From positions 124,001-188,000 of the forward strand of contig NZ_JAHCQH010000004.1 in the NCBI RefSeq assembly GCF_018449475.1: a DNA stretch of 64,000 nucleotides. The letters are read 5' to 3'. The notes under the pieces were generated by a model that was not told the DNA's origin, searched no databases, and was given only the letters and a program-made list of their open reading frames with translations. Origin of the DNA: Ancylobacter radicis (GTDB lineage Bacteria; Pseudomonadota; Alphaproteobacteria; Rhizobiales; Xanthobacteraceae). This document shows positions 1-64,000 of the stretch, one piece after another (within the stretch, counting starts at the first letter, position 1; every line of letters begins with the position of its first letter). The translations under genes were made by a program, and so were the position numbers.

Positions 1-16
1 GCTCGGCGGCTATTGA
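1..16 (+). CDS. 3' end of an upstream gene, probably tctB
   Basis: The first bases read in frame 2 as Leu-Gly-Gly-Tyr followed by TGA at 14-16, 15 nt before the tctA start. In tripartite tricarboxylate transporter operons the small four-helix membrane subunit TctB is normally encoded directly before TctA, so this is probably its C-terminus. Only four codons are visible; the assignment rests on gene order alone. Confidence 0.35.
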
Positions 17-31
17 TCAGGAGCCAGACCC

Positions 32-1531
32 TTGGAAATATTTGATAATCTGGCGCTCGGCTTCTCCGTCGCCTTCACCTTCCAGAACATTCTCTACTGC
101 TTTCTGGGCGTGCTGCTGGGTACGCTGATCGGCGTTCTGCCCGGCCTCGGCCCGGTGCCGACCATCGCCATGCTGCTGCCCATCACCTTCGGCCTGCCGC
201 CTGTGGCGGCGCTCATCATGCTGTCGGGTATCTATTACGGCGCGCAATATGGCGGTTCGACCACGGCCATCCTGATCAATCTGCCGGGCGAGAGCTCCTC
301 GGTCGTCACCGCCATTGACGGCTATCAGATGGCCCGTCAGGGGCGGGCAGGAACGGCGCTCGCCACGGCCGCACTGGGCTCATTCTTCGCCGGATCGGTC
401 GCCACTTTCCTGCTCGCCGTGTTCGCCCCGCCGCTCGCCGATCTCGCCTTGAAATTCGGCCCGCCTGAGTATTTTGCCCTTATGGTTCTTGGGCTTATTG
501 CGTCCGTCGCGCTCGCCTCGGGCTCCGTGATCAAGGCACTGGCGATGGTCGTTCTGGGTATCCTGCTTGGCCTCTCTGGTCAGGATGTCTACACCGGCAC
601 CCCCCGCTTCACCTTCGACGTGATCGAACTCGCTGACGGGATCGAATTCGTCGCCCTCGCCATGGGCGTGTTCGGCATCGGCGAAATCGTCCGAAATCTT
701 GAGGACGAGCACACGCGTACCGTCATGGTGCAGAAGGTGAAGGGCCTGCTGCTCTCCAAGGATGACTTCAAGCGCATCATCGGCCCGGTGCTGCGCGGCA
801 CTTTTCTCGGCTCTTTCCTCGGCATATTGCCGGGCGGCGGGGCGATCCTGTCCTCCTTCGCCTCTTATTCCATCGAGAAGAAGATATCGCGCCACCCCGA
901 ACGCTTCGGCAAAGGCGCGATCGAGGGCGTGGCGGGCCCCGAATCGGCCAACAATGCGGGTGCGCAGACGTCCTTTATCCCCATGCTGACGCTGGGAATT
1001 CCGTCAAATCCGGTGATGGCGCTGATGATCGGCGCACTCATCATCCAGGGGATCGTGCCTGGCCCGAATGTGGTCAACGAGCAGCCGAACCTGTTCTGGG
1101 GTATCGTTGCCTCCATGTGGATCGGCAACTTCCTGCTGGTGGTGCTCAACCTGCCATTGATCGGCATTTGGGTGCGGCTGCTCACCGTGCCCTACCATAT
1201 CCTGTTCCCTTTGATCGTCGGCTTTTGCTGCATTGGCGTCTATAGCGTCAACAACAATGAGTTCGACGTCTTCACCATGGCTCTCTTCGGCTTGATCGGC
1301 TACGTGCTGGTCAAGCTTCAATGCGAGCCGGCGCCGCTCCTTCTTGGCTTTATCATTGGGCCAATGCTTGAGGAATATTTGCGCCGGGCGATGCTGATCT
1401 CCCGTGGTGACCCTCTGGTGTTCGTGTCCCGTCCGATTTCCGCGACCATGCTGGGGCTTGCCGCGCTCGCGCTGCTCGTGGTTCTGCTGCCTTCGGTGCG
1501 CAAGAAGCGCGAGGATGCGTTCAAAGAGTGA
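32..1531 (+). CDS. tctA: Tripartite tricarboxylate transporter large permease, TctA family
   Basis: Large membrane subunit of a TTT-family, ion-driven, binding-protein-dependent carboxylate importer, which works with a periplasmic TctC and a small TctB. The 499-residue length is typical. The N-terminal half has the family's glycine/proline-rich repeats (GVLPGLGP near residue 37, GGSTTAILINLPGE near 74) and the second half repeats the pattern (GILPGGGAILSSF near 265, TLGIPSNPVMALM near 327), an internal duplication known for TctA. There are about eleven to twelve hydrophobic segments. The start is TTG at 32, supported by AGGAG at 19-23; no ATG fits. The substrate (citrate, tricarballylate, other carboxylates) cannot be read from the permease. 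Last gene of its operon, followed by tRNA-Lys. Confidence 0.93.
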   Translation: MEIFDNLALGFSVAFTFQNILYCFLGVLLGTLIGVLPGLGPVPTIAMLLPITFGLPPVAALIMLSGIYYGAQYGGSTTAILINLPGESSSVVTAIDGYQMARQGRAGTALATAALGSFFAGSVATFLLAVFAPPLADLALKFGPPEYFALMVLGLIASVALASGSVIKALAMVVLGILLGLSGQDVYTGTPRFTFDVIELADGIEFVALAMGVFGIGEIVRNLEDEHTRTVMVQKVKGLLLSKDDFKRIIGPVLRGTFLGSFLGILPGGGAILSSFASYSIEKKISRHPERFGKGAIEGVAGPESANNAGAQTSFIPMLTLGIPSNPVMALMIGALIIQGIVPGPNVVNEQPNLFWGIVASMWIGNFLLVVLNLPLIGIWVRLLTVPYHILFPLIVGFCCIGVYSVNNNEFDVFTMALFGLIGYVLVKLQCEPAPLLLGFIIGPMLEEYLRRAMLISRGDPLVFVSRPISATMLGLAALALLVVLLPSVRKKREDAFKE

Positions 1532-1621
1532 GGACAAATAGCGGGAGGGTGTAGACAGGCCGGAATCGCTTTGCTACATGACCCCCCGTTCGCGGGACGT
1601 TGTTCCGCAGACACACGGTCC

Positions 1622-1697
<76 letters not shown>

Positions 1698-1813
1698 TAT
1701 CCTCCCAGGAATGAAATTCTGGACCGGTGTCGGCAAGCGATTTAGTTATCAGGCCATGGATGGCCTTCCCCCGATACCACTCCAATTGACTGTAGCCGCG
1801 CTAGCGTCTGGAA

Positions 1814-3025
1814 ATGTTCGATTGGATTCACCGGACTGATCGTCCGCTTCTTGTGGTGGAAGGGCCTCAGGTCCGGGTCGTGGCAGCGAATGCCGCGGCG
1901 ACGGCGCTGATGGACCAACCCTTGCTGAATTGCGAACCCGGCCCGTTGCTCGCCGAGATCGGTCAGATGCCGGATTGCTCTGTAATGGAGCGGGCCTGGA
2001 TGGCCGAGCCGGAAACACTGCAGGCCCAGTTCGAGATTGACATCATCGCGCAGGATGGCGCGAGCCGGCGCCTGCATTGCGGCCTGCGTCACCTGACCGA
2101 CATGCATCGGCTGATCACCCTCCGCGAGGGGCCAGGTCGACTGCCCAATGACCAGGCGACCGAAATCCTCGACAAATTGCCGGTGGCGCTGGAGATCTAC
2201 GATCTTGACTTCAACAGCCTGTTCTACAATCAGGTCTCTGACGAGATGTTCCTCTATGAGGAAAAGGCGATCGTTCATCACGATGAATGGTGGGAACTCG
2301 GCTTTCCTGATCCTGTGGAGCGGGCAGCGGTATTTGCCGAATGGCTTTCAAAAACGAAGGCCGCGCGGCAGGACCGTTCTGTCATCCAGTTCAGTGAATG
2401 GGCCGTGCAGTGCCGCGACGATGTTCGCCGCATCGTCCAGTTCCGCTACCGCTTCGTCGGCGATTTTTTCCTGCTGACCTGGTGGGATGTGACTGCACAG
2501 CGCCAGAGCGAGGAGCATCTGCGCCAACTTGCCGTTTCCGATCCGCTCACCGGCGTCTGGAATCGGCGCCGGCTGCTGCAGGAAATTGGCGGCGCGTTGG
2601 AGAAGGCCCTTGCGGGAGGGCCGGTCTGTTCGCTGCTGTCGATCGACATCGATCATTTCAAGTCGATCAATGATCGCTTCGGTCACCCGATCGGCGATGA
2701 AGTGCTGCGTGCGATCGCGCAGCGTTGTCATGCGCTGTTGCGGGGCGCCGATGTGCTCGCCCGTATCGGGGGCGAGGAGTTTGCGGTTCTCCTCATCGGC
2801 ATGGGCGGTGTTGAGGCGCAGATTGCCGGGCAGCGTCTGCTGCGCGAATTGTGCCGGCCAATCATCACCAGTGCCGGGCTCGCCATCGACATCTCGGTCA
2901 GCATCGGGCTCGCCACCAGCCTGCCGGGAGAGCAGGATGTGGACGCTTTGCTGAGCCGCAGCGATCGCGCGCTTTACCGGGCCAAGGCGGCGGGGCGCGG
3001 CTGCCTGGTTGTCGACGGCTCGTGA
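1814..3025 (+). CDS. Diguanylate cyclase with N-terminal PAS-like sensor region
   Basis: Predicted cytoplasmic enzyme that makes cyclic di-GMP from two GTP. The C-terminal GGDEF domain spans roughly residues 235-400. It has the active-site motif GGEEF at residues 319-323 and the substrate/metal segment IDIDHFKSINDRFGH near 278. An RxxD inhibitory I-site (RGAD) ends five residues before GGEEF, so product feedback inhibition is expected. The first 230 residues look like two PAS-type folds; the second (about 115-225) resembles the PAS-7 type. No transmembrane segment or EAL domain is present, so it should be a soluble, active cyclase whose signal is unknown. ATG at 1814 has only a weak ribosome-binding site. 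No partner gene adjoins it. Confidence 0.93.
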   Translation: MFDWIHRTDRPLLVVEGPQVRVVAANAAATALMDQPLLNCEPGPLLAEIGQMPDCSVMERAWMAEPETLQAQFEIDIIAQDGASRRLHCGLRHLTDMHRLITLREGPGRLPNDQATEILDKLPVALEIYDLDFNSLFYNQVSDEMFLYEEKAIVHHDEWWELGFPDPVERAAVFAEWLSKTKAARQDRSVIQFSEWAVQCRDDVRRIVQFRYRFVGDFFLLTWWDVTAQRQSEEHLRQLAVSDPLTGVWNRRRLLQEIGGALEKALAGGPVCSLLSIDIDHFKSINDRFGHPIGDEVLRAIAQRCHALLRGADVLARIGGEEFAVLLIGMGGVEAQIAGQRLLRELCRPIITSAGLAIDISVSIGLATSLPGEQDVDALLSRSDRALYRAKAAGRGCLVVDGS

Positions 3026-3129
3026 ACGCTCTTCTCGCCTCCACTGTGCTAGAATCATACCCAGCGAGCCGAGCGGTAAGCCGGAAGCGCCGCCGACCGG
3101 AGGACATTGCCATTTCCCATACGCTTTCG

Positions 3130-3324
3130 ATGATCTGTGCCCATTGCCAACGCTGTGGGCGGCGGTCCGCGCTCGGTCAGGGCGATGCAGCGGCGCTTGC
3201 CGAGCTTGATCCCGCCGAGCCGGCCCCGCGTCTGCGTTGCGATATGTGCGGAGGGCGAAGGGTCACCCTGTTCCGGGCGCGCGGCCCTATGGAGATGATC
3301 GCCTTTCTGGCCGGCCGCATGTGA
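3130..3324 (+). CDS. Small CxxC-x(n)-CxxC protein, zinc-ribbon-like
   Basis: A 64-residue protein from ATG 3130. Two cysteine pairs flank an acidic, alanine-rich loop: C3-x2-C6 (with another C9) and C37-x2-C40, the layout of a small zinc ribbon. The function is not recognised. The start is uncertain: the only good Shine-Dalgarno (GGAGG at 3099-3103) lies 26 nt before the ATG. It is better placed for an in-frame ATT at 3112, which would add six residues (ISHTLS). ATT starts are rare, so the ATG is given. The next small gene follows after 68 nt with a similar strong GGAGG. Confidence 0.6.
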   Translation: MICAHCQRCGRRSALGQGDAAALAELDPAEPAPRLRCDMCGGRRVTLFRARGPMEMIAFLAGRM

Positions 3325-3392
3325 AGGGCCCCGCGAACCAAACGGCGACTGCCGCGTTGTCCGGCGCGGGCATTCGACCGGAGGACAGCGAT

Positions 3393-3656
3393 ATGGCCAA
3401 TAACGACACGACTTCGAACGGCACGGAAAAAATTCCCGGCGCTTCGGGCGCTTATCAGGCCGTATCCGGTGAGTCCTTTGGGAGCACGAGGACGACCGGC
3501 AGCGGCGCGTCGTCAACCCTTGCACCTCGCCCGGTCAAGAGCGCCGCGGCGATGACTGAGGACGCGGCTTCTGGCACTGGCCGGCGTTATTCATTCAACA
3601 TGCTGCTGGCGACGGCCGTTGTCGGCTACGCGATCGGGCGTTTGCTCCCGCGCTGA
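3393..3656 (+). CDS. Small protein with C-terminal membrane segment
   Basis: An 87-residue protein starting at ATG 3393, preceded by a strong GGAGG at about 3380. Residues 1-65 are polar and low-complexity (Ser, Thr, Gly, Ala rich). The last 20 residues form one hydrophobic helix with small residues (MLLATAVVGYAIGRLLP), suggesting a tail-anchored inner-membrane protein. I do not recognise the family. It lies 21 nt before the transglutaminase gene on the same strand and may be cotranscribed with it. Confidence 0.65.
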   Translation: MANNDTTSNGTEKIPGASGAYQAVSGESFGSTRTTGSGASSTLAPRPVKSAAAMTEDAASGTGRRYSFNMLLATAVVGYAIGRLLPR

Positions 3657-3677
3657 GCTACGATCGGAAAGGTCATT

Positions 3678-4568
3678 ATGCAGACACTCACTGTGCGCCA
3701 TCTGACGCACTACACTTATGCCAATCCCGTGGTCTTCCAGCCGCACAAGCTGATGCTGCGTCCGCGCGACAGCCATGATCTGCGTCTGGTGGCGGCGGAG
3801 CTGACACTCTGGCCGCACGCTAATGTGCGCTGGCTGCATGATGTCTTCGGCAATTCCGTTGCGATGGTCGAGTTTCTCGAGCCGTCCAACGAGTTGAAGG
3901 TCGAAAGCGTCCTTACGATCGAGCGTTACGGGACGGGTGGTCTCGATTTTGAGCTCGACGACGCGGCCAAGGAATACCCCTTCGTCTATTCCCCAGATGA
4001 TCGCACCGATCTCGGGCGAATGCTCGAACCTCACTATCCCGACCCCGTCGGGCAGCTGGAGCAGTGGGCGAAGGGATTTATCGCCAGCCGGCCGACAGAC
4101 ACGATGGCGCTGTTGACCGATCTCAACAACAGCATTCACCAGGGGTTCGGCTATCAGGTCCGCCACGAGCAGGGCACGCAGCCGCCGCTGGAGACGCTGC
4201 GTCTGGGCACCGGATCCTGCCGTGATTTTGCGCTTCTTCTCATTGAGGCTGCGCGGGCCCTCGGTTTCGGCGCGCGCTTCGTGACGGGCTATCTGTACGA
4301 TCCGGCGCTCGACGGTGACGCCCCCGGTGTTGTTGGGGCAGGTGCAACCCATGCCTGGGCGGATATCTATCTGCCCGGCGCCGGCTGGGTGGAGTTCGAT
4401 CCCACCAACGGCACGATCGCCGCCGATAACCTGATCCGTGTTGCGGTGACGCGTGATCCAAGCCAGGCCGTTCCGGTGGCCGGCGGCTTCACCGGGCTGA
4501 CGGGTGACTATCTCGGCATGGTGGTCAATGTGTCCGTGCGGGCGCAAGCCGCACCCTTGGCCGCCTGA
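3678..4568 (+). CDS. Transglutaminase-like cysteine protease family protein
   Basis: 296 residues with an N-terminal bacterial transglutaminase-like beta domain (about 1-85) and a transglutaminase core. The catalytic triad is readable: Cys181 in GTGSCRDFA, His225 in GATHAWADIYLPG and Asp241 in VEFDPTNG. Bacterial members of this type are usually cytoplasmic peptidases or amidases rather than protein crosslinkers; the substrate is unknown. No signal peptide is visible. ATG 3678 follows GGAAAGGT with suitable spacing. It ends just before a hairpin shared with the convergent oxidoreductase gene. Confidence 0.9.
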   Translation: MQTLTVRHLTHYTYANPVVFQPHKLMLRPRDSHDLRLVAAELTLWPHANVRWLHDVFGNSVAMVEFLEPSNELKVESVLTIERYGTGGLDFELDDAAKEYPFVYSPDDRTDLGRMLEPHYPDPVGQLEQWAKGFIASRPTDTMALLTDLNNSIHQGFGYQVRHEQGTQPPLETLRLGTGSCRDFALLLIEAARALGFGARFVTGYLYDPALDGDAPGVVGAGATHAWADIYLPGAGWVEFDPTNGTIAADNLIRVAVTRDPSQAVPVAGGFTGLTGDYLGMVVNVSVRAQAAPLAA

Positions 4569-4592
4569 TTTCAGGCCCGTCCGATCGCGAGA

Positions 4593-4620
4593 GGGGCCTG
4601 CCCTGAATCAGGCAGGCCCC
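4593..4620. terminator. Hairpin between convergent genes
   Basis: Perfect 10-bp inverted repeat GGGGCCTGCC (4593-4602) and GGCAGGCCCC (4611-4620) around an 8-nt loop, between the stop codons at 4568 (+) and 4629 (-). There is no T-tract, so it is a probable but not classic intrinsic terminator serving both strands. Confidence 0.6.
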
Positions 4621-4628
4621 GGGCGTCG

Positions 4629-5726
4629 TCAGGCGCCGGTCTGTTCCAGCGTGGGGTAGTCGATGTACCCCTTGGCGCCACCGCCATAGAGGTGATCGCG
4701 GTCAAGCTCGTTGAACGCGGCACCGAGGCGCAGGCGTTCCACGGCATCCGGGCTGGAGATGAATGGTTTGCCGAAGGCCACGAGATCGGCCTTGCCGTTG
4801 GCTACGACGTCTTCGGCCATGGCCTTGTCGTAACCGTTATTGACCATCCAGGTACCGCTGTAACGCTTGTGCAGGGCTTCGAAATCGAAGCCGGGCACGA
4901 TGTCGCGCGGCCCGCCGGTCGCGCCTTCGATCATGTGGACATAGACCGGCTTGATGGCTTCCAGCACGTCCATCACATGGGCAAAGAGAGCCGCGGGATC
5001 ACTGTCCGAGAGGCCGTTCGCCGGAGTCACCGGGGAGATGCGGACGCCGGTACGGCTGGCACCGATCTCGACCGTCACCGCCTCCATGATCTCCTTGAGG
5101 AAGCGGACGCGGTTCTCGATCGAGCCGCCATATTGGTCGGTGCGCTGGTTGGCGCTGTCGCGCAGGAACTGGTCGATCAGATAACCATTGGCCGCATGGA
5201 TTTCCACGCCATCGAAGCCGGCGCGGATCGCATTTGCCGCCGCGCGGCGGAAATCATCGATGATGCCGGGAATTTCGCGGGTTTCCAGCGCGCGAGGCTC
5301 GTCGACCTCGGAAAACCCATTGTTCACATAGGTTTTCGTCTCGGCGCGGATGGCGGAGGGAGCAAGCGGCGCGGCGCCGCCCGGCTGCAGCGAACGATGC
5401 GAGACGCGGCCGACATGCCAGAGCTGGACAAAAATATGCCCGCCCTTGGCGTGCACGGCGTCCGTGATCTTCTTCCAGCCCTCGATCTGCGCCTCGGTGA
5501 ACAGGCCGGGCGTATCCTGATAACCCTGTGCGGTCGCCGAGACCTGCGTAGCCTCGGTGATGATGAGGCCTGCGGAGGCGCGCTGGGCATAATATTCCAC
5601 CGCCAGCGGGGAGGGGACGAGGCCTTCCACTGCGCGGTTGCGCGTCAGAGGTGCCATGACGACCCGATTTGCCAGGGTGATTTCGCCGAGACGGTAGGTG
5701 TCGAAGAGCGACGGCGTGGGGCTCAT
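4629..5726 (-). CDS. nemA: Old Yellow Enzyme family NADH:flavin oxidoreductase (alkene reductase)
   Basis: FMN-dependent ene-reductase of the NemA/OYE type, which reduces activated C=C bonds, nitro compounds or N-ethylmaleimide with NAD(P)H. The 365-residue length is typical. The TIM barrel has the FMN site near the N-terminus (VVMAPLTRNRA, residues 22-32). The substrate-binding His177/Asn180 and Tyr182 lie in the segment EIHAANGYLIDQFL, followed by the family signature RTDQYGGSIENR near 196. Members are often induced by electrophiles through a nearby TetR/NemR repressor, but none adjoins it here. ATG 5726 has a purine-rich Shine-Dalgarno. The nemA symbol is by family resemblance; the physiological substrate is unknown. 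Confidence 0.9.
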   Translation of the reverse strand: MSPTPSLFDTYRLGEITLANRVVMAPLTRNRAVEGLVPSPLAVEYYAQRASAGLIITEATQVSATAQGYQDTPGLFTEAQIEGWKKITDAVHAKGGHIFVQLWHVGRVSHRSLQPGGAAPLAPSAIRAETKTYVNNGFSEVDEPRALETREIPGIIDDFRRAAANAIRAGFDGVEIHAANGYLIDQFLRDSANQRTDQYGGSIENRVRFLKEIMEAVTVEIGASRTGVRISPVTPANGLSDSDPAALFAHVMDVLEAIKPVYVHMIEGATGGPRDIVPGFDFEALHKRYSGTWMVNNGYDKAMAEDVVANGKADLVAFGKPFISSPDAVERLRLGAAFNELDRDHLYGGGAKGYIDYPTLEQTGA

Positions 5727-5929
5727 GAAAATTCCTGTCCTGTCGGAGGATGACTATCCCTGCTCACGTAGTCATCGTTTCGGCGGACGGAAGGGGCTGC
5801 GAAACGCGCATTGTTGCAACGCACGCTCTGCGTTTCTGCCAACTGTTCGGTCCCGGCATTTACCGTTGCCCTGCACATTGGCATTCCAATGCACTAGAAG
5901 GGGAATGCCGGCCAACAGGGCAGTCCCGC

Positions 5930-7222
5930 ATGATCGATATCGCCTCGCGCGTCTACAATCACACTTGGAAGATCGACCCGATCGTTCGATCGGTGCTCGA
6001 CACCGATTTCTACAAGCTGCTGATGGCGCAGACGATCTATCGGCGGCATTTCCAGACGCGGGTCACCTTTGGCATCATCAACCGCACGGCGCGGATTCGC
6101 ATCGCGGATTTTGTCGATGAGGGGGAACTGCGCGAGCAGCTCGACCATGTGCGGTCCCTGTCGCTGACGCGCGGGGAATCGACCTGGCTGCGCGGCAACA
6201 TGTTCTACGGCAAGCGTCAGATGTTCTCCCCGGACTTCATGGCCTGGTTCGAGAATTTCCGCTTCCCCGCCTATCATCTGGAGAGGCGCGACGGGCAGTA
6301 TGAGCTGACGTTTGAAGGGCCGTGGATCGAGACCACAATGTGGGAAATCCCCGCCCTTGCCATCATCAATGAGCTTCGATCGCGCGCGGTGCTGCGCAGC
6401 ATGGGGCGCTTCGAGCTTCAGGTTCTGTATGCCCGGGCGATGACCCGCGTATGGGAAAAGGTGGAGCGTCTCAAGGCGCTCGGCGGCGTCAATGTCGCCG
6501 ACTTCGGAACCCGTCGCCGGCACGGCTTCTTGTGGCAGGACTGGTGCGTGCAGGCGATGATGGAGGGGCTCGGAGAGAGTTTCCTGGGGACGTCGAACTG
6601 CCTGATCGCCATGCGGCGCGAGGTGGAGGCCACCGGCACCAACGCCCATGAACTACCCATGGTCTATGCCGCGCTCGCCGATTCCGACGAGGAACTCGCC
6701 AGGGCGCCCTACAAGGTGCTGTCAGACTGGCAGAAGGACTATGAGGGCAATCTGCGGGTGATCCTGCCCGATACCTTCGGAACCACGAACTTTCTCGCCA
6801 TGGCGCCCGACTGGGTCGCCAATTGGACGGGTATCCGAATCGACAGCAAGGAGCCGATCGAGGGTGGGGAGGAGGCGATCGCCTGGTGGACCTCCCGCGG
6901 GCAGGATCCACGCACAAAACTCGCGATTTTTTCCGATGCGCTGGACATCGCCGATATCGAGCGAATTTATCGGCACTTCCAGGGGCGGATGCGCATGGGT
7001 TTCGGCTGGGGCACGCTGTTGACCAACGATTTCCGGGGATTTGCCCGCGACGGCCGGCTGGACCCGATCTCCATCGTTTGCAAGGTCATCTCGGCCGATG
7101 GCCGCCCCACTGTGAAGCTCTCCGACAATGCGACCAAGGCCATGGGGCCGGCGGACGAAATCGCCCGATATCGGCGCGTGTTCCATGCCGTGGAGGAGGA
7201 CCGTCGGGAGGTCGCGGTCTGA
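5930..7222 (+). CDS. pncB: Nicotinate phosphoribosyltransferase
   Basis: NAD salvage enzyme: nicotinate + PRPP + ATP gives nicotinate mononucleotide. It is 430 residues from ATG 5930. The open frame reaches back to 5750, but family homology begins with the segment [15 protein letters not shown] at about residue 7, so the downstream ATG is chosen. The typical motif [13 protein letters not shown] is near residue 23, and the phosphoribosyl-binding segment with [20 protein letters not shown] is near residue 285. The length agrees with rhizobial PncB. It is monocistronic, preceded by the divergent oxidoreductase gene and followed by about 380 nt without a gene. Confidence 0.93.
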
Positions 7223-7605
7223 GCGCCCAGAGAGGTATTAAAATCGCGTGTGCGGAACCGTCGCGTGGGTGGGCCAAGAGTTGCCGCAATCGCGCGTCAT
7301 GTTGAAAAACTAGCCATGTTGCTTTCTTGCATCAACCGACCCAATGCGGTTAGTGTGGCGCCGGAGCGTGCGGGAAGTAGTTGAGTAGTGTCAGCGGGTC
7401 TGCGGAGGCCCGCCACAGAACGGAAGTTACGCATGCGGAGTGTCGAGCACTGCGAAGCCGAGTGGATGGCGGGGACGGCCTTCGGGCACAGCCGCCGGGA
7501 GACCCGATCCAATGCTGAGACTGTCGTCATGATGTGTGAGCCCGTCGGCCGTTGCCGCTCGAAAGCCGCGTTCCCGCTGACGACGTTCGCCGAGTGACCC
7601 GCGCC
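7223..7605. other. Intergenic stretch without a supported gene
   Basis: 383 nt between pncB and the SH3-domain gene. A 69-codon frame (7388-7597) is open but has no Shine-Dalgarno and an arginine-rich, unstructured-looking product, so it is not called. The stretch around 7290-7360 is comparatively AT-rich (GTTGAAAAACTAG, TTGCTTTCTTGCATC) and is the likely promoter region. No terminator hairpin with a T-tract was found. Confidence 0.5.
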
Positions 7606-8910
7606 ATGCCGACCTCATCGCAGGAGCCGCGCGGTTCGGGACTATCGTCCACGCTGGTCAAAGATTTTCGCGCCATTCTGAATGCTCTGGAGCAGGAGAA
7701 GGCCACACGTGGCGGCGATGCTCAGTTGGTGTCGTCTACAGGCGCGTCTGTGAGCGGGCACGCCGGTGCCGATCCCCGTTCCGTGGATGAGCCTGCACGC
7801 CCCTTGGTCGTGCGGCGCGAGCCATCGGAGCGTCCGGCGCCAGCTCCCTATTCCGAGGTCCGCACCCGAATCGCCGCTTTGGGTGACGTGCGCGACATGT
7901 TTCCCGTCCGGCCCAAGGCCGAACTCCAGACGCCCGTAGCGCCGCTATCGTCCGAGGCGCAGCCTGTGCCCGATCAGCTTCGGCCCGCCGCACTGCGTCC
8001 CGTACAGCAGCCGATTTCCGATTCCTCGACGACCGAATCACGGCGGCGGGGCTTTGGCGTTGTCGGGCGCTGCGCAGAAGGTGAAGCGCCGGCGCGCCGG
8101 CGCCGTGCCGCGTCCAAGGATGCCTTTACGTGGCAGCGCCTCGGTGTGCTCGCCATCTGCATGGCGATCGCGGGCGGTGGCGCCGTGGCTCTGCAGTCGG
8201 TTGTCGGGCGTGAAGAGGCCAAGGTCGCCCCTGAGGCCATCGGCAACGCGGCCATTGCCAGCGTGGCCCCCTCAGCGCCGCTGGCGATGGTCGCTGCCAC
8301 GGAAAGCGCGGAAGCCGGTCCCGCCGAGCCGTTCCCCATTGCGTCCGCGCCCGCCGCAAGTACGGCTCCGAGCGTATCCGCTGTGGTAGCTGAAGTGCCG
8401 CAGCCGACACTGCGCAATGCCGAACCGCTGTTCGAAACGACGCCGGTACCTGCCAACATACCCGGCATGACCGCCTTTGCGCCGACGGGTGAGGCCGATG
8501 CCCAGAACACGGAGGCTCTCGCCTCGGCCCAGCCCAAAGCCGTGAGCCTGCCGAAGCAGGCGCCGCTGCCGCCGCCGGCCCCCGTCAAGCATGTGGCGTC
8601 GGCCGAACCGACGGCCCCGACCGACAGCGATACGGCGGCCGTCGCCGAGGAGGATGGGCCTTCCGACACGGCTGCCACTGGTTTCGGCGGTGATCCGGTG
8701 GGCACCATCACCCTTCGCTCGCCGGTGACGATGCGTGCGGCGCCGAAGAAGGGCGCAGCTCCCATCGCCAATCTGCCCGGCGGCCAGAAGGTCGATCTCG
8801 TGGCGTGCTCCGGCTGGTGCGAAGTGATTGCCGACGGCAAGCGCGGCTTCATCTACAAGAGCTTCGTCGATGTCTCGGCGCTGAAGCCGATGGAGACGGT
8901 CACGCCCTGA
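7606..8910 (+). CDS. Membrane-anchored protein with C-terminal bacterial SH3 domain
   Basis: 434 residues from ATG 7606. Residues 1-175 are polar and probably disordered; one transmembrane helix (LGVLAICMAIAGGGAVAL) lies near residues 180-200. It is followed by a long Ala/Pro/Val-rich linker to about 360 and a C-terminal SH3b domain (about 365-425) with the pattern ITLRSPVTMRAAPKKGA...GWCEV..GKRGFIYKSFVD. Bacterial SH3 domains commonly bind cell-wall peptides, and the topology (cytoplasmic N-terminus, periplasmic SH3) would fit an envelope-associated protein. The specific function is unknown. An upstream in-frame start at 7552 is possible but lacks better support. Confidence 0.75.
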   Translation: MPTSSQEPRGSGLSSTLVKDFRAILNALEQEKATRGGDAQLVSSTGASVSGHAGADPRSVDEPARPLVVRREPSERPAPAPYSEVRTRIAALGDVRDMFPVRPKAELQTPVAPLSSEAQPVPDQLRPAALRPVQQPISDSSTTESRRRGFGVVGRCAEGEAPARRRRAASKDAFTWQRLGVLAICMAIAGGGAVALQSVVGREEAKVAPEAIGNAAIASVAPSAPLAMVAATESAEAGPAEPFPIASAPAASTAPSVSAVVAEVPQPTLRNAEPLFETTPVPANIPGMTAFAPTGEADAQNTEALASAQPKAVSLPKQAPLPPPAPVKHVASAEPTAPTDSDTAAVAEEDGPSDTAATGFGGDPVGTITLRSPVTMRAAPKKGAAPIANLPGGQKVDLVACSGWCEVIADGKRGFIYKSFVDVSALKPMETVTP

Positions 8911-9073
8911 GCGTGACGTCCTGCCTTGAGATAGGCGCCTCGGTAACAACCTGAATCAATTGTTGAGCCGGCGCCGGCGCAGAACATGCGTGGCTTGGCT
9001 CGTCACGTTTCGGGGCGCGTGTTAGACCGCGACCGGAACGTTTCATTGGCAATTTCGTCACGAGGTCAGATCA

Positions 9074-10072
9074 ATGGCTCAAAGCACGGCTGCGGAAAAA
9101 GCTCCTATCCGCGTCGGCGTCATCGGCGTCGGCGTCATGGGCTACAATCATGCGCGCGTGCTCTGCGACCTTCCCGGCGCCGAACTGGTCGGCATTGCTG
9201 ATCCGGACGAGGCGCAGCGTGCCAAGGTGGCGGCCATGCTCGGCTGCAACGCGGTGGCGAGCATCGGCGATCTGATCGAGCTTGGCGTCGACGCGTTGGT
9301 GGTGGCCGCTCCCACCCATCTTCACCACGATGTGGCGCTGGCGGCGATCAACGCCGGCAAGCATGTTCTGGTCGAGAAGCCTATTGCCCCGACCGTTGCC
9401 GAAGCCGAGGCCATTGTCGCCGCTGCCAAGGCGAAGGGCCTTGCTCTCATGGTGGGCCATGTCGAGCGGTTCAATCCGGCTGTCGAGGCCGTGAAAAATG
9501 CCATTCGCGGCGAAGAGATCCTCTCCATCGGCATTACCCGTGTCGGCCCGTTCCCCCCGCGCATGTCCAATGTCGGCGTGGTGATCGACCTCGCCGTGCA
9601 CGACATCGACCTGATCTGTCACTTCACGGGTTCGCACATCGTCGACGTGCAGCCGCAGGTGAAGGCGGCGGTGGCCGACCGCGAAGACATTGCCCTGCTT
9701 CAGTTCCGCACGGCCAATGGCGTACTGGCGCACATCAACACCAACTGGCTGACGCCCTTCAAGGCGCGCACCGTGCATGTCGCTACCCGCAACAAATATG
9801 TCATCGGCGACCTGCTGACCCGGCAGGTGACGGAGTGCTTCGACTACAAGCCGGATGGCAGCTACTCGATGCGGCATCTGCCGGTCGCCTATGCCGAGCC
9901 GCTGCGCGTTGAACTGACCCGCTTCCTCGAAGCGGTGCGCGGCGACCGCGACCCGGCGGTCTCAGGTGAGGACGGCGTTGCCGCCATCGCGACCGCCATG
10001 CGGTGCCTCGAACACTTCCCCGCCCCGAAATCGGCCCCCGAGACGCCCCTGCGCGTTGTCGCCGCCGGCTGA
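9074..10072 (+). CDS. Gfo/Idh/MocA oxidoreductase, candidate UDP-GlcNAc 3-dehydrogenase (GnnA-like)
   Basis: NAD(P)-dependent sugar dehydrogenase of 332 residues. The N-terminal Rossmann motif GVIGVGVMGYNHAR begins at about residue 15; the family's EKP lysine is Lys102 (VLVEKPIAPT) and the second-domain motif DLAVHDIDL holds His176. It is followed 13 nt downstream by a DegT-type aminotransferase. That gene pair (3-dehydrogenase then 3-aminotransferase) is the arrangement of GnnA/GnnB, which make UDP-GlcNAc3N for lipid A with 2,3-diamino-2,3-dideoxyglucose, and of WlbA/WlbC-type enzymes for other 3-amino sugars. The adjacent murJ supports an envelope role. A good Shine-Dalgarno (GAGGTCAG) precedes ATG 9074. 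The family call is secure; the exact substrate is inference. Confidence 0.85.
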   Translation: MAQSTAAEKAPIRVGVIGVGVMGYNHARVLCDLPGAELVGIADPDEAQRAKVAAMLGCNAVASIGDLIELGVDALVVAAPTHLHHDVALAAINAGKHVLVEKPIAPTVAEAEAIVAAAKAKGLALMVGHVERFNPAVEAVKNAIRGEEILSIGITRVGPFPPRMSNVGVVIDLAVHDIDLICHFTGSHIVDVQPQVKAAVADREDIALLQFRTANGVLAHINTNWLTPFKARTVHVATRNKYVIGDLLTRQVTECFDYKPDGSYSMRHLPVAYAEPLRVELTRFLEAVRGDRDPAVSGEDGVAAIATAMRCLEHFPAPKSAPETPLRVVAAG

Positions 10073-10085
10073 GCGAGACCATCGA

Positions 10086-11255
10086 ATGAATTCGCATGTG
10101 AAGACCGAGACCGTGTCCGCCTCCCTGCCGCCGATTCCCTTCATCGACGTCGCCTCCCAGCGCGCCCGCCTCGGCTCGCGTATCGACGAGGCGGTGACGC
10201 GGGTACTGAACCACTGTCGCTTCGTGAATGGTCCGGAAGTGACCGAGCTGGAAACCCAGCTTGCCGCTTTCGCCGGCGCCAAGCACGCGATCTCCTGCTC
10301 CAGCGGCACGGACGCGCTGGCGATGATCCTCATGGCCTGGGGCGTGAAGGCCGGCGACGCGGTGTTCTGCCCCGCCTTCACCTTCTGCGCCACCGCCGAG
10401 GTTGTGCCGTGGGTAGGGGCAACGCCTGTCTTCGTCGATGTGCTGGACGATACGTTCAATATGGATCCGGCGAGCTTGGAGGCCGCCATCAAGGTCGCCA
10501 CGGATCGCGGACTTAACCCGCGTGTGGTGATCCCGGTCGATCTGTTCGGCCAACCGGCCGATCTCGATGCGATCGAGGTCATCGCCAAGGCACATGATCT
10601 GAAGATCCTGTGCGACACGGCGCAGGGCTTTGGCGCCACCTGGAACGGCAAGCGCACCGGCTCGTTCGGGGACGCCTCAGCGACCAGCTTCTTCCCGGCC
10701 AAGCCGCTCGGCTGCTTCGGCGACGGCGGTGCCGTATTCACCGATGACGACGATCTTGTGCCCGTGCTGAAGAGCGTGCGCGAGCATGGCCAGGGTGTCG
10801 ACAAATATGAGAATGTCCGCATCGGCATGACCGGCCGCCTCGACACCATCCAGGCGGCCATCCTTCTCGAAAAGCTCAGCATTTTCGAGGATGAGATCGC
10901 CGCCCGCCAGCGCGTCGCCACCCGCTACAATGAGGCGCTGAAGGACGTGTGCGTCGTTCCTGCGGTGGATCCGCGTGCGACTTCGGTCTGGGCGCAGTAC
11001 ACGATCCGCCTTCCGCATGGCGTGCGCGATGGCCTCGCCGCCGCCCTTCAGAAGGAAGGCGTGCCGACCGCCGTTTATTACCGCATCCCGATGCACCGCC
11101 AGCCGGCCTATGCGCAGTATCCCGCCGCCGGAAACGGCTTGCCGGTCTGCGAGAAGCTCTGCGGCGAGGTCATCAGCCTGCCGATGCATGCTTATCTCGA
11201 CGAGGCGAGCCAGGAACGGGTCATCGCCGCCGTCCGTCGGGCGCTCGGCGCCTGA
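10086..11255 (+). CDS. DegT/DnrJ/EryC1/StrS aminotransferase, candidate GnnB-like
   Basis: PLP-dependent sugar aminotransferase of 389 residues from ATG 10086. The frame is open further upstream but overlaps the previous gene. Visible features are the start of the fold (PFIDVASQRARLG), the phosphate-binding segment CSSGTDAL near residue 75, and the PLP lysine Lys206 in SFFPAKPLGCFGDGGA. It would use glutamate to aminate the 3-keto sugar made by the preceding dehydrogenase. A terminator-like hairpin follows, so the two genes probably form their own transcription unit before murJ. The product could also be another 3-amino sugar for O-antigen or glycan. Confidence 0.88.
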   Translation: MNSHVKTETVSASLPPIPFIDVASQRARLGSRIDEAVTRVLNHCRFVNGPEVTELETQLAAFAGAKHAISCSSGTDALAMILMAWGVKAGDAVFCPAFTFCATAEVVPWVGATPVFVDVLDDTFNMDPASLEAAIKVATDRGLNPRVVIPVDLFGQPADLDAIEVIAKAHDLKILCDTAQGFGATWNGKRTGSFGDASATSFFPAKPLGCFGDGGAVFTDDDDLVPVLKSVREHGQGVDKYENVRIGMTGRLDTIQAAILLEKLSIFEDEIAARQRVATRYNEALKDVCVVPAVDPRATSVWAQYTIRLPHGVRDGLAAALQKEGVPTAVYYRIPMHRQPAYAQYPAAGNGLPVCEKLCGEVISLPMHAYLDEASQERVIAAVRRALGA

Positions 11256-11281
11256 CGCAGCAGTACAGGGCTGGCAGTCAG

Positions 11282-11314
11282 GGGCCGACGGGGCTAGCTT
11301 CCGCCGGCCCTTTT
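11282..11314 (+). terminator. Probable intrinsic terminator after the aminotransferase gene
   Basis: Stem GGGCCG (11282-11287) with CGGCCC (11305-11310), extended past one mismatch by CGG/CCG, then TTTT at 11311-11314. It lies 27 nt after the aminotransferase stop and before murJ. Confidence 0.55.
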
Positions 11315-11335
11315 CGTGACCAGCAAGCCCGCGCC

Positions 11336-12889
11336 ATGATTCGCAGCATCTTCTCCGTCGGCGGCTGGACGCTTCTCTCGCGCCTGACCGGCTTCGTGCG
11401 TGACATCATGATGGCGGCGGTGCTCGGCGCCGGGCCGGTGGCGGACGCCTTCTATATCGCCTTCCGGCTACCGAACCATTTTCGCTCGATCTTCGCGGAA
11501 GGCGCGTTCAACACCGCCTTCATCCCCGCTTATGCGCGGGTGAAGACGGTGCTGGGCGATGGCAGCGCCCGTCAGTTCGCCAATGGCATCCTCACGGCGG
11601 TGGTGCTGGTGCAACTCGCCCTGCTCGCCTTCGCGCTTGCCGCGACCGACTGGGTGGTCTCCGTGCTGGCGCCGGGATTGGCTGATGATCCCGAGCGGTT
11701 CGCGCTCACCGTCGATTTCACGCGCATCACCTTCCCCTATCTCGGCTTGATCGCCGTCGTGACGCTGGTCGGTGGCGTGCTCAACGCCAATGACCGCTTC
11801 TGGGCGGCAGCAGCGGCCTCGATCCTGCTCAATGTCGCGATGATCGGTACGTTGAGCGTCGTCGGTCTGTTTCCGACCGCGGGCGATGCCGCAGCCTGGG
11901 GTGTACTGATCTCCGGCTTCCTGCAAGTGGCGCTGCTGGTGTTCGACGCGGAGCGGCACGGACTTGGACCGCGCTTCGGCCGGCCCCGGCTCGATCCCGA
12001 AATGCGCCGGTTCCTGCTGGCGCTCGGACCGGCGATCATCGGTTCGGCTGGGGTGCAACTCTCCATCTTCGCCGACACGATCATCGCCTCCTTCTTGCCT
12101 CAGGGGGCGATCGCGGCGCTGTTCTATGCCGACCGTATCAACCAACTGCCGATCGGCGTGATCGGTATCGCGGCCGGTATCGTGCTTCTCCCGGAGCTCT
12201 CACGCCGCATCGCGGCGGAGGATTATGCCGGGGCACGCCATGCCCAGTCCCGGGCCATCGAGCTTACCATCCTCCTCGCGCTGCCTTTCCTCGCGGCGTC
12301 GCTGACGATCCCGGAGATCATCATGCGCGGACTGTTCCTGCGCGGGGCGTTCACGGCCGAGGCGGCGGCTGCCGCCGGGGCGACGCTGGCGGCCTACGGC
12401 ATAGGACTGGTGCCCTTTGTCATCCTCCGGTCGATCTCCGCGCCCTTCTATGCGCGTGGCGACACCCGTACGCCGGTCATGGCGACGCTCGGGGCGGCGG
12501 TCATCAACATCGCGTTGAAGATCGTGCTGATTGATGACTATGCCCAGGTAGGGCTCGCCTTCGCGACCTCGATCGGGGGCTGGATCACCGTCCTCGCTCT
12601 TGGCTTTCTGGCGCACCGGCGCGGTTATGAATGCGGTGACGAACAGCTTTGGCGCAAGCTGCCCGTGCTTGGACTGATCGCACTTGCCCTCGCAGCAACG
12701 CTATATTTCGCCGGCCATTTTGGCGTTCGCGTGTTTGCGAATTTGGACCGCGGTCAGGATGAGGGGCTGCTCGCCCTGTGTATCGCGGCGGCTGCGTTGG
12801 TCTATGCGGCGCTGGTTGGATTACTGCTCGGGCCAGCCTATCTTCGTACCCTGCTGCGCCCACCAAGGCCGCCCGCTATCGCTCCGTGA
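11336..12889 (+). CDS. murJ: Lipid II flippase MurJ
   Basis: Inner-membrane flippase of the MVF family that moves lipid II across the membrane for peptidoglycan synthesis. It is 517 residues with about fourteen hydrophobic helices. The N-terminus has the MurJ hallmark TLLSRLTGFVRDIMMAAVLGAG and the segment ADAFYIAFRLPNHFRSIFAEGAFNTAF (split here around residues 35-60), with conserved charged residues typical of MurJ rather than Wzx. ATG 11336 is chosen because the signature begins there; the frame is open much further upstream only as a shadow of the previous gene. In many alphaproteobacteria murJ neighbours glnD, mutS or trpS; here it follows the amino-sugar pair instead. Confidence 0.95.
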   Translation: MIRSIFSVGGWTLLSRLTGFVRDIMMAAVLGAGPVADAFYIAFRLPNHFRSIFAEGAFNTAFIPAYARVKTVLGDGSARQFANGILTAVVLVQLALLAFALAATDWVVSVLAPGLADDPERFALTVDFTRITFPYLGLIAVVTLVGGVLNANDRFWAAAAASILLNVAMIGTLSVVGLFPTAGDAAAWGVLISGFLQVALLVFDAERHGLGPRFGRPRLDPEMRRFLLALGPAIIGSAGVQLSIFADTIIASFLPQGAIAALFYADRINQLPIGVIGIAAGIVLLPELSRRIAAEDYAGARHAQSRAIELTILLALPFLAASLTIPEIIMRGLFLRGAFTAEAAAAAGATLAAYGIGLVPFVILRSISAPFYARGDTRTPVMATLGAAVINIALKIVLIDDYAQVGLAFATSIGGWITVLALGFLAHRRGYECGDEQLWRKLPVLGLIALALAATLYFAGHFGVRVFANLDRGQDEGLLALCIAAAALVYAALVGLLLGPAYLRTLLRPPRPPAIAP

Positions 12890-13015
12890 TATTGATTACG
12901 CAGTGCAGCAAAACTGTGCTAGTGGCTCCCGAAGATGGGCGCCCGATGCGGGGCGGCGCGTATCGTGCGGCAGCCATACAGGGGCTGTCCGACTGACGTT
13001 CTCGGAGAGAATCGC

Positions 13016-14233
13016 ATGACTGCAGCGTTGCCGCGCTTTCCCCTCTTTGCTCTCATCACGGCCGTTCTCGCTCTGGCCGGCTGTTCCGAGCAGAAGCAGG
13101 CTCAGCCGGCGGCGCCGCCGGCTGCTGCGGTCACTGTGGCCAAGCCGAGTGTGCGCACTGTCACTGATTATGACGAGTATGTCGGCCGCTTCACCGCCGT
13201 GGACCTGGTTCAGGTCTATGCGAGGGTCTCCGGCTATCTGCAGTCGATCAATTTCACCGATGGCCAGCTCGTGAAGCAGGGGGAACTCCTCTTCAGCATC
13301 GACAAGCGGCCGTTCCAGGTGGCGCTTGATCAGGCGCAGGCCAATCTGGACAAGGCGCAGGCGGATCTCGATTTCGCGCAGTCGGACCTCCAGCGCGCGC
13401 AGACGCTGATCGAGGACCGTGTCTCCACCGCCATCTCCAAACAGACCTTTGACCAGCGCCTGCAGACCGAGCGTTCGGCGCGTGCCAGCGTGGCGGCGGC
13501 TCAGGCGCAGGTTCATTCCGCCCAGCTCGACCTCGAATTCACCGAGCTTCGCTCGCCGGTCACCGGTCGTATTGGCGATCGCAAGGTCTCGGTTGGCAAT
13601 CTGGTGACGGGCGGTGCGGGCGGCACCAACACCAATACACTTCTGGCCACCATTGTCTCGATGGATCCGATCTATTTCGAGTTCACCTATGACGAAGCCT
13701 CCTATCTGCGTTACCAGCGCATGGCCAAGCAGATGGGCGATACCGGCAAACCCATTCCGGTCGAGCTTGGGCTGATCGACGAGAAGAGCTTTTCCTACAA
13801 GGGAACGCTGAATTTCGTCGATAACCAGATCAGCACCGAAACCGGCACGATCCGCGGCCGGGCGCAGTTCGCCAATCCCGATGGCATCTTCACGCCGGGC
13901 ATGTTCGGGCGTGTGCGCGTGCCGTCCTCCGTGCCCCATGAGGCTGTCCTGGTGCCGGACGCCGCCATCGGCACGGAGCAGACCCGCAAATTTGTCTATG
14001 TGATGCAGCCGGGCGATGAGCCTCAGGTGCCGCAGATGAAATATGTCACGCTTGGTCGGTTGAGCGATGGCTTGCGGATCATCAATAGTGGCCTCACCAA
14101 GGATGATCTGGTGGTGGTCAATGGTCTGGTCCGCATCCGTCCGGGTGCGAAGGTTGTCGGCAAGCCCGAGGAGCCTGCGGCCCCGGCCGCCGGCGCCGGG
14201 ACGCAAGCGCCTGCCGCCAAGCCCGCCAACTGA
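13016..14233 (+). CDS. RND efflux periplasmic adaptor lipoprotein (AcrA/MexA type)
   Basis: Membrane fusion protein linking the RND pump to an outer-membrane channel. 405 residues; the signal peptide ends in the lipobox LAGC with Cys23 as lipidation site. The biotinyl-lipoyl half motifs (VYARVSGYLQSINFTDGQLVKQGELLF near 75-100 and LRSPVTGRIGDRKVSVGNLV near 180) flank an alpha-helical hairpin (about 105-170), followed by beta-barrel and membrane-proximal domains. ATG 13016 has a CGGAGAGA ribosome-binding site. It is 17 nt upstream of the pump gene. No outer-membrane factor or TetR regulator is adjacent. Confidence 0.93.
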   Translation: MTAALPRFPLFALITAVLALAGCSEQKQAQPAAPPAAAVTVAKPSVRTVTDYDEYVGRFTAVDLVQVYARVSGYLQSINFTDGQLVKQGELLFSIDKRPFQVALDQAQANLDKAQADLDFAQSDLQRAQTLIEDRVSTAISKQTFDQRLQTERSARASVAAAQAQVHSAQLDLEFTELRSPVTGRIGDRKVSVGNLVTGGAGGTNTNTLLATIVSMDPIYFEFTYDEASYLRYQRMAKQMGDTGKPIPVELGLIDEKSFSYKGTLNFVDNQISTETGTIRGRAQFANPDGIFTPGMFGRVRVPSSVPHEAVLVPDAAIGTEQTRKFVYVMQPGDEPQVPQMKYVTLGRLSDGLRIINSGLTKDDLVVVNGLVRIRPGAKVVGKPEEPAAPAAGAGTQAPAAKPAN

Positions 14234-14250
14234 TCGCGGGAGAAACGATC

Positions 14251-17200
14251 ATGCGCTTCTCCCATTTCTTCATTGACCGCCCGATCTTCGCCTCGGTCGT
14301 TTCGGTCATCGTCATGATCCTCGGCGGCGTGGCCTATGTCGCGCTGCCGGTCGCTCAGTATCCCGACATTGCGCCGCCGGTCGTGAACGTGTCGGGCCAG
14401 TATCCCGGCGCGTCCGCGGAGACGGTGGCCGACACGGTTGTCGCGCCCATCGAGCAGCAGATTAACGGTGTCGAGGGGATGCTCTACATCTCCTCGAACT
14501 CGACGGCGGATGGGCGCTTCTCCATCGCGGTCACCTTCGATATCGGCACCGACCTCGATATTGCGCAGGTTCAGGTGCAGAACCGCGTGTCTACGGCAAC
14601 TCCGCGCCTGCCGCAGGAGGTGCAGCAGATCGGCGTGACGGTGGCCAAGTCGTCGCCGGATATGCTGATGGTGGTCAGCCTGTTCTCGCCGGACGACACC
14701 CGCGACTCGCTGTTCATATCCAACTACGCCAATCTGCAGATCAAGGATCAGCTCCAACGTGTGCCGGGCGTCGGCTCCATCACGGTGTTCGGCTCGCGTG
14801 ACTATGCGATGCAGGTCTGGCTCGATCCGTTGAAGCTGCAGGCGTTGAGCCTTACCGCAACGGATGTGACGGCCGCGCTTGAGGCCCAAAACCTTCAGGT
14901 CGCCTCAGGTGTGCTGAACTCCCCTCCGGTGGAAAAGCAGCTCGCTTTCCAGGTCGCGGTGCGCACGCTCGGGCGTCTATCGACACCGGAGGAGTTCGGC
15001 AACATCGTCGTGCGCCAGAGCGGCAATGCCGTGGTGCGGTTGCGTGACGTTGCACGTATCGAGATCGCCGCGCAGGACAGTTCCTCGATTTCGTATTTCG
15101 ACTCCAAGCCATCGGTGTCGCTGGGCATCTTCCAGTTGCCGGGCTCCAACGCACTCGCCACGGGCGAGGCGATCGAGCGCCAGGTCAAGGAAATCGCCAA
15201 AAGCTTCCCGTCCGGCATCGTCTATTCAACCGCCTATAATCCGACGCAGTTCATCGCCGAATCCGTGCGCGCGGTCGAGCACACGATCTTCGAGGCGATC
15301 ATTCTCGTCGTGATCGTGGTGATGCTGTTCCTGCAAAGCTGGCGTGCGGCGATCATTCCGATCATCGCTATTCCGGTGTCGCTGATCGGCACCTTCTTCA
15401 TCATGAGCCTGTTCGGATTCTCGCTGAACAACCTCTCCCTGTTCGGCCTGGTCCTTGCCATCGGCATCGTCGTCGACGACGCGATCGTTGTGGTGGAAAG
15501 CGTCGAGCACAATATCTCGACCGGGCTCAGCCCGCGCGATGCCGCCTACAAGACCATGGATGAGGTCGGCGGTGCGCTTGTTGCCATTTCGCTCGTGCTG
15601 GCCTCGGTGTTCATTCCCTCGGCCTTCATCACCGGCATTTCCGGCGAGTTCTACCGCCAGTTTGCGCTCACCATCGCCGGTTCGACGCTGATCTCGCTGC
15701 TGGTCTCGCTGACTCTCTCTCCTGCGCTGTGTGCGCTCCTGCTGAAGCCGCACAAGGGGCCGGATCACAAGCCGGCTTGGTATGCTCGCCCCATCACCGG
15801 GTTCTTCCATTATTTCAACAAGGGCTTTGACGGTGTCTCCCGCGGTTATGGCTGGCTCACCAGCCGGCTGGTGCGCTTCGCCATCGTCGTCCTGGTGGTC
15901 TACGTCGCGATACTGGCGGGCGGCTTCAAGCTGTTCTCGATGACGCCGCAGGGTTTCATCCCGGCGCAGGATCGCGGCTATCTCATCGTTGCCGCGCAGT
16001 TGCCGGGCGGCGCCTCGCTCGCGCGCACCAATGAGGTGATGACGCGCGCGGCTAAGGAAGTGCTGGCGACCCCGGGCGTGGCTCACGTGGTCAACATCGT
16101 CGGCTTCTCGGGCGCGACCTTCACCAACGCGCCGAATGCGGGCGCGATGTTCGTCATTCTGGGACCGGCCGCCGAGCGTGCGGAGCATCCCGGACAGTCG
16201 GCGGCGGCGATCCAGGGGCAACTCTTCGGCAAGCTCGCGCCGATCCAGGAAGCGTTCATGATCGTCGTCATGCCGCCGCCCGTGCAGGGCATCGGCAATG
16301 CCGGCGGCTACCGCATGATGATCGAGGATCGCGGCGGGCGCGGCTATCAGGCGCTGCAGGGTGCCGTCTATGCGATGATGGGCCGCGCCAACCAGACGCC
16401 GGGCCTCAAGCAGGTCTATTCGCTGTTCGAGACATCGACGCCGCAGCTGTTCCTCGATATCGACCGCACCAAGGCGCAACTGCTCGGCGTCAACATGGCG
16501 GACGTGTTCTCGACGCTGCAAACCTATATCGGCTCGAGCTACGTCAACGATTTCAACCTGTTCGGCCGCACGTACCGCGTTCAGGCGCAGGCTGATGCGC
16601 CTTATCGCCTGACCCCGGAGGATGTGCTGCAATTACGGGTGAAGAACGCCGCCGGGCAGACCGTGCCGTTCGGCTCCTTCACCACGGTGCAGGACATCTC
16701 CGGTCCCTATCGCGTGCCGCGTTACAATCTCTACCCCGCCGCCGAGCTCGACGGCGACGTGGCCGGCATATCGCAAGGGCAGGCGATCCAGCTCATGCAG
16801 CAGATCGCCACCGAGACCCTGCCGGACGGCTTCGCCTATGAATGGACGGCACTTGCGTATCAGCAGGTGCGGGCGGGCAACACGGCCATCTTTGCCTTTG
16901 GGCTTGGCGTCGTGTTCGTCTTCCTCGTGCTGGCGGCGCAGTATGAAAGCCTGACACTCCCGCTCGCGGTCATTCTGATCGTGCCGATGTGTCTGATCGC
17001 TGCCGTGGTGGGCATTCTGCTGCGTGGGCAGGACAACAACATTCTCAGTCAGGTCGGCTTCATCGTGCTGATCGGTCTGGCGGCGAAGAATGCGATTCTG
17101 ATCGTGGAATTCGCCAAGCAATTGGAGGATCGCGGTGAGGATCGCTTCACGGCGGCCACCCATGCCGCGCAGCTGCGCCTGCGCCCGATCATCATGACGT

Positions 17201-17424
17201 CGCTCGCCTTCATCCTCGGCGTCGTGCCGCTGGTCTGGGCGACGGGGGCGGGCTCTGAACTCCGACAGGCGCTTGGTACGGCCGTGTTCTCCGGCATGAT
17301 CGGCGTGACGATATTCGGCCTTCTTTTCACGCCCACTTTCTATGTTGTCAGTCGCTGGATTGCCGGCTTTGGCGAGCGGCGGCGGGCGCGTGCGCGCGAG
17401 CAGGCGGCCAGCTTGCCGCATTAA
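14251..17424 (+). CDS. RND efflux permease, HAE1 (AcrB/MexB) family
   Basis: Proton-driven trimeric multidrug exporter in the inner membrane, 1057 residues, the usual length. It starts with the family signature RFSHFFIDRPIFASVVSV. TM4 carries the proton-relay aspartates (GIVVDDAIVVVESVEHN), and TM10 has the essential lysine in GLAAKNAILIVEFAK. Two large periplasmic loops are present. It forms an operon with the upstream adaptor and ends before a strong terminator. Substrates cannot be told from sequence; homologous pairs expel solvents, dyes and antibiotics and must use an outer-membrane channel encoded elsewhere. Confidence 0.95.
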   Translation: MRFSHFFIDRPIFASVVSVIVMILGGVAYVALPVAQYPDIAPPVVNVSGQYPGASAETVADTVVAPIEQQINGVEGMLYISSNSTADGRFSIAVTFDIGTDLDIAQVQVQNRVSTATPRLPQEVQQIGVTVAKSSPDMLMVVSLFSPDDTRDSLFISNYANLQIKDQLQRVPGVGSITVFGSRDYAMQVWLDPLKLQALSLTATDVTAALEAQNLQVASGVLNSPPVEKQLAFQVAVRTLGRLSTPEEFGNIVVRQSGNAVVRLRDVARIEIAAQDSSSISYFDSKPSVSLGIFQLPGSNALATGEAIERQVKEIAKSFPSGIVYSTAYNPTQFIAESVRAVEHTIFEAIILVVIVVMLFLQSWRAAIIPIIAIPVSLIGTFFIMSLFGFSLNNLSLFGLVLAIGIVVDDAIVVVESVEHNISTGLSPRDAAYKTMDEVGGALVAISLVLASVFIPSAFITGISGEFYRQFALTIAGSTLISLLVSLTLSPALCALLLKPHKGPDHKPAWYARPITGFFHYFNKGFDGVSRGYGWLTSRLVRFAIVVLVVYVAILAGGFKLFSMTPQGFIPAQDRGYLIVAAQLPGGASLARTNEVMTRAAKEVLATPGVAHVVNIVGFSGATFTNAPNAGAMFVILGPAAERAEHPGQSAAAIQGQLFGKLAPIQEAFMIVVMPPPVQGIGNAGGYRMMIEDRGGRGYQALQGAVYAMMGRANQTPGLKQVYSLFETSTPQLFLDIDRTKAQLLGVNMADVFSTLQTYIGSSYVNDFNLFGRTYRVQAQADAPYRLTPEDVLQLRVKNAAGQTVPFGSFTTVQDISGPYRVPRYNLYPAAELDGDVAGISQGQAIQLMQQIATETLPDGFAYEWTALAYQQVRAGNTAIFAFGLGVVFVFLVLAAQYESLTLPLAVILIVPMCLIAAVVGILLRGQDNNILSQVGFIVLIGLAAKNAILIVEFAKQLEDRGEDRFTAATHAAQLRLRPIIMTSLAFILGVVPLVWATGAGSELRQALGTAVFSGMIGVTIFGLLFTPTFYVVSRWIAGFGERRRARAREQAASLPH

Positions 17425-17438
17425 GGCGGCTACACAGC

Positions 17439-17466
17439 AAAAAGGCGCCCGCTGGGGCGCCTTTTT
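17439..17466. terminator. Strong bidirectional terminator
   Basis: A 12-bp perfect stem AAAAAGGCGCCC (17439-17450) with GGGCGCCTTTTT (17455-17466) around a GCTG tetraloop. The A/T runs on both sides give a T-tract in either direction. It separates the RND operon (+) from the convergent XRE-cupin gene (-). Confidence 0.93.
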
Positions 17467-17488
17467 CATAACGGCAGTAGCGCGGGTC

Positions 17489-18118
17489 TCAGTCGAGCAC
17501 GGCCGCCTTGAGCAGGCACACCATGGTGGCCTGGGCCGGCTCGCTGCCGAGATTGCGAATGACATGGCGCCGGTCGCACCGGTAGCGCAGCGTCTCGCCG
17601 GCGCGGGCGACCTCGATCACATCCGCGCATTCCACCTGCAACTCGCCGGAGAGCACGGACAGACACTCGATGGAGCCGCGCTGGTGGCCGTCCGAGATCA
17701 GCTCGCCGCCCGGCTCCGCGACGAAGTCGAACCATTGCAGCCATTCCACCGTCTTGATCCAGCCGGTGATGGTCAGTCGGCACTTGCCATCCTCCGAGAG
17801 GAGAATGGGCGTGTCGGCGCGGGTGAGGTGCTCGACAAAAGGTTCATCGTCCGTCGCCGCCATGAAGCGGTCAATGGAGACGTCGAGCGCCTGCGACAGC
17901 CGCCAGACCGTGGCGAGGGTAGGGTTTGTCTCGTTCCGCTCGATCTGGCTGATGATGGATTTGGCGACGCCAGACTGCTCGGACAGTTCCGAGAGCGAGA
18001 GATTATAGGCCTTGCGCAGCCGCTGGATGGTGCGGCCAAGCTGGCCGGTGATCGCCTGGGCGCCGGCTTCCATGCCAATCCGATCGAGACTGCGCGTGCG
18101 GCCCGACATGTCTCTCAT
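17489..18118 (-). CDS. XRE-family regulator with cupin sensor domain
   Basis: 209-residue DNA-binding protein. The helix-turn-helix lies at about residues 26-83 (RTIQRLRKAYNLSLSELSEQ, then SGVAKSIISQIERNETNPTL) and a small-molecule-binding cupin barrel at about 110-205 (a glycine-rich strand near PGGELISDGH). Regulators of this layout often control amino-acid or polyamine catabolism. The gene is divergent from the threonine/serine dehydratase gene with 158 nt between starts, so it may regulate that gene. The start could be ATG 18118 or ATG 18109; neither has ideal Shine-Dalgarno spacing. Confidence 0.88.
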   Translation of the reverse strand: MRDMSGRTRSLDRIGMEAGAQAITGQLGRTIQRLRKAYNLSLSELSEQSGVAKSIISQIERNETNPTLATVWRLSQALDVSIDRFMAATDDEPFVEHLTRADTPILLSEDGKCRLTITGWIKTVEWLQWFDFVAEPGGELISDGHQRGSIECLSVLSGELQVECADVIEVARAGETLRYRCDRRHVIRNLGSEPAQATMVCLLKAAVLD

Positions 18119-18276
18119 ATCCCTCGTTGATCCTGGAACTTAGGGTGCAGGAGCCAGGCGGCGCAAGCATGCCAAGCTTGTGTGAGGCTTTTGTCCCGGC
18201 TTGTTGTGCAGTGCCCCACACCGGATGACCATGGAATGGGGATGCGCGTCGCCTCGACCCGGACTAAACTCATAAA

Positions 18277-19266
18277 ATGATGCAGTCCAACGCCCTCCCG
18301 ACTATCGACGACATTCTCTCCGCCGCCGAGCGGCTTGCTCCTGTGGCCGTGCGCACGCCACTCATGACATCATTGAAGCTCGACGAGTTGACGGGGGGAC
18401 GCATTTTTCTCAAGCCGGAACCGTTGCAGCGCACAGGCTCCTTCAAATTCCGCGGAGCGTATAATCGCATCTCGCGCATTCCGGCCGACCAGCGGGCAGG
18501 GGGCGTGGTGGCCTGTTCCTCGGGCAACCACGCACAGGGCGTGGCCGCGGCGGCGACCTTGATGGGCATGTCCTCAGTAATCGTGATGCCGAACAATGCG
18601 CCGGCCATGAAGAAGGCCCGGACGATTGCCTTTGGTGGAGAAGTGGTCGAGTACGACCGTGAGCATGATGATCGCGACGCCATTGCCGGCGCGATCGCCC
18701 GCGAGCGCGGGGCGATCTTCGTGCCGCCCTATGATGATTTCTACGTCATCGCGGGTCAGGGCACCGTCGGTCTGGAGATCGCACAGGATCTCGCGGCACT
18801 CGGTCTGGCGCCCGATGTAGTGATCGCCAATGCCTCGGGCGGGGGGCTTGTCTCCGGCATTGCGCTGGCCGTCAAGGATCGCTTTCCCGAGGCGCGGGTG
18901 ATGACGGCGGAGCCGGCCGGGTTCGACGATCACGCACGCTCCTTCCGGTCCGGCGGGCGCGAGCGCAACAATCAGGTAAGCGGCTCGATCTGCGACGCGC
19001 TGCTGGCGGCGACGCCGGGCAAGCTCACTTTCGAGATCAGCTCCCGCATTGTCGGCGAGGGCGTCTCCGCGACGGACGAGGAAGTGGCGCGCGCCGTCGC
19101 CTTCGCATTCGAGGAACTGAAGATCGTGGTCGAGCCCGGCGGGGCCGTGGCACTTGCCGCGGTGCTGGCCGGGCGCGTTGATCTGACAGGTAAAATTGGG
19201 GCTATCGTGCTGTCCGGCGGTAATGTCGACGCGACGGTCTTCGCCCAGTGCCTCTCCGCTGCCTAA
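18277..19266 (+). CDS. PLP-dependent threonine/serine dehydratase
   Basis: Fold-type II PLP enzyme of 329 residues that deaminates threonine or serine to the 2-oxo acid. The PLP lysine is Lys57 in TGSFKFRGA, the substrate loop is SSGNHAQG near 91, and the phosphate-binding glycine loop is ASGGGLVSG near 186. There is no C-terminal ACT domain, so it is not the isoleucine-feedback-regulated biosynthetic form (IlvA) but a catabolic-type dehydratase; serine racemase-like or hydroxyaspartate dehydratase activity is also possible. It is divergent from the XRE-cupin gene, which may respond to its substrate. Confidence 0.9.
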   Translation: MMQSNALPTIDDILSAAERLAPVAVRTPLMTSLKLDELTGGRIFLKPEPLQRTGSFKFRGAYNRISRIPADQRAGGVVACSSGNHAQGVAAAATLMGMSSVIVMPNNAPAMKKARTIAFGGEVVEYDREHDDRDAIAGAIARERGAIFVPPYDDFYVIAGQGTVGLEIAQDLAALGLAPDVVIANASGGGLVSGIALAVKDRFPEARVMTAEPAGFDDHARSFRSGGRERNNQVSGSICDALLAATPGKLTFEISSRIVGEGVSATDEEVARAVAFAFEELKIVVEPGGAVALAAVLAGRVDLTGKIGAIVLSGGNVDATVFAQCLSAA

Positions 19267-19279
19267 GAGGCAATAGCGT

Positions 19280-20338
19280 TCAGCTCGCCGCGACGTTGAT
19301 GTGCTGCACGCGGCCCTGAGCCATGCGGATATTGCCGAGGAATTGTTCCGTGCAGGCCCGCCAGGAATAGCGCAGCGCGTAGGAGCGGGCGGCGCCTCGG
19401 TCAATATCCAGCGCGGCGAGGGCGGCGCGGCGCAGGTCGGGGTCGAGAACTCCGACCGGTGTGTCCAGCGGCGCCTCGCCGATGACGTCCATGGGGCCCG
19501 TCACCGGGAAGGCCGCGACCGGCAGACCGCTGGCGAGGGCTTCGAGCAGGACGATGCCGAACGTGTCGGTCAGGCTCGGAAAGACGAAGACGTCGGCGGC
19601 CGCGTAGATGCGCGCCAGCGCCTCGCCTTCCTTCATGCCGAGGAAATGCGCGTCCGGGTGCTGGGCCTGCAATTCGGCGCGGGCCGGGCCGTCACCGACG
19701 ATGACCTTCGAGCCTGGAAGATCCAACTTCAGGAAAGCACTGATGTTTTTCTCCACCGCGACCCGGCCGACGGAGAGGAAGATCGGACGCGGCAGGCTGG
19801 CGACGAAGGCGTCCAGCTCATCGGCCGGGCGCGGGCGGAACAGTTCCGCATCGACGCCGCGCGACCAGCGCAGGATGTTGTGGAATCCGCGCCCGCGCAG
19901 CTCGGTCTCCAGCGTGCCGGTGGAGACCATGATGCCCGCGCCGGCATTGTGAAAGCGGCGCATCCAGGCATAGGAGAGGGCCTGCGGCACGGGTGCGCGC
20001 GCGGCCAGATATTCCGGGAAGCGGGTGTGATAGCTGGTCGTGAAGATCTGCCCGCGCGACAGACATACGCGCCGGGCGAGCATCCCGACGGGGCCTTCCG
20101 TGGCAATGTGGACGAAGTCGGCACCGATCTCGTCCATGCGGCGGGCCACCATGGAGCGGGTCGCGAGAGCCAGGCGGATCTCGGGATAGGTCGGCATCGG
20201 CACGGTGCGGAAATCGGACGGTGTCAGAAATTCGATTTCAGCGCCAAGAGCTTGCGCCTCGCGCGCGGTGTTTTGCAGCGAGCGGACGACGCCATTGACC
20301 TGCGGCGTCCAAGCGTCGGTCGCGATGAGGATGCGCAT
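19280..20338 (-). CDS. GT4-family glycosyltransferase, candidate lipid-remodelling Agt
   Basis: GT-B glycosyltransferase of 352 residues. The N-terminal acceptor domain starts MRILIATDAWTPQVNGVV, typical of the MgtA/SqdX-like diacylglycerol or phosphatidylinositol glycosyltransferases. The donor-binding E-x7-E region is PSLTDTFGIVLLEALASGLPV near residue 270. The start codon overlaps the stop of the upstream phosphoesterase gene by one base (TGATG), so translation is coupled. That pairing matches the plcP-agt operon of marine and soil alphaproteobacteria, where Agt glycosylates diacylglycerol released by PlcP under phosphate starvation. Donor sugar and acceptor are not determined. Confidence 0.85.
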   Translation of the reverse strand: MRILIATDAWTPQVNGVVRSLQNTAREAQALGAEIEFLTPSDFRTVPMPTYPEIRLALATRSMVARRMDEIGADFVHIATEGPVGMLARRVCLSRGQIFTTSYHTRFPEYLAARAPVPQALSYAWMRRFHNAGAGIMVSTGTLETELRGRGFHNILRWSRGVDAELFRPRPADELDAFVASLPRPIFLSVGRVAVEKNISAFLKLDLPGSKVIVGDGPARAELQAQHPDAHFLGMKEGEALARIYAAADVFVFPSLTDTFGIVLLEALASGLPVAAFPVTGPMDVIGEAPLDTPVGVLDPDLRRAALAALDIDRGAARSYALRYSWRACTEQFLGNIRMAQGRVQHINVAAS

Positions 20339-21144
20339 CAGGCGGCGACTTTCGGCCTCTCGAGAAGCAGGGGCGCGGTGACGCGGGCGCGGGTCTGGCG
20401 GGCCCAGTCGATCAGTTCGAAGCGTCCATCCTCATGCTCGACGATGGCGGTGCAGCTTTCCACCCAGTCGCCGCAGTTGAGATAGGAGACGCCGAAATTG
20501 TCGTGCATGATCGCGTGGTGGATATGGCCGCAGATCACGCCGTCCACCTTGTGGCGGCGGGCTTCGGTTGCGACGGCTTCCTCGAAGCGGCCGATGAAGT
20601 TGACCGCGTTCTTGACCTTGAGCTTGGCCCACTGGCTCAGCGACCAGTAGGGGAAGCCGAGCTTGCGGCGGATCCAGTTCAGATAGGTGTTCACGCCCAG
20701 CGCGAAGCTGTAGGCACCGTCACCCAGGAAGGCGAGCCATTTGGCATGGCGCACCACCACGTCGAACACGTCGCCATGGATGACGAGGTAACGCTTGCCA
20801 TCCGCAGCCTCGTGGATCGCGGTCTCCACGACCTCGATCCCGCCGAAGTGGCTACCATAATAGTCACGCAGAAATTCGTCATGGTTTCCAGGCAGATAGA
20901 CCATGCGCGCGCCTTTGCGGCCCTTGCGCAGGAGCTTCTGCACCACGTCATTATGCGCCTGCGGCCAATACCAGCCGGAGCGCAGCCGCCAGCCATCGAC
21001 GATGTCGCCGACCAGATAAATGGTATCGGCATCGTGATATTTGAGGAAATCCAGCAGGAGATCCGCCTGACAGCCCTTGGTGCCGAGATGGACATCCGAC
21101 AGGAACATGCTGCGGTAGCGGCGCTCTTCGGGCGCGTCGGTCAT
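20338..21144 (-). CDS. plcP: PlcP/LpxH-like metallophosphoesterase
   Basis: 268-residue calcineurin-like phosphoesterase with the metal motifs FLSDVHLG (about 14-21), LVGDIVDGW (about 45), LPGNHDEFL (about 83), VIHGD (about 120) and a C-terminal GHIHHA (about 207). These proteins are usually annotated as UDP-2,3-diacylglucosamine hydrolase (LpxH, COG2908). The coupled glycosyltransferase downstream and the absence of lipid A genes point instead to PlcP, the phospholipase C that turns phospholipids into diacylglycerol during phosphate limitation in Sinorhizobium. ATG 21144 is chosen because GGGGAGG lies 8 nt upstream; the longer start at 21165 has none. A PHO-box-like sequence lies about 75 nt upstream. 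Confidence 0.82.
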   Translation of the reverse strand: MTDAPEERRYRSMFLSDVHLGTKGCQADLLLDFLKYHDADTIYLVGDIVDGWRLRSGWYWPQAHNDVVQKLLRKGRKGARMVYLPGNHDEFLRDYYGSHFGGIEVVETAIHEAADGKRYLVIHGDVFDVVVRHAKWLAFLGDGAYSFALGVNTYLNWIRRKLGFPYWSLSQWAKLKVKNAVNFIGRFEEAVATEARRHKVDGVICGHIHHAIMHDNFGVSYLNCGDWVESCTAIVEHEDGRFELIDWARQTRARVTAPLLLERPKVAA

Positions 21145-21218
21145 ATTCAAAGCCCTCCCCGACATGCCCGCAATGGGCTCTGCGATGGCTTCATCGTCGC
21201 GACATAAGCCTGACTCGT

Positions 21219-21236
21219 ATCACGATTTTATGACGC
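21219..21236 (-). promoter_or_regulatory. PHO-box-like sequence before plcP-agt
   Basis: Read on the minus strand: GCGTCAT-AAAA-TCGTGAT. Against the PhoB consensus of two CTGTCAT-type 7-mers separated by four A/T bases it matches 5/7 and 4/7, with the right spacing and an all-A spacer. Found by eye and not statistically strong; the context (upstream of a plcP-agt pair) raises its interest. Confidence 0.4.
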
Positions 21237-21277
21237 GCGGGGAGGGAATGTTGCAGTGCAGCGTCACAGCCGCGGCA

Positions 21278-21934
21278 TCACAGGAACAGCATCACCACGC
21301 TGGCGGCGACGAGGGCGGCCATCACGTAATTGACGATGCGCTGCTGGCGCGGGGTGGACAGAAGCCGGGCCAGAAGCGCGCCGAAGCCCGCCCAGATGGA
21401 CAGAGAGGGCAGCGTCACGATGCCGGAAACGACTGCAATCACAAGGATTTCCGCCATCAGCCCGTCGCCGCCGACGGTGGTGAAGGCGGGCACCATGGAG
21501 AGCGCGATGGTCCAGGCCTTGGGGTTCACCCATTGGAACAGGGCGGCCTGAAGCAGCGTCATCGGCTGCTCCACCGCCGTTCCGCCCCCCGTGCCGCCGG
21601 CATTGGCGATCTTCCAGGCGAGGAACAGCAAATAGAGCGATCCGATCACTTTAAGTGATTGATGGGCATAGGGAATCGAGAGGAACACGGCGCCCAGGCC
21701 GAAGCCGACCGCGATCACCATCACCATGAAGCCGACTGTGACACCCCAGATCTGCGGCAGGGTGCGCCGGAAGCCGAAGGCGGCACCCGATCCGGCGGAA
21801 ATCATGTTGTTCGGCCCGGGGGTTAGCGCGCCCGCAATGGCGAACAGGAACAGCGGGACGAGGTGGGCCGTGGCGAGCGGATCGGCGGCGGACACAGGCA
21901 CGGGCGGCTCCCTATTGGTCAGCAGTGCTGACAT
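21278..21934 (-). CDS. LysE/RhtB family amino-acid exporter
   Basis: 218-residue inner-membrane protein with six hydrophobic segments and the family signature GALTPGPNNM (about 35-44), the region conserved in LysE/RhtB transporters. It probably exports an amino acid or derivative such as lysine, homoserine or threonine; the substrate is unknown. There is no adjacent ArgP/LysG-type regulator. It ends 42 nt before the putative PHO box of the next operon on the same strand. Confidence 0.88.
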   Translation of the reverse strand: MSALLTNREPPVPVSAADPLATAHLVPLFLFAIAGALTPGPNNMISAGSGAAFGFRRTLPQIWGVTVGFMVMVIAVGFGLGAVFLSIPYAHQSLKVIGSLYLLFLAWKIANAGGTGGGTAVEQPMTLLQAALFQWVNPKAWTIALSMVPAFTTVGGDGLMAEILVIAVVSGIVTLPSLSIWAGFGALLARLLSTPRQQRIVNYVMAALVAASVVMLFL

Positions 21935-21998
21935 TTTTCGCCACTAAGCGCCCGTTTCAACGCGGGCGCAACCCGAAAGCAACGCGCGCCCGACGACG

Positions 21999-22026
21999 AA
22001 AAACGGCCGGATTATACATCCGGCCG
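21999..22026 (-). terminator. Intrinsic terminator after the universal stress protein gene
   Basis: A 9-bp perfect stem (CGGCCGGAT at 22004-22012 with ATCCGGCCG at 22018-22026, 5-nt loop) followed on the minus strand by TTTTT. It lies 78 nt beyond the stop codon of the minus-strand usp gene and before the LysE gene. Confidence 0.85.
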
Positions 22027-22103
22027 TGGTGGATTGTCGGTGCAGTCAGGTGGACGATCCGGCCAGTCTGTCCGATGGGACCGACGCCCGGACCGCGCCG
22101 CCC

Positions 22104-22913
22104 TCAATGCGCGATGAAGAGGGGCACGGGCGGGTTGGCGAGCAGCGAGGCGGTGACGCCGCCGAGGATCATTTCGGCGAAGCGGGAGCGGCTATAGGCG
22201 CCCATCACCACCATGTCGGCGCCGAAGCGGGTGATCTCCTTACCGATCGCCGCCGTCGCCGCCTCGTCGCTCATATGGGTGTGGATGGCGTTGACGCCGT
22301 GGGTCTTGAGATAGGCGGTGAGCTGGGCGCCGGAGGTTTCGACGCCCTTGCTGCCTTCCGCCACGGTGACGACCTCGACCTGATCGGCGGCGGTCAGCAG
22401 GGGGAGGGCGAAGCGCACCGCGTGGCCGGCTTCGCGGGAGGGTTTCCACGCCACCAGCACCTTGCCGATCCGGGCGGGTACCGGCTTGCCGGTCGGCACC
22501 ACGGCGACCGGGCCGTTGCAGGCCAGCGCCAGATGCTCGGGCAGGGTGGCGGCGAGCTGGTCGTCCACCGTGCCATAGGGGGTCTCGCTCACAACGGTGA
22601 GGTCGGAGAAGCTGACGGCGTCGCGCAGCGCGGCGGTGACGTCGCCCTCGATGGTCTCCCAACTGCCCTGGACGCCGCCGAGGGCCTGCTCGAACTGCGC
22701 CTTGAGGGTGGGCTCCTTGGCCTTGGCCTCGTTGACCAGCTCGTTGACATAGATCGACAGGGCGCGGCCGACGCGCGGCACGCCGGTGGGATAGAGCGTA
22801 TAGACGGCCCGGATGGCGGCCCCGGACTGGCGGGCGAGCGCGACGGCGAAGGCGAGGCGGTCGGCGAAGCCGGTGTCAGCGGAGGCGTGCAGGAGAATCG
22901 TGCGGATAGCCAT
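22104..22913 (-). CDS. Universal stress protein, tandem-domain
   Basis: 269-residue cytoplasmic UspA-superfamily protein with two Usp domains (about 1-140 and 147-269). The second ends with the nucleotide-binding region GADMVVMGAYSRSRFAEMILGG then VTASLL; the usual second glycine of the G-x2-G-x9-G(S/T) ATP motif is replaced by serine, so ATP binding may be altered. The first domain lacks the motif. It probably takes part in starvation, oxidative or envelope stress survival. Monocistronic with its own terminator. Confidence 0.88.
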   Translation of the reverse strand: MAIRTILLHASADTGFADRLAFAVALARQSGAAIRAVYTLYPTGVPRVGRALSIYVNELVNEAKAKEPTLKAQFEQALGGVQGSWETIEGDVTAALRDAVSFSDLTVVSETPYGTVDDQLAATLPEHLALACNGPVAVVPTGKPVPARIGKVLVAWKPSREAGHAVRFALPLLTAADQVEVVTVAEGSKGVETSGAQLTAYLKTHGVNAIHTHMSDEAATAAIGKEITRFGADMVVMGAYSRSRFAEMILGGVTASLLANPPVPLFIAH

Positions 22914-23170
22914 GGCGCGGTCCTTTCGATGGGCGGATCGATTTATGATTTTGGTATCGATTGGTCTTCTTGCCGGCTCACCCTAGGTGAAGTGGGGCGG
23001 TTGCAAATCGGGAAAACCCCCATCCGCACACTACCAAATGCTGAGGGTTACATTGGGGAAACCGGCTTCACGTCCGCGCGAAGTCGGCTTTTGAACGATT
23101 GTCACAGGTTGGAGCCTTACTAAGGTGATCTGCGGAGTCGGGAGCGGCTCCAGCGATCAGGGGAGCCTTC

Positions 23171-23611
23171 ATGAATCGTCGCCTCGCGGCCTTTGCCGCC
23201 ACCTTCGCCGTTGTTCTCGGCGCCACCGCCGTCATGGCGCAGTCGGACGTGATCAAGCAGCGGCAGACGCTGCTCAAGGAATTTGGCGATCTGACCAAGC
23301 CGGTCGGCGGCATGCTGCGCGGCAGCAATGCGTTCGATCTTGCCGCCGTGCAGGCCGCTCTCGACACCTATGCCAAGAGCGCCAAGGAACTTCCCGCTCT
23401 GTTCCCGGCCGGTTCCGACACCGGCGATACCGATGCCTTGCCGGCTATCTGGCAGGACAAGGCGAAGTTCGACGGGCTGTTCGCCAAGCTCGCCAGCGAC
23501 GCCACGAGCGCCCGCGCCGCGATCACCGACGAAGCCAGCTTCAAGGCGAATTTCCCCGGTGTGATCCGCACCTGCGGCACCTGCCACGACAGCTTCCGCA
23601 AAAAGAGCTGA
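23171..23611 (+). CDS. Class II cytochrome c (c556/c' type)
   Basis: 146-residue periplasmic cytochrome. The signal peptide ends near VMAQS (residue 24), and a four-helix bundle carries a C-terminal haem site CGTCH (Cys135, Cys138, His139), the position typical of cytochrome c'/c556. It is followed after 2 nt by a cytochrome b561-type gene, a recurrent pair in proteobacteria in which b561 passes electrons from quinol to the soluble c-type cytochrome. The physiological electron acceptor is unknown. Confidence 0.92.
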   Translation: MNRRLAAFAATFAVVLGATAVMAQSDVIKQRQTLLKEFGDLTKPVGGMLRGSNAFDLAAVQAALDTYAKSAKELPALFPAGSDTGDTDALPAIWQDKAKFDGLFAKLASDATSARAAITDEASFKANFPGVIRTCGTCHDSFRKKS

Positions 23612-23613
23612 TC

Positions 23614-24315
23614 GTGCGGGCCGACACTCCCGCCGCGGCCTCGGTGCTCGCCTGGGATCTGCCGACGCGGCTGGCCAAATGGCTGCTGGCCGCGCTGGTG
23701 GGGCTCGCCTTCGCCAGCAAATATTACGGCGACCCGGCGATGGTCTGGCACCAGTGGAACGGGCTCGCCATCCTCGTGCTGGTGGTGTTCCGGCTGCTGT
23801 GGGGCGTGGTGGGCGGCAGCACCGCCCGCTTCGCGGCCTTTGTGCGGGGGCCGTCGGCGCTGCTCGGCTATGTCGGCGGACTGCTGAAGGGCCGGCCGGC
23901 GCATTATCTCGGGCATAATCCGCTCGGCGCCCTCGTCATTCTCGGCCTGCTCGGCCTGGTCGCCGCGCAGGGGCTCACCGGGCTGTTCACCACCGACGAC
24001 ATCATCGTCTATGGCCCGATGACGCCGGTGGCGAGCGACGCGACGATGGCGCGGGCCTCCGCGCTGCACCAGCAGATCTATCCCTTCCTGCTGGCGCTGA
24101 TCGGCCTGCATGTGGTCGCCAACCTCGCCTATTCGCTGTTTGGGCGGGACAATCTGGTCCGCGCCATGATCACCGGGCGCAAGCCCGCGGCCGCTTATGT
24201 GGACCGCGCCCCGGCGACGCCCGGCTCGGTGATCGCGGCGCTGACCTGCCTCGCCCTGGCGGTCGCCATCGTGTTCGGCGGTATCGCGCTGGCGGGCGGC
24301 AACCCGTTTCCGTGA
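23614..24315 (+). CDS. Cytochrome b561-type membrane protein
   Basis: 233 residues from GTG 23614, two nucleotides after the stop of the cytochrome c556 gene. It has five hydrophobic helices and the histidines expected of a di-haem b561 (in AMVWHQWNGLA near 44, in the middle loop ALHQQIYPFLLALIGLHVVAN). The long frame open upstream is a shadow of the cytochrome c gene. It probably oxidises quinol and reduces the partner cytochrome, or handles reactive oxygen; the function is inferred from the gene pair. Confidence 0.88.
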   Translation: MRADTPAAASVLAWDLPTRLAKWLLAALVGLAFASKYYGDPAMVWHQWNGLAILVLVVFRLLWGVVGGSTARFAAFVRGPSALLGYVGGLLKGRPAHYLGHNPLGALVILGLLGLVAAQGLTGLFTTDDIIVYGPMTPVASDATMARASALHQQIYPFLLALIGLHVVANLAYSLFGRDNLVRAMITGRKPAAAYVDRAPATPGSVIAALTCLALAVAIVFGGIALAGGNPFP

Positions 24316-24378
24316 TCCGGCGCATGTGACCGCGCGTGGCGCTTGCGGGGCGGGGGGACTCATGCTCCAAGGCGCCGC

Positions 24379-25305
24379 ATGAACGCGCTCAAGGGGATCG
24401 CGCTGCAGATCGGCGCGACCTTCCTCTTCACCATCATGTCGGCTCTGGTACGCATCGTCTCGGCCCATGTGCCGACCGGCGAGGTGGTGTTCGCGCGCTC
24501 CTTCTTCGCGCTGTTCCCGCTGCTCGTGATGCTGGCCTGGCGCCGCGAGATCGGCGCCGCGATCCGCACCGCCAACCCGCTCGGCCATATCATTCGCGGC
24601 ACGGTCGGGGTCTGCTCGATGGGGCTGGGCTTCTCGGCGCTGGCGCTGATCCCGCTGGCGGATGCGACCGCGATCGGCTTCACCGCGCCGCTGCTCACCG
24701 TCATTCTGGCCGCGATCTTTCTGCGCGAGCGGGTGCAGATCTATCGCTGGGCCGCGGTGGTGGTGGGGCTGGGCGGCGTCGTCATCATGCTGTGGCCGCA
24801 TCTGGCCGGCGATTTCGACACGCCCGGCCACAAGATCGGCGCGCTGATGGCGCTGATCGCCGCCGGCTTCACCGCCGGGGCGATGATCCAGGTGCGCCGG
24901 CTCACCCAGACCGAGACCACGCCGGCCATCGTGTTCTATTTCCAGGCGCTGGCGGCGGTGGCGGGGCTGGCCAGCGCGGCCTGGGGCTGGGTCATTCCCA
25001 CGCCGCTGGAGGCGGTGCTGCTGGTGAGCACGGGAATCATCGGCGGTGTCGGGCAGATCCTGCTCACCGAGAGCTACCGTTACGCGCCGGCCTCGGTGGT
25101 GGCGCCGTTCAGCTATTCGGCCATGCTGTGGTCGCTGCTGCTCGGCTTCATCCTGTTCGCCGAAGTGCCCCCGCTGCTGGTGCTGCTGGGCGGGGCCATC
25201 GTCATCGGCGCCGGGCTGTTCGTCATCTGGCGCGAGCGCCAGCTCGGCATCGACCGGGCGAAGGAAGACGCGGCGGCGACGCCCCCGGCGGGGCCCGCAC
25301 CGTAG
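24379..25305 (+). CDS. EamA/DMT-superfamily transporter
   Basis: 308-residue inner-membrane protein with ten predicted helices in two EamA repeats (about 5-140 and 155-290). The start ATG 24379 precedes MNALKGIALQIGATFLFTIMS; the longer frame at 24343 adds an unlikely Arg-rich peptide. It resembles the RhaT/YdcZ-like metabolite exporters; substrates of this family are rarely predictable. The C-terminus is a short Ala/Pro-rich tail. Convergent with the small Lrp-domain gene. Confidence 0.87.
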   Translation: MNALKGIALQIGATFLFTIMSALVRIVSAHVPTGEVVFARSFFALFPLLVMLAWRREIGAAIRTANPLGHIIRGTVGVCSMGLGFSALALIPLADATAIGFTAPLLTVILAAIFLRERVQIYRWAAVVVGLGGVVIMLWPHLAGDFDTPGHKIGALMALIAAGFTAGAMIQVRRLTQTETTPAIVFYFQALAAVAGLASAAWGWVIPTPLEAVLLVSTGIIGGVGQILLTESYRYAPASVVAPFSYSAMLWSLLLGFILFAEVPPLLVLLGGAIVIGAGLFVIWRERQLGIDRAKEDAAATPPAGPAP

Positions 25306-25330
25306 CCCCGCGCCCTAGCCGCCTCAGGCT

Positions 25331-25567
25331 TCAGAACGCCTTGAAGGTGATGAGGGTGCGGGTGTCCTGGATGCCGGGCAGCTTCTGCACCTTCTCGTTG
25401 ACGAAATGGCCGATATCGGTGCCCTCCGGCACATAGAACTTCACCAGCAGGTCGAACTCGCCGGCGGTGGAGTAGATCTCGGAGGCGATCTCGGAATCGG
25501 CCAGCGCGTTGGCGACCTCATAGGAGCGGCCAAGCTGGCATTTGATCTGCACGAAGAAGGGGACCAT
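25331..25567 (-). CDS. Stand-alone Lrp/AsnC ligand-binding (RAM) domain protein
   Basis: A 78-residue protein that consists only of the ligand-binding domain of Lrp/AsnC regulators (PFFVQIKCQLGRSYEVA, then a GEFDLLVKFYV strand and VQKLPGIQDTRTLITF). The DNA-binding helix-turn-helix is absent. Stand-alone RAM domains can bind amino acids and modify full-length Lrp partners. The start is ATG 25567; the longer frame upstream runs through the antisense of the TPP riboswitch and is not supported. The Shine-Dalgarno is weak. Confidence 0.82.
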   Translation of the reverse strand: MVPFFVQIKCQLGRSYEVANALADSEIASEIYSTAGEFDLLVKFYVPEGTDIGHFVNEKVQKLPGIQDTRTLITFKAF

Positions 25568-25735
25568 GGCGGCAATTCCGGCGGGTTCATCAGGACGCGC
25601 CACAGGACCAGAAGGGCGGCGGGCGCGCAACCCCGGCGGTGCCGTACGGTGCCCGTACGGTGGCCCCTTTCCGGGCGATGGCATGTCCCGCTTGCACGAC
25701 ACCGCGCCTTCGCCTATCTGCCGGACACGACAAAA

Positions 25736-25814
25736 CCGTTGGGGTGCCCGAAGGGCTGAGAGGCGACGAGCCAACCCACGAACCTGATCCGGGTCATGCC
25801 GGCGGAGGAAACGG
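25736..25814 (+). promoter_or_regulatory. TPP riboswitch (THI box)
   Basis: Conserved thiamine-pyrophosphate aptamer elements in order. They are GGGGTGCCC, then GGCTGAGAG (25754-25762), then ACCTGATCCGGGTCATGCC with GCGGAGGAAACGG. The closing stem P1 pairs CCGTT (25736-25740) with AACGG (25810-25814). It lies 65 nt before thiD on the same strand. The segment between holds GC-rich pairings next to the GGGGGGAG Shine-Dalgarno, so TPP binding probably represses translation. High confidence for the aptamer; the expression platform is inference. Confidence 0.95.
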
Positions 25815-25878
25815 GTCGCGCTCGCTCCGGCACCGGGGCGGGGTGCGCGTGCCGTCCGCCCGGCGGGGGGAGCGCAGA

Positions 25879-26697
25879 ATGACATTCGCCACAGCGCCGG
25901 CAACGGCCATCGCCGTAACCATTGCCGGCTCCGATTCCGGCGGCGGCGCCGGCATTCAGGCCGACCTGAAGACCTTTTCCGCGCTCGGCGTCTACGGCGC
26001 CTGCGTGATCACCGCGCTGACCGCGCAGAACACGCAGGGCGTCACCGCCATCCATGACGTGCCGGCGGATTTCCTGGCGGCGCAGATCGACGCGGTGTTT
26101 TCCGACCTCGCGGTCAACGCGGTGAAGATCGGCATGCTCTCGCGTCCCGAGGTGATCGAGGCGGTGGCGGCGGGGCTGGCCCGGCACGGGCAGGAAAATG
26201 TGGTGCTCGACCCGGTGATGATCGCCGCCTCGGGTGACCGGCTGCTGGTGCCGGAGGCGATCGACAGCCTGCGCCGGGTGCTGCTGCCGCGCGCGCTGCT
26301 GATCACGCCCAACCTGCCGGAGGCTGCCGCGCTGCTGGGCTCGGCGGTGGCGGGCGACCTCAGCGAGGTGCGCGCGCAGGCGCAGACGCTGCTGGCGATG
26401 GGGCCGAAGGCGGTGCTGATCAAGGGCGGGCATGGCGAGGGGCCAGAGAGCGTCGACGTGCTGCTCGATGCCGAGGGTTTTCTGGAACTGTCGGCCCCGC
26501 GCGTGGCCACCCGCAACACCCATGGCACGGGCTGCACCCTGTCCTCCGCCATCACCGCGCATCTGGCCAAGGGCCACTCGCTGCGCGCGGCCGTGGAGGG
26601 GGCGAAGGCGTATCTGACCGCCGCCATCGGCCGGGCGGATGATCTGTCCATCGGCCATGGCCATGGGCCGGTGCATCATTTCCACGCGTGGTGGTGA
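25879..26697 (+). CDS. thiD: Hydroxymethylpyrimidine/phosphomethylpyrimidine kinase
   Basis: Ribokinase-fold enzyme of the thiamine pathway: phosphorylates HMP to HMP-P and HMP-PP. 272 residues from ATG 25879 with a GGGGGGAG ribosome-binding site. Motifs are IAGSDSGGGAGIQADLKTF (about 14-32), the central VLDPVMIAASGDRL, and the C-terminal anion-hole/catalytic segment THGTGCTLSSAI (about 214-225). The TPP riboswitch directly upstream confirms the role. No other thi gene is adjacent. Confidence 0.95.
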   Translation: MTFATAPATAIAVTIAGSDSGGGAGIQADLKTFSALGVYGACVITALTAQNTQGVTAIHDVPADFLAAQIDAVFSDLAVNAVKIGMLSRPEVIEAVAAGLARHGQENVVLDPVMIAASGDRLLVPEAIDSLRRVLLPRALLITPNLPEAAALLGSAVAGDLSEVRAQAQTLLAMGPKAVLIKGGHGEGPESVDVLLDAEGFLELSAPRVATRNTHGTGCTLSSAITAHLAKGHSLRAAVEGAKAYLTAAIGRADDLSIGHGHGPVHHFHAWW

Positions 26698-26806
26698 GGG
26701 GTTGGTGGTGAAGCTCTGGCGGTGAGGGCCTGACAGGGGCGGGTGGGCTCGTAACGGAAGGGCGGGGCTGCTATCGAGGCGGCGTCGCCCCCCGCGAGTT
26801 TCCAGC

Positions 26807-27931
26807 GTGCCCGTCCTCGCCCCCCGCATCGCCATCCCCGCCGCCTATGCCGGGCTGTTCTTCGGCATCGGCGTCTACATCCCGTTCTTTCCGGTCTGGC
26901 TGGAAGGGCGCGGCTTCGACGCCGGGCTGATCGCGCTGACGCTGTCCGTGCCCTTCGGCATCCGCCTGTTCACCATGCCGCTCGGTGGGCTGGTGGCCGA
27001 CCGCAGCGGGCGCCCGCGCGCCACGCTGGCGGCCTATGGGGTGATGACGGCGCTGGCCTTCGCCGCGGTGGCGCTGGCGCCGGGCACGGTGCCGATGCTG
27101 CTGGCGCTGGCCGTTGCGGCCTCGTTCTGGCAGCCGAGCCTGCCGGTGCTCGATGCCTATGCGGTGGCGCGGCGCGCCGAGGGGCGGATCGATTATGGGC
27201 GGGTGCGGCTGTGGGGCTCGCTCGCCTTCATCGCCGGCAATCTCGCCGGCGGCTTCCTGCTGCCGCATCTGCCGGCCGACGCCACGGTGTGGATGATCGT
27301 CGCCGGCAGCCTGGTCGCCGCGCTCTCTGCCCTGACGCTGGAAGAGGTGAAGCTGCCGGCGCGCACCGGCAAGGCCGGCTTTCCGCGCATCTCCCGGGTG
27401 CTGGGGCTGGCCATTCTCGCGGCGGCGCTGGTGCAGGGCTCCCATGCCACGCTCTACGCCTTCGCCTCGATCCACTGGCGCGCGGCGGGGCTGACGGATT
27501 CAGCGGTCGGGCTGATGTGGTCGATCGGCGTCATCGCCGAGGTGGCGCTGTTCCATGTCGGCACGCGGGTGACGCAGCGCCTCGGGCCGGAGAAGCTGCT
27601 GCTGATCGGCGGGCTGGCGGGGCTGGTCCGCTTCGGCGCGATGGGGCTCGATCCGCCCGACGCGCTGGTGCCGGTACTCCAGCTCCTGCACGCGGCGAGC
27701 TTCGGCTGCACCTATCTCGGCACGGTGGAGATGGTCGCCCGCCATGCGCCGGAGGGACGGGGCGCGGCCGTGCAGGCGCTGGCGGCCTGGGCGACGACGA
27801 TCGCCATGGCGCTGGCCACGCTCGCCGCCGGGCCGCTCTGGCAGGGCTTTGGCGGCCATGCCTTTCTGTTTTCCGCCGGGCTGGCCGGCGCGGGCGCCCT
27901 GACCGCCGCGCTGCTGCGCCGGGCCGGCTGA
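26807..27931 (+). CDS. MFS transporter, MFS_1-like (HcaT-type) family
   Basis: 374-residue permease with twelve hydrophobic segments. The start of the fold (AGLFFGIGVYIPFFPVWLEGRG) and the loop 2-3 motif GGLVADRSGRPR are typical of the 3-phenylpropionate/H+ symporter-like subfamily. The start is GTG 26807. It may form a unit with thiD 109 nt upstream. The stop codon directly abuts the convergent epimerase gene. The substrate is unknown. Confidence 0.85.
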   Translation: MPVLAPRIAIPAAYAGLFFGIGVYIPFFPVWLEGRGFDAGLIALTLSVPFGIRLFTMPLGGLVADRSGRPRATLAAYGVMTALAFAAVALAPGTVPMLLALAVAASFWQPSLPVLDAYAVARRAEGRIDYGRVRLWGSLAFIAGNLAGGFLLPHLPADATVWMIVAGSLVAALSALTLEEVKLPARTGKAGFPRISRVLGLAILAAALVQGSHATLYAFASIHWRAAGLTDSAVGLMWSIGVIAEVALFHVGTRVTQRLGPEKLLLIGGLAGLVRFGAMGLDPPDALVPVLQLLHAASFGCTYLGTVEMVARHAPEGRGAAVQALAAWATTIAMALATLAAGPLWQGFGGHAFLFSAGLAGAGALTAALLRRAG

Positions 27932-28909
27932 TCAGCCCCAGAGCGCCGGATCGGGCGGCAGGACGCGGCTGCCCTCATAGACGAGGCCGGGTTCGCGGTC
28001 CTGCGCCAGCAGCAGCGGGCCGTCGAGATCGACCACGCTTGCCATCCCCGCCAGCATCAGCGCCGGGGCCATGGAGAGCGAGGTGGCGACCATGCAGCCG
28101 ACCATGATGGAGAGCCCGGCCGCCTGCGCGGTGCGGGCCAGCTCCAGCGCCTCGGTGAGGCCGCCGGTCTTGTCCAGCTTGATGTTGAGCGCGTCATAGC
28201 GGCCGATCAGATGGCCGAGCGTGTCGGATCCATGCGCGCTCTCATCGGCGCAGACCGGCACGGGGCGCGCGATGAAGGAGAGCAGCGCGTCGTCATCGGC
28301 GGGCAAAGGCTGTTCCACCAGCTCGACGCCGGCCTCGGCGCAGGCCGCGAGGTTGGCGGCGAGGTTGCCGGCGTTCCAGCCCTCATTGGCGTCGACGATG
28401 AGGCGGGTGTCCGGCACCGCGCGGCGGATCGCCTTGAGGCGGGCCATGTCGCCCTCGGTGCCGAGCTTGAGCTTCAGCAGTTCATGGCCGCTGGCGGCGG
28501 CGGCCTGCGCCATCGCCTCGGGGCTGGCGAGGCTGATCGTGTAGGCGGTGACCACCGGGCGGGGCGCCGGCAGGCCGGCAATCTCATGGACAGGCCGGCC
28601 GGTGAGCTTGGCTTCGAGATCCCACAGGGCGCAGTCCAGCGCGTTGCGGGCCGCGCCGGCGGGCAAGATGTGCTGGAGGGCCTTGCGGTCGGCACCCGCC
28701 ACGATCGCCCGGCGGGCCTGCTCGATGGTGGCGACGACATCCTCGACGCTGGCGCCATAGCGCGCATAGGGCACGCATTCGCCGCGTCCAACCGCCTTGC
28801 CCAGCCGTATCTCCACCTTGACGACCACGGCTTCCGTCTTCGAGCCGCGGGCGATGGTGAAGCTGCCGCGAATGGGAAATCGCTCAATGTCAACGGAAAG
28901 CGCGGGCAT
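27932..28909 (-). CDS. Enolase-superfamily dipeptide epimerase (L-Ala-D/L-Glu epimerase type)
   Basis: 325-residue muconate-lactonising-subgroup enzyme. The catalytic layout is complete: K146-x-K148 as the first base, metal ligands Asp173 (VDANEGW), Glu199 (VEQP) and Asp222 (ADES), and the opposite base lysine in NIKLDKTGG (Lys247). This pattern fits L-Ala-D/L-Glu epimerases of murein recycling; related N-acetyl-glutamate racemases (DgcA) share it, so the substrate is not certain. It stands alone on the minus strand, divergent from the Mla operon by 275 nt. Confidence 0.9.
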   Translation of the reverse strand: MPALSVDIERFPIRGSFTIARGSKTEAVVVKVEIRLGKAVGRGECVPYARYGASVEDVVATIEQARRAIVAGADRKALQHILPAGAARNALDCALWDLEAKLTGRPVHEIAGLPAPRPVVTAYTISLASPEAMAQAAAASGHELLKLKLGTEGDMARLKAIRRAVPDTRLIVDANEGWNAGNLAANLAACAEAGVELVEQPLPADDDALLSFIARPVPVCADESAHGSDTLGHLIGRYDALNIKLDKTGGLTEALELARTAQAAGLSIMVGCMVATSLSMAPALMLAGMASVVDLDGPLLLAQDREPGLVYEGSRVLPPDPALWG

Positions 28910-29184
28910 GATGGCAGCCGGTCTTGGTGAGACGAATCACGTTTGCCACCTTAGGCGGCAAGCCGCGAGGGTGGCCAGAGGTGCATTATCTGGGGTTGCG
29001 GTATAGCCGTGCGTCACAAGGAAAGCACACTTTCTGGTGTAGATGGCCTATGCATCATCATGGTACCGCGAAACGGGGCTGCCGGCTCGACAGAGCGTAA
29101 GCTGCACTTGTATGAAGCAAAAGGGCAATTGCGAGCAGGCGCCGCTGCAAGGCTGGGGCTGAAACAGGATGGGAGCCGCTGATC

Positions 29185-30333
29185 TTGGGAGCCGTTGAGG
29201 CACCGCTGCTCGCCACGGCGCGCCACGGGCGCGAACTGGTCTTCGTTGGCAATGGCCGTTGGGTCGCCGCGCAGGGACGGGCGCTGGAAGGCGCTGTCGA
29301 GGCGGCGCTGGCGGAGCTGCGCGCGGGCCAGGCCGAGACGGCGCGGCTCGATTTCTCCGGCGTGCGGCGCCTCGACACGGTCGGCGCGGTGATGCTCGAC
29401 CGGATGATCCGCGAGCTCGACAAGGCGGGCGTGCGCGCCCAGCTGGTGGGACTGGAGCGGCGCTTTCACCCGCTGCTCAAGGAAATCACCAATGGCTGCC
29501 ACGAGGTGCCGCCGGTCAAGCCGCATGCCAGCGCCGTCGTCGGCGGCCTGGAACTGGTCGGCCACGTGGTGGTGGAGACGGGCCGGGACACGCTGTTCTT
29601 CCTGTCTTTCATCGGCGCGGTGGTCGCGGCGCTGCTGCGCGTGCTGGTGCGTCCGCTGACCTTCCGCTGGACCTCGATGGTCTATCACCTGGAGCGCACC
29701 GGGCTGCGCGCGGTGCCGATCGTCGCGCTGATCACCTTTCTGATCGGCTGCATCATCGCCCAGCAGGGCATCTTCCATTTCCGCAAATTCGGCGCGACGA
29801 CCTATGTGGTCGACATGGTGGGCATTCTCACTTTGCGCGAACTTGGCGTGCTGATCGTTTCCATCATGGTCGCCGGCCGCTCCGGCAGCGCGTTCACCGC
29901 CGAGCTGGGCTCGATGCGGATGCGCGAGGAGGTGGACGCGCTGCGGGTGATGGGCTTCGACCCGAATGAAGTGCTGGTGCTGCCGCGCCTCGTCGCGCTC
30001 GTCATCGCCGTGCCGCTGCTGACCTTCATCGGCAATATGTGCGCGCTGTTCGGCGGCGGGCTGGTCGCCTGGCTCTATGGCGACATTTCGCCGACGATTT
30101 TCGTGGCGCGGCTGCAAGAGGCGATCGGCCTCAACACTTTCGAGGTCGGCATGATCAAGGCGCCCTTCATGGCGGCGATCATCGGCCTGATCGCCTGCAT
30201 GGAGGGGATGCGGGTGGGCGGCAGCGCGGAATCGCTCGGCGCCCACACCACCGCCTCGGTGGTGAAGGCGATCTTCCTGGTCATCGTGGTGGACGGGCTG
30301 TTCGCCATGTTCTTCGCCGCCGTGGACATGTGA
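29185..30333 (+). CDS. mlaE: Mla-type lipid ABC transporter permease with N-terminal STAS domain
   Basis: 382 residues. An N-terminal STAS domain (about 10-105, with LDFSGVRRLDTVGAVMLDRMI) is fused to a MlaE permease (about 120-382) that carries GRSGSAFTAELGSMRMREEVDALRV (split around residue 235), the conserved coupling segment contacting the ATPase. In E. coli the STAS domain is a separate protein (MlaB); the fusion is seen in other alphaproteobacteria. It moves phospholipids between inner and outer membrane with MlaF and MlaD. The start is TTG 29185 with GGGAG about 9 nt upstream; no ATG fits the domain. First gene of a four-gene operon. Confidence 0.92.
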   Translation: MGAVEAPLLATARHGRELVFVGNGRWVAAQGRALEGAVEAALAELRAGQAETARLDFSGVRRLDTVGAVMLDRMIRELDKAGVRAQLVGLERRFHPLLKEITNGCHEVPPVKPHASAVVGGLELVGHVVVETGRDTLFFLSFIGAVVAALLRVLVRPLTFRWTSMVYHLERTGLRAVPIVALITFLIGCIIAQQGIFHFRKFGATTYVVDMVGILTLRELGVLIVSIMVAGRSGSAFTAELGSMRMREEVDALRVMGFDPNEVLVLPRLVALVIAVPLLTFIGNMCALFGGGLVAWLYGDISPTIFVARLQEAIGLNTFEVGMIKAPFMAAIIGLIACMEGMRVGGSAESLGAHTTASVVKAIFLVIVVDGLFAMFFAAVDM

Positions 30334-30348
30334 GGCGGTGCTGACGAC

Positions 30349-31170
30349 ATGATCCACACCTCCCATACCGCTTCCTCCGTTCCCGACATCCAGCCGGGCG
30401 AGCCGATCATCTCCGTGCGCGACGTGGTGGTCGGCTTCGGCGAGCGCACCATTCTCAAGGGCCTGTCGCTCGACGTGATGAAGGGCGAGATCATGGGCTT
30501 CGTCGGGGCCTCGGGCGGCGGCAAGTCGGTGCTCACCCGCACCATTCTCGGCCTGGTGCCGAAGCGGTCGGGCACGGTGGAAGTGTTCGGGCAGGACCTC
30601 GACACGCTCACCTATGAACAGCGCCGGCAACTCGAACAGCGTTGGGGCGTTCTGTTCCAGCAGGGCGCACTGTTCTCCTCGCTCACGGTGCGGCAGAACA
30701 TCCAGTTCCCGATGCGCGAATATCTCGACCTGTCGCCCGCGCTGATGGACGAGATCACCATCGCCAAGGTGGAAATGGTCGGGTTGCAGCCGGATGTCGT
30801 GACCAAGATGCCGTCGGAACTCTCCGGCGGCATGATCAAGCGCGTGGCGCTGGCGCGGGCGCTGGCGCTCGACCCGGAAATCCTGTTCCTCGACGAGCCG
30901 ACCTCGGGTCTCGACCCGATCGGCGCGGGGGAATTCGACGAGCTTATCGCCACGCTGCAGCAGACTTTGGGGCTGACCGTATTCATGGTAACCCACGATC
31001 TCGACAGCCTTCACACCGTTTGCGACCGCATCGCCGCCCTGGCCGATGGACAGGTCATCGCCGTGGGACCGATCGACACGATGCTCGCCTCCAAACATCC
31101 CTGGGTCACCGCCTATTTCCATGGAAAGCGGGCCCGCGCGGCGGGCTTCGTCGAGCAGGGGGCGCGCTGA
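30349..31170 (+). CDS. mlaF: Mla-type lipid ABC transporter ATP-binding protein
   Basis: 273-residue ATPase. Walker A is GASGGGKSVLTR (about 53-64), the Q-loop FQQGALFSSL, the signature LSGGMIKRVALARAL (about 160) and Walker B LFLDEPTSGLDP with the H-loop TH at about 216. It is the cytoplasmic motor of the Mla/PqiYebS-like lipid transporter. It lies 15 nt after mlaE and 8 nt before mlaD. Confidence 0.94.
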   Translation: MIHTSHTASSVPDIQPGEPIISVRDVVVGFGERTILKGLSLDVMKGEIMGFVGASGGGKSVLTRTILGLVPKRSGTVEVFGQDLDTLTYEQRRQLEQRWGVLFQQGALFSSLTVRQNIQFPMREYLDLSPALMDEITIAKVEMVGLQPDVVTKMPSELSGGMIKRVALARALALDPEILFLDEPTSGLDPIGAGEFDELIATLQQTLGLTVFMVTHDLDSLHTVCDRIAALADGQVIAVGPIDTMLASKHPWVTAYFHGKRARAAGFVEQGAR

Positions 31171-31178
31171 GCCGGATC

Positions 31179-32225
31179 ATGGAAACACGCGCCAATTACG
31201 TCACCATCGGCCTGTTCACCCTCGCCATCATCGCCGCCGGCTTTGCCTTCGTCTGGTGGTTCACCGGCTCCTCCGGCCGCGGACCGCGCGTCGCTTATGA
31301 CGTGGTGTTCAACGGCGCGGTGAGCGGGCTCCAGACCGGCTCCGCCGTGACCTTCAACGGTATTCCCGTGGGCGAGGTGACGGGGCTGCGGCTTGACGAG
31401 CAGGATCCCCGCCGCGTGGTCGCCACCATCGCGGTGCAGCCGGCCACGCCGGTGAAATCCGATACCCGCGCCCAGCTCGACGCGCAGGTGCTCACCGGCC
31501 TGTCCTCGGTCGGGCTGATCGGCGGATCGGCCAGCGCCGATCCGCTGCCGACCCCGCCCGAGGGCCAGCTTCCGCGCATCCAGGCCGATGCCAGCGCGGT
31601 GCAGGACCTGATGCAGGGCGCGCGCCAGGTGATGGGCCGGGTCGACGACATCGCCCGCCGGGTCGACGACCTGCTGCGGCTCAACGAGACCAAGATTTCC
31701 TCGGTGATCGACAATGTCGACAAGTTCACCACGGCGCTCGGCAATAATTCCGGCAATATCGACCAGCTCATCACCGATGTGAGCTCGGCGGCCAAGCGCA
31801 TCGACACGCTCGCCGGCAATCTCGACCGCACGGTCTCCGCGATCCAGCCGGAGAAGGTGACGGCGATGGTGAACGACATCAGCGATTTCACCGCCCAGCT
31901 TCAGGGCATGTCGGGCAAGATCAATGCGATCCTCGACAATGTGAACGGGCTGACCGCGAGCGAGGAAGGCAAGGGCATGTTCGCCGAGATCACCAGCGCG
32001 GCGGCGGAAGTGCGCAAGCTGGCCGCCAATCTCGACGTGCGCACCGCCGAGCTGACCGTGAACATCAACAAGTTCACCGGTCCGGGACTGCGCCAGTACG
32101 AGGCGCTGGCGGTGGATGGGCGCCGCACGCTGGCGGAGATCGAGCGGGTGTTCCGCAATCTCGAGCGCAATCCGCGGCAATTCATCTTTGGCGGCCAGTC
32201 GGTCCCCAACTATACGGGGCGCTAG
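31179..32225 (+). CDS. mlaD: MCE-domain lipid-binding protein (MlaD-like)
   Basis: 348 residues from ATG 31179. One N-terminal transmembrane helix (VTIGLFTLAIIAAGFAFVWWF) is followed by an MCE domain (about 38-115, YDVVFNGAVSGLQTGSAVTFNGIPVGEV) and a long helical tail to the C-terminus. The tail is longer than E. coli MlaD (about 180 residues) and may form a coiled-coil tube or reach across the periplasm, as in other alphaproteobacterial MCE proteins. The long frame upstream is a shadow of mlaF. Confidence 0.93.
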   Translation: METRANYVTIGLFTLAIIAAGFAFVWWFTGSSGRGPRVAYDVVFNGAVSGLQTGSAVTFNGIPVGEVTGLRLDEQDPRRVVATIAVQPATPVKSDTRAQLDAQVLTGLSSVGLIGGSASADPLPTPPEGQLPRIQADASAVQDLMQGARQVMGRVDDIARRVDDLLRLNETKISSVIDNVDKFTTALGNNSGNIDQLITDVSSAAKRIDTLAGNLDRTVSAIQPEKVTAMVNDISDFTAQLQGMSGKINAILDNVNGLTASEEGKGMFAEITSAAAEVRKLAANLDVRTAELTVNINKFTGPGLRQYEALAVDGRRTLAEIERVFRNLERNPRQFIFGGQSVPNYTGR

Positions 32226-32279
32226 GCGATGCGACGGACGGATGGCGAGAGCAGGGACGGGCGCGTGACGGGAACAGAT

Positions 32280-32885
32280 ATGAGCCGCAAGCTGGCAGGT
32301 TCGGCCGCCGTGGTGGCGCTCGCGCTCGGTCTGGGCGGCTGCGCGTCGCTGCTCGGCGGCGGCGACAAGGCCCTGCCGACCTTCGACCTGACGGCGCCGG
32401 TCGGCTTTACCGCCCCGCGCGCCGGCTCGGCCCAGCTCGTGGTCGCCGGCTCGACCGCCCTTCAGGTGCTCGACACCGAGCGGATCGTGGTCGAGCCGCA
32501 GCCCGGCCAGATCACCTATCTCGGCAAGGCGCAATGGGCCGACCGGCTGCCGGCGCTGTTCCAGGCGCGGCTGATCCAGACCTTCGAGAATGGCAGCCGC
32601 GGGCGCGCCGTCGGCCGTCCGGGCGACGCCATCAATGCCGATTACACGCTGCTGACCGACATCCGCGCCTTCGGGCTCCAGAGCTTCGGCGAGGGGCCGG
32701 AGGCGGTGGTCGAGGTGTCCGCGCGGATCGTCAGCTCCAGCAGCGGGCGCATCGTCGCCGCGCGGGTGTTCAGCGCCCGCGTGCCGGCGACGGGCACCGG
32801 CGGGCCGGAGGCGACGCAGGCGCTCGACGCGGCGGCGGACCAGGTGTTCGTCGAGATCGTGACCTGGACCGGCGGACGGGTCTGA
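32280..32885 (+). CDS. ABC-type transport auxiliary lipoprotein (PqiC/DUF330 family)
   Basis: 201 residues from ATG 32280; the lipobox is LGGC with Cys21 as lipid anchor. The body (about 35-200) matches ABC_trans_aux proteins: a conserved start around KALPTFDLTAPVGF and a central QITYLGKAQWADRLPALFQ. These outer-membrane lipoproteins accompany MCE transporters (PqiC with PqiAB), so it probably forms the outer-membrane end of this Mla-like system. Starts at GTG 32265 or at 32229 are possible. Last gene before a strong terminator. Confidence 0.88.
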   Translation: MSRKLAGSAAVVALALGLGGCASLLGGGDKALPTFDLTAPVGFTAPRAGSAQLVVAGSTALQVLDTERIVVEPQPGQITYLGKAQWADRLPALFQARLIQTFENGSRGRAVGRPGDAINADYTLLTDIRAFGLQSFGEGPEAVVEVSARIVSSSSGRIVAARVFSARVPATGTGGPEATQALDAAADQVFVEIVTWTGGRV

Positions 32886-32917
32886 ACGGCGCTCCTCATC
32901 CGCGACCGCGCTACGAA

Positions 32918-32943
32918 AAAAGGGCCCCTCGCGGGGCCCTTTT
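32918..32943. terminator. Bidirectional terminator between the Mla operon and the giant gene
   Basis: An 11-bp perfect stem AAAAGGGCCCC (32918-32928) with GGGGCCCTTTT (32933-32943), loop TCGC. The A and T runs make it effective on both strands, although the minus-strand gene ends about 100 nt away. Confidence 0.92.
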
Positions 32944-33040
32944 GCTTAGGTCGGGCAGGCGGGTCGGGAAGGCGGGGCGGAGCCCGCAGCCTGCCAGACC
33001 GGCGGGCGGGCCGGAGCCCGCCGCGCGCATCGCTTCGGGT

Positions 33041-36000
33041 TCAGTCGAGACGACCGGCCGCGTGGGCCAGCAGGGTGTAGACCTTGCCGGTGTCGGAGGT
33101 CAGATAAGTCTTGGTGAGCTGCTCGCCGCGCTCGTCGCGCCCGACCTGCTCGATCAGCCGCTCGAACTCGCCGATATAGCGGTCCACCGTGTCGCGGAAT
33201 TCGAGATCGCGCCGGTACTTGCGGCGGATTTCCTCGAAGGTCTGCTGGCCCTGCATGGTGTAGAGCCGGCGGGTGAACACGTTGCGTTCGCCGCGCTTGT
33301 AGCGTTCCCACAGATCGACGGCGGCCTCATGGTCGATCATCCGGGCGATGTCGACCGAGAGCGAGTCGAGCGACTCGATGGCGTGATGCACCGGGCGCTC
33401 GACCTCGCGCTCGCTGCGGCGGTTCTCGGGCTGGCGACCGCGCGGGGCGCCGGGGGCGAGCGAGGGGCCTTCATGGTCGGCGCGGGCCAGCAGCTCGGAC
33501 AGCCAGCCGCCCTGAGCTTCGCTGGCCGGACGGGCCGGCGGGGCGGGCGGTGCCGCCGGGCGGCGCGGCGCGGGAGCCGGGGCCGGCGCGGGACGCGCGG
33601 CGGCCGGGCGGGGCGGCTCGTAGCGCGGCGCGGCCGGAGCCGGGCGGACCTGATCCTGTCGCACCTGCTCCTGACGCGGCGCGGCGGGAGCCGGGCGCGG
33701 GGCGGGCGGGGCGACCGGCGCGGGGCGCTGGGCAACGGGAGCCGGCGCCGGGGCGGGACGCTGGGCGACGGGAGCCGGGGCAGGCGCCGGCATCACCGGG
33801 ACCTGCATCACCGGAGGCTGCATGACGGGCGGCTGCATCACGGGAGCCTCGATGACCGCCGCCGCCGCCACCGGGGCGGCCACGGGGGCGGGCTGCGGCA
33901 AAGGCTGCGGGGCGCGGGCGCGCACGCCGCTGTCGACATCCAGCGTGCGGCCATGGCGCGAGACGATGTCGTTCAGCTCGGCCAGAGCCTTGATCTGCTC
34001 GGCGATGGTGCGGCGCATGGCCGAGGCGTTGGCCTCGGTCTCCTCCGGCAGTTCGAGGATGCCGCGCTTCATCTCCTCGCGGGTGGTCTCCAGCATGGTC
34101 TTGATCGCGGCGATCGAGTCGCGCAGTTCCTCGGCCGTGCCGGTGAAGCCGTTGCGGGCCTCGCCCATCAGCGCGTTCACCTCGTCGACCGCCTGGCGAT
34201 AGGTCTCGCGCAGCGAGGCGAGGGTGCGCTCGCGCTCGGCCTCGGTGGCGCTGCGGATTTCCTCCTGCTGCGCCACGATGGTGCTGGTCGACTGGCTGGC
34301 GGCTTCCAGAATGGTCTTGGACAGCTCCGAGACGCGCTGCTCGGCCTTGCCGAAGGTCTCCTGGATGGAGCGGGCATAGGCGCCGAGCCGCTGGTCGAGT
34401 TCGGCGGTGCGCCCGCCGACCTTTTCGGCCAGCTCCAGCAGCGCCTCGTGGCGGCCGCCGAGCGTCTCGTCGAGATTCTCGTGAGCGGCGCCGAGCGCGG
34501 TGGCGACGCTGGTGATGATGCCGGCCTGCTGGCTGAAGTTCTCGCTGAGCGAGGTGACATCCTGCAGCACGCTGCCGGACACTTCACGCAGCTCGCGGAT
34601 CTGCTCGTCCATGCGGGTGGACGCGCCGCGGCTGGCTTCCTCGACGCTGTAGACCGTGTTCTGGAAGGTCGAGAGGCGCTCGCTGATCGCGCCCTCGATG
34701 GAGGCCAGGTTGTTGGCCGAGCCGGCCAGCACGTCCTGAAGCTGGACATTGACCTCGCCGAGGCGCTCCAGCAGCGACGAGACGTCGCCCTGCAGCGCCT
34801 GATTGGTGGCGGCGATCTCGGCGACGGCGGAACGCCCGCTCTCGGCGATCGAATCGATGAGGCCGGCGCCACGCCCTTCGAGCGTGCTGACGAACTCCTC
34901 GGTGAGGCGGGTCAGTTCGCCGGAGGTGTAGTCGGCGGTCTGGCGGGCCGCGTCGACAATGGTGCTGCCGCGCCCGTCGAGGGCCGAGACGAACTCCTCG
35001 GTGACGCGCGACAGCTCGCCCGAGGTGAATTCGGCGGTCTGGCGGGCGGCGTCGACGAGGGTGCTGCCACGCCCGTCAAGGGCCGCGACGAACTCCTCGG
35101 TGAGGCGGGACAGCTCGCCCGAGGTGAATTCGGCGGTCTGGCGGGCGGCGTCGACGATGGTGTTGCCGCGCCCGTCCAGCGTCTGGACGAATTCGTCGCC
35201 GACGCGGGACAGTTCGGTGCTGGCGAATTCCGCCGTCTGGCGGGCCGCATCGACGAGGTTGGTGCCGCGCTCGTCGAGGGTGCGGATGAAGTCCTCGGTG
35301 AGGCGGGTGAATTCGGAGGAGGTGACGTCGCTGGTCTGGCGCACGGTCTCCACGAGCTGCGAGCCGCGCCCGTCGAACTCGGCGAGCAGGGCATCGCTGG
35401 CGCGGGCGATCTCGTCCACCACCTGGCTGCTGACATGTTTGACGGTGTCGACGAGATGCGAGCCGCGCCCGTCGAACTCGGTGAGCAGGCCGTCGCCGGC
35501 CCGGGCGATCTCGCCGGTGACCTGGCCGCTGAGCTGCTGCAGGGCGGAGACCACGTCGCCGCTCTGGTTGTTGAGGGTGGCGAGCAGGTCGTCGCCGACC
35601 CGCGCCATTTCGGTGGTGGTGGTGTGGCTGGACCGCTGGAAGGCGTCCAGCAGGCCGGCCGTGCGCTGCTCGACCGTGTTGAGCACATCGTCGCTCATCT
35701 GCATGAGCTGGTCGGCGCGCCCGCCGGTCGCCTGCTCGAAGGCCGAGACGATGGCGTCGGAGCGGGTTTCCAGAACGTGCAGCAATTCCTCGCTGGCGCG
35801 GGTGATGTCGTCCACGGCGCCGGCGCGGGTGTTGTCGAGCGCGCGCACCAGATTGTCGCGATGGTCGTCGATGGCGGCCAGCAGCTCGCCGCTGGCGCGG
35901 GAGATTTCGCTGGTGATGCCGAGGCTGCGGTCTTCCAGCGCGGCGAGCAGGCCGTTGCCGCGCTCCTCGACGATGCGGGCGATTTCCTCGGTGCGGGAGT

Positions 36001-39000
36001 CGAACAGCGAGGTCACTTCGCCGGCGCGGTCGACCAGGGTGCGGCTGACATTGTCGACGAGGTTGGTGAGGCTGCTCTCGATCTCGCCCGCCTCGTTGCG
36101 CAGCTGGCCGGCCACGGCGCCGATGCGCTGGCCGAGCAGGTCCGCCATCGCGGCGCCGCGCACCTCGACCGAGGTGGCGACATTGTCGATGCGGCCGATG
36201 ACGGTTTCCTCGAAGCGGCTGACCCGCTGGTCGAGCGTGTCGGCGATCTCCTGGGCGCGGGCGGCGAGCGTGCGGTCGGCCTGCTCGATGCGGTCGCTGA
36301 GCTGCTCGGTGACGGCGCCGGCGCGGTCGTCGAAGAAGTTGCTGAGCACGTCCAACGAGCGCGTCATGGCGTCGTTGGCCTTCATCGCCCCATCGGTCAT
36401 GGTGCGGGCGGCCTGGTCCATGCGCTCGCCGATGCCGGCGGTGACTTCCTGCGCATGCTGGGTGAAGAAGCCGTCCAGCACGCCGAGCGACTTGTCCATC
36501 GCATCGGTGGCGAGGCGGGCGCCCTCGGTCATGGTCTGGGCGAATTCCTGGGTGCGGCCGGCCAGCGTCTCGTTGAGGCCTTCCACGCCGCGGTCCAGCA
36601 CGCCCTCGATATTGGCGATGCGCAGATCGAGCGAGGAGGCGACCTGCTCGGTCTTGGCGGTGATCTGGTCATCAAAGCCGGCAAGATTCGCGTCCATGGC
36701 GCGGGTGATGGCGTCGACGCGCTCGGTGATGCGCTGGACCACATCCGAGCCATTGGTCTGGAGCACGGTGTCGAAGTCGCGCAGCCCGTCGGTGATCTGG
36801 CGGCCGAGCAGCGAGGTGTCGGTGGCGATCCGCTCGGCGAGCTCATTGCCGCGCACCGCAATGGTTTCCTCGAGCATCTGGAGGCGGGAGGTCAGCATCT
36901 CGCGCACCGCTTCGGCACGGTTGCCGAGGGTCGAGGTGAGCTGTTCGGCGGTGTCGCGGAACTGGTCGGTGGCGCGGTTGCCGCGCTGGGAAATGGCCTG
37001 CGCCACCTCGTCGCCGGCGAGCGTGATCTGCTCGCTGGCCGCGGTGCCGCGATAGCTGATGTCCTGCGACAGGCGGCTGGCGGCTTCCGCCAGCGTGTCA
37101 TGGGCATTGGCGCCGGCATCGGAAATCTGATGCACCACGCGCTGGCCGGTCTCGCCGAGCAGGCGCTCCAGCTCGGTGCCGCGCACGGCGATGGTGTCGT
37201 AGATGCGGTTGCCGGTGTCAGCGATGCGGTCGGCGAGGTCGTCGCCGCGCACGGTGATGGTCTCGGCGACGCGGTTACCGGTCTCCTCCAGCTTGCGCAC
37301 CACTTCGCCGCCGCGCACCGACATGTCGAGCACGAGGGCGTCGCCGGTGGACTTCAGCGTGTGGTTCACCTCGCTGGCGCGGATGGCGATCTCGTCGGCC
37401 AGACGCGTGCCGGTGCCGACCAGCGCCTCGGTGATGTCGTCGGAACGGGCCGCGAGCGTCTCGGTCAGGGTGTGCGTGGTGGCGGTGAGCTTCTCGCCCA
37501 TCTCCGTCGTGCGGGTGGTGACGACGTTGGACAGCTCGGTTGCCGTGGTCAGCAGCCGCTCGCCGATCTCGTCGGTACGGGCGGCGAGGGTGTCGGTCAG
37601 GTTGGCGGTGACGCCGGACAGGCGGGTGGTGATCTCGTCGGTCTGCGAGGTCAGGGTCGAGATCAGGTGCTCGCTGGCGTCCGACAGGTTGGTGTTGACG
37701 TCGGAGCCGGTGGCCTGAAGGCGGTCGATCAGGTCGCCGCCCTTCTCGGTGAGGGCGTCGATGATGGTGTCGCCGACGCGGCCGAGCGCGAGCGTGATGT
37801 GCTCGCCCTTGTCGGACAGCGTGCCGGTGACGCGGTCGGCGGCCTCGTTGATGGTCGCGTTGATGCGTTCGCTGACCCCGTCCACCTCATGGGTGAAGGA
37901 GAATTGCGCGCTGGAGATGGTCTCGCGCAGATGGTCGGCATGGGTGAGGATGAGCTCGCGCTCGCCCTGGAGCCGCTCGATGAGGTGGCGCATGCGCACC
38001 TCGTTTTCCTCATAGGCGTGTTCGAGCGAGGAAATCTCGCTGCGCACCAGCGCCTCAAGCTCGCTGGCGCGGGCGATGGTGCGCTCCACGCCGTCATCCA
38101 TGGCGGCGACCTCGCGGCGGACCACCTGGCTGACATTGACCACCGCCTCGGTGGTCGACTTGTCCGGCTCGGCGATGCGGATCGCCACCTGCGCCATGGA
38201 ATGGGCGACGATGCGCATTTCCTGCATCCGGCTCACCATCGAGGCGAGCACGAAGAAGAACACCGGCGGCACGACGAGGCTGGCCAGCGTCGTCAGCAGC
38301 GCGGTGGAGGAGAACAGGTCGGCGCCCGGCTGGCTGAACTGGGCATAGGAGATCAGCCCGCCAAGACCGAGCCACAGCGCCGAGGCGCCGGTGGCGAGGT
38401 AATAGGGCGTGGGCGGCGGGCGGCGCTGGAGCGCGGAGAGCAGCTGGCCAATGGTCTGGCGGTCGTCATTGGCGGCGCGCGGGCCCTGCGGCGCCGGACG
38501 CGGCGCGCGGCGCGGCTCCTCGCCGGCGAGGGGTCCGGCGGCCATCGTCCCGGCCGCAAGCGTGGCGGCGGCACCGGCGGCGAGGGCCGGCGCGATCATC
38601 GCCCCGGCGGCCGCGGAAACGGACGGGGCCTCGGCATGCGGCGCGGGCGGGGAATCGGTATTCGGGCCGAAATCGAAGCGGGGCTCATGCGTCGCGTCCG
38701 GCTCGGACGCGGTGAGCGGGAGATCGAAGGCCGAATGGGTGAAATCGTCGCCGGCGGTGAAGTCGTCCGGGGCCGGCTCGCCGTCGAGGTCGCTGGCGCT
38801 GAGGAAGGAGGGCTCGTCGAAGATCGGGTCGCGGAAGGCGCTGTCGCCCGCCGGGTCGTAACCCGCGCCGGCACGTTCCTCGATGCGCGGGCTCTGCGGC
38901 TCGCGGGCGGGCGGCAGATCAAGCGACAGCTCGGGCGGCTCGCCCTCGATGGCGCTGCGCAGATGCGCGTCCCCGTCCGTCTCCGGCGAGGTGGCGATCG

Positions 39001-39097
39001 CGTCTTCGCTCGCAAGATCGAGGTTCAGGGCCTCTTCAATGGCCGACAGGGCGGCCTCGGCGGGGTCCTGATAAACCTTCTTCGTATTCGTCGACAT
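33041..39097 (-). CDS. Giant apolipoprotein-like coiled-coil membrane protein, GPR/RgsE-like growth-pole ring protein
   Basis: 2018 residues. The order is: an acidic, Pro/Ala-rich N-terminal segment (1-230); two membrane helices (about 236-290, ASALWLGLGGLIS and a VVPPVFFFVLAS segment); and about 1400 residues of continuous amphipathic helix made of degenerate 11/33-residue repeats (for example RGSTIVDAARQTAEF units). A Pro/Ala-rich linker (about 1725-1880) and a conserved C-terminal domain (about 1905-2018, with DLWERYKRGERNVFTRRLY) follow. Size, topology and apolipoprotein-like repeats match Agrobacterium GPR (growth pole ring) and Sinorhizobium RgsE, needed for unipolar growth. Assignment is by architecture remembered from the literature, not by alignment. 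Monocistronic; no antisense gene is accepted despite long open antisense frames. Confidence 0.85.
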   Translation of the reverse strand: MSTNTKKVYQDPAEAALSAIEEALNLDLASEDAIATSPETDGDAHLRSAIEGEPPELSLDLPPAREPQSPRIEERAGAGYDPAGDSAFRDPIFDEPSFLSASDLDGEPAPDDFTAGDDFTHSAFDLPLTASEPDATHEPRFDFGPNTDSPPAPHAEAPSVSAAAGAMIAPALAAGAAATLAAGTMAAGPLAGEEPRRAPRPAPQGPRAANDDRQTIGQLLSALQRRPPPTPYYLATGASALWLGLGGLISYAQFSQPGADLFSSTALLTTLASLVVPPVFFFVLASMVSRMQEMRIVAHSMAQVAIRIAEPDKSTTEAVVNVSQVVRREVAAMDDGVERTIARASELEALVRSEISSLEHAYEENEVRMRHLIERLQGERELILTHADHLRETISSAQFSFTHEVDGVSERINATINEAADRVTGTLSDKGEHITLALGRVGDTIIDALTEKGGDLIDRLQATGSDVNTNLSDASEHLISTLTSQTDEITTRLSGVTANLTDTLAARTDEIGERLLTTATELSNVVTTRTTEMGEKLTATTHTLTETLAARSDDITEALVGTGTRLADEIAIRASEVNHTLKSTGDALVLDMSVRGGEVVRKLEETGNRVAETITVRGDDLADRIADTGNRIYDTIAVRGTELERLLGETGQRVVHQISDAGANAHDTLAEAASRLSQDISYRGTAASEQITLAGDEVAQAISQRGNRATDQFRDTAEQLTSTLGNRAEAVREMLTSRLQMLEETIAVRGNELAERIATDTSLLGRQITDGLRDFDTVLQTNGSDVVQRITERVDAITRAMDANLAGFDDQITAKTEQVASSLDLRIANIEGVLDRGVEGLNETLAGRTQEFAQTMTEGARLATDAMDKSLGVLDGFFTQHAQEVTAGIGERMDQAARTMTDGAMKANDAMTRSLDVLSNFFDDRAGAVTEQLSDRIEQADRTLAARAQEIADTLDQRVSRFEETVIGRIDNVATSVEVRGAAMADLLGQRIGAVAGQLRNEAGEIESSLTNLVDNVSRTLVDRAGEVTSLFDSRTEEIARIVEERGNGLLAALEDRSLGITSEISRASGELLAAIDDHRDNLVRALDNTRAGAVDDITRASEELLHVLETRSDAIVSAFEQATGGRADQLMQMSDDVLNTVEQRTAGLLDAFQRSSHTTTTEMARVGDDLLATLNNQSGDVVSALQQLSGQVTGEIARAGDGLLTEFDGRGSHLVDTVKHVSSQVVDEIARASDALLAEFDGRGSQLVETVRQTSDVTSSEFTRLTEDFIRTLDERGTNLVDAARQTAEFASTELSRVGDEFVQTLDGRGNTIVDAARQTAEFTSGELSRLTEEFVAALDGRGSTLVDAARQTAEFTSGELSRVTEEFVSALDGRGSTIVDAARQTADYTSGELTRLTEEFVSTLEGRGAGLIDSIAESGRSAVAEIAATNQALQGDVSSLLERLGEVNVQLQDVLAGSANNLASIEGAISERLSTFQNTVYSVEEASRGASTRMDEQIRELREVSGSVLQDVTSLSENFSQQAGIITSVATALGAAHENLDETLGGRHEALLELAEKVGGRTAELDQRLGAYARSIQETFGKAEQRVSELSKTILEAASQSTSTIVAQQEEIRSATEAERERTLASLRETYRQAVDEVNALMGEARNGFTGTAEELRDSIAAIKTMLETTREEMKRGILELPEETEANASAMRRTIAEQIKALAELNDIVSRHGRTLDVDSGVRARAPQPLPQPAPVAAPVAAAAVIEAPVMQPPVMQPPVMQVPVMPAPAPAPVAQRPAPAPAPVAQRPAPVAPPAPRPAPAAPRQEQVRQDQVRPAPAAPRYEPPRPAAARPAPAPAPAPRRPAAPPAPPARPASEAQGGWLSELLARADHEGPSLAPGAPRGRQPENRRSEREVERPVHHAIESLDSLSVDIARMIDHEAAVDLWERYKRGERNVFTRRLYTMQGQQTFEEIRRKYRRDLEFRDTVDRYIGEFERLIEQVGRDERGEQLTKTYLTSDTGKVYTLLAHAAGRLD
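34852..35545 (-). repeat. Tandem 99-nt (33-residue) repeats within the GPR-like gene
   Basis: The landmark sequence with GTCGAC/ATCGAT recurs at 34852, 34951, 35050, 35149, 35248, 35347 and 35446, exactly 99 nt apart, giving at least seven in-frame 33-residue units. Units at 34951-35347 are nearly identical at DNA level, whereas the rest of the coiled coil keeps only the pattern. 33 = 3 x 11, the apolipoprotein helix period. It suggests recent expansion by unequal recombination. Confidence 0.9.
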
Positions 39098-39798
<701 letters not shown>

Positions 39799-39813
39799 CG
39801 CTCCGCCGGATCG

Positions 39814-40839
39814 TCACGCGCTGTCCTCTTTCGCCTCGCGGGTGATGAGCCCGGAGGCGACGTCCTTCAGGGCCGGGGCGGGCAGGGCGACGAACGGCAA
39901 AGGCCGCGTCACCTCGATGGCGGCAAGCCCCAGCCGCGCGGTCAGCAGCCCGTTCACCACGCCCTCGCCAAGCCGCGCCGAGAGCTTGGCGGCAAGGCCG
40001 TGGCCGACCACCTGCTGGATCAGCGAATCCCCCGCCGCCATGCCGCCGGTGACGGCGAGATGGGCGATGACCTGCCGGAACAGCCGGATCATCCCCAGCG
40101 TGCCCGGCCGCCCGCCATAGAGCAGGGCAAGGCGGCGCACGAGGCCGATGGCGGTGACCAGCACGAAGATGAGATCGACCGCCGCGCGCGGCGACACCGC
40201 CGTGACCACCGACACCCGCTTGGCGGCGGAGGAGACGAGCCGCGTCGCCTCCGCGTCGAGCGGGGCCATCAGATGGCGCTCGGTGAGGCGCACGAGGTCG
40301 GCGCCGTCGATGATGGCGTCGAGATGCGAGGAGAGTTCGGTGCGGGCGCGGTACAGCCGGGGCGAGGCGCGGGTGACGGCCAGAAGCTCCTGCGCCACCC
40401 CTTCCGCGAGGCGCCGGTCGTCCTTGGCGACTGCGTCGGCGGCGCGTTCGCGCAGATCGTTCAGGGTCTTCAGCCGCATCAGCCCGAAGGCCTCCCGCGC
40501 GAGGATCGCCAGCCCGCCGAGCACCAGCGCGGCGGTGAAGGCGAGCCCGACATAGCCGAGCCAGTCGGCACGGGCGAAGAGGTCCTCGATCAGCTTGGAG
40601 ACGGCGAGGCCGATGCCGAGGCTGACGAGGCCGCCAAGCCCGGACCAGAACAGCGTGGCCCAGCGCGAGGCCTTCGGGGGCGGGACCGGTAGCGGCATAT
40701 CCTCCGTTGGCTCCAGCGCGGCGGGGGTGGGCGTCACCACGATGGCGCCGCGCGGGGCGGCGCGGCCTTCCTCGGCAAACACCACATCGGGATCGTCGAG
40801 GCGGAAGGCTTGCGGGCGGCGGGGGGAACGGTCGGTCAT
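39814..40839 (-). CDS. ycjF: YcjF-like membrane protein (TIGR01620/DUF697)
   Basis: 341 residues. Polar N-terminus (1-60), two hydrophobic helices (about 62-115), a helical middle part, and a DUF697 C-terminal part with hydrophobic helices (VDLIFVLVTAIGLVRRL near 220, MIRLFRQVIAHLAVTGGM near 248). It is always found next to the YcjX GTPase-like protein, as here (7 nt downstream of ycjX). In other bacteria the pair is linked to envelope or phage-shock-type stress; the biochemical role is unknown. Confidence 0.88.
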   Translation of the reverse strand: MTDRSPRRPQAFRLDDPDVVFAEEGRAAPRGAIVVTPTPAALEPTEDMPLPVPPPKASRWATLFWSGLGGLVSLGIGLAVSKLIEDLFARADWLGYVGLAFTAALVLGGLAILAREAFGLMRLKTLNDLRERAADAVAKDDRRLAEGVAQELLAVTRASPRLYRARTELSSHLDAIIDGADLVRLTERHLMAPLDAEATRLVSSAAKRVSVVTAVSPRAAVDLIFVLVTAIGLVRRLALLYGGRPGTLGMIRLFRQVIAHLAVTGGMAAGDSLIQQVVGHGLAAKLSARLGEGVVNGLLTARLGLAAIEVTRPLPFVALPAPALKDVASGLITREAKEDSA

Positions 40840-40846
40840 GACGTCT

Positions 40847-42310
40847 TCATTTCAGCCGGTCGCCGAGCAGGAATTCGAGCGCCCGGTCGAGGCGTATATG
40901 GGGCATGGGCAGCGCATCGCCATCGGCGTTGCGCGTCACCAGCGGCGGGCGGAAGCGCAGGAAGCGGAAATCCCCGCCCTGCGCATCGGCGAGGCCCTTG
41001 AAGCCGAGGGACGGATCGAACAGGGCGGACGGGTTCTCCGGCAGGTCGCCGGGGAAGACGGCGGCTTCCGCCAGCCCGTCGAAATCATCGGCGCCGTGCT
41101 GGCCGGCTTCCGGCACGCCGACAATGGCCGGCAGATGCGCGCGGCCGCGCTTCACCATGGCCTCGCGGGTGGCCCGCACGGCGGCAAGCGCCACCACGTC
41201 GATCTCCGCTCCCGCGCCTTCCGCGCGGCCCAGCGCCCGCTCGACCAGCCGGCGCAGGATCGCCTCCAGCGGATCATGGCTGGTGTGGTGCAGATGGTCG
41301 GCCTTGGTGGCGGCGAACAGCACCTTGCCGATGCGGTGGCGGAACAGCGCCGAGAACCAGGAATTCCGCCCGACGCGGAAGGCGGCGAGAATGCCGTCGA
41401 GCGCGGCCTCCAAGTCGGCTAGCGCCGCCGGGCCGGCATTGAGCGCGCTCAGCACGTCGATCAGCACGATCTGCCGGTCGAGCCGGGCGAAATGGTCGCG
41501 GAAAAAGGGGCGGACCACATTGTCCTTATAGGCCTCGAAGCGCCGGCGCATCATGGCGTGCAGCGAGCCGGGCTTCGCCTCCTGTCCGGGCGAGAGGTCG
41601 AGCGGGGCGAAGGTGAGCGCGGGCGAGCCTTCCAGATCGCCGGGCATGAGGAAGCGGCCGGGCGGCAGCAGGCTCATGGAGACCGTCTCGGCCCGGCAGG
41701 CGGCGAGATAATCGGTGAACAGCGCGGCCAGCTCGCGGGCATGCGCCTCGTCGGCCGGGGCATCCGGGTCGAGGCTTTCCAGCCGCCCGAGGAACAGGCC
41801 GGCCAGATGCCGGCGGGCCGGGGCGCGGGCGAGGCTGAGGCTGTTGGCGGCGAAGGTCGCGAAATCCTGATCGAGCAGCGGCAGGTCGAGCAGCCACTCG
41901 CCGGGATAGTCGACGATATCGAGCATGAGCGAGCGGCGCCCGCCGCGCGCCGGCGCATAGTCGATGGCGAGGCGCAGTTCGCTGATGCGGCGGGTGGAAT
42001 CGGGCCAGCGCCGCTCATCGACCAGCGTGGCGAGATGACCCTCATAGTTGAAGCGCGGCACGTCGTCGTCCGGCTGCGGCTCCAGACGCGCGCTCGCGAT
42101 CCGTCCCTCATGCATCGCCCGGAACACCGGCAGCCGTCCGCCACGGGCCAGCGCATGGACCAGCGCGGTGGTGAACACCGTCTTGCCCGAACGGGACAGG
42201 CCGGTGATGCCGAGGCGCAGCGTCGGGTTCGCCAGTTCCTCCGCCCGGTCCAGCAAGGTGAGGGCGGTGAGGCGGGCCTCGTCGATCAGTTCTTCATACC
42301 AGGAGGGCAA
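40847..42310 (-). CDS. ycjX: YcjX family P-loop NTPase (DUF463)
   Basis: 487 residues; Walker A GLSRSGKTVFTTALV (about 37-51) and a Walker B-like MLDIVDYPGEWLLDLPLL near 128. YcjX is a predicted GTPase-like protein working with YcjF. The start is TTG 42310, well supported by GAGGAG 6 nt upstream and by homology starting at once (PSWYEELIDEARLTAL). Nine nucleotides separate it from the upstream sixA-like gene; the three genes form one operon. Confidence 0.92.
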   Translation of the reverse strand: MPSWYEELIDEARLTALTLLDRAEELANPTLRLGITGLSRSGKTVFTTALVHALARGGRLPVFRAMHEGRIASARLEPQPDDDVPRFNYEGHLATLVDERRWPDSTRRISELRLAIDYAPARGGRRSLMLDIVDYPGEWLLDLPLLDQDFATFAANSLSLARAPARRHLAGLFLGRLESLDPDAPADEAHARELAALFTDYLAACRAETVSMSLLPPGRFLMPGDLEGSPALTFAPLDLSPGQEAKPGSLHAMMRRRFEAYKDNVVRPFFRDHFARLDRQIVLIDVLSALNAGPAALADLEAALDGILAAFRVGRNSWFSALFRHRIGKVLFAATKADHLHHTSHDPLEAILRRLVERALGRAEGAGAEIDVVALAAVRATREAMVKRGRAHLPAIVGVPEAGQHGADDFDGLAEAAVFPGDLPENPSALFDPSLGFKGLADAQGGDFRFLRFRPPLVTRNADGDALPMPHIRLDRALEFLLGDRLK

Positions 42311-42319
42311 TGCGGCTCC

Positions 42320-42838
42320 TCACTCCTTGTCCCGGGGCACGCCCAGCGCGCGCGGCGTGACGAAACGTTCCAGCTCTCCCTCGCCGGCGGCGAGGCGCGC
42401 CCAGTCGTCCGAGGGCAGGTCGATCACGGCCAGGGCGCCGGTCGGGTATTTCGGCAGCACCTTGAGGCGGTGGGCGCGCTTGAGCAGCCGCGCCGCCAGT
42501 TCCTCCATGCCGGGATTGTGCCCGACCAGCATCAGCGGCGAGCGGCCGTTCTGGGCGCGGATGATCTCCATCAGGCCATCGGCCGAGGCTTCATAGATGC
42601 CCTCCTCGAAGACGGGCGGCTCATGGGTCGGCCAGTCGCGCGTGGCAATATCCCAGGTCTCCAGCGTGCGCCGCGCCGGGGAGACCAGCGCATGGGCGGG
42701 AACAAGGTGGTTCTCGGCCATATAGGCACCGATCGCCGCCGCGCCACGTTCGCCGCGCGGGGCGAGGGGGCGGTCGCGGTCGGGCACGCCCTCGGGCCAG
42801 GCGGATTTGGCGTGGCGCAGCAGAAACAGGCGGAGCAT
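42320..42838 (-). CDS. sixA: SixA-type histidine phosphatase
   Basis: 172 residues from ATG 42838 with GAGGA 6 nt upstream (the frame is open 22 codons further). Histidine-phosphatase motif LLRHAKS with catalytic His9, second catalytic His in LMLVGHNPGMEELA, and the short SixA-like length. SixA removes phosphate from histidine phosphotransfer proteins such as PTS-Ntr NPr/ArcB in E. coli; here the substrate is unknown, but the genome depends on phosphorelays (see cckA). First gene of the ycjX-ycjF operon. Confidence 0.88.
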   Translation of the reverse strand: MLRLFLLRHAKSAWPEGVPDRDRPLAPRGERGAAAIGAYMAENHLVPAHALVSPARRTLETWDIATRDWPTHEPPVFEEGIYEASADGLMEIIRAQNGRSPLMLVGHNPGMEELAARLLKRAHRLKVLPKYPTGALAVIDLPSDDWARLAAGEGELERFVTPRALGVPRDKE

Positions 42839-43011
42839 CGCGGTCCTCGGGTGAGGGGAGTTCACGGGGTCGATACCGCCATTATAGGGGCGGAATGACG
42901 GCACGCCCTGCGTCGCCGTGCCTCGCGCACAAAGGCGAGGTATCCGGGGGCCGGTCGCGTCCCGAGCGCGGGTGAAAGACGGCGTTAAGGCTGTCGCGCA
43001 CGATTTTGACG

Positions 43012-43021
43012 GTTACGTAAC
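43012..43021. promoter_or_regulatory. Short perfect palindrome before the OmpV-like gene
   Basis: GTTACGTAAC is a perfect 10-bp palindrome located 86 nt upstream of ATG 43108 in an otherwise gene-free 270-nt stretch (42839-43107). It could be a regulator site; no family can be named. Confidence 0.25.
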
Positions 43022-43107
43022 AGCAATTGGCGTCGTGACTTTTCGGCCACCACAGGCGCCCTATCCTCGTATATGTATGACAGGAGTTCTTGAGCAGGGT
43101 TTGGCCA

Positions 43108-43971
43108 ATGCGTTCGATCGCGACGACGAGTCTTCTGGTGCTGGCGGGTTCGCTGGGCCTCTCCACGCTCGCCGCCGCGGCGGACATGACCATGTCGGCG
43201 CCGACTGTTGCTCCCGCTCCCGCCTCGATCGACCGGGAATGGACGCTGACGCTGGGCGGCTATGCCATGGTGCAGCCGGATTATCCGGGCTCGGACGATT
43301 ACGAATTCGGCTTCAAGCCGATCATCAGCATCTCGCGCGCCGACAAGCTGAGCCGCTGGCGCAGCTTCAACGACAATGCGAGCATCGCGCTCTACGACAC
43401 CGGCGTGATCGAGGCCGGTATCACCGGCAAGATCGACTGGAAGCGCGACACCGATGATTCGGACGATCTGCGCGGCCTGAACGATGTCGACTATGCCTAT
43501 GAAGTCGGCGGTTACGCCCAGTGGTACCCGGTGGACTGGCTGCGCCTGCGCGCCGATCTGCGCTACGGCTTCGGCGGCTTTGAAGGCGCGGTGGCCGATT
43601 TCGCGGTGGACGCGATCTATTTCACCGAGTTCTGGGGCGGCATGGCGATCTCGGCCGGTCCGCGCATGACGCTGGCGAGCTCGGGCTATATCGACGCCTA
43701 TTACGGCATCACGCCTGAAGAATCGGCGGCGGCGATGGCGCTCGGCAATAATCTGAGCGCCTATGAAGCCGGCGGCGGCATCTATTCGGTCGGTGTCGGC
43801 GGGCAGATCCTCAAGCGTTTCACGCCCAACATTCTCGGTTCGGTGTTCGCCGAGTACAAATATCTGCTGGACGATGCGGCCGACAGCCCGCTGGTCGTGC
43901 AGAATGGCGACCGCAACCAGTTCCAGGCGGGCGTCTCGCTCTCCTACACCTTCTTCCTCGGTTTCGAGTGA
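43108..43971 (+). CDS. MipA/OmpV family outer-membrane protein
   Basis: 287 residues with a cleavable signal peptide (hydrophobic stretch SLLVLAGSLGLST, cleavage near AAAADM at about residue 25). The rest alternates polar/hydrophobic strands and ends in the aromatic-rich C-terminal strand FLGFE, typical of beta-barrels. Family marks are GGYAMVQPDYPGSDDYE near residue 50 and the end YTFFLGFE. MipA-type proteins act as scaffolds for murein enzymes or as porin-like proteins; the role here is unknown. ATG 43108 is chosen over the upstream TTG 43090 because AGGAG is too close to that TTG. Confidence 0.85.
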   Translation: MRSIATTSLLVLAGSLGLSTLAAAADMTMSAPTVAPAPASIDREWTLTLGGYAMVQPDYPGSDDYEFGFKPIISISRADKLSRWRSFNDNASIALYDTGVIEAGITGKIDWKRDTDDSDDLRGLNDVDYAYEVGGYAQWYPVDWLRLRADLRYGFGGFEGAVADFAVDAIYFTEFWGGMAISAGPRMTLASSGYIDAYYGITPEESAAAMALGNNLSAYEAGGGIYSVGVGGQILKRFTPNILGSVFAEYKYLLDDAADSPLVVQNGDRNQFQAGVSLSYTFFLGFE

Positions 43972-44018
43972 CCGATTCGCGCGGTTGATCCGGCGCCAAA
44001 CCAAGCAATCTGTTGATG

Positions 44019-44051
44019 AACGCCCCGGCGCCGCAAGCTCCGGGGCGTTTT
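44019..44051 (+). terminator. Intrinsic terminator after the OmpV-like gene
   Basis: A 10-bp stem AACGCCCCGG (44019-44028) with CCGGGGCGTT (44040-44049), 11-nt loop, and TTTT at 44048-44051. It lies 48 nt after the stop codon. Confidence 0.9.
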
Positions 44052-44279
44052 GCTGTGATCTGTGCAAGGCTGCGGTATCCCGGCGCTGGCGTGGGGGCCA
44101 AGGTTGGCCCGGCGTTTGCCTGTGGTACCGGCGGACCCGCCTGGAATCAGCGCCCAAGGTGCTGATAAATCCAACGTTTCATGTCGTGTGCGTGACGATG
44201 AGAAATGTTGTACCGGGCGATCCGGCGGTCTATAAGCGGCGCCCGAAGGGGTGCCCCCCGAACACGAGGACGAAGGCCG

Positions 44280-44696
44280 ATGTCGGTGGAGATCGACCAG
44301 GAATATCGCCCCCGCGAGGACGAGCCTTTCATGAATGAGCGGCAGCGGGAGTATTTCCGCCACAAGCTGCTCGCGTGGAAGGAGGACATCCTGCGCGAGG
44401 CGCGTGAGACGCTTCAGCACCTTCAGGACGAAAACCAGAATCACCCGGACATAGCCGACCGGGCCTCGTCGGAAACCGACCGAGCCATCGAGCTGCGGGC
44501 GCGTGACCGCCAGCGCAAGCTGATCGCCAAGATCGAATCGGCGATCGAGCGGATCGATGACGGCTCCTACGGCTATTGCGAGGAGACCGGCGAGCCGATC
44601 TCGCTCAAGCGCCTCGAAGCCCGGCCGATCGCCACGCTGTCGATCGAAGCTCAGGAGCGTCACGAGCGCCGCGAGCGCGTCTATCGCGATGATTGA
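44280..44696 (+). CDS. dksA: RNA polymerase-binding transcription factor DksA (Cys-poor form)
   Basis: 138 residues from ATG 44280, with a preceding AGGACGAAGG. DksA enters the RNA polymerase secondary channel and mediates the stringent response with ppGpp. The coiled-coil tip keeps the key acidic motif DIADRA (Asp57, Asp60, Ala62). The zinc-finger region has only Cys100; the other three cysteines of E. coli DksA are replaced (CEET...ARPIATLSIEAQ), so it probably binds no zinc, as usual in rhizobia. Followed by a short tandem repeat and a terminator. Confidence 0.95.
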   Translation: MSVEIDQEYRPREDEPFMNERQREYFRHKLLAWKEDILREARETLQHLQDENQNHPDIADRASSETDRAIELRARDRQRKLIAKIESAIERIDDGSYGYCEETGEPISLKRLEARPIATLSIEAQERHERRERVYRDD

Positions 44697-44733
44697 TCCG
44701 CGCGACGACTGATCCGCGCGACGACTGATCCGC
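44695..44733 (+). repeat. 16-nt tandem repeat overlapping the dksA stop
   Basis: The unit GATCCGCGCGACGACT occurs twice exactly (44695-44710, 44711-44726) and begins a third time (GATCCGC). It starts within the dksA stop codon region. Probably a slipped-strand duplication. Confidence 0.85.
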
Positions 44734-44753
44734 ATCGCCGATACCGACCCATG

Positions 44754-44787
44754 AAAAGGGCGACCCGTCATCCGGGTCGCCCTTTTT
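44754..44787. terminator. Bidirectional terminator between dksA and the FliO-like gene
   Basis: A 14-bp perfect stem AAAAGGGCGACCCG (44754-44767) with CGGGTCGCCCTTTT (44773-44786), 5-nt loop TCATC, A/T runs on both sides, between convergent genes. Confidence 0.93.
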
Positions 44788-44810
44788 CGTTCTGCCGGGA
44801 GCTGCGCTGA

Positions 44811-46043
44811 TCAGGGGCGGCGGTTGCGGCCGAGCAGGCTGGCCATCTCGATCTCGAACGGATCGTCGCCGGGCGCGGCCGGACGGTCCTGCGCGGTCGG
44901 GGCGAGCACGTCCGGCGAGGCCGCCTTCGGGGCAGCGTCACTGGTCTCGGGGGGCAGAATGTCGGTCGGGAGAACCGGGATCGGTGCGTCCGCCCGTCCC
45001 TCGGGCGAGGGCTTGGGGGTGTCGGCAGGCGAGGCGGCGGGGATGGTGACGGCGGGAGGCGTCCCGACCGGCTTGGCTGCCGCGACATTGAGCAGCTTTG
45101 GTTCGTCCTTGGGCGCCGCCGGGGCGACAGCTTCCACGGTCTTCATGTCCGGCACCGGGCGCGCGGGCGCGCTGGCGCTCACGGTGGCGGTGGCGACCGT
45201 GACCTGGGCGCTGCGCGCGGTCTCGCCATTGCCGGTCGGCCGGCGCAGCGTCTCTTCGAGCTGTTCCACCATGCCGGCGAAGAACGGGTCGAGCTTCACC
45301 GCGACGCGTGGGCCGCCTTCGGGCTTGTCCGGCGCGGCGCTGTCCAGACGCGGCTCGGTGCGTGGCTCGGGGCGCAGTGGCGCGCGCGGGCGGACAGCGG
45401 GTTCAGTCACCGGGCGCGGCGGGGTGACGGGATCGATGTCGAGCCGCGGTTCGGGCATGGCAACGGGCGCCGGCTCCTCGGCCGGAGGGGCCACCGGCGC
45501 GGCGCGGCGCGGCGCGGCCGGACGGAACAGCGCGCCGGGCTCACGCGCCGGGGCGGGCCGCTCCGCCGCGCGGGGGGCGGGCTCGCGCAGCGGCGCAGCT
45601 TCGCGCAGCGGCTCGGGCTCGCGCGCGCTCTCGGCGGCCGGCGGCTCGCGGCGCGGTTCGTCGAGGAACACCGGGCGATGGTGCGGGGCGTGCTCGTGAT
45701 GGCCATGGTCGTGGTGGCCATGCTCGTGATGCGCATGCGGGGCCGGCTCGGGGGCGTGCAGGCGCACCTCGCCGGCGCGGATGCCGCTTTCCACAAGGAA
45801 GTCGCTGCCGCCGCCGAGGATCACCAGATGCTGCACCTCATCGCGCTGGATCAGCACCAGCCGGCGGGTCTGGTCGATCGGCACCTGGTCGACCACCGCC
45901 AGGCGGTGGCCGGCGGCGAGGGCATGAGAGCCCCGGCGGCGCGCGCGCCGGCTGAGAACGAGCGCGAGCAAGGCCAGCACGGCGAGGCCGCCAAAGGCCA
46001 GCCAGGGGCCGAGCGCGCTCAGTGAGGTCAGAGTTTCCGCCAT
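44811..46043 (-). CDS. FliO/MopB-domain membrane protein with His-rich and Pro-rich tail
   Basis: 410 residues from ATG 46043. One N-terminal transmembrane helix (LAFGGLAVLALLALVLSRRARR, about 13-34) is followed by a FliO-like domain (about 40-95, HRLAVVDQVPIDQTRRLVLI then LVILGGGSDFLVESG). A His-rich segment (HHEHGHHDHGHHEHAPHH, about 107-124) could bind metal. The remaining 280 residues are Pro/Ala/Arg-rich and probably disordered. FliO helps assemble the flagellar export gate, but no flagellar gene is nearby. It is divergent from cckA. The frame is open 68 codons further upstream without homology. Confidence 0.75.
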   Translation of the reverse strand: MAETLTSLSALGPWLAFGGLAVLALLALVLSRRARRRGSHALAAGHRLAVVDQVPIDQTRRLVLIQRDEVQHLVILGGGSDFLVESGIRAGEVRLHAPEPAPHAHHEHGHHDHGHHEHAPHHRPVFLDEPRREPPAAESAREPEPLREAAPLREPAPRAAERPAPAREPGALFRPAAPRRAAPVAPPAEEPAPVAMPEPRLDIDPVTPPRPVTEPAVRPRAPLRPEPRTEPRLDSAAPDKPEGGPRVAVKLDPFFAGMVEQLEETLRRPTGNGETARSAQVTVATATVSASAPARPVPDMKTVEAVAPAAPKDEPKLLNVAAAKPVGTPPAVTIPAASPADTPKPSPEGRADAPIPVLPTDILPPETSDAAPKAASPDVLAPTAQDRPAAPGDDPFEIEMASLLGRNRRP

Positions 46044-46346
46044 GAGGTTGGCTCTCCTGCGAAGGTCGGGCGTTCCGCTTTCCGGTGGCCCGTTCGCGCT
46101 CTTTGTGTCGCGTAAGCCGGTCGCGGGCAAGGGGTGGGCAGGTGGTGGGGCAGCGAGCGGGGCAGGGGGACGAGTCGAGGAAGGCCTGCATGCCCCTGCG
46201 CGAACCGCCCGCGCGATCGCCCGGCGGGGCGGCGCGAAATCGGGCATGGGGGCGAATCGCGCTTGCTCCGCGCCAGCGGGTCAGGCACCAAGAAGGGGTA
46301 ATGAATCGCTCCCGGCTGCGTCGCGCGGGAGCCTCTTGGCTTGGAC
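46044..46346. other. Divergent intergenic region, FliO-like gene / cckA
   Basis: 303 nt without a credible gene (the open frames are extensions of the flanking genes). GC-rich throughout; no TTAA-N7-TTAA CtrA site and no strong hairpin seen. Confidence 0.5.
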
Positions 46347-48863
46347 ATGGCGGATAGCGGACACGACGATCCCACTCTCTCCCGCCTCGAGATCGGCGGC
46401 AGCATCCGGCTGGTGCTGGTGGTCGCGCTGGCCCTTGTCGGCGCCGTCGTGTCGCTGCTTCTGCTCGGCCGGGAAAAGGCCGATCCCTGGATCATCGGGC
46501 TGCTGACCGTCCTTGCCGTCATTGGTGTGTTCGCGCTGTTCGCCTATGCGGCTGGCCTGCTGCGCTTCGGCCTGCCGGATGCGCGCGACGAACTCGCCCG
46601 GCGCGTCGTCGACAGCGCGACCGAGGGCATGAGCGTGGTCGATTCGCTCGGCCGCGTGCTCTACGCCAATCCGCGCTATTGCGAGATCATCGGCGCGCCG
46701 AGCCCGGACGAGGCCCGCCCGGTCGAGCGCCTGTTCACCAGCGATCCCGATGCGTCCGAGGCGGTCTACCGGCTCGCCCAGGGCGTGCGCGAGGGCCGTG
46801 CTTCCAGCGAGGAAGTGCGCATCGCCACGCCCGGCCAGCCGGTGCGCTGGCTGCGGCTCGGCGCCCGCCCGGCGCCGGCGGGCCAGCGCGGCGGGCGCTG
46901 CGCGGTGTGGACGGTGAGCGATCTCACCCGCGAGCGCGAGCGGCAGGAGACGGCCTTTCTCGAACTCCAGCACGCCATCGACTATCTCGACCACGCCCCC
47001 GCCGGCTTCTTCTCGGCGGCGGGCGGGGCGATCCACTACATCAACGCCACGCTGGTCGACTGGCTGGGCTATGACCTCGCCGAGTTCGGGCCGGGCGGGC
47101 TCTCCGTGGCCGATCTGGTGCCGGGGCCGGCGGCGGCGCTGCTGACCAACATCGCCCCCGTGCCGGGCGGCGTGCGCACCGAGGTGCTGGATCTCGATCT
47201 GAAGCGCAAGAACGGCCAGACCCTGCCGGTGCGCATCTGGCACCGCGTCGCCTTCGCCTCGGACGGCACGCCCGGCGCCTCGCGCACGCTGGTGGTCAAC
47301 CGCTCGCGCGAGGACAATGCCGGCGACCCCGCCCGCGCCGCCGAGGTGCGCTTCGCCCGGTTCTTCCACAATTCCCCCATTGCCATCGCCACGGTGGACA
47401 GCGAGGGGCGGATCGCCCGCGCCAACGCCATGTTCGCCCGGCTGTTCGGCGGGCGCGAGGCGGCGCGCGGGCGGCGGCTGGTCGAGGTGATCGGCGAGAC
47501 GTCCCGCGTCACCTTCGAGAGCGTGATCGAGGCGGCGGTGAAGGGCCATACGCCGCCCAGCCCGCTCGACATCGCCGCCGAGCGCGATGGCGGGCGCTCG
47601 GTCCGCTTCTATGTCGCGCCGGTGGAAGACGACGCGGCGGGCGGCGAGGCGGCCATCGTCTATGCCATCGACACCACCGAGCAGCGCACGCTGGAGGCGC
47701 AGTTCGCCCAGTCGCAGAAGATGCAGGCGGTCGGCCAGCTCGCCGGCGGGGTGGCGCATGATTTCAACAATGTGCTGACCGCCATCATCGGCTATTCCGA
47801 CCTGCTGCTGGCCAATAGCCGGCCGACCGACCCGTCCTTCCAGGACGTGATGCAGATCAAGCAGAACGCCAACCGGGCCGCCGGGCTGGTGCGTCAGCTT
47901 CTCGCCTTCTCGCGTCGCCAGACGCTGCGCCCGCAGGTGCTGAACCTCGGCGACGTGATGAGCGACCTGTCCATGCTGCTGCGCCGCCTGCTGGGCGAGC
48001 TGGTCAAGCTGGAGGTCAAGGAAGGCCGCGACCTCTGGCCGGTCAAGGCCGACCTCAACCAGTTCGAGCAGGTGATCGTCAATCTCGCGGTCAATGCCCG
48101 CGACGCCATGCCGGAGGGCGGCACACTCACCATCCGCACCGCCAATGTGCCGGCCGAGCAGGCCGAATTCTACGCCGAGGCCGGCCTGCCGCGCGCCGAC
48201 CATGTGCTGGTCGAGGTGTCCGACACCGGCACCGGCATTCCCCCGGCGATCATCGACAAGATCTTCGAGCCGTTCTTCTCCACCAAGGAAGTGGGCAAGG
48301 GCACGGGGCTCGGGCTGTCCACCGTCTATGGCATCGTCAAGCAGACCGGCGGTACGCTCCAGGTGGAGAGCGAGGTCGGCCACGGCTCGGTGTTCCGCGT
48401 GTTCCTGCCGCGCCATGTGCCGGATGTGGTGGAGATTCCCGCCCGCGTCGAAGTGGAGGCGCCGGCCAAGCCGCAGGACCTGACCGGACGCGGCACGCTG
48501 CTGCTGGTCGAGGACGAGGAGGCGGTGCGCGCCTTCGCCGCCCGCGCGCTGGTCTCCCGCGGCTATCAGGTGCTGGAGGCCGGTTCCGGCGTCGAGGCAC
48601 TGGAGGTGATGGCCGAGCATGGCGGCGAGGTGGATCTCATCCTTTCCGACGTCGTCATGCCGGAGATGGACGGCCCCACCCTGCTGAAAGAACTGCGCGG
48701 CACGCATCCCGACATAAAGGTGATATTCATGTCGGGCTATGCCGAGGAAGCCTTCGCCAAGAACCTGCCGGAGGGCGCGGATTTCGGCTTCCTGCCGAAA
48801 CCCTTCACACTCAAGCAGCTTATCGAGGCGGTTAAGAAAAGCATGGGGCGCAGCGACACCTAA
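46347..48863 (+). CDS. cckA: Cell-cycle hybrid histidine kinase CckA
   Basis: 838 residues from ATG 46347 (TTG 46341 is an alternative). Two N-terminal membrane helices (about 20-70) and tandem PAS domains (about 90-195, 205-320, 335-440). The kinase core has the phosphorylated His471 in [21 protein letters not shown] and ATP-lid motifs [18 protein letters not shown] and [13 protein letters not shown]. The C-terminal receiver has phospho-acceptor Asp768 ([17 protein letters not shown]) and the conserved lysine in FLPKPFT. CckA starts the CckA-ChpT-CtrA/CpdR relay controlling division, polarity and often motility and envelope genes. Domain order and H-box sequence fit CckA closely. Confidence 0.95.
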
Positions 48864-48896
48864 GCTGCCGTCCGCACACGAGTTCGGAGAGACCGC

Positions 48897-50540
48897 ATGA
48901 GCACCGCGACGGAAAACGTCTTCAAGACCCTTGCCGCCGACCATGCGGGGCGCGCGACGCAGAAGGTGGCGGCCCTGTTCGCCGAGGATGGCGAGCGGTT
49001 CGCCCGCTTCTCCGCCTCCTTCGAGGACATGCTGCTCGACTACTCCAAATGCTCGATCGCGCCGCAGACCCTGTCGCTGCTGCTCGACCTCGCCCGCGCC
49101 GCCGGCGTCGAGGAAAAGCGCGCCGCCATGTTCGCGGGCGTGCATATCAACCTCACCGAGGACCGGGCGGTGCTGCACACCGCCCTGCGCAACCGCACCG
49201 CCACGCCCTTCGTGGTCGACGGGCAGGATGTGCGCGGCGATGTCGCCACGGTGCTGGCCGATATGAGCGCCTTTGCCGAGGGCATCCGCTCCGGCGCGCT
49301 GAAGGGCGCCACCGGCAAGAAGATCACCGATGTCATCAATATCGGCATTGGCGGCTCGGACCTCGGCCCGGTGATGGCGACGCTGGCGCTGTCGCCCTAT
49401 CATGACGGGCCGCGCGCGCATTACGTCTCCAATGTCGACGGCGCGCATCTGTACGACACCATCAAGCCGCTCGATCCGGCGACCACGCTGGTGATCGTCG
49501 CCTCCAAGACCTTCACCACGCAGGAGACCATGTCGAACGCCGCGAGCGCCCGGCACTGGATCGTCGAGGCGCTCGGCGAGGCGGCGGTGGGGCACCATTT
49601 CGCGGCAGTTTCCACCGCGCTCGACAAGGTGGCGGCCTTCGGCATCGCCCCCGACCGGGTGTTCGGCTTTTGGGACTGGGTCGGCGGGCGCTATTCGGTG
49701 TGGTCGGCGATCGGCCTGCCGGTGATGATCGCGGTCGGGCCGGAGGATTTCGGCCGCTTCCTCGATGGCGGCCACGCCATGGACGAGCATTTCCGCACCG
49801 CGCCGCTGGAGGCCAATCTTCCCGTCCTGCTCGGGCTGGTCGGCATCTGGCACCGCGACGTGTGCGGCTACGCCACGCGCGCGGTCATTCCCTATGACCA
49901 GCACCTCGCCCGCCTGCCGGCCTATCTCCAGCAGCTCGACATGGAGAGCAACGGCAAGCGCGTGACGCTCGACGGCACGCCCGCCGCCCATGATACCGGG
50001 CCGGTGGTGTGGGGCGAGCCGGGCACCAATGGCCAGCACGCCTTCTTCCAGCTCATCCACCAGGGCACCAGCCCGATCCCGGTCGAGTTCCTGATCGCGG
50101 CAAACGGCCATGACGAGGACGCGCTGCCGGGGCTGAAGCGCCAGCACGCCATGCTGATCGCCAATTGCCTCGCCCAGTCCGAGGCGCTGATGCGCGGGCG
50201 CACGCTGGAGGAGGCCAAGGCACAGTTGCTGGCCGCCGGCCGCGACGAGGCGAGCGCGAGCAAGATCGCCCCGCACCGGGTGTTCCCCGGCAACCGGCCC
50301 TCCGTGACCCTCGCCTATGACCGGCTCGACCCCTACACGCTCGGGCGCATCATCGCGCTCTATGAGCACCGCGTGTTCGTGGAAGGGGCGATCTGGAACA
50401 TCAACAGCTTCGACCAGTGGGGCGTCGAGCTCGGCAAGGAACTCGCCAACACGCTGCTGCCGGCGGTGGAGAGCGGGCAGGCCTCGGCCGACCTGTCCGC
50501 CTCGGCGGCGGGGCTGCTGCGCCATCTGACGGGCAAGTAG
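48897..50540 (+). CDS. pgi: Glucose-6-phosphate isomerase
   Basis: 547 residues; interconverts glucose-6-phosphate and fructose-6-phosphate. Signature segments are [18 protein letters not shown] (about 148), the SKTFTTQET phosphate-binding loop (about 203), and [14 protein letters not shown] then the C-terminal [12 protein letters not shown]. The length is that of the long (E. coli-like) form. The ATG follows CGGAGAGA. It lies 33 nt after cckA and 121 nt before pgm, with a palindromic repeat in between; pgi and pgm link glucose-6-P with glycogen and nucleotide-sugar pools. Confidence 0.96.
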
Positions 50541-50547
50541 TCTCAAC

Positions 50548-52290
<1,743 letters not shown>

Positions 52291-52320
52291 GGGCCGACAC
52301 TCTCTCGATACCCATCAACG

Positions 52321-52355
52321 AAAACCGCGCCGCGTTGATTACGCGGCGCGGTTTT
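52321..52355. terminator. Bidirectional terminator between pgm and the MarR gene
   Basis: A 15-bp perfect stem AAAACCGCGCCGCGT (52321-52335) with ACGCGGCGCGGTTTT (52341-52355), 5-nt loop TGATT, between convergent genes. Confidence 0.95.
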
Positions 52356-52395
52356 CACATTCTGCCAGAATGAAAGGCGAGGGAGAGGAGGCGGG

Positions 52396-52959
52396 TCAGC
52401 CGCCTTCGCCGCCATAGCGCAGCGCGCTGGTCCAGTGCATCTCCAGCCTGCGCAGCACATTATAGGCCACGCTTAACTCCATCGCCTCGGCATCGTCGCG
52501 GGGCGCCCGATCGGCGGTCTCGTGCATGGAGCGGATGGCTTCGCACAGGCTGACCGCCTTCGCCGTCAGTCTGAGACGGGCGGAGCGGCGGTCGCGCAGC
52601 GATGGCGAGCGGTGGACATAGCCGCCCTCGACCAGTTGCTTGAGATTGTAGGAGGCGTTGGAGCCGAGGTAATGGCCGCGCTCCAGCAGGTCACGCACCG
52701 ACAATTCGTCGCTGCCGATGGTGAACAGCAGCATGACTTGCGAGGGACTGATGTCGTCAGTGCCGAGCCGGGTCAGCTCGATCCGCAGAAGATCGAGAAA
52801 GCGGCGATGCGCGCGCTCGATCACACGGGCGATTTCCAGATGGTTGATGACGAACTCGGACGGTCCATCCGCGGCGGGTGCTTCCGCCATTGCGGACATA
52901 AGCTGCGCCGGATTCGACGCGACCTCATCGTTCAGTTCTTTGGCCGGCCTTACTACCAT
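52396..52959 (-). CDS. MarR-family winged-helix regulator, LdtR-like
   Basis: 187 residues from ATG 52959 (the frame is open upstream without homology). A winged helix-turn-helix spans about 60-150, with the segment SPSQVMLLFTIGSDELSVRD and the recognition region YLGSNASYNLKQLVEGGYVH and DRRSARLRLT. This resembles the alphaproteobacterial LdtR group, which controls an L,D-transpeptidase and envelope or osmotic stress tolerance in Liberibacter and Sinorhizobium. The LdtR assignment is from remembered motifs and needs a tree. No ldt gene is adjacent. Confidence 0.82.
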   Translation of the reverse strand: MVVRPAKELNDEVASNPAQLMSAMAEAPAADGPSEFVINHLEIARVIERAHRRFLDLLRIELTRLGTDDISPSQVMLLFTIGSDELSVRDLLERGHYLGSNASYNLKQLVEGGYVHRSPSLRDRRSARLRLTAKAVSLCEAIRSMHETADRAPRDDAEAMELSVAYNVLRRLEMHWTSALRYGGEGG

Positions 52960-53211
52960 AAGCGTTGCCCCTTTCTCGGTTTGCGCCCTCCCCGGAAAGG
53001 ACGCCCCCGACGGATCGCGATTCCATAACGCTTTACAGGCGAACCATGACGGAATTCGCGCCTTTCGCAAAGCGGTAAGCTACGGTGGTAGAAAGAAAAT
53101 CGGCGCGTGTCATCGCCCTTCGGCAAGTACAGATTGTATTTCTAGATATTGACGGTTCTCATTTACCGGGAAAATGGGCGCAAGATTGAGGCAAACCTGC
53201 GCACCACCTCG

Positions 53212-53697
53212 CTAGGTTTCCTGAAGATGGGATTCCAGGAACCAAAGCGCTTTGTCGAGCGAACGGGAGGCCGCGGTGAAGATATCGGCCGTGGTCGGGT
53301 CGCCGGCTTCGTCCGATTCGCCGATCGCCTTGCGCACGCTGTTGGCGACGGCGCCGTAGCGCGCGGCCATTTCCTTGAGATGATCGCTGACCTTGTAGAT
53401 GTCGGTCGGATAGGGCTTGAGATGGGTCATCTCGGCCACCGTCTGGGTGGTGCCCAGAGCCGTGCCGCCAAGCTGGACGACCCGCTCGGCTATGGTGTCG
53501 TTATGCCCGTCCAGCTCGGCGCGGAACCCGTCGAGCATCTCGTGCACGGCGATGAATTGCGGGCCCTTGAGGTTCCAGTGGGCCTGCTTGGTGGCGAGGG
53601 CGAGATCGAGTCCCGCGGCCAGATTGGCATTGAGAAGGTCGATGGCGACCTTTTTGGCGTTGGAGGGCAGGTCGTTGGACGTCTTGTGGGTCGGCAT
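53212..53697 (-). CDS. dps: Dps-type DNA-binding ferritin-like protein
   Basis: 161 residues from ATG 53697 with AGAGGAG just upstream. Dps dodecamers oxidise and store iron with H2O2 and shield DNA in stationary phase. The ferroxidase motif is intact: His in [12 protein letters not shown], and H-x11-D-x3-E-type spacing in [24 protein letters not shown]. The short N-terminal tail contains Lys residues ([15 protein letters not shown]) that may contact DNA. Monocistronic. Confidence 0.94.
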
Positions 53698-53816
53698 GGT
53701 CGCTCCTCTGCGGCTTCCGGCATCGCCATCATGGCGCGTTCGCGCCCGTGGCGACACTGGTACGTGGATGGAGAGCAAATTGGCCAGTTAAGCCCGAGGT
53801 CAAGGGCCGGGCGCGC

Positions 53817-54776
53817 TCACGCCTTTCGGTTGTGCAGGATGCGGCCGATGAAGTTGAGCAGCACCTGCGCCGCCAGGATCGAGGTCACCCCGCCCGGATC
53901 ATATTCGCGGGCGACCTCGACGAGATCCACGCCGATCACCGTGCCGCGCTTGGTCAGCCCGTCCAGCAGTTCCAGCACCTCGTAATAGGTGAAGCCGCCA
54001 TGGCTGGGCGTGCCGGTGCCCGGCGCGATGGAGGGGTCGAAGCCGTCAATGTCGATGGTGACGTAGTAACGCTTGCCCTCGGGGATACGGGCGAGCACGG
54101 CCTCCGGGCCGAGCTTGCGGATCTGCCGCACGCTGAGAATGTCCGAGCCCATGGAGCGCGCCGCCTCATAGCCCTCGCGGGCGGTCGAGGAGACGTTGCG
54201 GATGCCGAGCTGGGTGAGTCCGGTGACATAGGGCTTCTCGGCTGCCCGGCGCAGCGGGTTGCCGTGGCCACGGCGCACGCCCTTGCGCTCATCCACGAAA
54301 TCGAGATGGGCGTCGAACTGGACGATGTGGAACGGCTCCTCATCGGCGAACGCCTCGATGCAGGGAATGTTGACCGAATGGTCGCCGCCGAGCACCACGG
54401 GCAGGGCGCCCGCCTTGAGGATCTTGCGCACGCCATATTCGATATTGGCGTGGCTCTGGTCGGTGTCGGTGTGGATCATGTCGGCGTCGCCGATATCGAC
54501 GATGCGAGTCTTCTCCGCCGCCAGATAGGTGACGTCGTCCTCATGGTCATAGGCGCCGGCATGGCCGAAGGAGAACAGCGTCGAGGCCTCGCGAATGGCG
54601 CGCGGGCCGGAGCGGGCGCCCGAGCGCCATTGCGTGCCGAGATCGAAGGGCGCGCCGAGAATGGCGACATCGGCGTCGATCCGGTCCCAGTCGAGCTGGA
54701 GCGGGTATTTGCCGAAGGTGCAGATGCCGACGAAGGGCAGGTCGAGCCGCCCGCTTTCATAGCCATGGGCCATCAA
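53817..54776 (-). CDS. Arginase-fold ureohydrolase A (agmatinase family)
   Basis: 319 residues. The binuclear metal site is complete: His133 (GGDHSVN), Asp155/His157/Asp159 (FDAHLDF) and Asp242/Asp244 (DIDGFDPS), so it should hydrolyse a guanidino compound to an amine or amino acid plus urea. It overlaps the next ureohydrolase gene by 4 nt (ATGA), so they are cotranslated. Annotation pipelines would call it agmatinase (SpeB). However, the cluster also holds a true creatininase and no polyamine gene, which makes creatine, guanidinoacetate or another guanidino acid a plausible substrate. The two enzymes may also form a hetero-oligomer. Confidence 0.88.
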   Translation of the reverse strand: MMAHGYESGRLDLPFVGICTFGKYPLQLDWDRIDADVAILGAPFDLGTQWRSGARSGPRAIREASTLFSFGHAGAYDHEDDVTYLAAEKTRIVDIGDADMIHTDTDQSHANIEYGVRKILKAGALPVVLGGDHSVNIPCIEAFADEEPFHIVQFDAHLDFVDERKGVRRGHGNPLRRAAEKPYVTGLTQLGIRNVSSTAREGYEAARSMGSDILSVRQIRKLGPEAVLARIPEGKRYYVTIDIDGFDPSIAPGTGTPSHGGFTYYEVLELLDGLTKRGTVIGVDLVEVAREYDPGGVTSILAAQVLLNFIGRILHNRKA

Positions 54777-55729
54777 CGCTTCCCCTTGGTCTCGACAACG
54801 CCCGCGAGCACGCAGAGCAGTTCGAACATGATCGTGGCGCCGGTGAGCGCGGTGAGGCCGGACGGGTCGAAAGGCGGGGCGACCTCGACGAGATCGGCGC
54901 CGATCATGTCGAGCCCGTCCAGCAGGCGAACCATTTCCTGCGCCTCGCGGGTGGAGAAGCCGCCGATTTCCGGCGTGCCGGTGCCCGGCGCCTGCGAGGG
55001 GTCGATGCCGTCAATGTCGAAGGTGACATAGGTAGGCCGGTCGCCGACGATGGCGCGCGCTTCCGCCATCACGTCGGCGACGCCGCGGGCGACGAATTCC
55101 TCGATGAAGATGATGCGCACGCCCATCGCGCGGGCATAGTCGTAATTGCCGGCATCCGAGATGGCGCCGCGCAGACCGATCTGCACGAAGCGTTTCGGGT
55201 CGACCAGCCCTTCCTCGATGGCGCGGCGGAACGGGGTGCCATGGGTGTAGCGGGCGCCGTTGAAGAAGCTGTCATAGGTGTCGGAATGGGCGTCGAACTG
55301 GATCAGGCCGACCGGCCCGTCGCTGGCGAGGCCGCGCAGGATCGGCAGGCTGATGAGATGGTCGCCGCCGGCGGTGAGCGGCAGCGCCCCGGCCTCGCGC
55401 ACGCCCTTGTAATGCGCGGTGATGAGGTCGAGCGAGCGCATCAGGTCGAACGGGTCGGTGATGACGTCGCCGCAATCGGCCACGCGCGCCCGGTCATAGG
55501 GCGACAGGCCGGTGACGTGATGCACCCGGCGCATCAGGCTCGACTGGTTGCGCAATTCGCGCGGGCCATGGCGGGTGCCGGCGCGGTTGGTGGTGCCGAG
55601 GTCGAAGGGCAGGCCGAGAATGGCGATGTCGACCTCGGAGGGCTCGGCCACCGGCAGGCGCATGAAGGTCGGCAGACCCGCATAGCGGGGGATGCTGCCG
55701 GAATCGAGGGGCTCGAAGGCGTGGGTCAT
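54773..55729 (-). CDS. Arginase-fold ureohydrolase B (agmatinase family)
   Basis: 318 residues, paralogous to but clearly different from the downstream ureohydrolase. All metal ligands are present: His124 (GGDHLIS), Asp146/His148/Asp150 (FDAHSDT) and Asp238/Asp240 (DIDGIDPS). The product-specificity loop after DAHSDT (YDSFFNGARYTHGTPF) resembles that of agmatinase and guanidinobutyrase. It is translationally coupled to ureohydrolase A. A 187-nt gap with a REP-like element separates it from the creatininase gene, so transcription from the upstream promoter may be attenuated here. Confidence 0.88.
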   Translation of the reverse strand: MTHAFEPLDSGSIPRYAGLPTFMRLPVAEPSEVDIAILGLPFDLGTTNRAGTRHGPRELRNQSSLMRRVHHVTGLSPYDRARVADCGDVITDPFDLMRSLDLITAHYKGVREAGALPLTAGGDHLISLPILRGLASDGPVGLIQFDAHSDTYDSFFNGARYTHGTPFRRAIEEGLVDPKRFVQIGLRGAISDAGNYDYARAMGVRIIFIEEFVARGVADVMAEARAIVGDRPTYVTFDIDGIDPSQAPGTGTPEIGGFSTREAQEMVRLLDGLDMIGADLVEVAPPFDPSGLTALTGATIMFELLCVLAGVVETKGKR

Positions 55730-55788
55730 GTACGGTCTCGCTACGAGGGCGCGATGAGGCGTGGGATCGTTGGGGCGGCGGAGGTGCC

Positions 55789-55894
55789 GCGTGCTTCGAG
55801 ACGCGGGGCGTTGCCCCGCTCCTCAGCATGACGACGTTGGGCTCCGGTCCTCGTCATCCTGAGGTGCCCGGCGCAGCCGGGCCTCGAAGGACGC
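55789..55894. repeat. Inverted pair of a GTCATCCTGAGG-type repeat
   Basis: Copy 1 (55789-55833) and copy 2 (55852-55894) are inverted versions of one element of about 44 nt. Each has CTTCGAG, a GC-rich hairpin core and CCTCAG-ATGACG ends. The similar short repeat with GTCATCCTGAGG and CCTCGAAGGA is common in alphaproteobacterial genomes. The pair forms a large cruciform between the creatininase and ureohydrolase genes. Confidence 0.85.
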
Positions 55895-55916
55895 AGACGG
55901 GTTTCCGTTGTCGCCC

Positions 55917-56693
55917 CTACAGCCCGAATTCCTTGCGGATGGCGGCGGAGATGTAGGTGACGTAATCGGCCATCAGCAGTTCTCCCTTTTCGGCGGTGGA
56001 GCCGGTAGCGACCGCCAGCACGCCCGAGGGCGGCAGGCCGAAATCGGCCGGTACGGGGAATTTGTCATAGGGCGGGAAGGTCGCGGGGCCGTCGGTCGGC
56101 ACCTTGTCCATCTCCACGAGGTCCGGGCGCAGCACCAGCATGAGCGAGGTCTCCAAAAGGCTCGCATGTTCGAGGTCGATGCCGGGGAAGCCGTCCGGGA
56201 ACAGCGCGTCGAGCGTGCCGCGCTGGGCGAAATCCCAATATTCCAGCCGCATCACCTGCATGTCGGTGATGCCGTCGCGGGCGAGCTCGCGCAAGCCGAG
56301 GTCAAGCCCTTCCACGGAGGGCCACAGATTCTCGTAATGGCCGTTGAGTACCACCAGCCGGCGCACGCCCTGCCGGCCGAGATTGCGGATCACATCGCGC
56401 AGCACGAGCGCGAAGGTGTGGGCATCAAGGCTCAGCGTGCCGGGAAAGGCCTCGCCGCCGCCCGAGCGCGGCATCGACTTGCAGCCATAGTTCACGGTCG
56501 GGGCGACGATGCCGCCGACCTCGCGGGCGACGCGCTCGCACACGCCGGTCGGCAGCGTCACATCCACGTTCAGCGGCAGATGCGGGCCGTGCTGCTCGGT
56601 GGAACCGAGCGGCAGGAACACCGGCGCGCCGGCGGCAATCTTCGCCGCGAATTCAGGCCAGCTCAGTTCATCGAGACGGACGCTGTCGACCAT
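55917..56693 (-). CDS. Creatininase (creatinine amidohydrolase)
   Basis: 258 residues from ATG 56693 with AGAGGAAA upstream. Catalyses creatinine + water to creatine. Metal and catalytic residues match the Pseudomonas enzyme: Glu33, His35 (STEQHGPH), Asp44 (NVDVTLPT), His119 and Glu121 (NGHYEN). Beyond these it shares long distinctive segments I remember from P. putida creatininase: KS-x3-SGGG-x2-FPGT-SLD, YWDF, IEH/LEHA-x3-ETSLML, PATFPPYD-x-FPV and EKGEL. This argues for real creatininase rather than the wider family (MftE, IolN, FAPy deformylase). It sits between two SDR genes and two ureohydrolase genes. Confidence 0.85.
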   Translation of the reverse strand: MVDSVRLDELSWPEFAAKIAAGAPVFLPLGSTEQHGPHLPLNVDVTLPTGVCERVAREVGGIVAPTVNYGCKSMPRSGGGEAFPGTLSLDAHTFALVLRDVIRNLGRQGVRRLVVLNGHYENLWPSVEGLDLGLRELARDGITDMQVMRLEYWDFAQRGTLDALFPDGFPGIDLEHASLLETSLMLVLRPDLVEMDKVPTDGPATFPPYDKFPVPADFGLPPSGVLAVATGSTAEKGELLMADYVTYISAAIRKEFGL

Positions 56694-56725
56694 GTGTTTT
56701 CCTCTGATGCTCAGTGCATCCGTTG

Positions 56726-57451
56726 TCAGTGCATGCCCGCGCCGCCGTCGACACTGATGCATTGCCCGGTGATGAAGCCGGTGGCGCGGCTCGCAAGGAA
56801 CAGCACCGCCTGCGCGATTTCCTCCGGCCGGCCGACACGGCCGAGCGGGTTGGTGGTCTCCAGCGCCCGCTCGGCCGGACTCATGCGGTCCAGCCCCAGC
56901 AGCGGCGTATCCACCGGGCCGGGCGCGACGGCGTTGACGAGGATGTGGGGGGCGAGTTCGCGGGCCCAGGAGCGGGTGAGCCCCAGCACCGCGCCCTTGG
57001 TGGCGCAATAGCCGGAGGCGCCGGCGCGGCCGAGATAGGCGAGTTCCGAGGCGATGTTGATGATGCGTCCGCGTACCGGGCCGTTGCCGTTGAAATGCCG
57101 CAGAGACTCGCGCGCCATGAGGATCGGCCCGCGCACATTGACCGCCGCCATGCGCTCGTAAACCGCGATGTCGAAGTTGGCGAGCGGAGTGTCCGCGAGC
57201 ACACCGGCGCAGTTAACGATGACGTCCAGCCCGCCGAGATGGTCGCGCGCTGCATCCATGCCGGCGATGACGGCGGCCTCGTCCGACACATTGGTGAGGA
57301 TGGTCGGCCAGTGCGAGGTCTGCTCCGGCGGGTGCAGGTCGAAGCCCACCACCTTGGCGCCGGCGGCGCTCAGCGCGTCGGCGCAGGCGCGGCCGATGCC
57401 GCTGCCCGCGCCGGTGACGATGACGCGCAAATCCTTGTGGGGGCTCACCAT
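56726..57451 (-). CDS. Short-chain dehydrogenase/reductase 2
   Basis: 241 residues from ATG 57451, overlapping the stop of the preceding SDR gene by 7 nt (ATGGTGA). NAD(P)-binding TGAGSGIG (about 13-20) and the catalytic triad Ser135, Tyr148, Lys152 (YCATK). The acidic Asp38 after the second strand (VGFDLH) favours NAD. Typical of classical SDRs oxidising sugars or hydroxy acids; the substrate is unknown. It lies 32 nt before the creatininase gene in the same operon. Confidence 0.88.
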   Translation of the reverse strand: MVSPHKDLRVIVTGAGSGIGRACADALSAAGAKVVGFDLHPPEQTSHWPTILTNVSDEAAVIAGMDAARDHLGGLDVIVNCAGVLADTPLANFDIAVYERMAAVNVRGPILMARESLRHFNGNGPVRGRIINIASELAYLGRAGASGYCATKGAVLGLTRSWARELAPHILVNAVAPGPVDTPLLGLDRMSPAERALETTNPLGRVGRPEEIAQAVLFLASRATGFITGQCISVDGGAGMH

Positions 57452-58203
57452 GGGAATTCTCCTCGGTCGACGCCGAGGCTCTGGCCGGTGATGTTGGCCG
57501 CAAGGTCGGACGCCAGGAACAGATAGGTGCCGGCAATATCCTCCGGCTCCATGAAGCCCGGCAGGATCTGCGCCGACACGATCTCGTTCAAGAGCGTTTC
57601 CGGCTCGACAGCCATGCGCGCCGCCATGGCGTGGAGCGAGCGCAGCGAGGCCTCCGTGCGCACCCAGCCCGGACACACGGCATTGACGGTGATGCCGCGC
57701 GGCCCGAGCTCCTTCGCCCAGGTCTTGGTGAGGCCGATCACCGCGTGTTTGGAGGCGACATAGGCGCCGAACAGCGCCTCGGCCGAACGCGACCAGATGG
57801 AGGCGGTGTTGATGATGCGCCCGCCATGGCCCATGCCCGGCAGCAGCGCGCGGGTGACGAGGAAGGTGCCGACGACGTTGATCTCCACCACGCGGCGGAA
57901 GATCGCCTCATTGGCCGCGCCGGCATCGTCGAGCGGGGTGACGAGTTCGAGGCCGGCATTGTTCACCAGTACGTCGAGCTTGGGGATCGCCTGCGCCACC
58001 GCCGCCACCGCCTCGCTGGAGGTGATGTCCGCCTGATGCCCGCGCGCCCCGAGCCGGCCGGCAGCCTCGTGGATCGCCGCGTCGTCGGCCAGCATGTGCA
58101 GTTCCGCGCCGGCCGCCGCGAAGGCGCGGGCGATGCCATGGCCGATGCCGCGGCTGGAGCCGGTGACGAGGACGGTGCGGCCGGCGAGCCCTTCGAGCTT
58201 CAT
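57445..58203 (-). CDS. Short-chain dehydrogenase/reductase 1
   Basis: 252 residues from ATG 58203 (the frame is open for 180 more codons through the repeat region without homology). The cofactor motif is TGSSRGIG (about 14-21), NNAG at about 81, and the triad Ser135, Tyr148, Lys152 (YVASK). It ends with the usual VDRGEF variant of the C-terminal VDGG motif. First gene of the minus-strand cluster, divergent from the LysR gene; with its neighbour it could oxidise a hydroxy intermediate. Substrate unknown. Confidence 0.87.
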   Translation of the reverse strand: MKLEGLAGRTVLVTGSSRGIGHGIARAFAAAGAELHMLADDAAIHEAAGRLGARGHQADITSSEAVAAVAQAIPKLDVLVNNAGLELVTPLDDAGAANEAIFRRVVEINVVGTFLVTRALLPGMGHGGRIINTASIWSRSAEALFGAYVASKHAVIGLTKTWAKELGPRGITVNAVCPGWVRTEASLRSLHAMAARMAVEPETLLNEIVSAQILPGFMEPEDIAGTYLFLASDLAANITGQSLGVDRGEFPW

Positions 58204-58282
58204 GCGGGTAGGTCGCAGGGGAGGGAGGGGACGCGCATGGGGAACTCCGAGGCGAGAGGTGCCATGCTGGCGCAGTTTCACT

Positions 58283-58329
58283 TTCCGAAAAATCGGAATT
58301 AGTGGAAGGATGTATCGAGGAAACTCGAT
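58283..58329. promoter_or_regulatory. Two operator-like dyads in the LysR/SDR divergent promoter region
   Basis: Dyad 1 is TTCCGA-AAAA-TCGGAA (58283-58298) and dyad 2 is ATCGAG-GAAA-CTCGAT (58314-58329). Both are perfect 6-4-6 palindromes, centred 31 bp apart, about three helical turns. They lie 80-126 bp upstream of the SDR start and 160 bp or more from the LysR start. Geometry and place fit recognition and activation sites of a LysR-type tetramer. Confidence 0.6.
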
Positions 58330-58361
58330 GTATCGGACATGTCCCTTCGAGCCACCACCTG

Positions 58362-58460
58362 CCGTCATCCCGGAGGGTCCGCAGGACCGAGCCGGGAGCG
58401 CGTGGAGGTAGGCGGGCGGAGCACGATCCCGGCTCTCGCTGCGCTCGGCCGGGATGACGG
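58362..58460. repeat. REP-like nested palindrome before the LysR gene
   Basis: Outer repeat CCGTCATCCCGG (58362-58373) with CCGGGATGACGG (58449-58460); inner repeat GAGCCGGGA (58389-58397) with TCCCGGCTC (58427-58435). The same plan and end sequence as the element at 50548-50639. Confidence 0.85.
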
Positions 58461-58488
58461 TAAGGGCACAAGCGGAGGGAACACGCCG

Positions 58489-59430
58489 ATGCGGCGGCTG
58501 GACAATATCGACCTGCGGCTGCTGCGCGTTTTCGTCGTGCTGGCGCAGGAGGGCGGGTTTCAGGATGCGCAGATCGCGCTCAACCTCTCGCAATCGACGC
58601 TCTCCACCCATCTGGCGGCGCTGGAGCGCAAGCTCGGCGGGCAGCTCTGCGAGCGGGGGCGGACGGGGTTCCGGCTCACGTCCTTCGGCGAATCGACACT
58701 CGCCGCGGCGCTCCGGCTGTTCGAGGACATCGACGCCTTTCACGGCCGGATCGGGCGCGACCAGCGCCGCCTCGTCGGGCGGCTGCGGCTCGGCATCGTC
58801 GATGGCGTCGTCACCAACCCTCAGCTCGGGCTCCAGACGGCGCTGGCGCGCTACATGGACTACGCCTCGGAAGTCTTCGTCGATCTCGAACTAGGCACGC
58901 CGCTGGCGCTGGAGCGGGCGCTGATGGACGGGCAGCGCGACCTTGTGGTCGGACCGTTCTCGCAGAAGGTGCCGGGCATCACCTATATTCCGCTGCACCG
59001 CGAGGCGCAGGCGCTCTATTGCGGGCGCGGCCATGCGCTGTTCGACCTGCCGGGTGCCGAGATCAGCCATGCCCGGATCGAGGAGGCGCTGTTCTCCGTG
59101 CGGCGCTACCGCCACCTCGACGACCTCTACCGGGTGAACCACCCGCGCGCGAGCGCCGCCATCGTGCAGATGGAGGCGCAGGTGATGATGATCCTGTCCG
59201 GCCGCTTCATCGGCTATCTGCCGCGCCATATCGGCGAGGATTGGGTCGGGCGCGGGCAGATGCGGGTGCTGAGACCGGAGAGCTATGGCTTCGATTCCGC
59301 CCATTTCGCCGCGACCCGCCGGCTGAAGGGCGAGCAGCCGCTGATCGACGCCTTCATCCGCGAATTGCAGGCGCAGGCCAAGGCGCGGCCTGATGCGTCG
59401 CCGGAGGCGGGCACTCAGGTGATGCGGTAG
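58489..59430 (+). CDS. LysR-type transcriptional regulator
   Basis: 313 residues from ATG 58489, with GGAGGG about 10 nt upstream. The winged helix-turn-helix is at about 5-62 (LRLLRVFVVLAQEGGFQDAQ, then LNLSQSTLSTHLAALERKLG). The effector-binding domain spans 90-300. It is divergent from the SDR-creatininase-ureohydrolase cluster and probably its regulator, with two dyads in between. The effector may be a guanidino compound or a cluster intermediate. The 3' end overlaps the convergent polysaccharide gene by 16 nt. Confidence 0.9.
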   Translation: MRRLDNIDLRLLRVFVVLAQEGGFQDAQIALNLSQSTLSTHLAALERKLGGQLCERGRTGFRLTSFGESTLAAALRLFEDIDAFHGRIGRDQRRLVGRLRLGIVDGVVTNPQLGLQTALARYMDYASEVFVDLELGTPLALERALMDGQRDLVVGPFSQKVPGITYIPLHREAQALYCGRGHALFDLPGAEISHARIEEALFSVRRYRHLDDLYRVNHPRASAAIVQMEAQVMMILSGRFIGYLPRHIGEDWVGRGQMRVLRPESYGFDSAHFAATRRLKGEQPLIDAFIRELQAQAKARPDASPEAGTQVMR

Positions 59431-61538
59431 ATCCAGTCCGGCAGGATGTAGCGCCGGCCGACGAAGACGAAGCCGAGCGGCACGCCGCCATTCTCCACCA
59501 CGGCGCTGCGCAGCGCGGTCGCGGCGGGCTTGCGGGTCTTCTCGGCCCGCACCACCAGCACATTGCCGTCAACCAGCGCGTCGATCCGGTGGCCTCGGGC
59601 GGCGGCATCGGCCGCCGTGGCGCAGAACACCACCGCCTCGAACTCGCCGCGCAGCTCGTCCATCAGCCTGTCGGCCTCGATCAGCGGGGTGCGCGGGTCG
59701 AGCAGCGGCGAGCCCTCCACCGCCGCGAGGCTCCACAGCAGCGGCGTCGGCGTCGGGTAGGCGAGAATGCCGCCCTTGAGGCGGGCGGTGGGGTCGTCGC
59801 GCAGATCCGGCGCGGAAGCGAGATCGACCAGCAGGGTGCGCAGGCCGCGCTGCGTGGTGAATTCGGCGGCCACGCCCTCGGCGAGCGTGCGCAGGGCCTC
59901 CTCCGCGTCGGAGCTGAGGAACTGCACGATGCGCAGCGGACGGTCATCGACCCGCGTGTCGAGCAGCAGGGCGGCAAGGTTGCCGGCATCGCGCTGGAGC
60001 GCCGCCGGATCGCCGGAGCGCGACTGGTTGTCATATTCGCCGAGGATCGGCACTTCGAGCGCCCGCTCGGCCTCCAGCGGCATGATGAAGGTCGAGCGCA
60101 GCGCCGAGGCCACCGCCCCGGCGGCGGCGGCGAACAGCAGCGCGCCGAGCACGCCCGCGCCGAGGAAGGGCAGGCGCATCGAGCGGTTGGTCACCGAGGC
60201 GCCGGCGTCCTGCACCAGCCGGACATTGGATTCGCGTTCGGTGGCGGCGGATTCCTCGATCTTGGCGGCGGTCGCCCGGCGCAGATATTCGCGATAGCCC
60301 TCCGACAGCGTCTCGCGGCGGCGGTTCAGCTCGACCAGTTCGGTTTCCGCCGCGCGCAGCGTGGTGAGGCGCTTTTCCGCATCGGCCTGCTGGTCAACGA
60401 GTTCCTTTTCCTGCCGGTCGAGCGCGTCCGCCTCGATGCGCAAGCTGAGGATCATGTTGTTCACATAGCCGACCGCCGGGTTGCGCACGTCGCGGCTGGT
60501 CTCGTAGAGCCGCTCATTGCGGGTGGCGATCTGCTTGCGGATGGTCTCGATCTTGCGGTTGATCTCCCGCATCATCGCGCCATTGGCCGAATATTGCAGC
60601 GACAGGCGGTCGCGCTCGATCAGCAGGCGGGTCAGCGTGTTGTTGTCGTCGTCATTGCCGAGCGCGTCGCTTTTCTGGTTGAAGTCGAACACGGTCGGCG
60701 GGAGGCCGGCGAGCTGCTTCTCGGCCTCGGCAAGCTGGCCGGCAACCGCTACCCGGCGCTCGGCCACCTGCCGGCGGCGCTGCACCACCGAATCCACCTG
60801 ATTGGCGGCGAGCACCGCGTCCTGGTCGAAATCGATGATGCCGACGCGGGTCTTCAGCGCCTCGACGGCGAGGTCGGTGGCGGTGAGATCGCGCTGGAAC
60901 CGCTCGACCTCGGCCTGGAGGATGCGCGCGGTGGGGTTCTCCATGATGATGCGCCGGCGCGCCATATAGGCGGCCACCAGCTTGTCGGTCGCCTCGATGG
61001 CGATGGCGCGGTCGGGATGGGTGAAGGACACCTCGACGACATTGGAGCCGTCCAGCACCTGCGCGCGCAGATTACGCCGGAACCGCTCGATCGCCCGGTC
61101 CATGGCGCTGCCGCTGCTGGCGAAGAAATCGCGCACGCCGGACAGAAGCCCCGGCGGGAACAGCGTCTCGCGTCCCATCTCGTCGATTACCGTGCGGATG
61201 ACGTCGGCGCTCTCCAGGATCTGCACCTCGGACTCGACCTGCTTCAGCCCTTCGATGGAGAGCACCGCCGGCCCGCTGCCGGTCACGTTCTGGGCGTTCG
61301 TCACCTCGCGGCTGACGATCACCATGAGCAGGCTGTTGGCGGTGTACTCGGTTTTGGCGAAGGTCGCCGCCGCCACGCCCGCCGCCAGCGGCAGCAGCGC
61401 GGCAAGGAGAATGATGCGGATGTGGAAGAAGGCGGCGATCAGGAAGTCGCGCAGCGTGAAGCTCGGCGGCCGGCTGCCGGGCCACTGGCCGGCGGGCGTG
61501 CCCTCGACGCCGTCCGCATAGGTTCCCGTCATCGCCAT
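59415..61538 (-). CDS. Wzc/GumC-like polysaccharide co-polymerase with degenerate kinase domain
   Basis: 707 residues from ATG 61538 (ATG 61532 is also possible). The N-terminal Wzz domain has a membrane helix (ILLAALLPLAAGVAAATF, about 43-60). It is followed by long periplasmic coiled coils, a GNVR-type region and a second membrane helix (about 465-490). The C-terminal domain (about 525-707) has the fold of a BY-kinase, but where a Walker A with GKS/T is expected it reads LSSDAEEALRTLAEG, and there is no tyrosine cluster at the end. It is probably catalytically inactive and acts in chain-length control or as a scaffold. Confidence 0.87.
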   Translation of the reverse strand: MAMTGTYADGVEGTPAGQWPGSRPPSFTLRDFLIAAFFHIRIILLAALLPLAAGVAAATFAKTEYTANSLLMVIVSREVTNAQNVTGSGPAVLSIEGLKQVESEVQILESADVIRTVIDEMGRETLFPPGLLSGVRDFFASSGSAMDRAIERFRRNLRAQVLDGSNVVEVSFTHPDRAIAIEATDKLVAAYMARRRIIMENPTARILQAEVERFQRDLTATDLAVEALKTRVGIIDFDQDAVLAANQVDSVVQRRRQVAERRVAVAGQLAEAEKQLAGLPPTVFDFNQKSDALGNDDDNNTLTRLLIERDRLSLQYSANGAMMREINRKIETIRKQIATRNERLYETSRDVRNPAVGYVNNMILSLRIEADALDRQEKELVDQQADAEKRLTTLRAAETELVELNRRRETLSEGYREYLRRATAAKIEESAATERESNVRLVQDAGASVTNRSMRLPFLGAGVLGALLFAAAAGAVASALRSTFIMPLEAERALEVPILGEYDNQSRSGDPAALQRDAGNLAALLLDTRVDDRPLRIVQFLSSDAEEALRTLAEGVAAEFTTQRGLRTLLVDLASAPDLRDDPTARLKGGILAYPTPTPLLWSLAAVEGSPLLDPRTPLIEADRLMDELRGEFEAVVFCATAADAAARGHRIDALVDGNVLVVRAEKTRKPAATALRSAVVENGGVPLGFVFVGRRYILPDWIYRIT

Positions 61539-61651
61539 TATGCCACTCGCGCTCGCCGGCACCGCCGGAGAAGCTGCCCTCAACCACTGTTTCCAGGCCG
61601 TAACTGTGACGGGTTAACGCTAATGTGCGGTAAATATGCCGCTGCGAAACG

Positions 61652-62977
61652 TCAGAACGCCTGCGGCATCAGGCGCCGAACGGCCAGGGCGGTGCCGATC
61701 GCCCCCTGCGCGATGACGAGCGCCGTCAAGATCGCCGCCCCGTTCATCCCGTAGAGCGGCACGAGCACGGCTCCGGCGGCACAGCAGACGAGGAACTGCG
61801 CGACGTTCAGCCAGCGCAGCAGGCTGCCATGGCCGGTCATCGCCAGCATGATGTCCTGGCAGGAGAGCAGGCCGTTCACCAACTGCCCCGCCGCCATGAT
61901 GACAAGGGCAGTGGCGGCGATCTCGAAGCCGGGGCCGATGAGGGCGAGCAGCGGCGCGGGGGCCAGCATCATGATCGCGATCGGCGGCAGGCTGCACAGC
62001 GCCACCAGACGCCGCACCCGCCGGTTCTGCGCCCGCAGCGCCGCCCAGTCGCCGGTGCGGTGGAACGCGGCAAAGCGGGGGGCGGCGATCGAGCCGATGG
62101 CGATGATGACCACCCAGATGAGGATGGACAGCCGATTGGCGATGCTGAAGGCGCCGACTTCCGCCGCGCTGGCGAAGACCGCGAGCAGCAGCATGGGGAT
62201 GGAGTTCAGCGAGACCTGCACCACCTCGACCATGCCGAGCGGCAGCGCCGTGCGCCAGAGCGCGGGCAGGGCCGCAGGGGCGTCGGCAAGGGCTCCGGCG
62301 GGTGCATCAGCGGTTGTCGGCTGGGGTGCGGGGATCGGGTCCCGCATGGCTCGCAGGATCAGCACCGCACCGATGGCGGTGGCGGCAAGGTTGCACAGGG
62401 CCAGCGCGTAGAGCATGGCGCTCAGCGAGTGGGCGCCGGCCGCCATGGCGGCGAAGGTGAAGACCGGCCAGGAGCCATTCTGCACGAATTGCCCGGCCAC
62501 GCCGCGATTGAAGCCGAACAGCGCATGGCCGGCATAGAAGCACAGCGCCTGCGGCAGGATGGACAGCGCGGCGATGCGCAGCGGCGCGGCCAGATCCGGG
62601 TCGTGAAACAGATAGTGCGCGGCGGGCGCGGCGGCGGCGAGCGTCGCCAGGGTCGCCGCGATGCCGCCGATCAGCGTCCAGCCGAGCCCGGTGAGCAGGG
62701 CCTGTCGGGCGAGATCGGTCTTGCCGAGGGCGATTTCCGCCGCCATGTGGCGCACCGCGGCCTTCTCGAATCCGGCGCGGGCGAGGGTGGCGGCGAGCCC
62801 GACCCAGGTCAGGCAGATGAAATAGAGCCCCGCCTCATGCGCGCCGAGCAGCCGCGCGGCCAGCATGAACAGGCCGAGCTTGCCGACGATTTCCAGCCCG
62901 CGCACCGCCAGCGCCCCGGCATAGGGCGCATAGCCCAGCGCCAGCCGGCCAAGTCTCGCAAGACGGGAAAGCTCCAT
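61652..62977 (-). CDS. Wzx-like polysaccharide flippase
   Basis: 441 residues from ATG 62977 with AAGGGG upstream. About twelve to fourteen hydrophobic helices; the start resembles MOP-superfamily oligosaccharide flippases (VRGLEIVGKLGLFMLAARLLGAHEAGLYF). It probably flips undecaprenyl-linked repeat units of the exopolysaccharide whose export genes flank it. It is 113 nt upstream of the Wzc-like gene on the same strand. Confidence 0.85.
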   Translation of the reverse strand: MELSRLARLGRLALGYAPYAGALAVRGLEIVGKLGLFMLAARLLGAHEAGLYFICLTWVGLAATLARAGFEKAAVRHMAAEIALGKTDLARQALLTGLGWTLIGGIAATLATLAAAAPAAHYLFHDPDLAAPLRIAALSILPQALCFYAGHALFGFNRGVAGQFVQNGSWPVFTFAAMAAGAHSLSAMLYALALCNLAATAIGAVLILRAMRDPIPAPQPTTADAPAGALADAPAALPALWRTALPLGMVEVVQVSLNSIPMLLLAVFASAAEVGAFSIANRLSILIWVVIIAIGSIAAPRFAAFHRTGDWAALRAQNRRVRRLVALCSLPPIAIMMLAPAPLLALIGPGFEIAATALVIMAAGQLVNGLLSCQDIMLAMTGHGSLLRWLNVAQFLVCCAAGAVLVPLYGMNGAAILTALVIAQGAIGTALAVRRLMPQAF

Positions 62978-63080
62978 GCGACCCCTTGGAAGGCGACCGC
63001 CCGTCGCGGGAAAGCGCAGACAGGCGCGGCGCGGCGTGGCATATGCAAGGCCCCTCGGGGCCGGACCGGATTTAGCTCGC

Positions 63081-63494
63081 ATGAACCACGCAGCCCGCCG
63101 GGCCGCAAGATGCTTGTGCGTCGCCTTCGCGGTCGCGGCCGTGCTGCCGCTCGCGGCGGGCGCGGCGCGGGCGCAAGCGGGGCTCAGCGATCTGCCGGGC
63201 GACAGCGCGGTCGATCCCTCGATCGACCCCTTCCCCTTCGATGGGCGGCTGGCGATTCGCGACTATCTGCGGCGCACCCTGCCGACGCGCTGGTGGGCGA
63301 ACGAACCCTCTTTCTCGCTCGGTACCTGGTCCGCCATGGTGCATGTGCCCGATGACTGGAAGGGCAATCCGACCGCCGCGATGATCCGCTTCTGCCCGCC
63401 GCGGGGCAGCACGCTGTGGCGCCATATCGAGCGGCTCGACCTCGTGCCCTTCTATCGCGACGCCCGGCGGGCGGGCACCACCTGCCGTCCCTGA
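63081..63494 (+). CDS. Small secreted protein of unknown function
   Basis: 137 residues from ATG 63081. Signal peptide (CLCVAFAVAAVLPLAAGAARAQA, split about residues 10-31). The mature part is short (about 105 residues) with aromatic/proline-rich segments (DPFPFDGRLAIRDYLRRTLP, TRWWANEPSFSLGTW) and two cysteines near the end. Not recognised. Its position between the flippase and wza-like gene suggests a role near polysaccharide export, but this is only context. Confidence 0.65.
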   Translation: MNHAARRAARCLCVAFAVAAVLPLAAGAARAQAGLSDLPGDSAVDPSIDPFPFDGRLAIRDYLRRTLPTRWWANEPSFSLGTWSAMVHVPDDWKGNPTAAMIRFCPPRGSTLWRHIERLDLVPFYRDARRAGTTCRP

Positions 63495-63528
63495 ATGCGC
63501 ATGGCGGAAGCCGAGTCATTCCAAGCAT

Positions 63529-63544
63529 TTAAGGCTTCATTAAC
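63529..63544. promoter_or_regulatory. Perfect CtrA-type box before the wza-like gene
   Basis: TTAA-GGCTTCA-TTAAC (63529-63544) matches the CtrA consensus TTAA-N7-TTAAC exactly, 79 nt before the wza-like start. The stretch to the start codon also includes AT-rich sequence usable as promoter. Confidence 0.7.
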
Positions 63545-63622
63545 TGCGTTTCTTTAGGTTTCGACCGTCGCCTTCCGCGCTGCCGATTTCAGGGCGGGAA
63601 GGCCGCGAGCCGGAGAAGATGA

Positions 63623-64000
63623 ATGCCCTTGGCCGATAGAGGCGACGACGCGCCCCGCTTCCGCGCCGCCGGATCGGCGGTCGGGGGGCTGCGCGCCGTG
63701 TTGCCGACGTTGATGGCCGCCCTGCTTCTTGCCGGCTGTACCACGACGAGCCGCGACACGACCGGTTCGGTCGGCCAGCCGCAAAGTCCGGGCGATGCCT
63801 TCACCACGGGACAGGAACTGCGCTTCACCGAGGTGAACCCGACGGGTTTCCGGCCCTGGAGCAGCCAGATGCCGGCCTACCGGATCGGGCCCGGCGACAA
63901 GCTCAAGATCAAATATTTCCTCACCCGCGAGATGGACGAGGAACTCACCGTCTCGCCGGACGGCACGGTCGCGCCGCGCGCGGTCGGCCAGCTCAAGGTC
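63623..64000 (+). CDS. Polysaccharide export lipoprotein, Wza-like (partial)
   Basis: Runs off the right edge after 126 codons. ATG 63623 has GGAG at 63612-63615; an overlapping ATG at 63619 is out of frame. Signal peptide with lipobox LAGC, Cys39 lipidated. The polysaccharide-export (Poly_export) domain starts with YRIGPGDKLKIKYFLTREMD and VSPDGTVAPRAVGQL. Wza-type proteins form the outer-membrane channel for capsule or exopolysaccharide, working with the Wzc-like protein at 59.4 kb. Confidence 0.9.
   Translation, partial: MPLADRGDDAPRFRAAGSAVGGLRAVLPTLMAALLLAGCTTTSRDTTGSVGQPQSPGDAFTTGQELRFTEVNPTGFRPWSSQMPAYRIGPGDKLKIKYFLTREMDEELTVSPDGTVAPRAVGQLKV

Follow-up and report, generated by a model that had tools for sequence, protein, structure and literature searches.

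A creatininase-family gene clustered with two arginase-fold ureohydrolase genes in Ancylobacter radicis and its possible role in guanidino compound catabolism

Genes of the cluster

The window, a stretch of 64,000 nucleotides from Ancylobacter radicis, carries a cluster of genes encoding two short-chain dehydrogenases (SDR1 and SDR2), a creatininase-family amidohydrolase (CRN), and two arginase-fold ureohydrolases (UreA and UreB), with a LysR-type regulator encoded divergently (Table 1). This arrangement of two SDRs and a divergent LysR gene beside a creatininase homolog agrees with the original prediction. As read from the sequence, the UreA stop codon and the UreB ATG overlap in TGATG, the SDR2 ATG overlaps the SDR1 stop codon, and 187 nucleotides separate CRN from UreA. 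A LysR match lies near most CRN copies of the window type, and the divergent LysR protein is likely the controller of the SDR/CRN/Ure operon. No oxygenase or importer gene was recognized in the window operon, and the SsuABC-type transporter that is common in relatives was not found at the window cluster.

Table 1. Location of the cluster genes in the window and the matches supporting their annotation
Feature	Coordinates	Strand	Matches and remarks
UreB, second arginase-fold ureohydrolase	53817..54773	-	PF00491 267.2 bits; 1wog E 4.4e-56
UreA, arginase-fold ureohydrolase	54773..55729	-	PF00491 302.7 bits; 3nip E 7.7e-120
CRN, creatininase-family amidohydrolase, variant Ile174 + Glu-Ala 82-83 (P. 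putida numbering)	55917..56693	-	TIGR04448
SDR2, short-chain dehydrogenase	56726..57451	-	PF13561/PF00106; start overlaps SDR1 stop
SDR1, short-chain dehydrogenase (3-hydroxybutyrate-dehydrogenase-like)	57445..58203	-	TIGR01963 193.5 bits, under cut-off 307
LysR-type regulator, divergent	58489..59430	+	PF00126 and PF03466

CRN passes the TIGR04448 creatininase profile (358.7 bits; cut-off, 235), and the solved structures most similar to it are creatinine amidohydrolase chains, 1j2t among them; assignment to the mycofactocin MftE or IolN type was rejected, with scores far under the cut-offs. In the numbering of the P. putida enzyme, it keeps the metal ligands E34, H36, D45, H120, and E122, together with W154, H178, and E183. 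However, Trp174 is replaced by Ile and Asn82-His83 by Glu-Ala. Trp174 and Asn82 have a role in the creatininase pocket, and their conservation was computed here: both are absent from all 25 CRN orthologs of UreB loci (among the best 80 of 455), one of which, L044, keeps His83. The protein had been described as a creatininase with the full residue set; its family membership stands, but the full set does not.

The ureohydrolases had been described as having intact metal sites and coupled genes, and this was confirmed by the overlap noted above and by the six His/Asp metal ligands, which are retained in UreA, UreB, and the aligned orthologs. The best PDB match of UreA is the 3-guanidinopropionase 3nip (GpuA; 403 bits), and that of UreB is the agmatinase 1wog (193.9 bits). 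Relatives of UreB are annotated as speB/agmatinase, and UreB scores 180.1 against the TIGR01230 agmatinase profile (cut-off, 174.3), but UreA also passes, at 184.9, so the profile does not discriminate UreB as an agmatinase. UreA is closer to guanidino-acid hydrolases (3nip and 3nio) than to 7esr, a chain of the guanidine hydrolase type. At GpuA Tyr157, a specificity residue, Phe is found in 17 of 22 UreA-type rows, including that of the window, and Tyr in the other 5 (L079, L111, L123, L153, and L156).

Conservation of the gene set and two contexts for creatininase-type proteins

Among the best 80 of 455 UreB loci, the set used for this survey, CRN was present in 25, and UreA and SDR1 were present in all 25 of those. 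With CRN, UreA, SDR1, and UreB kept together in this way in several alphaproteobacterial families, the grouping is not due to chance, and the proposed co-occurrence of the creatininase with the ureohydrolase pair was borne out. A PuuE-like polysaccharide-deacetylase-family protein occurred in 14 loci of this best-80 set, never together with CRN, and it was found in 8 of the 9 SDR1 loci that lack CRN. Given this mutual exclusivity, an amide-opening step looks conserved.

The genome encodes a second creatininase that keeps Trp174 and Asn82-His83 and adjoins deaminase, hydantoinase, and Pot-transporter genes, the classical deaminase/hydantoinase cluster. Such a second copy is found in 15 of the 28 genomes of the genus that have a CRN match. 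The genome was also expected to lack creatinase, and a creatinase query found none; its single weak match (27% over 196 amino acids; E value, 8.5e-6), which falls in one of two PF01321 matches in the genome, was rejected as a creatinase. A urease gene is present elsewhere in the genome.

These two contexts recur across the 95 distinct creatininase-type sequences that were compared, of which 32 have Trp174 and 63 do not. All 32 sequences with Trp174, 31 of which also have Asn82, lie near a creatinase, a Pot-type substrate-binding protein (SBP), or a deaminase/hydantoinase, and none lies near the SDR/ureohydrolase set. By contrast, 59 of the 63 sequences without Trp174 lie near an SDR (at least 40%) or UreA/UreB (at least 50%), and 0 of 63 lie near a creatinase, Pot SBP, or deaminase/hydantoinase. 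Neighborhoods extended to 8.5 kb or less, with further thresholds of 60% for creatinase, 34% for the Pot SBP, and 40% for deaminase/hydantoinase; all were chosen with part of the data already in view. The SDR queries also included those of the Phe174 locus L243; the window SDRs alone match the Phe174 loci among L238 to L251 at 38 to 47%. Removal of duplicates reduced 105 copies to the 95 distinct sequences, and only identical CRN sequences were merged; some genomes enter twice; a truncated plasmid copy from A. polymorphus (L250; <200 aligned residues, with gaps at E34, H36, and D45) was omitted. The exceptions kept in the count are L204, whose neighbors are an isochorismatase, a TRZ/ATZ-type amidohydrolase, and a different ureohydrolase; L271, at a contig end; and L143 and L148, which represent a third type, carry Leu174 and Pro154, and lie close to a BiuH-like gene. 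Apart from these, the copies added after the split was first seen (L238 to L251 and L262 to L275) agree with it. Weaker matches under the thresholds were an SDR (29 to 36%) near the Trp174 copies L147, L223, and L248 and an M24 protein (37%) near L142. Since the sequences are related, Fisher P values for the split overstate their independence. In the tree, a 47-row clade of the window type has support of 96/83, and the window-type and Phe174 clades join at only 81/76 with the Trp174 row L248 included; the groups defined by residue 174 are not clean clades.

Sister operons preceded by a guanidine-I riboswitch

A sister group with Phe174, found outside the Alphaproteobacteria, has an operon homologous to the alphaproteobacterial operons, and the two share CRN, the SDRs (only one of which was seen at L242), an SsuA-type SBP, and an unnamed family X. 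A guanidine-I riboswitch (RF00442) lies directly upstream in 13 of 14 Phe174 loci, the 14th being cut by a contig end, and at 0 of 4 Trp174 loci of g400, one of the genera of the Phe174 group. The guanidino link first proposed for the gene set thus gains support from its relatives, and the riboswitch makes that link directly testable. A guanidine riboswitch in the window or in the scanned alphaproteobacterial operons was rejected, as none was detected at positions 52000 to 62000 of the window (RF00442; E values up to 1) or in the 11 alphaproteobacterial loci of the window type that were scanned. The Phe174 operons gave no UreA or UreB match and carry a BiuH-like isochorismatase, which suggests that the last step may differ. 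Oxygenases encoded in relatives are of the Rieske type or belong to the desaturase family.

A tentative guanidino compound route and its alternatives

The pocket changes of CRN and its partners, which are unlike those of true creatininases, make a route for a different guanidine compound likelier than one for creatinine, and the context split at residue 174 together with the sister riboswitch strengthens that guanidino route and leaves creatinine unsupported. Our leading interpretation, which we hold at somewhat less than even confidence, is that the operon, under LysR control, serves the catabolism of a guanidino compound distinct from creatinine. The substrate would be a substituted guanidine, probably with a cyclic structure, and many relatives would take it up through an SsuABC-type transporter. 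An oxygenase (Rieske or desaturase family, in some relatives) and the two SDRs found here could convert the carbon next to a guanidine nitrogen to a carbonyl, the expected product being an acylguanidine, which is the chemical unit of creatinine. CRN would then hydrolyze the acyl-N bond to give a guanidino acid, from which UreA may release urea and an amino acid, with UreB acting on this acid or a related intermediate, and the urea could be used by the urease encoded elsewhere in the genome. As a general scheme, we tentatively suggest that a substituted or cyclic guanidine is oxidized by an oxygenase and two SDRs to an acylguanidine and opened by a creatininase with a swapped Trp174 and that arginase-fold hydrolases (in the Alphaproteobacteria) or a biuret-hydrolase-like enzyme (in the riboswitch-controlled sisters) finish the pathway. 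Streptidine, galegine, and pterin or isocytosine rings are conceivable substrates, with none singled out.

It is possible, but doubtful, that the operon serves a linear N-alkylguanidine, the oxygenase and SDRs oxidizing an alkyl carbon, CRN splitting the acylguanidine to yield free guanidine, and guanidine or side products serving as substrates of the ureohydrolases. The riboswitch before the sister operons favors such a route, as does precedent in PMC12508155, where the V. boliviensis guanidine-I riboswitch binds guanidine and not methylguanidine and an oxygenase in a riboswitch-controlled operon makes a guanidine hemiaminal. However, UreA resembles 3nip and 3nio more than 7esr, no guanidine carboxylase gene was recognized by eye in the gene lists read, and the riboswitch scans of the window's lineage found nothing.

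An unlikely alternative is that the compound used by CRN is not that used by UreA/UreB and that their common operon serves only general nitrogen scavenging under one LysR regulator. Both CRN and SDR1 are missing from 46 of the best 80 of 455 UreB loci, for example, at L110, where UreB lies near a diaminopropionate ammonia-lyase, and on a plasmid, where it follows an amino-acid ABC transporter (10 plasmid records, hand-picked among 40 listed of 46, were examined: H1, H2, H6, H4, H5, H10, H11, H14, H19, and H24). Where CRN is absent, the neighbors of UreB (EutA-like and choline-dehydrogenase-like proteins, diaminopropionate ammonia-lyase, and an NCS1 permease) indicate no single substrate, and UreB is missing near the CRN copies L140, L153, L196, and L206. 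Against this, CRN, the SDRs, and UreA mostly occur together across families, with UreA in every CRN-bearing locus of the UreB survey.

The original prediction was that CRN converts creatinine to creatine and that UreA and/or UreB takes the place of creatinase by hydrolytically releasing urea from creatine (or guanidinoacetate). The TIGR04448 score, the lack of a creatinase match in the genome, and the similarity of UreA to 3-guanidinopropionase, whose substrate is close to creatine in size, are consistent with this, as is a creatinase close to UreB at 2 of the best 80 of 455 loci, L106 (SAR116) and L087 (alphaproteobacterial metagenome-assembled genome), the latter confirmed against solved creatinases. 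We nevertheless consider it improbable: the orthologs from UreB loci have uniformly lost Trp174 and Asn82, the residue-complete creatininase sits in the deaminase/hydantoinase cluster of the same genome and has counterparts in 15 of the 28 genomes of the genus with a CRN match, no sequence without Trp174 lies near creatinine genes, and the SDRs, like the oxygenases and SsuABC of relatives, would have no role. In addition, a human relative of this ureohydrolase type does not cleave creatine or guanidinoacetate (PMC9772407). It is equally improbable that UreA and UreB are subunits of a single heteromeric hydrolase like metformin/dimethylguanidine hydrolase: their genes are tandem and overlapping, and tandem ureohydrolase genes have precedent there (PMC11399263), but both metal sites are intact, whereas that precedent has a degenerate site in its beta subunit and nickel chaperone genes in its operon, and each of UreA and UreB also occurs without the other. 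Neither hypA nor hypB was recognized by eye among open reading frames of at least 100 amino acids at positions 48000 to 64000.

Proteins named creatininase by TIGR04448 comprise groups that differ in both pocket residues and gene partners, so that some annotations of creatinine degradation in genomes and metagenomes would be mistaken. If the guanidino compound pathway is correct, TIGR04448 would wrongly assign an entire subgroup of creatininases to creatinine. The second of these groups points to a guanidine degraded by many bacteria.

The combination of a creatininase-fold enzyme with arginase-fold ureohydrolases is conserved and apparently undescribed, as had been supposed; the literature covered was openly licensed, so that its absence from print is weakly supported. 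CRN is like the creatininases (TIGR04448; 1j2t and 1v7z) in family, metal ligands, W154, H178, and E183, and it differs at positions 174 and 82-83 and in lacking a creatinase, deaminase, hydantoinase, or Pot-type SBP nearby. UreA shares its metal ligands with its best solved relatives, 3-guanidinopropionase (3nip) and guanidinobutyrase (3nio), and is set apart by the Phe at Tyr157 in most rows and by its CRN and SDR partners. The MgdH/MgdL methylguanidine demethylation system (PMC12508155) combines an oxygenase acting on a substituted guanidine, an ABC importer, and a guanidine riboswitch. The sister CRN operons have that guanidine-I riboswitch, whereas none was found in the window, whose operon encodes SDRs, CRN, and ureohydrolases rather than a carboxylase pathway. 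Two tandem ureohydrolase genes are shared with MefH/DmgH and also MetCaCb, but one subunit of MefH/DmgH has a degenerate metal site, while UreA and UreB both keep intact metal sites.

The window operon and its creatininase homologue

The gene set of the original prediction, a creatininase homologue (CRN) encoded with two arginase-fold ureohydrolases (UreA and UreB), two short-chain dehydrogenases (SDR1 and SDR2) and a divergent LysR gene, is present, and the metal sites of both ureohydrolases are intact as claimed, with all six ligands examined found in each. The operon lies on contig C20 of the 4.2-Mb genome, flanked by housekeeping and exopolysaccharide genes (open reading frames read by eye). 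Ancylobacter (Xanthobacteraceae) accounts for the majority of the closest named relatives of UreB among the best 80 of 455 UreB loci.

Genes of the window operon and the divergent LysR gene
Gene	Position	Strand	Basis and remarks
SDR1	57445-58203	-	family profile match
SDR2	56726-57451	-	family profile match; overlaps SDR1
CRN, creatininase homologue	55917-56693	-	family profile match
UreA	54773-55729	-	family profile match
UreB	53817-54773	-	family profile match; overlaps UreA
LysR gene, divergent	58489-59430	+	family profile match

Aligned to P. putida creatininase, CRN retains E34, H36, D45, H120, E122, W154, H178 and E183, but it does not have the full creatininase residue set once ascribed to it: W174 is replaced by Ile and N82-H83 by Glu-Ala. 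Trp174 is a residue that we take to line the substrate pocket. The 25 orthologues found at UreB loci carry Ile or Thr at 174, and Glu, Gln or Pro at 82. Among solved chains, 1j2t has Trp at position 174 and 3a6e has Phe, presumably an engineered change.

Residue 174, genomic context and creatinine genes

Creatininase copies and their neighbourhoods were gathered from loci of UreB relatives (the best 80 of 455), from class-wide (11 of 385 genomes), family-wide (29 of 391) and phylum-wide (10 of 398) searches, from one genus outside the class (14 of 25 genomes) and from 10 of 46 plasmid records. The 95 distinct creatininase-type sequences, which are kin and hence not 95 independent events, comprised 32 with Trp174 and 63 with another residue (Ile 29, Thr 17, Phe 14, Leu 2, Tyr 1). 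All 32 Trp174 sequences were within 8.5 kb of a creatinase (12), a Pot-type substrate-binding protein (SBP; 31) or a deaminase/hydantoinase (17), and none was near the SDRs or UreA/UreB at the identity thresholds applied (40% and 50%); 59 of the 63 others were near the SDRs or UreA/UreB, and none was near creatinine genes. The M24 protein serving as the creatinase query is a creatine amidinohydrolase by its solved relatives. The tree contained a 47-row window-type clade (support 96/83) and a clade of P. putida and creatinase-linked copies (100/99); deeper joins were weak, and one Trp174 row (L248) grouped loosely with the window type. We class window-type CRN as a distinct creatininase subgroup. 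At one locus (L204, 6494-10708, genome G671), a window-type CRN with Thr174 adjoins a different ureohydrolase, a TRZ/ATZ-type amidohydrolase and a RutB/BiuH-like isochorismatase, with BMP-like SBP genes seen by eye, and this variant cluster looks like one for heterocycle catabolism.

The original prediction had proposed that this operon may degrade creatinine, with one or both ureohydrolases replacing creatinase. The genome encodes three creatininase-family proteins, one of which (contig C6, 493.5 kb) retains N82, H83 and W174, exceeds the TIGR04448 cut-off (374.1 bits) and neighbours a Pot-type SBP, deaminase genes, hydantoinase A and B homologues and an isochorismatase-family gene. Plasmid pLGM of A. 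pratisalsi carries a near-identical annotated set (97-98% for the four common proteins compared). Creatinine can be degraded through N-methylhydantoin to N-carbamoylsarcosine, and the C6 cluster fits this route; the assignment rests on annotation and context because the isochorismatase, deaminase and hydantoinase B encoded there all stayed below the curated model cut-offs. Within the genus, CRN was matched in 28 of 30 genomes, 15 of which have an additional copy at 50-53% identity; all 15 copies have Trp174, with a Pot SBP and deaminase close by (that of genome G136 was read from a plasmid record with the same coordinates). Creatinine is therefore probably handled by genes other than the window cluster.

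The third creatininase-family protein (L037, C18:8000-27900, at 8686-12118; 92.5 bits, under the creatininase cut-off) neighbours another arginase-fold protein, with a RidA-like protein, an SBP and a malate/lactate-dehydrogenase-like protein nearby by eye, possibly a second guanidino cluster. The genome has seven arginase-fold matches in total, and at L036 (C15:80000-99900, about 8236-13362) two more such genes lie about 5 kb apart or less with a LysR-like gene. Plasmid pA of A. polymorphus ZM13 (L250, 7001-7573) carries a truncated creatininase remnant that has lost its N-terminal metal ligands and is flanked on either side, within a few kb, by transposase genes.

Sister operons with Phe174 and the guanidine-I riboswitch

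In four genomes outside the class, CRN with Phe174 is part of an operon that also encodes an SsuA-type SBP, a fatty-acid-desaturase-family protein, two SDRs (just one matched in L242), an isochorismatase and an unnamed protein, X; a permease was matched in three of the four. The isochorismatase is biuret-hydrolase-like (247.8 bits in L242, below the cut-off of 370). X (about 255-270 aa, no Pfam match) is encoded in L241-L244 and L262-L271 and also in three alphaproteobacterial loci with CRN (L064, 8951-9718; L061, about 8957; L123, 1387-2157), which supports homology of the two operon types.

A guanidine-I riboswitch (Rfam) precedes the SBP gene in all four Phe174 operons and was found in 9 of 10 further genomes from the genus of two of them; in the exception, L271, the contig ends just behind the CRN start. 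None was found near four Trp174 loci of that genus, which carry creatinase and a Pot SBP, in 11 alphaproteobacterial window-type loci scanned, or at positions 52000-62000 of the window (down to E 1). The riboswitch evidence is thus direct for the Phe174 sister group and bears on the window by homology alone. In V. boliviensis, the guanidine-I riboswitch binds guanidine but does not bind methylguanidine, and a route that yields guanidine by means of an oxygenase has been described (PMC12508155).

A candidate guanidino route and its relation to known systems

Of the CRN loci searched, 15, mostly outside Ancylobacter, encode an SsuA-type SBP that matches the L064 protein at 59% or more, and five CRN loci (L058, L059, L061, L064 and L146) encode a Rieske oxygenase, whose nearest model is glycine betaine monooxygenase (128.6 bits versus a cut-off of 670). 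Among the best 80 of 455 UreB loci, CRN (25 loci) and a PuuE-like polysaccharide-deacetylase-family protein (14 loci; a weak match of 72.5 bits, cut-off 424.6) never shared a locus, and the latter was present in eight of the nine loci with SDR1 but without CRN, which suggests that the two are alternative enzymes for one amide-opening step. Operons of the UreB-SDR-SDR-polysaccharide-deacetylase type were seen in L155, L156, L112, L116, L119 and L122, and in some of them genes for an NCS1 permease and a choline-dehydrogenase-family protein are also present. The choline-dehydrogenase-family gene of L122, which is a UreB locus lacking the SDRs, was above the betA cut-off.

Creatinine is an acylguanidine borne in a ring. 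We propose that an oxygenase and the dehydrogenases would convert the carbon beside a guanidine nitrogen to a carbonyl, giving an acylguanidine from another guanidine; that CRN, having lost Trp174 from its pocket, would open it; and that UreA, closest among solved structures to guanidino-acid hydrolases, would release urea. A urease gene is present in the genome and could make this urea usable. The order of these steps is inferred.

Some observations speak against so simple a scheme. Neither CRN nor SDR1 was present in 46 of the best 80 of 455 UreB loci; UreB lies near a diaminopropionate ammonia-lyase in L110 (382.8 bits, cut-off 276) and near creatinase in L087 and L106. The role of UreB may thus be wider, or in bacteria with such loci its substrates may be acids resembling creatine. 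In L092, L101, L110, L120, L106 (SAR116/Puniceispirillum) and L087 (an alphaproteobacterial MAG), UreB was near diaminopropionate ammonia-lyase-type, EutA-like or M24 proteins and a Pot-type ABC transporter.

A human enzyme related to these ureohydrolases requires an acidic group and does not accept creatine or guanidinoacetate (PMC9772407). The openly licensed papers searched included no report treating guanidine, riboswitch and creatininase together, nor, as judged on titles and the starts of abstracts, a description of a creatininase/ureohydrolase gene set of this kind. The folds and single steps are known, and it is their combination in one gene set that is apparently undescribed.
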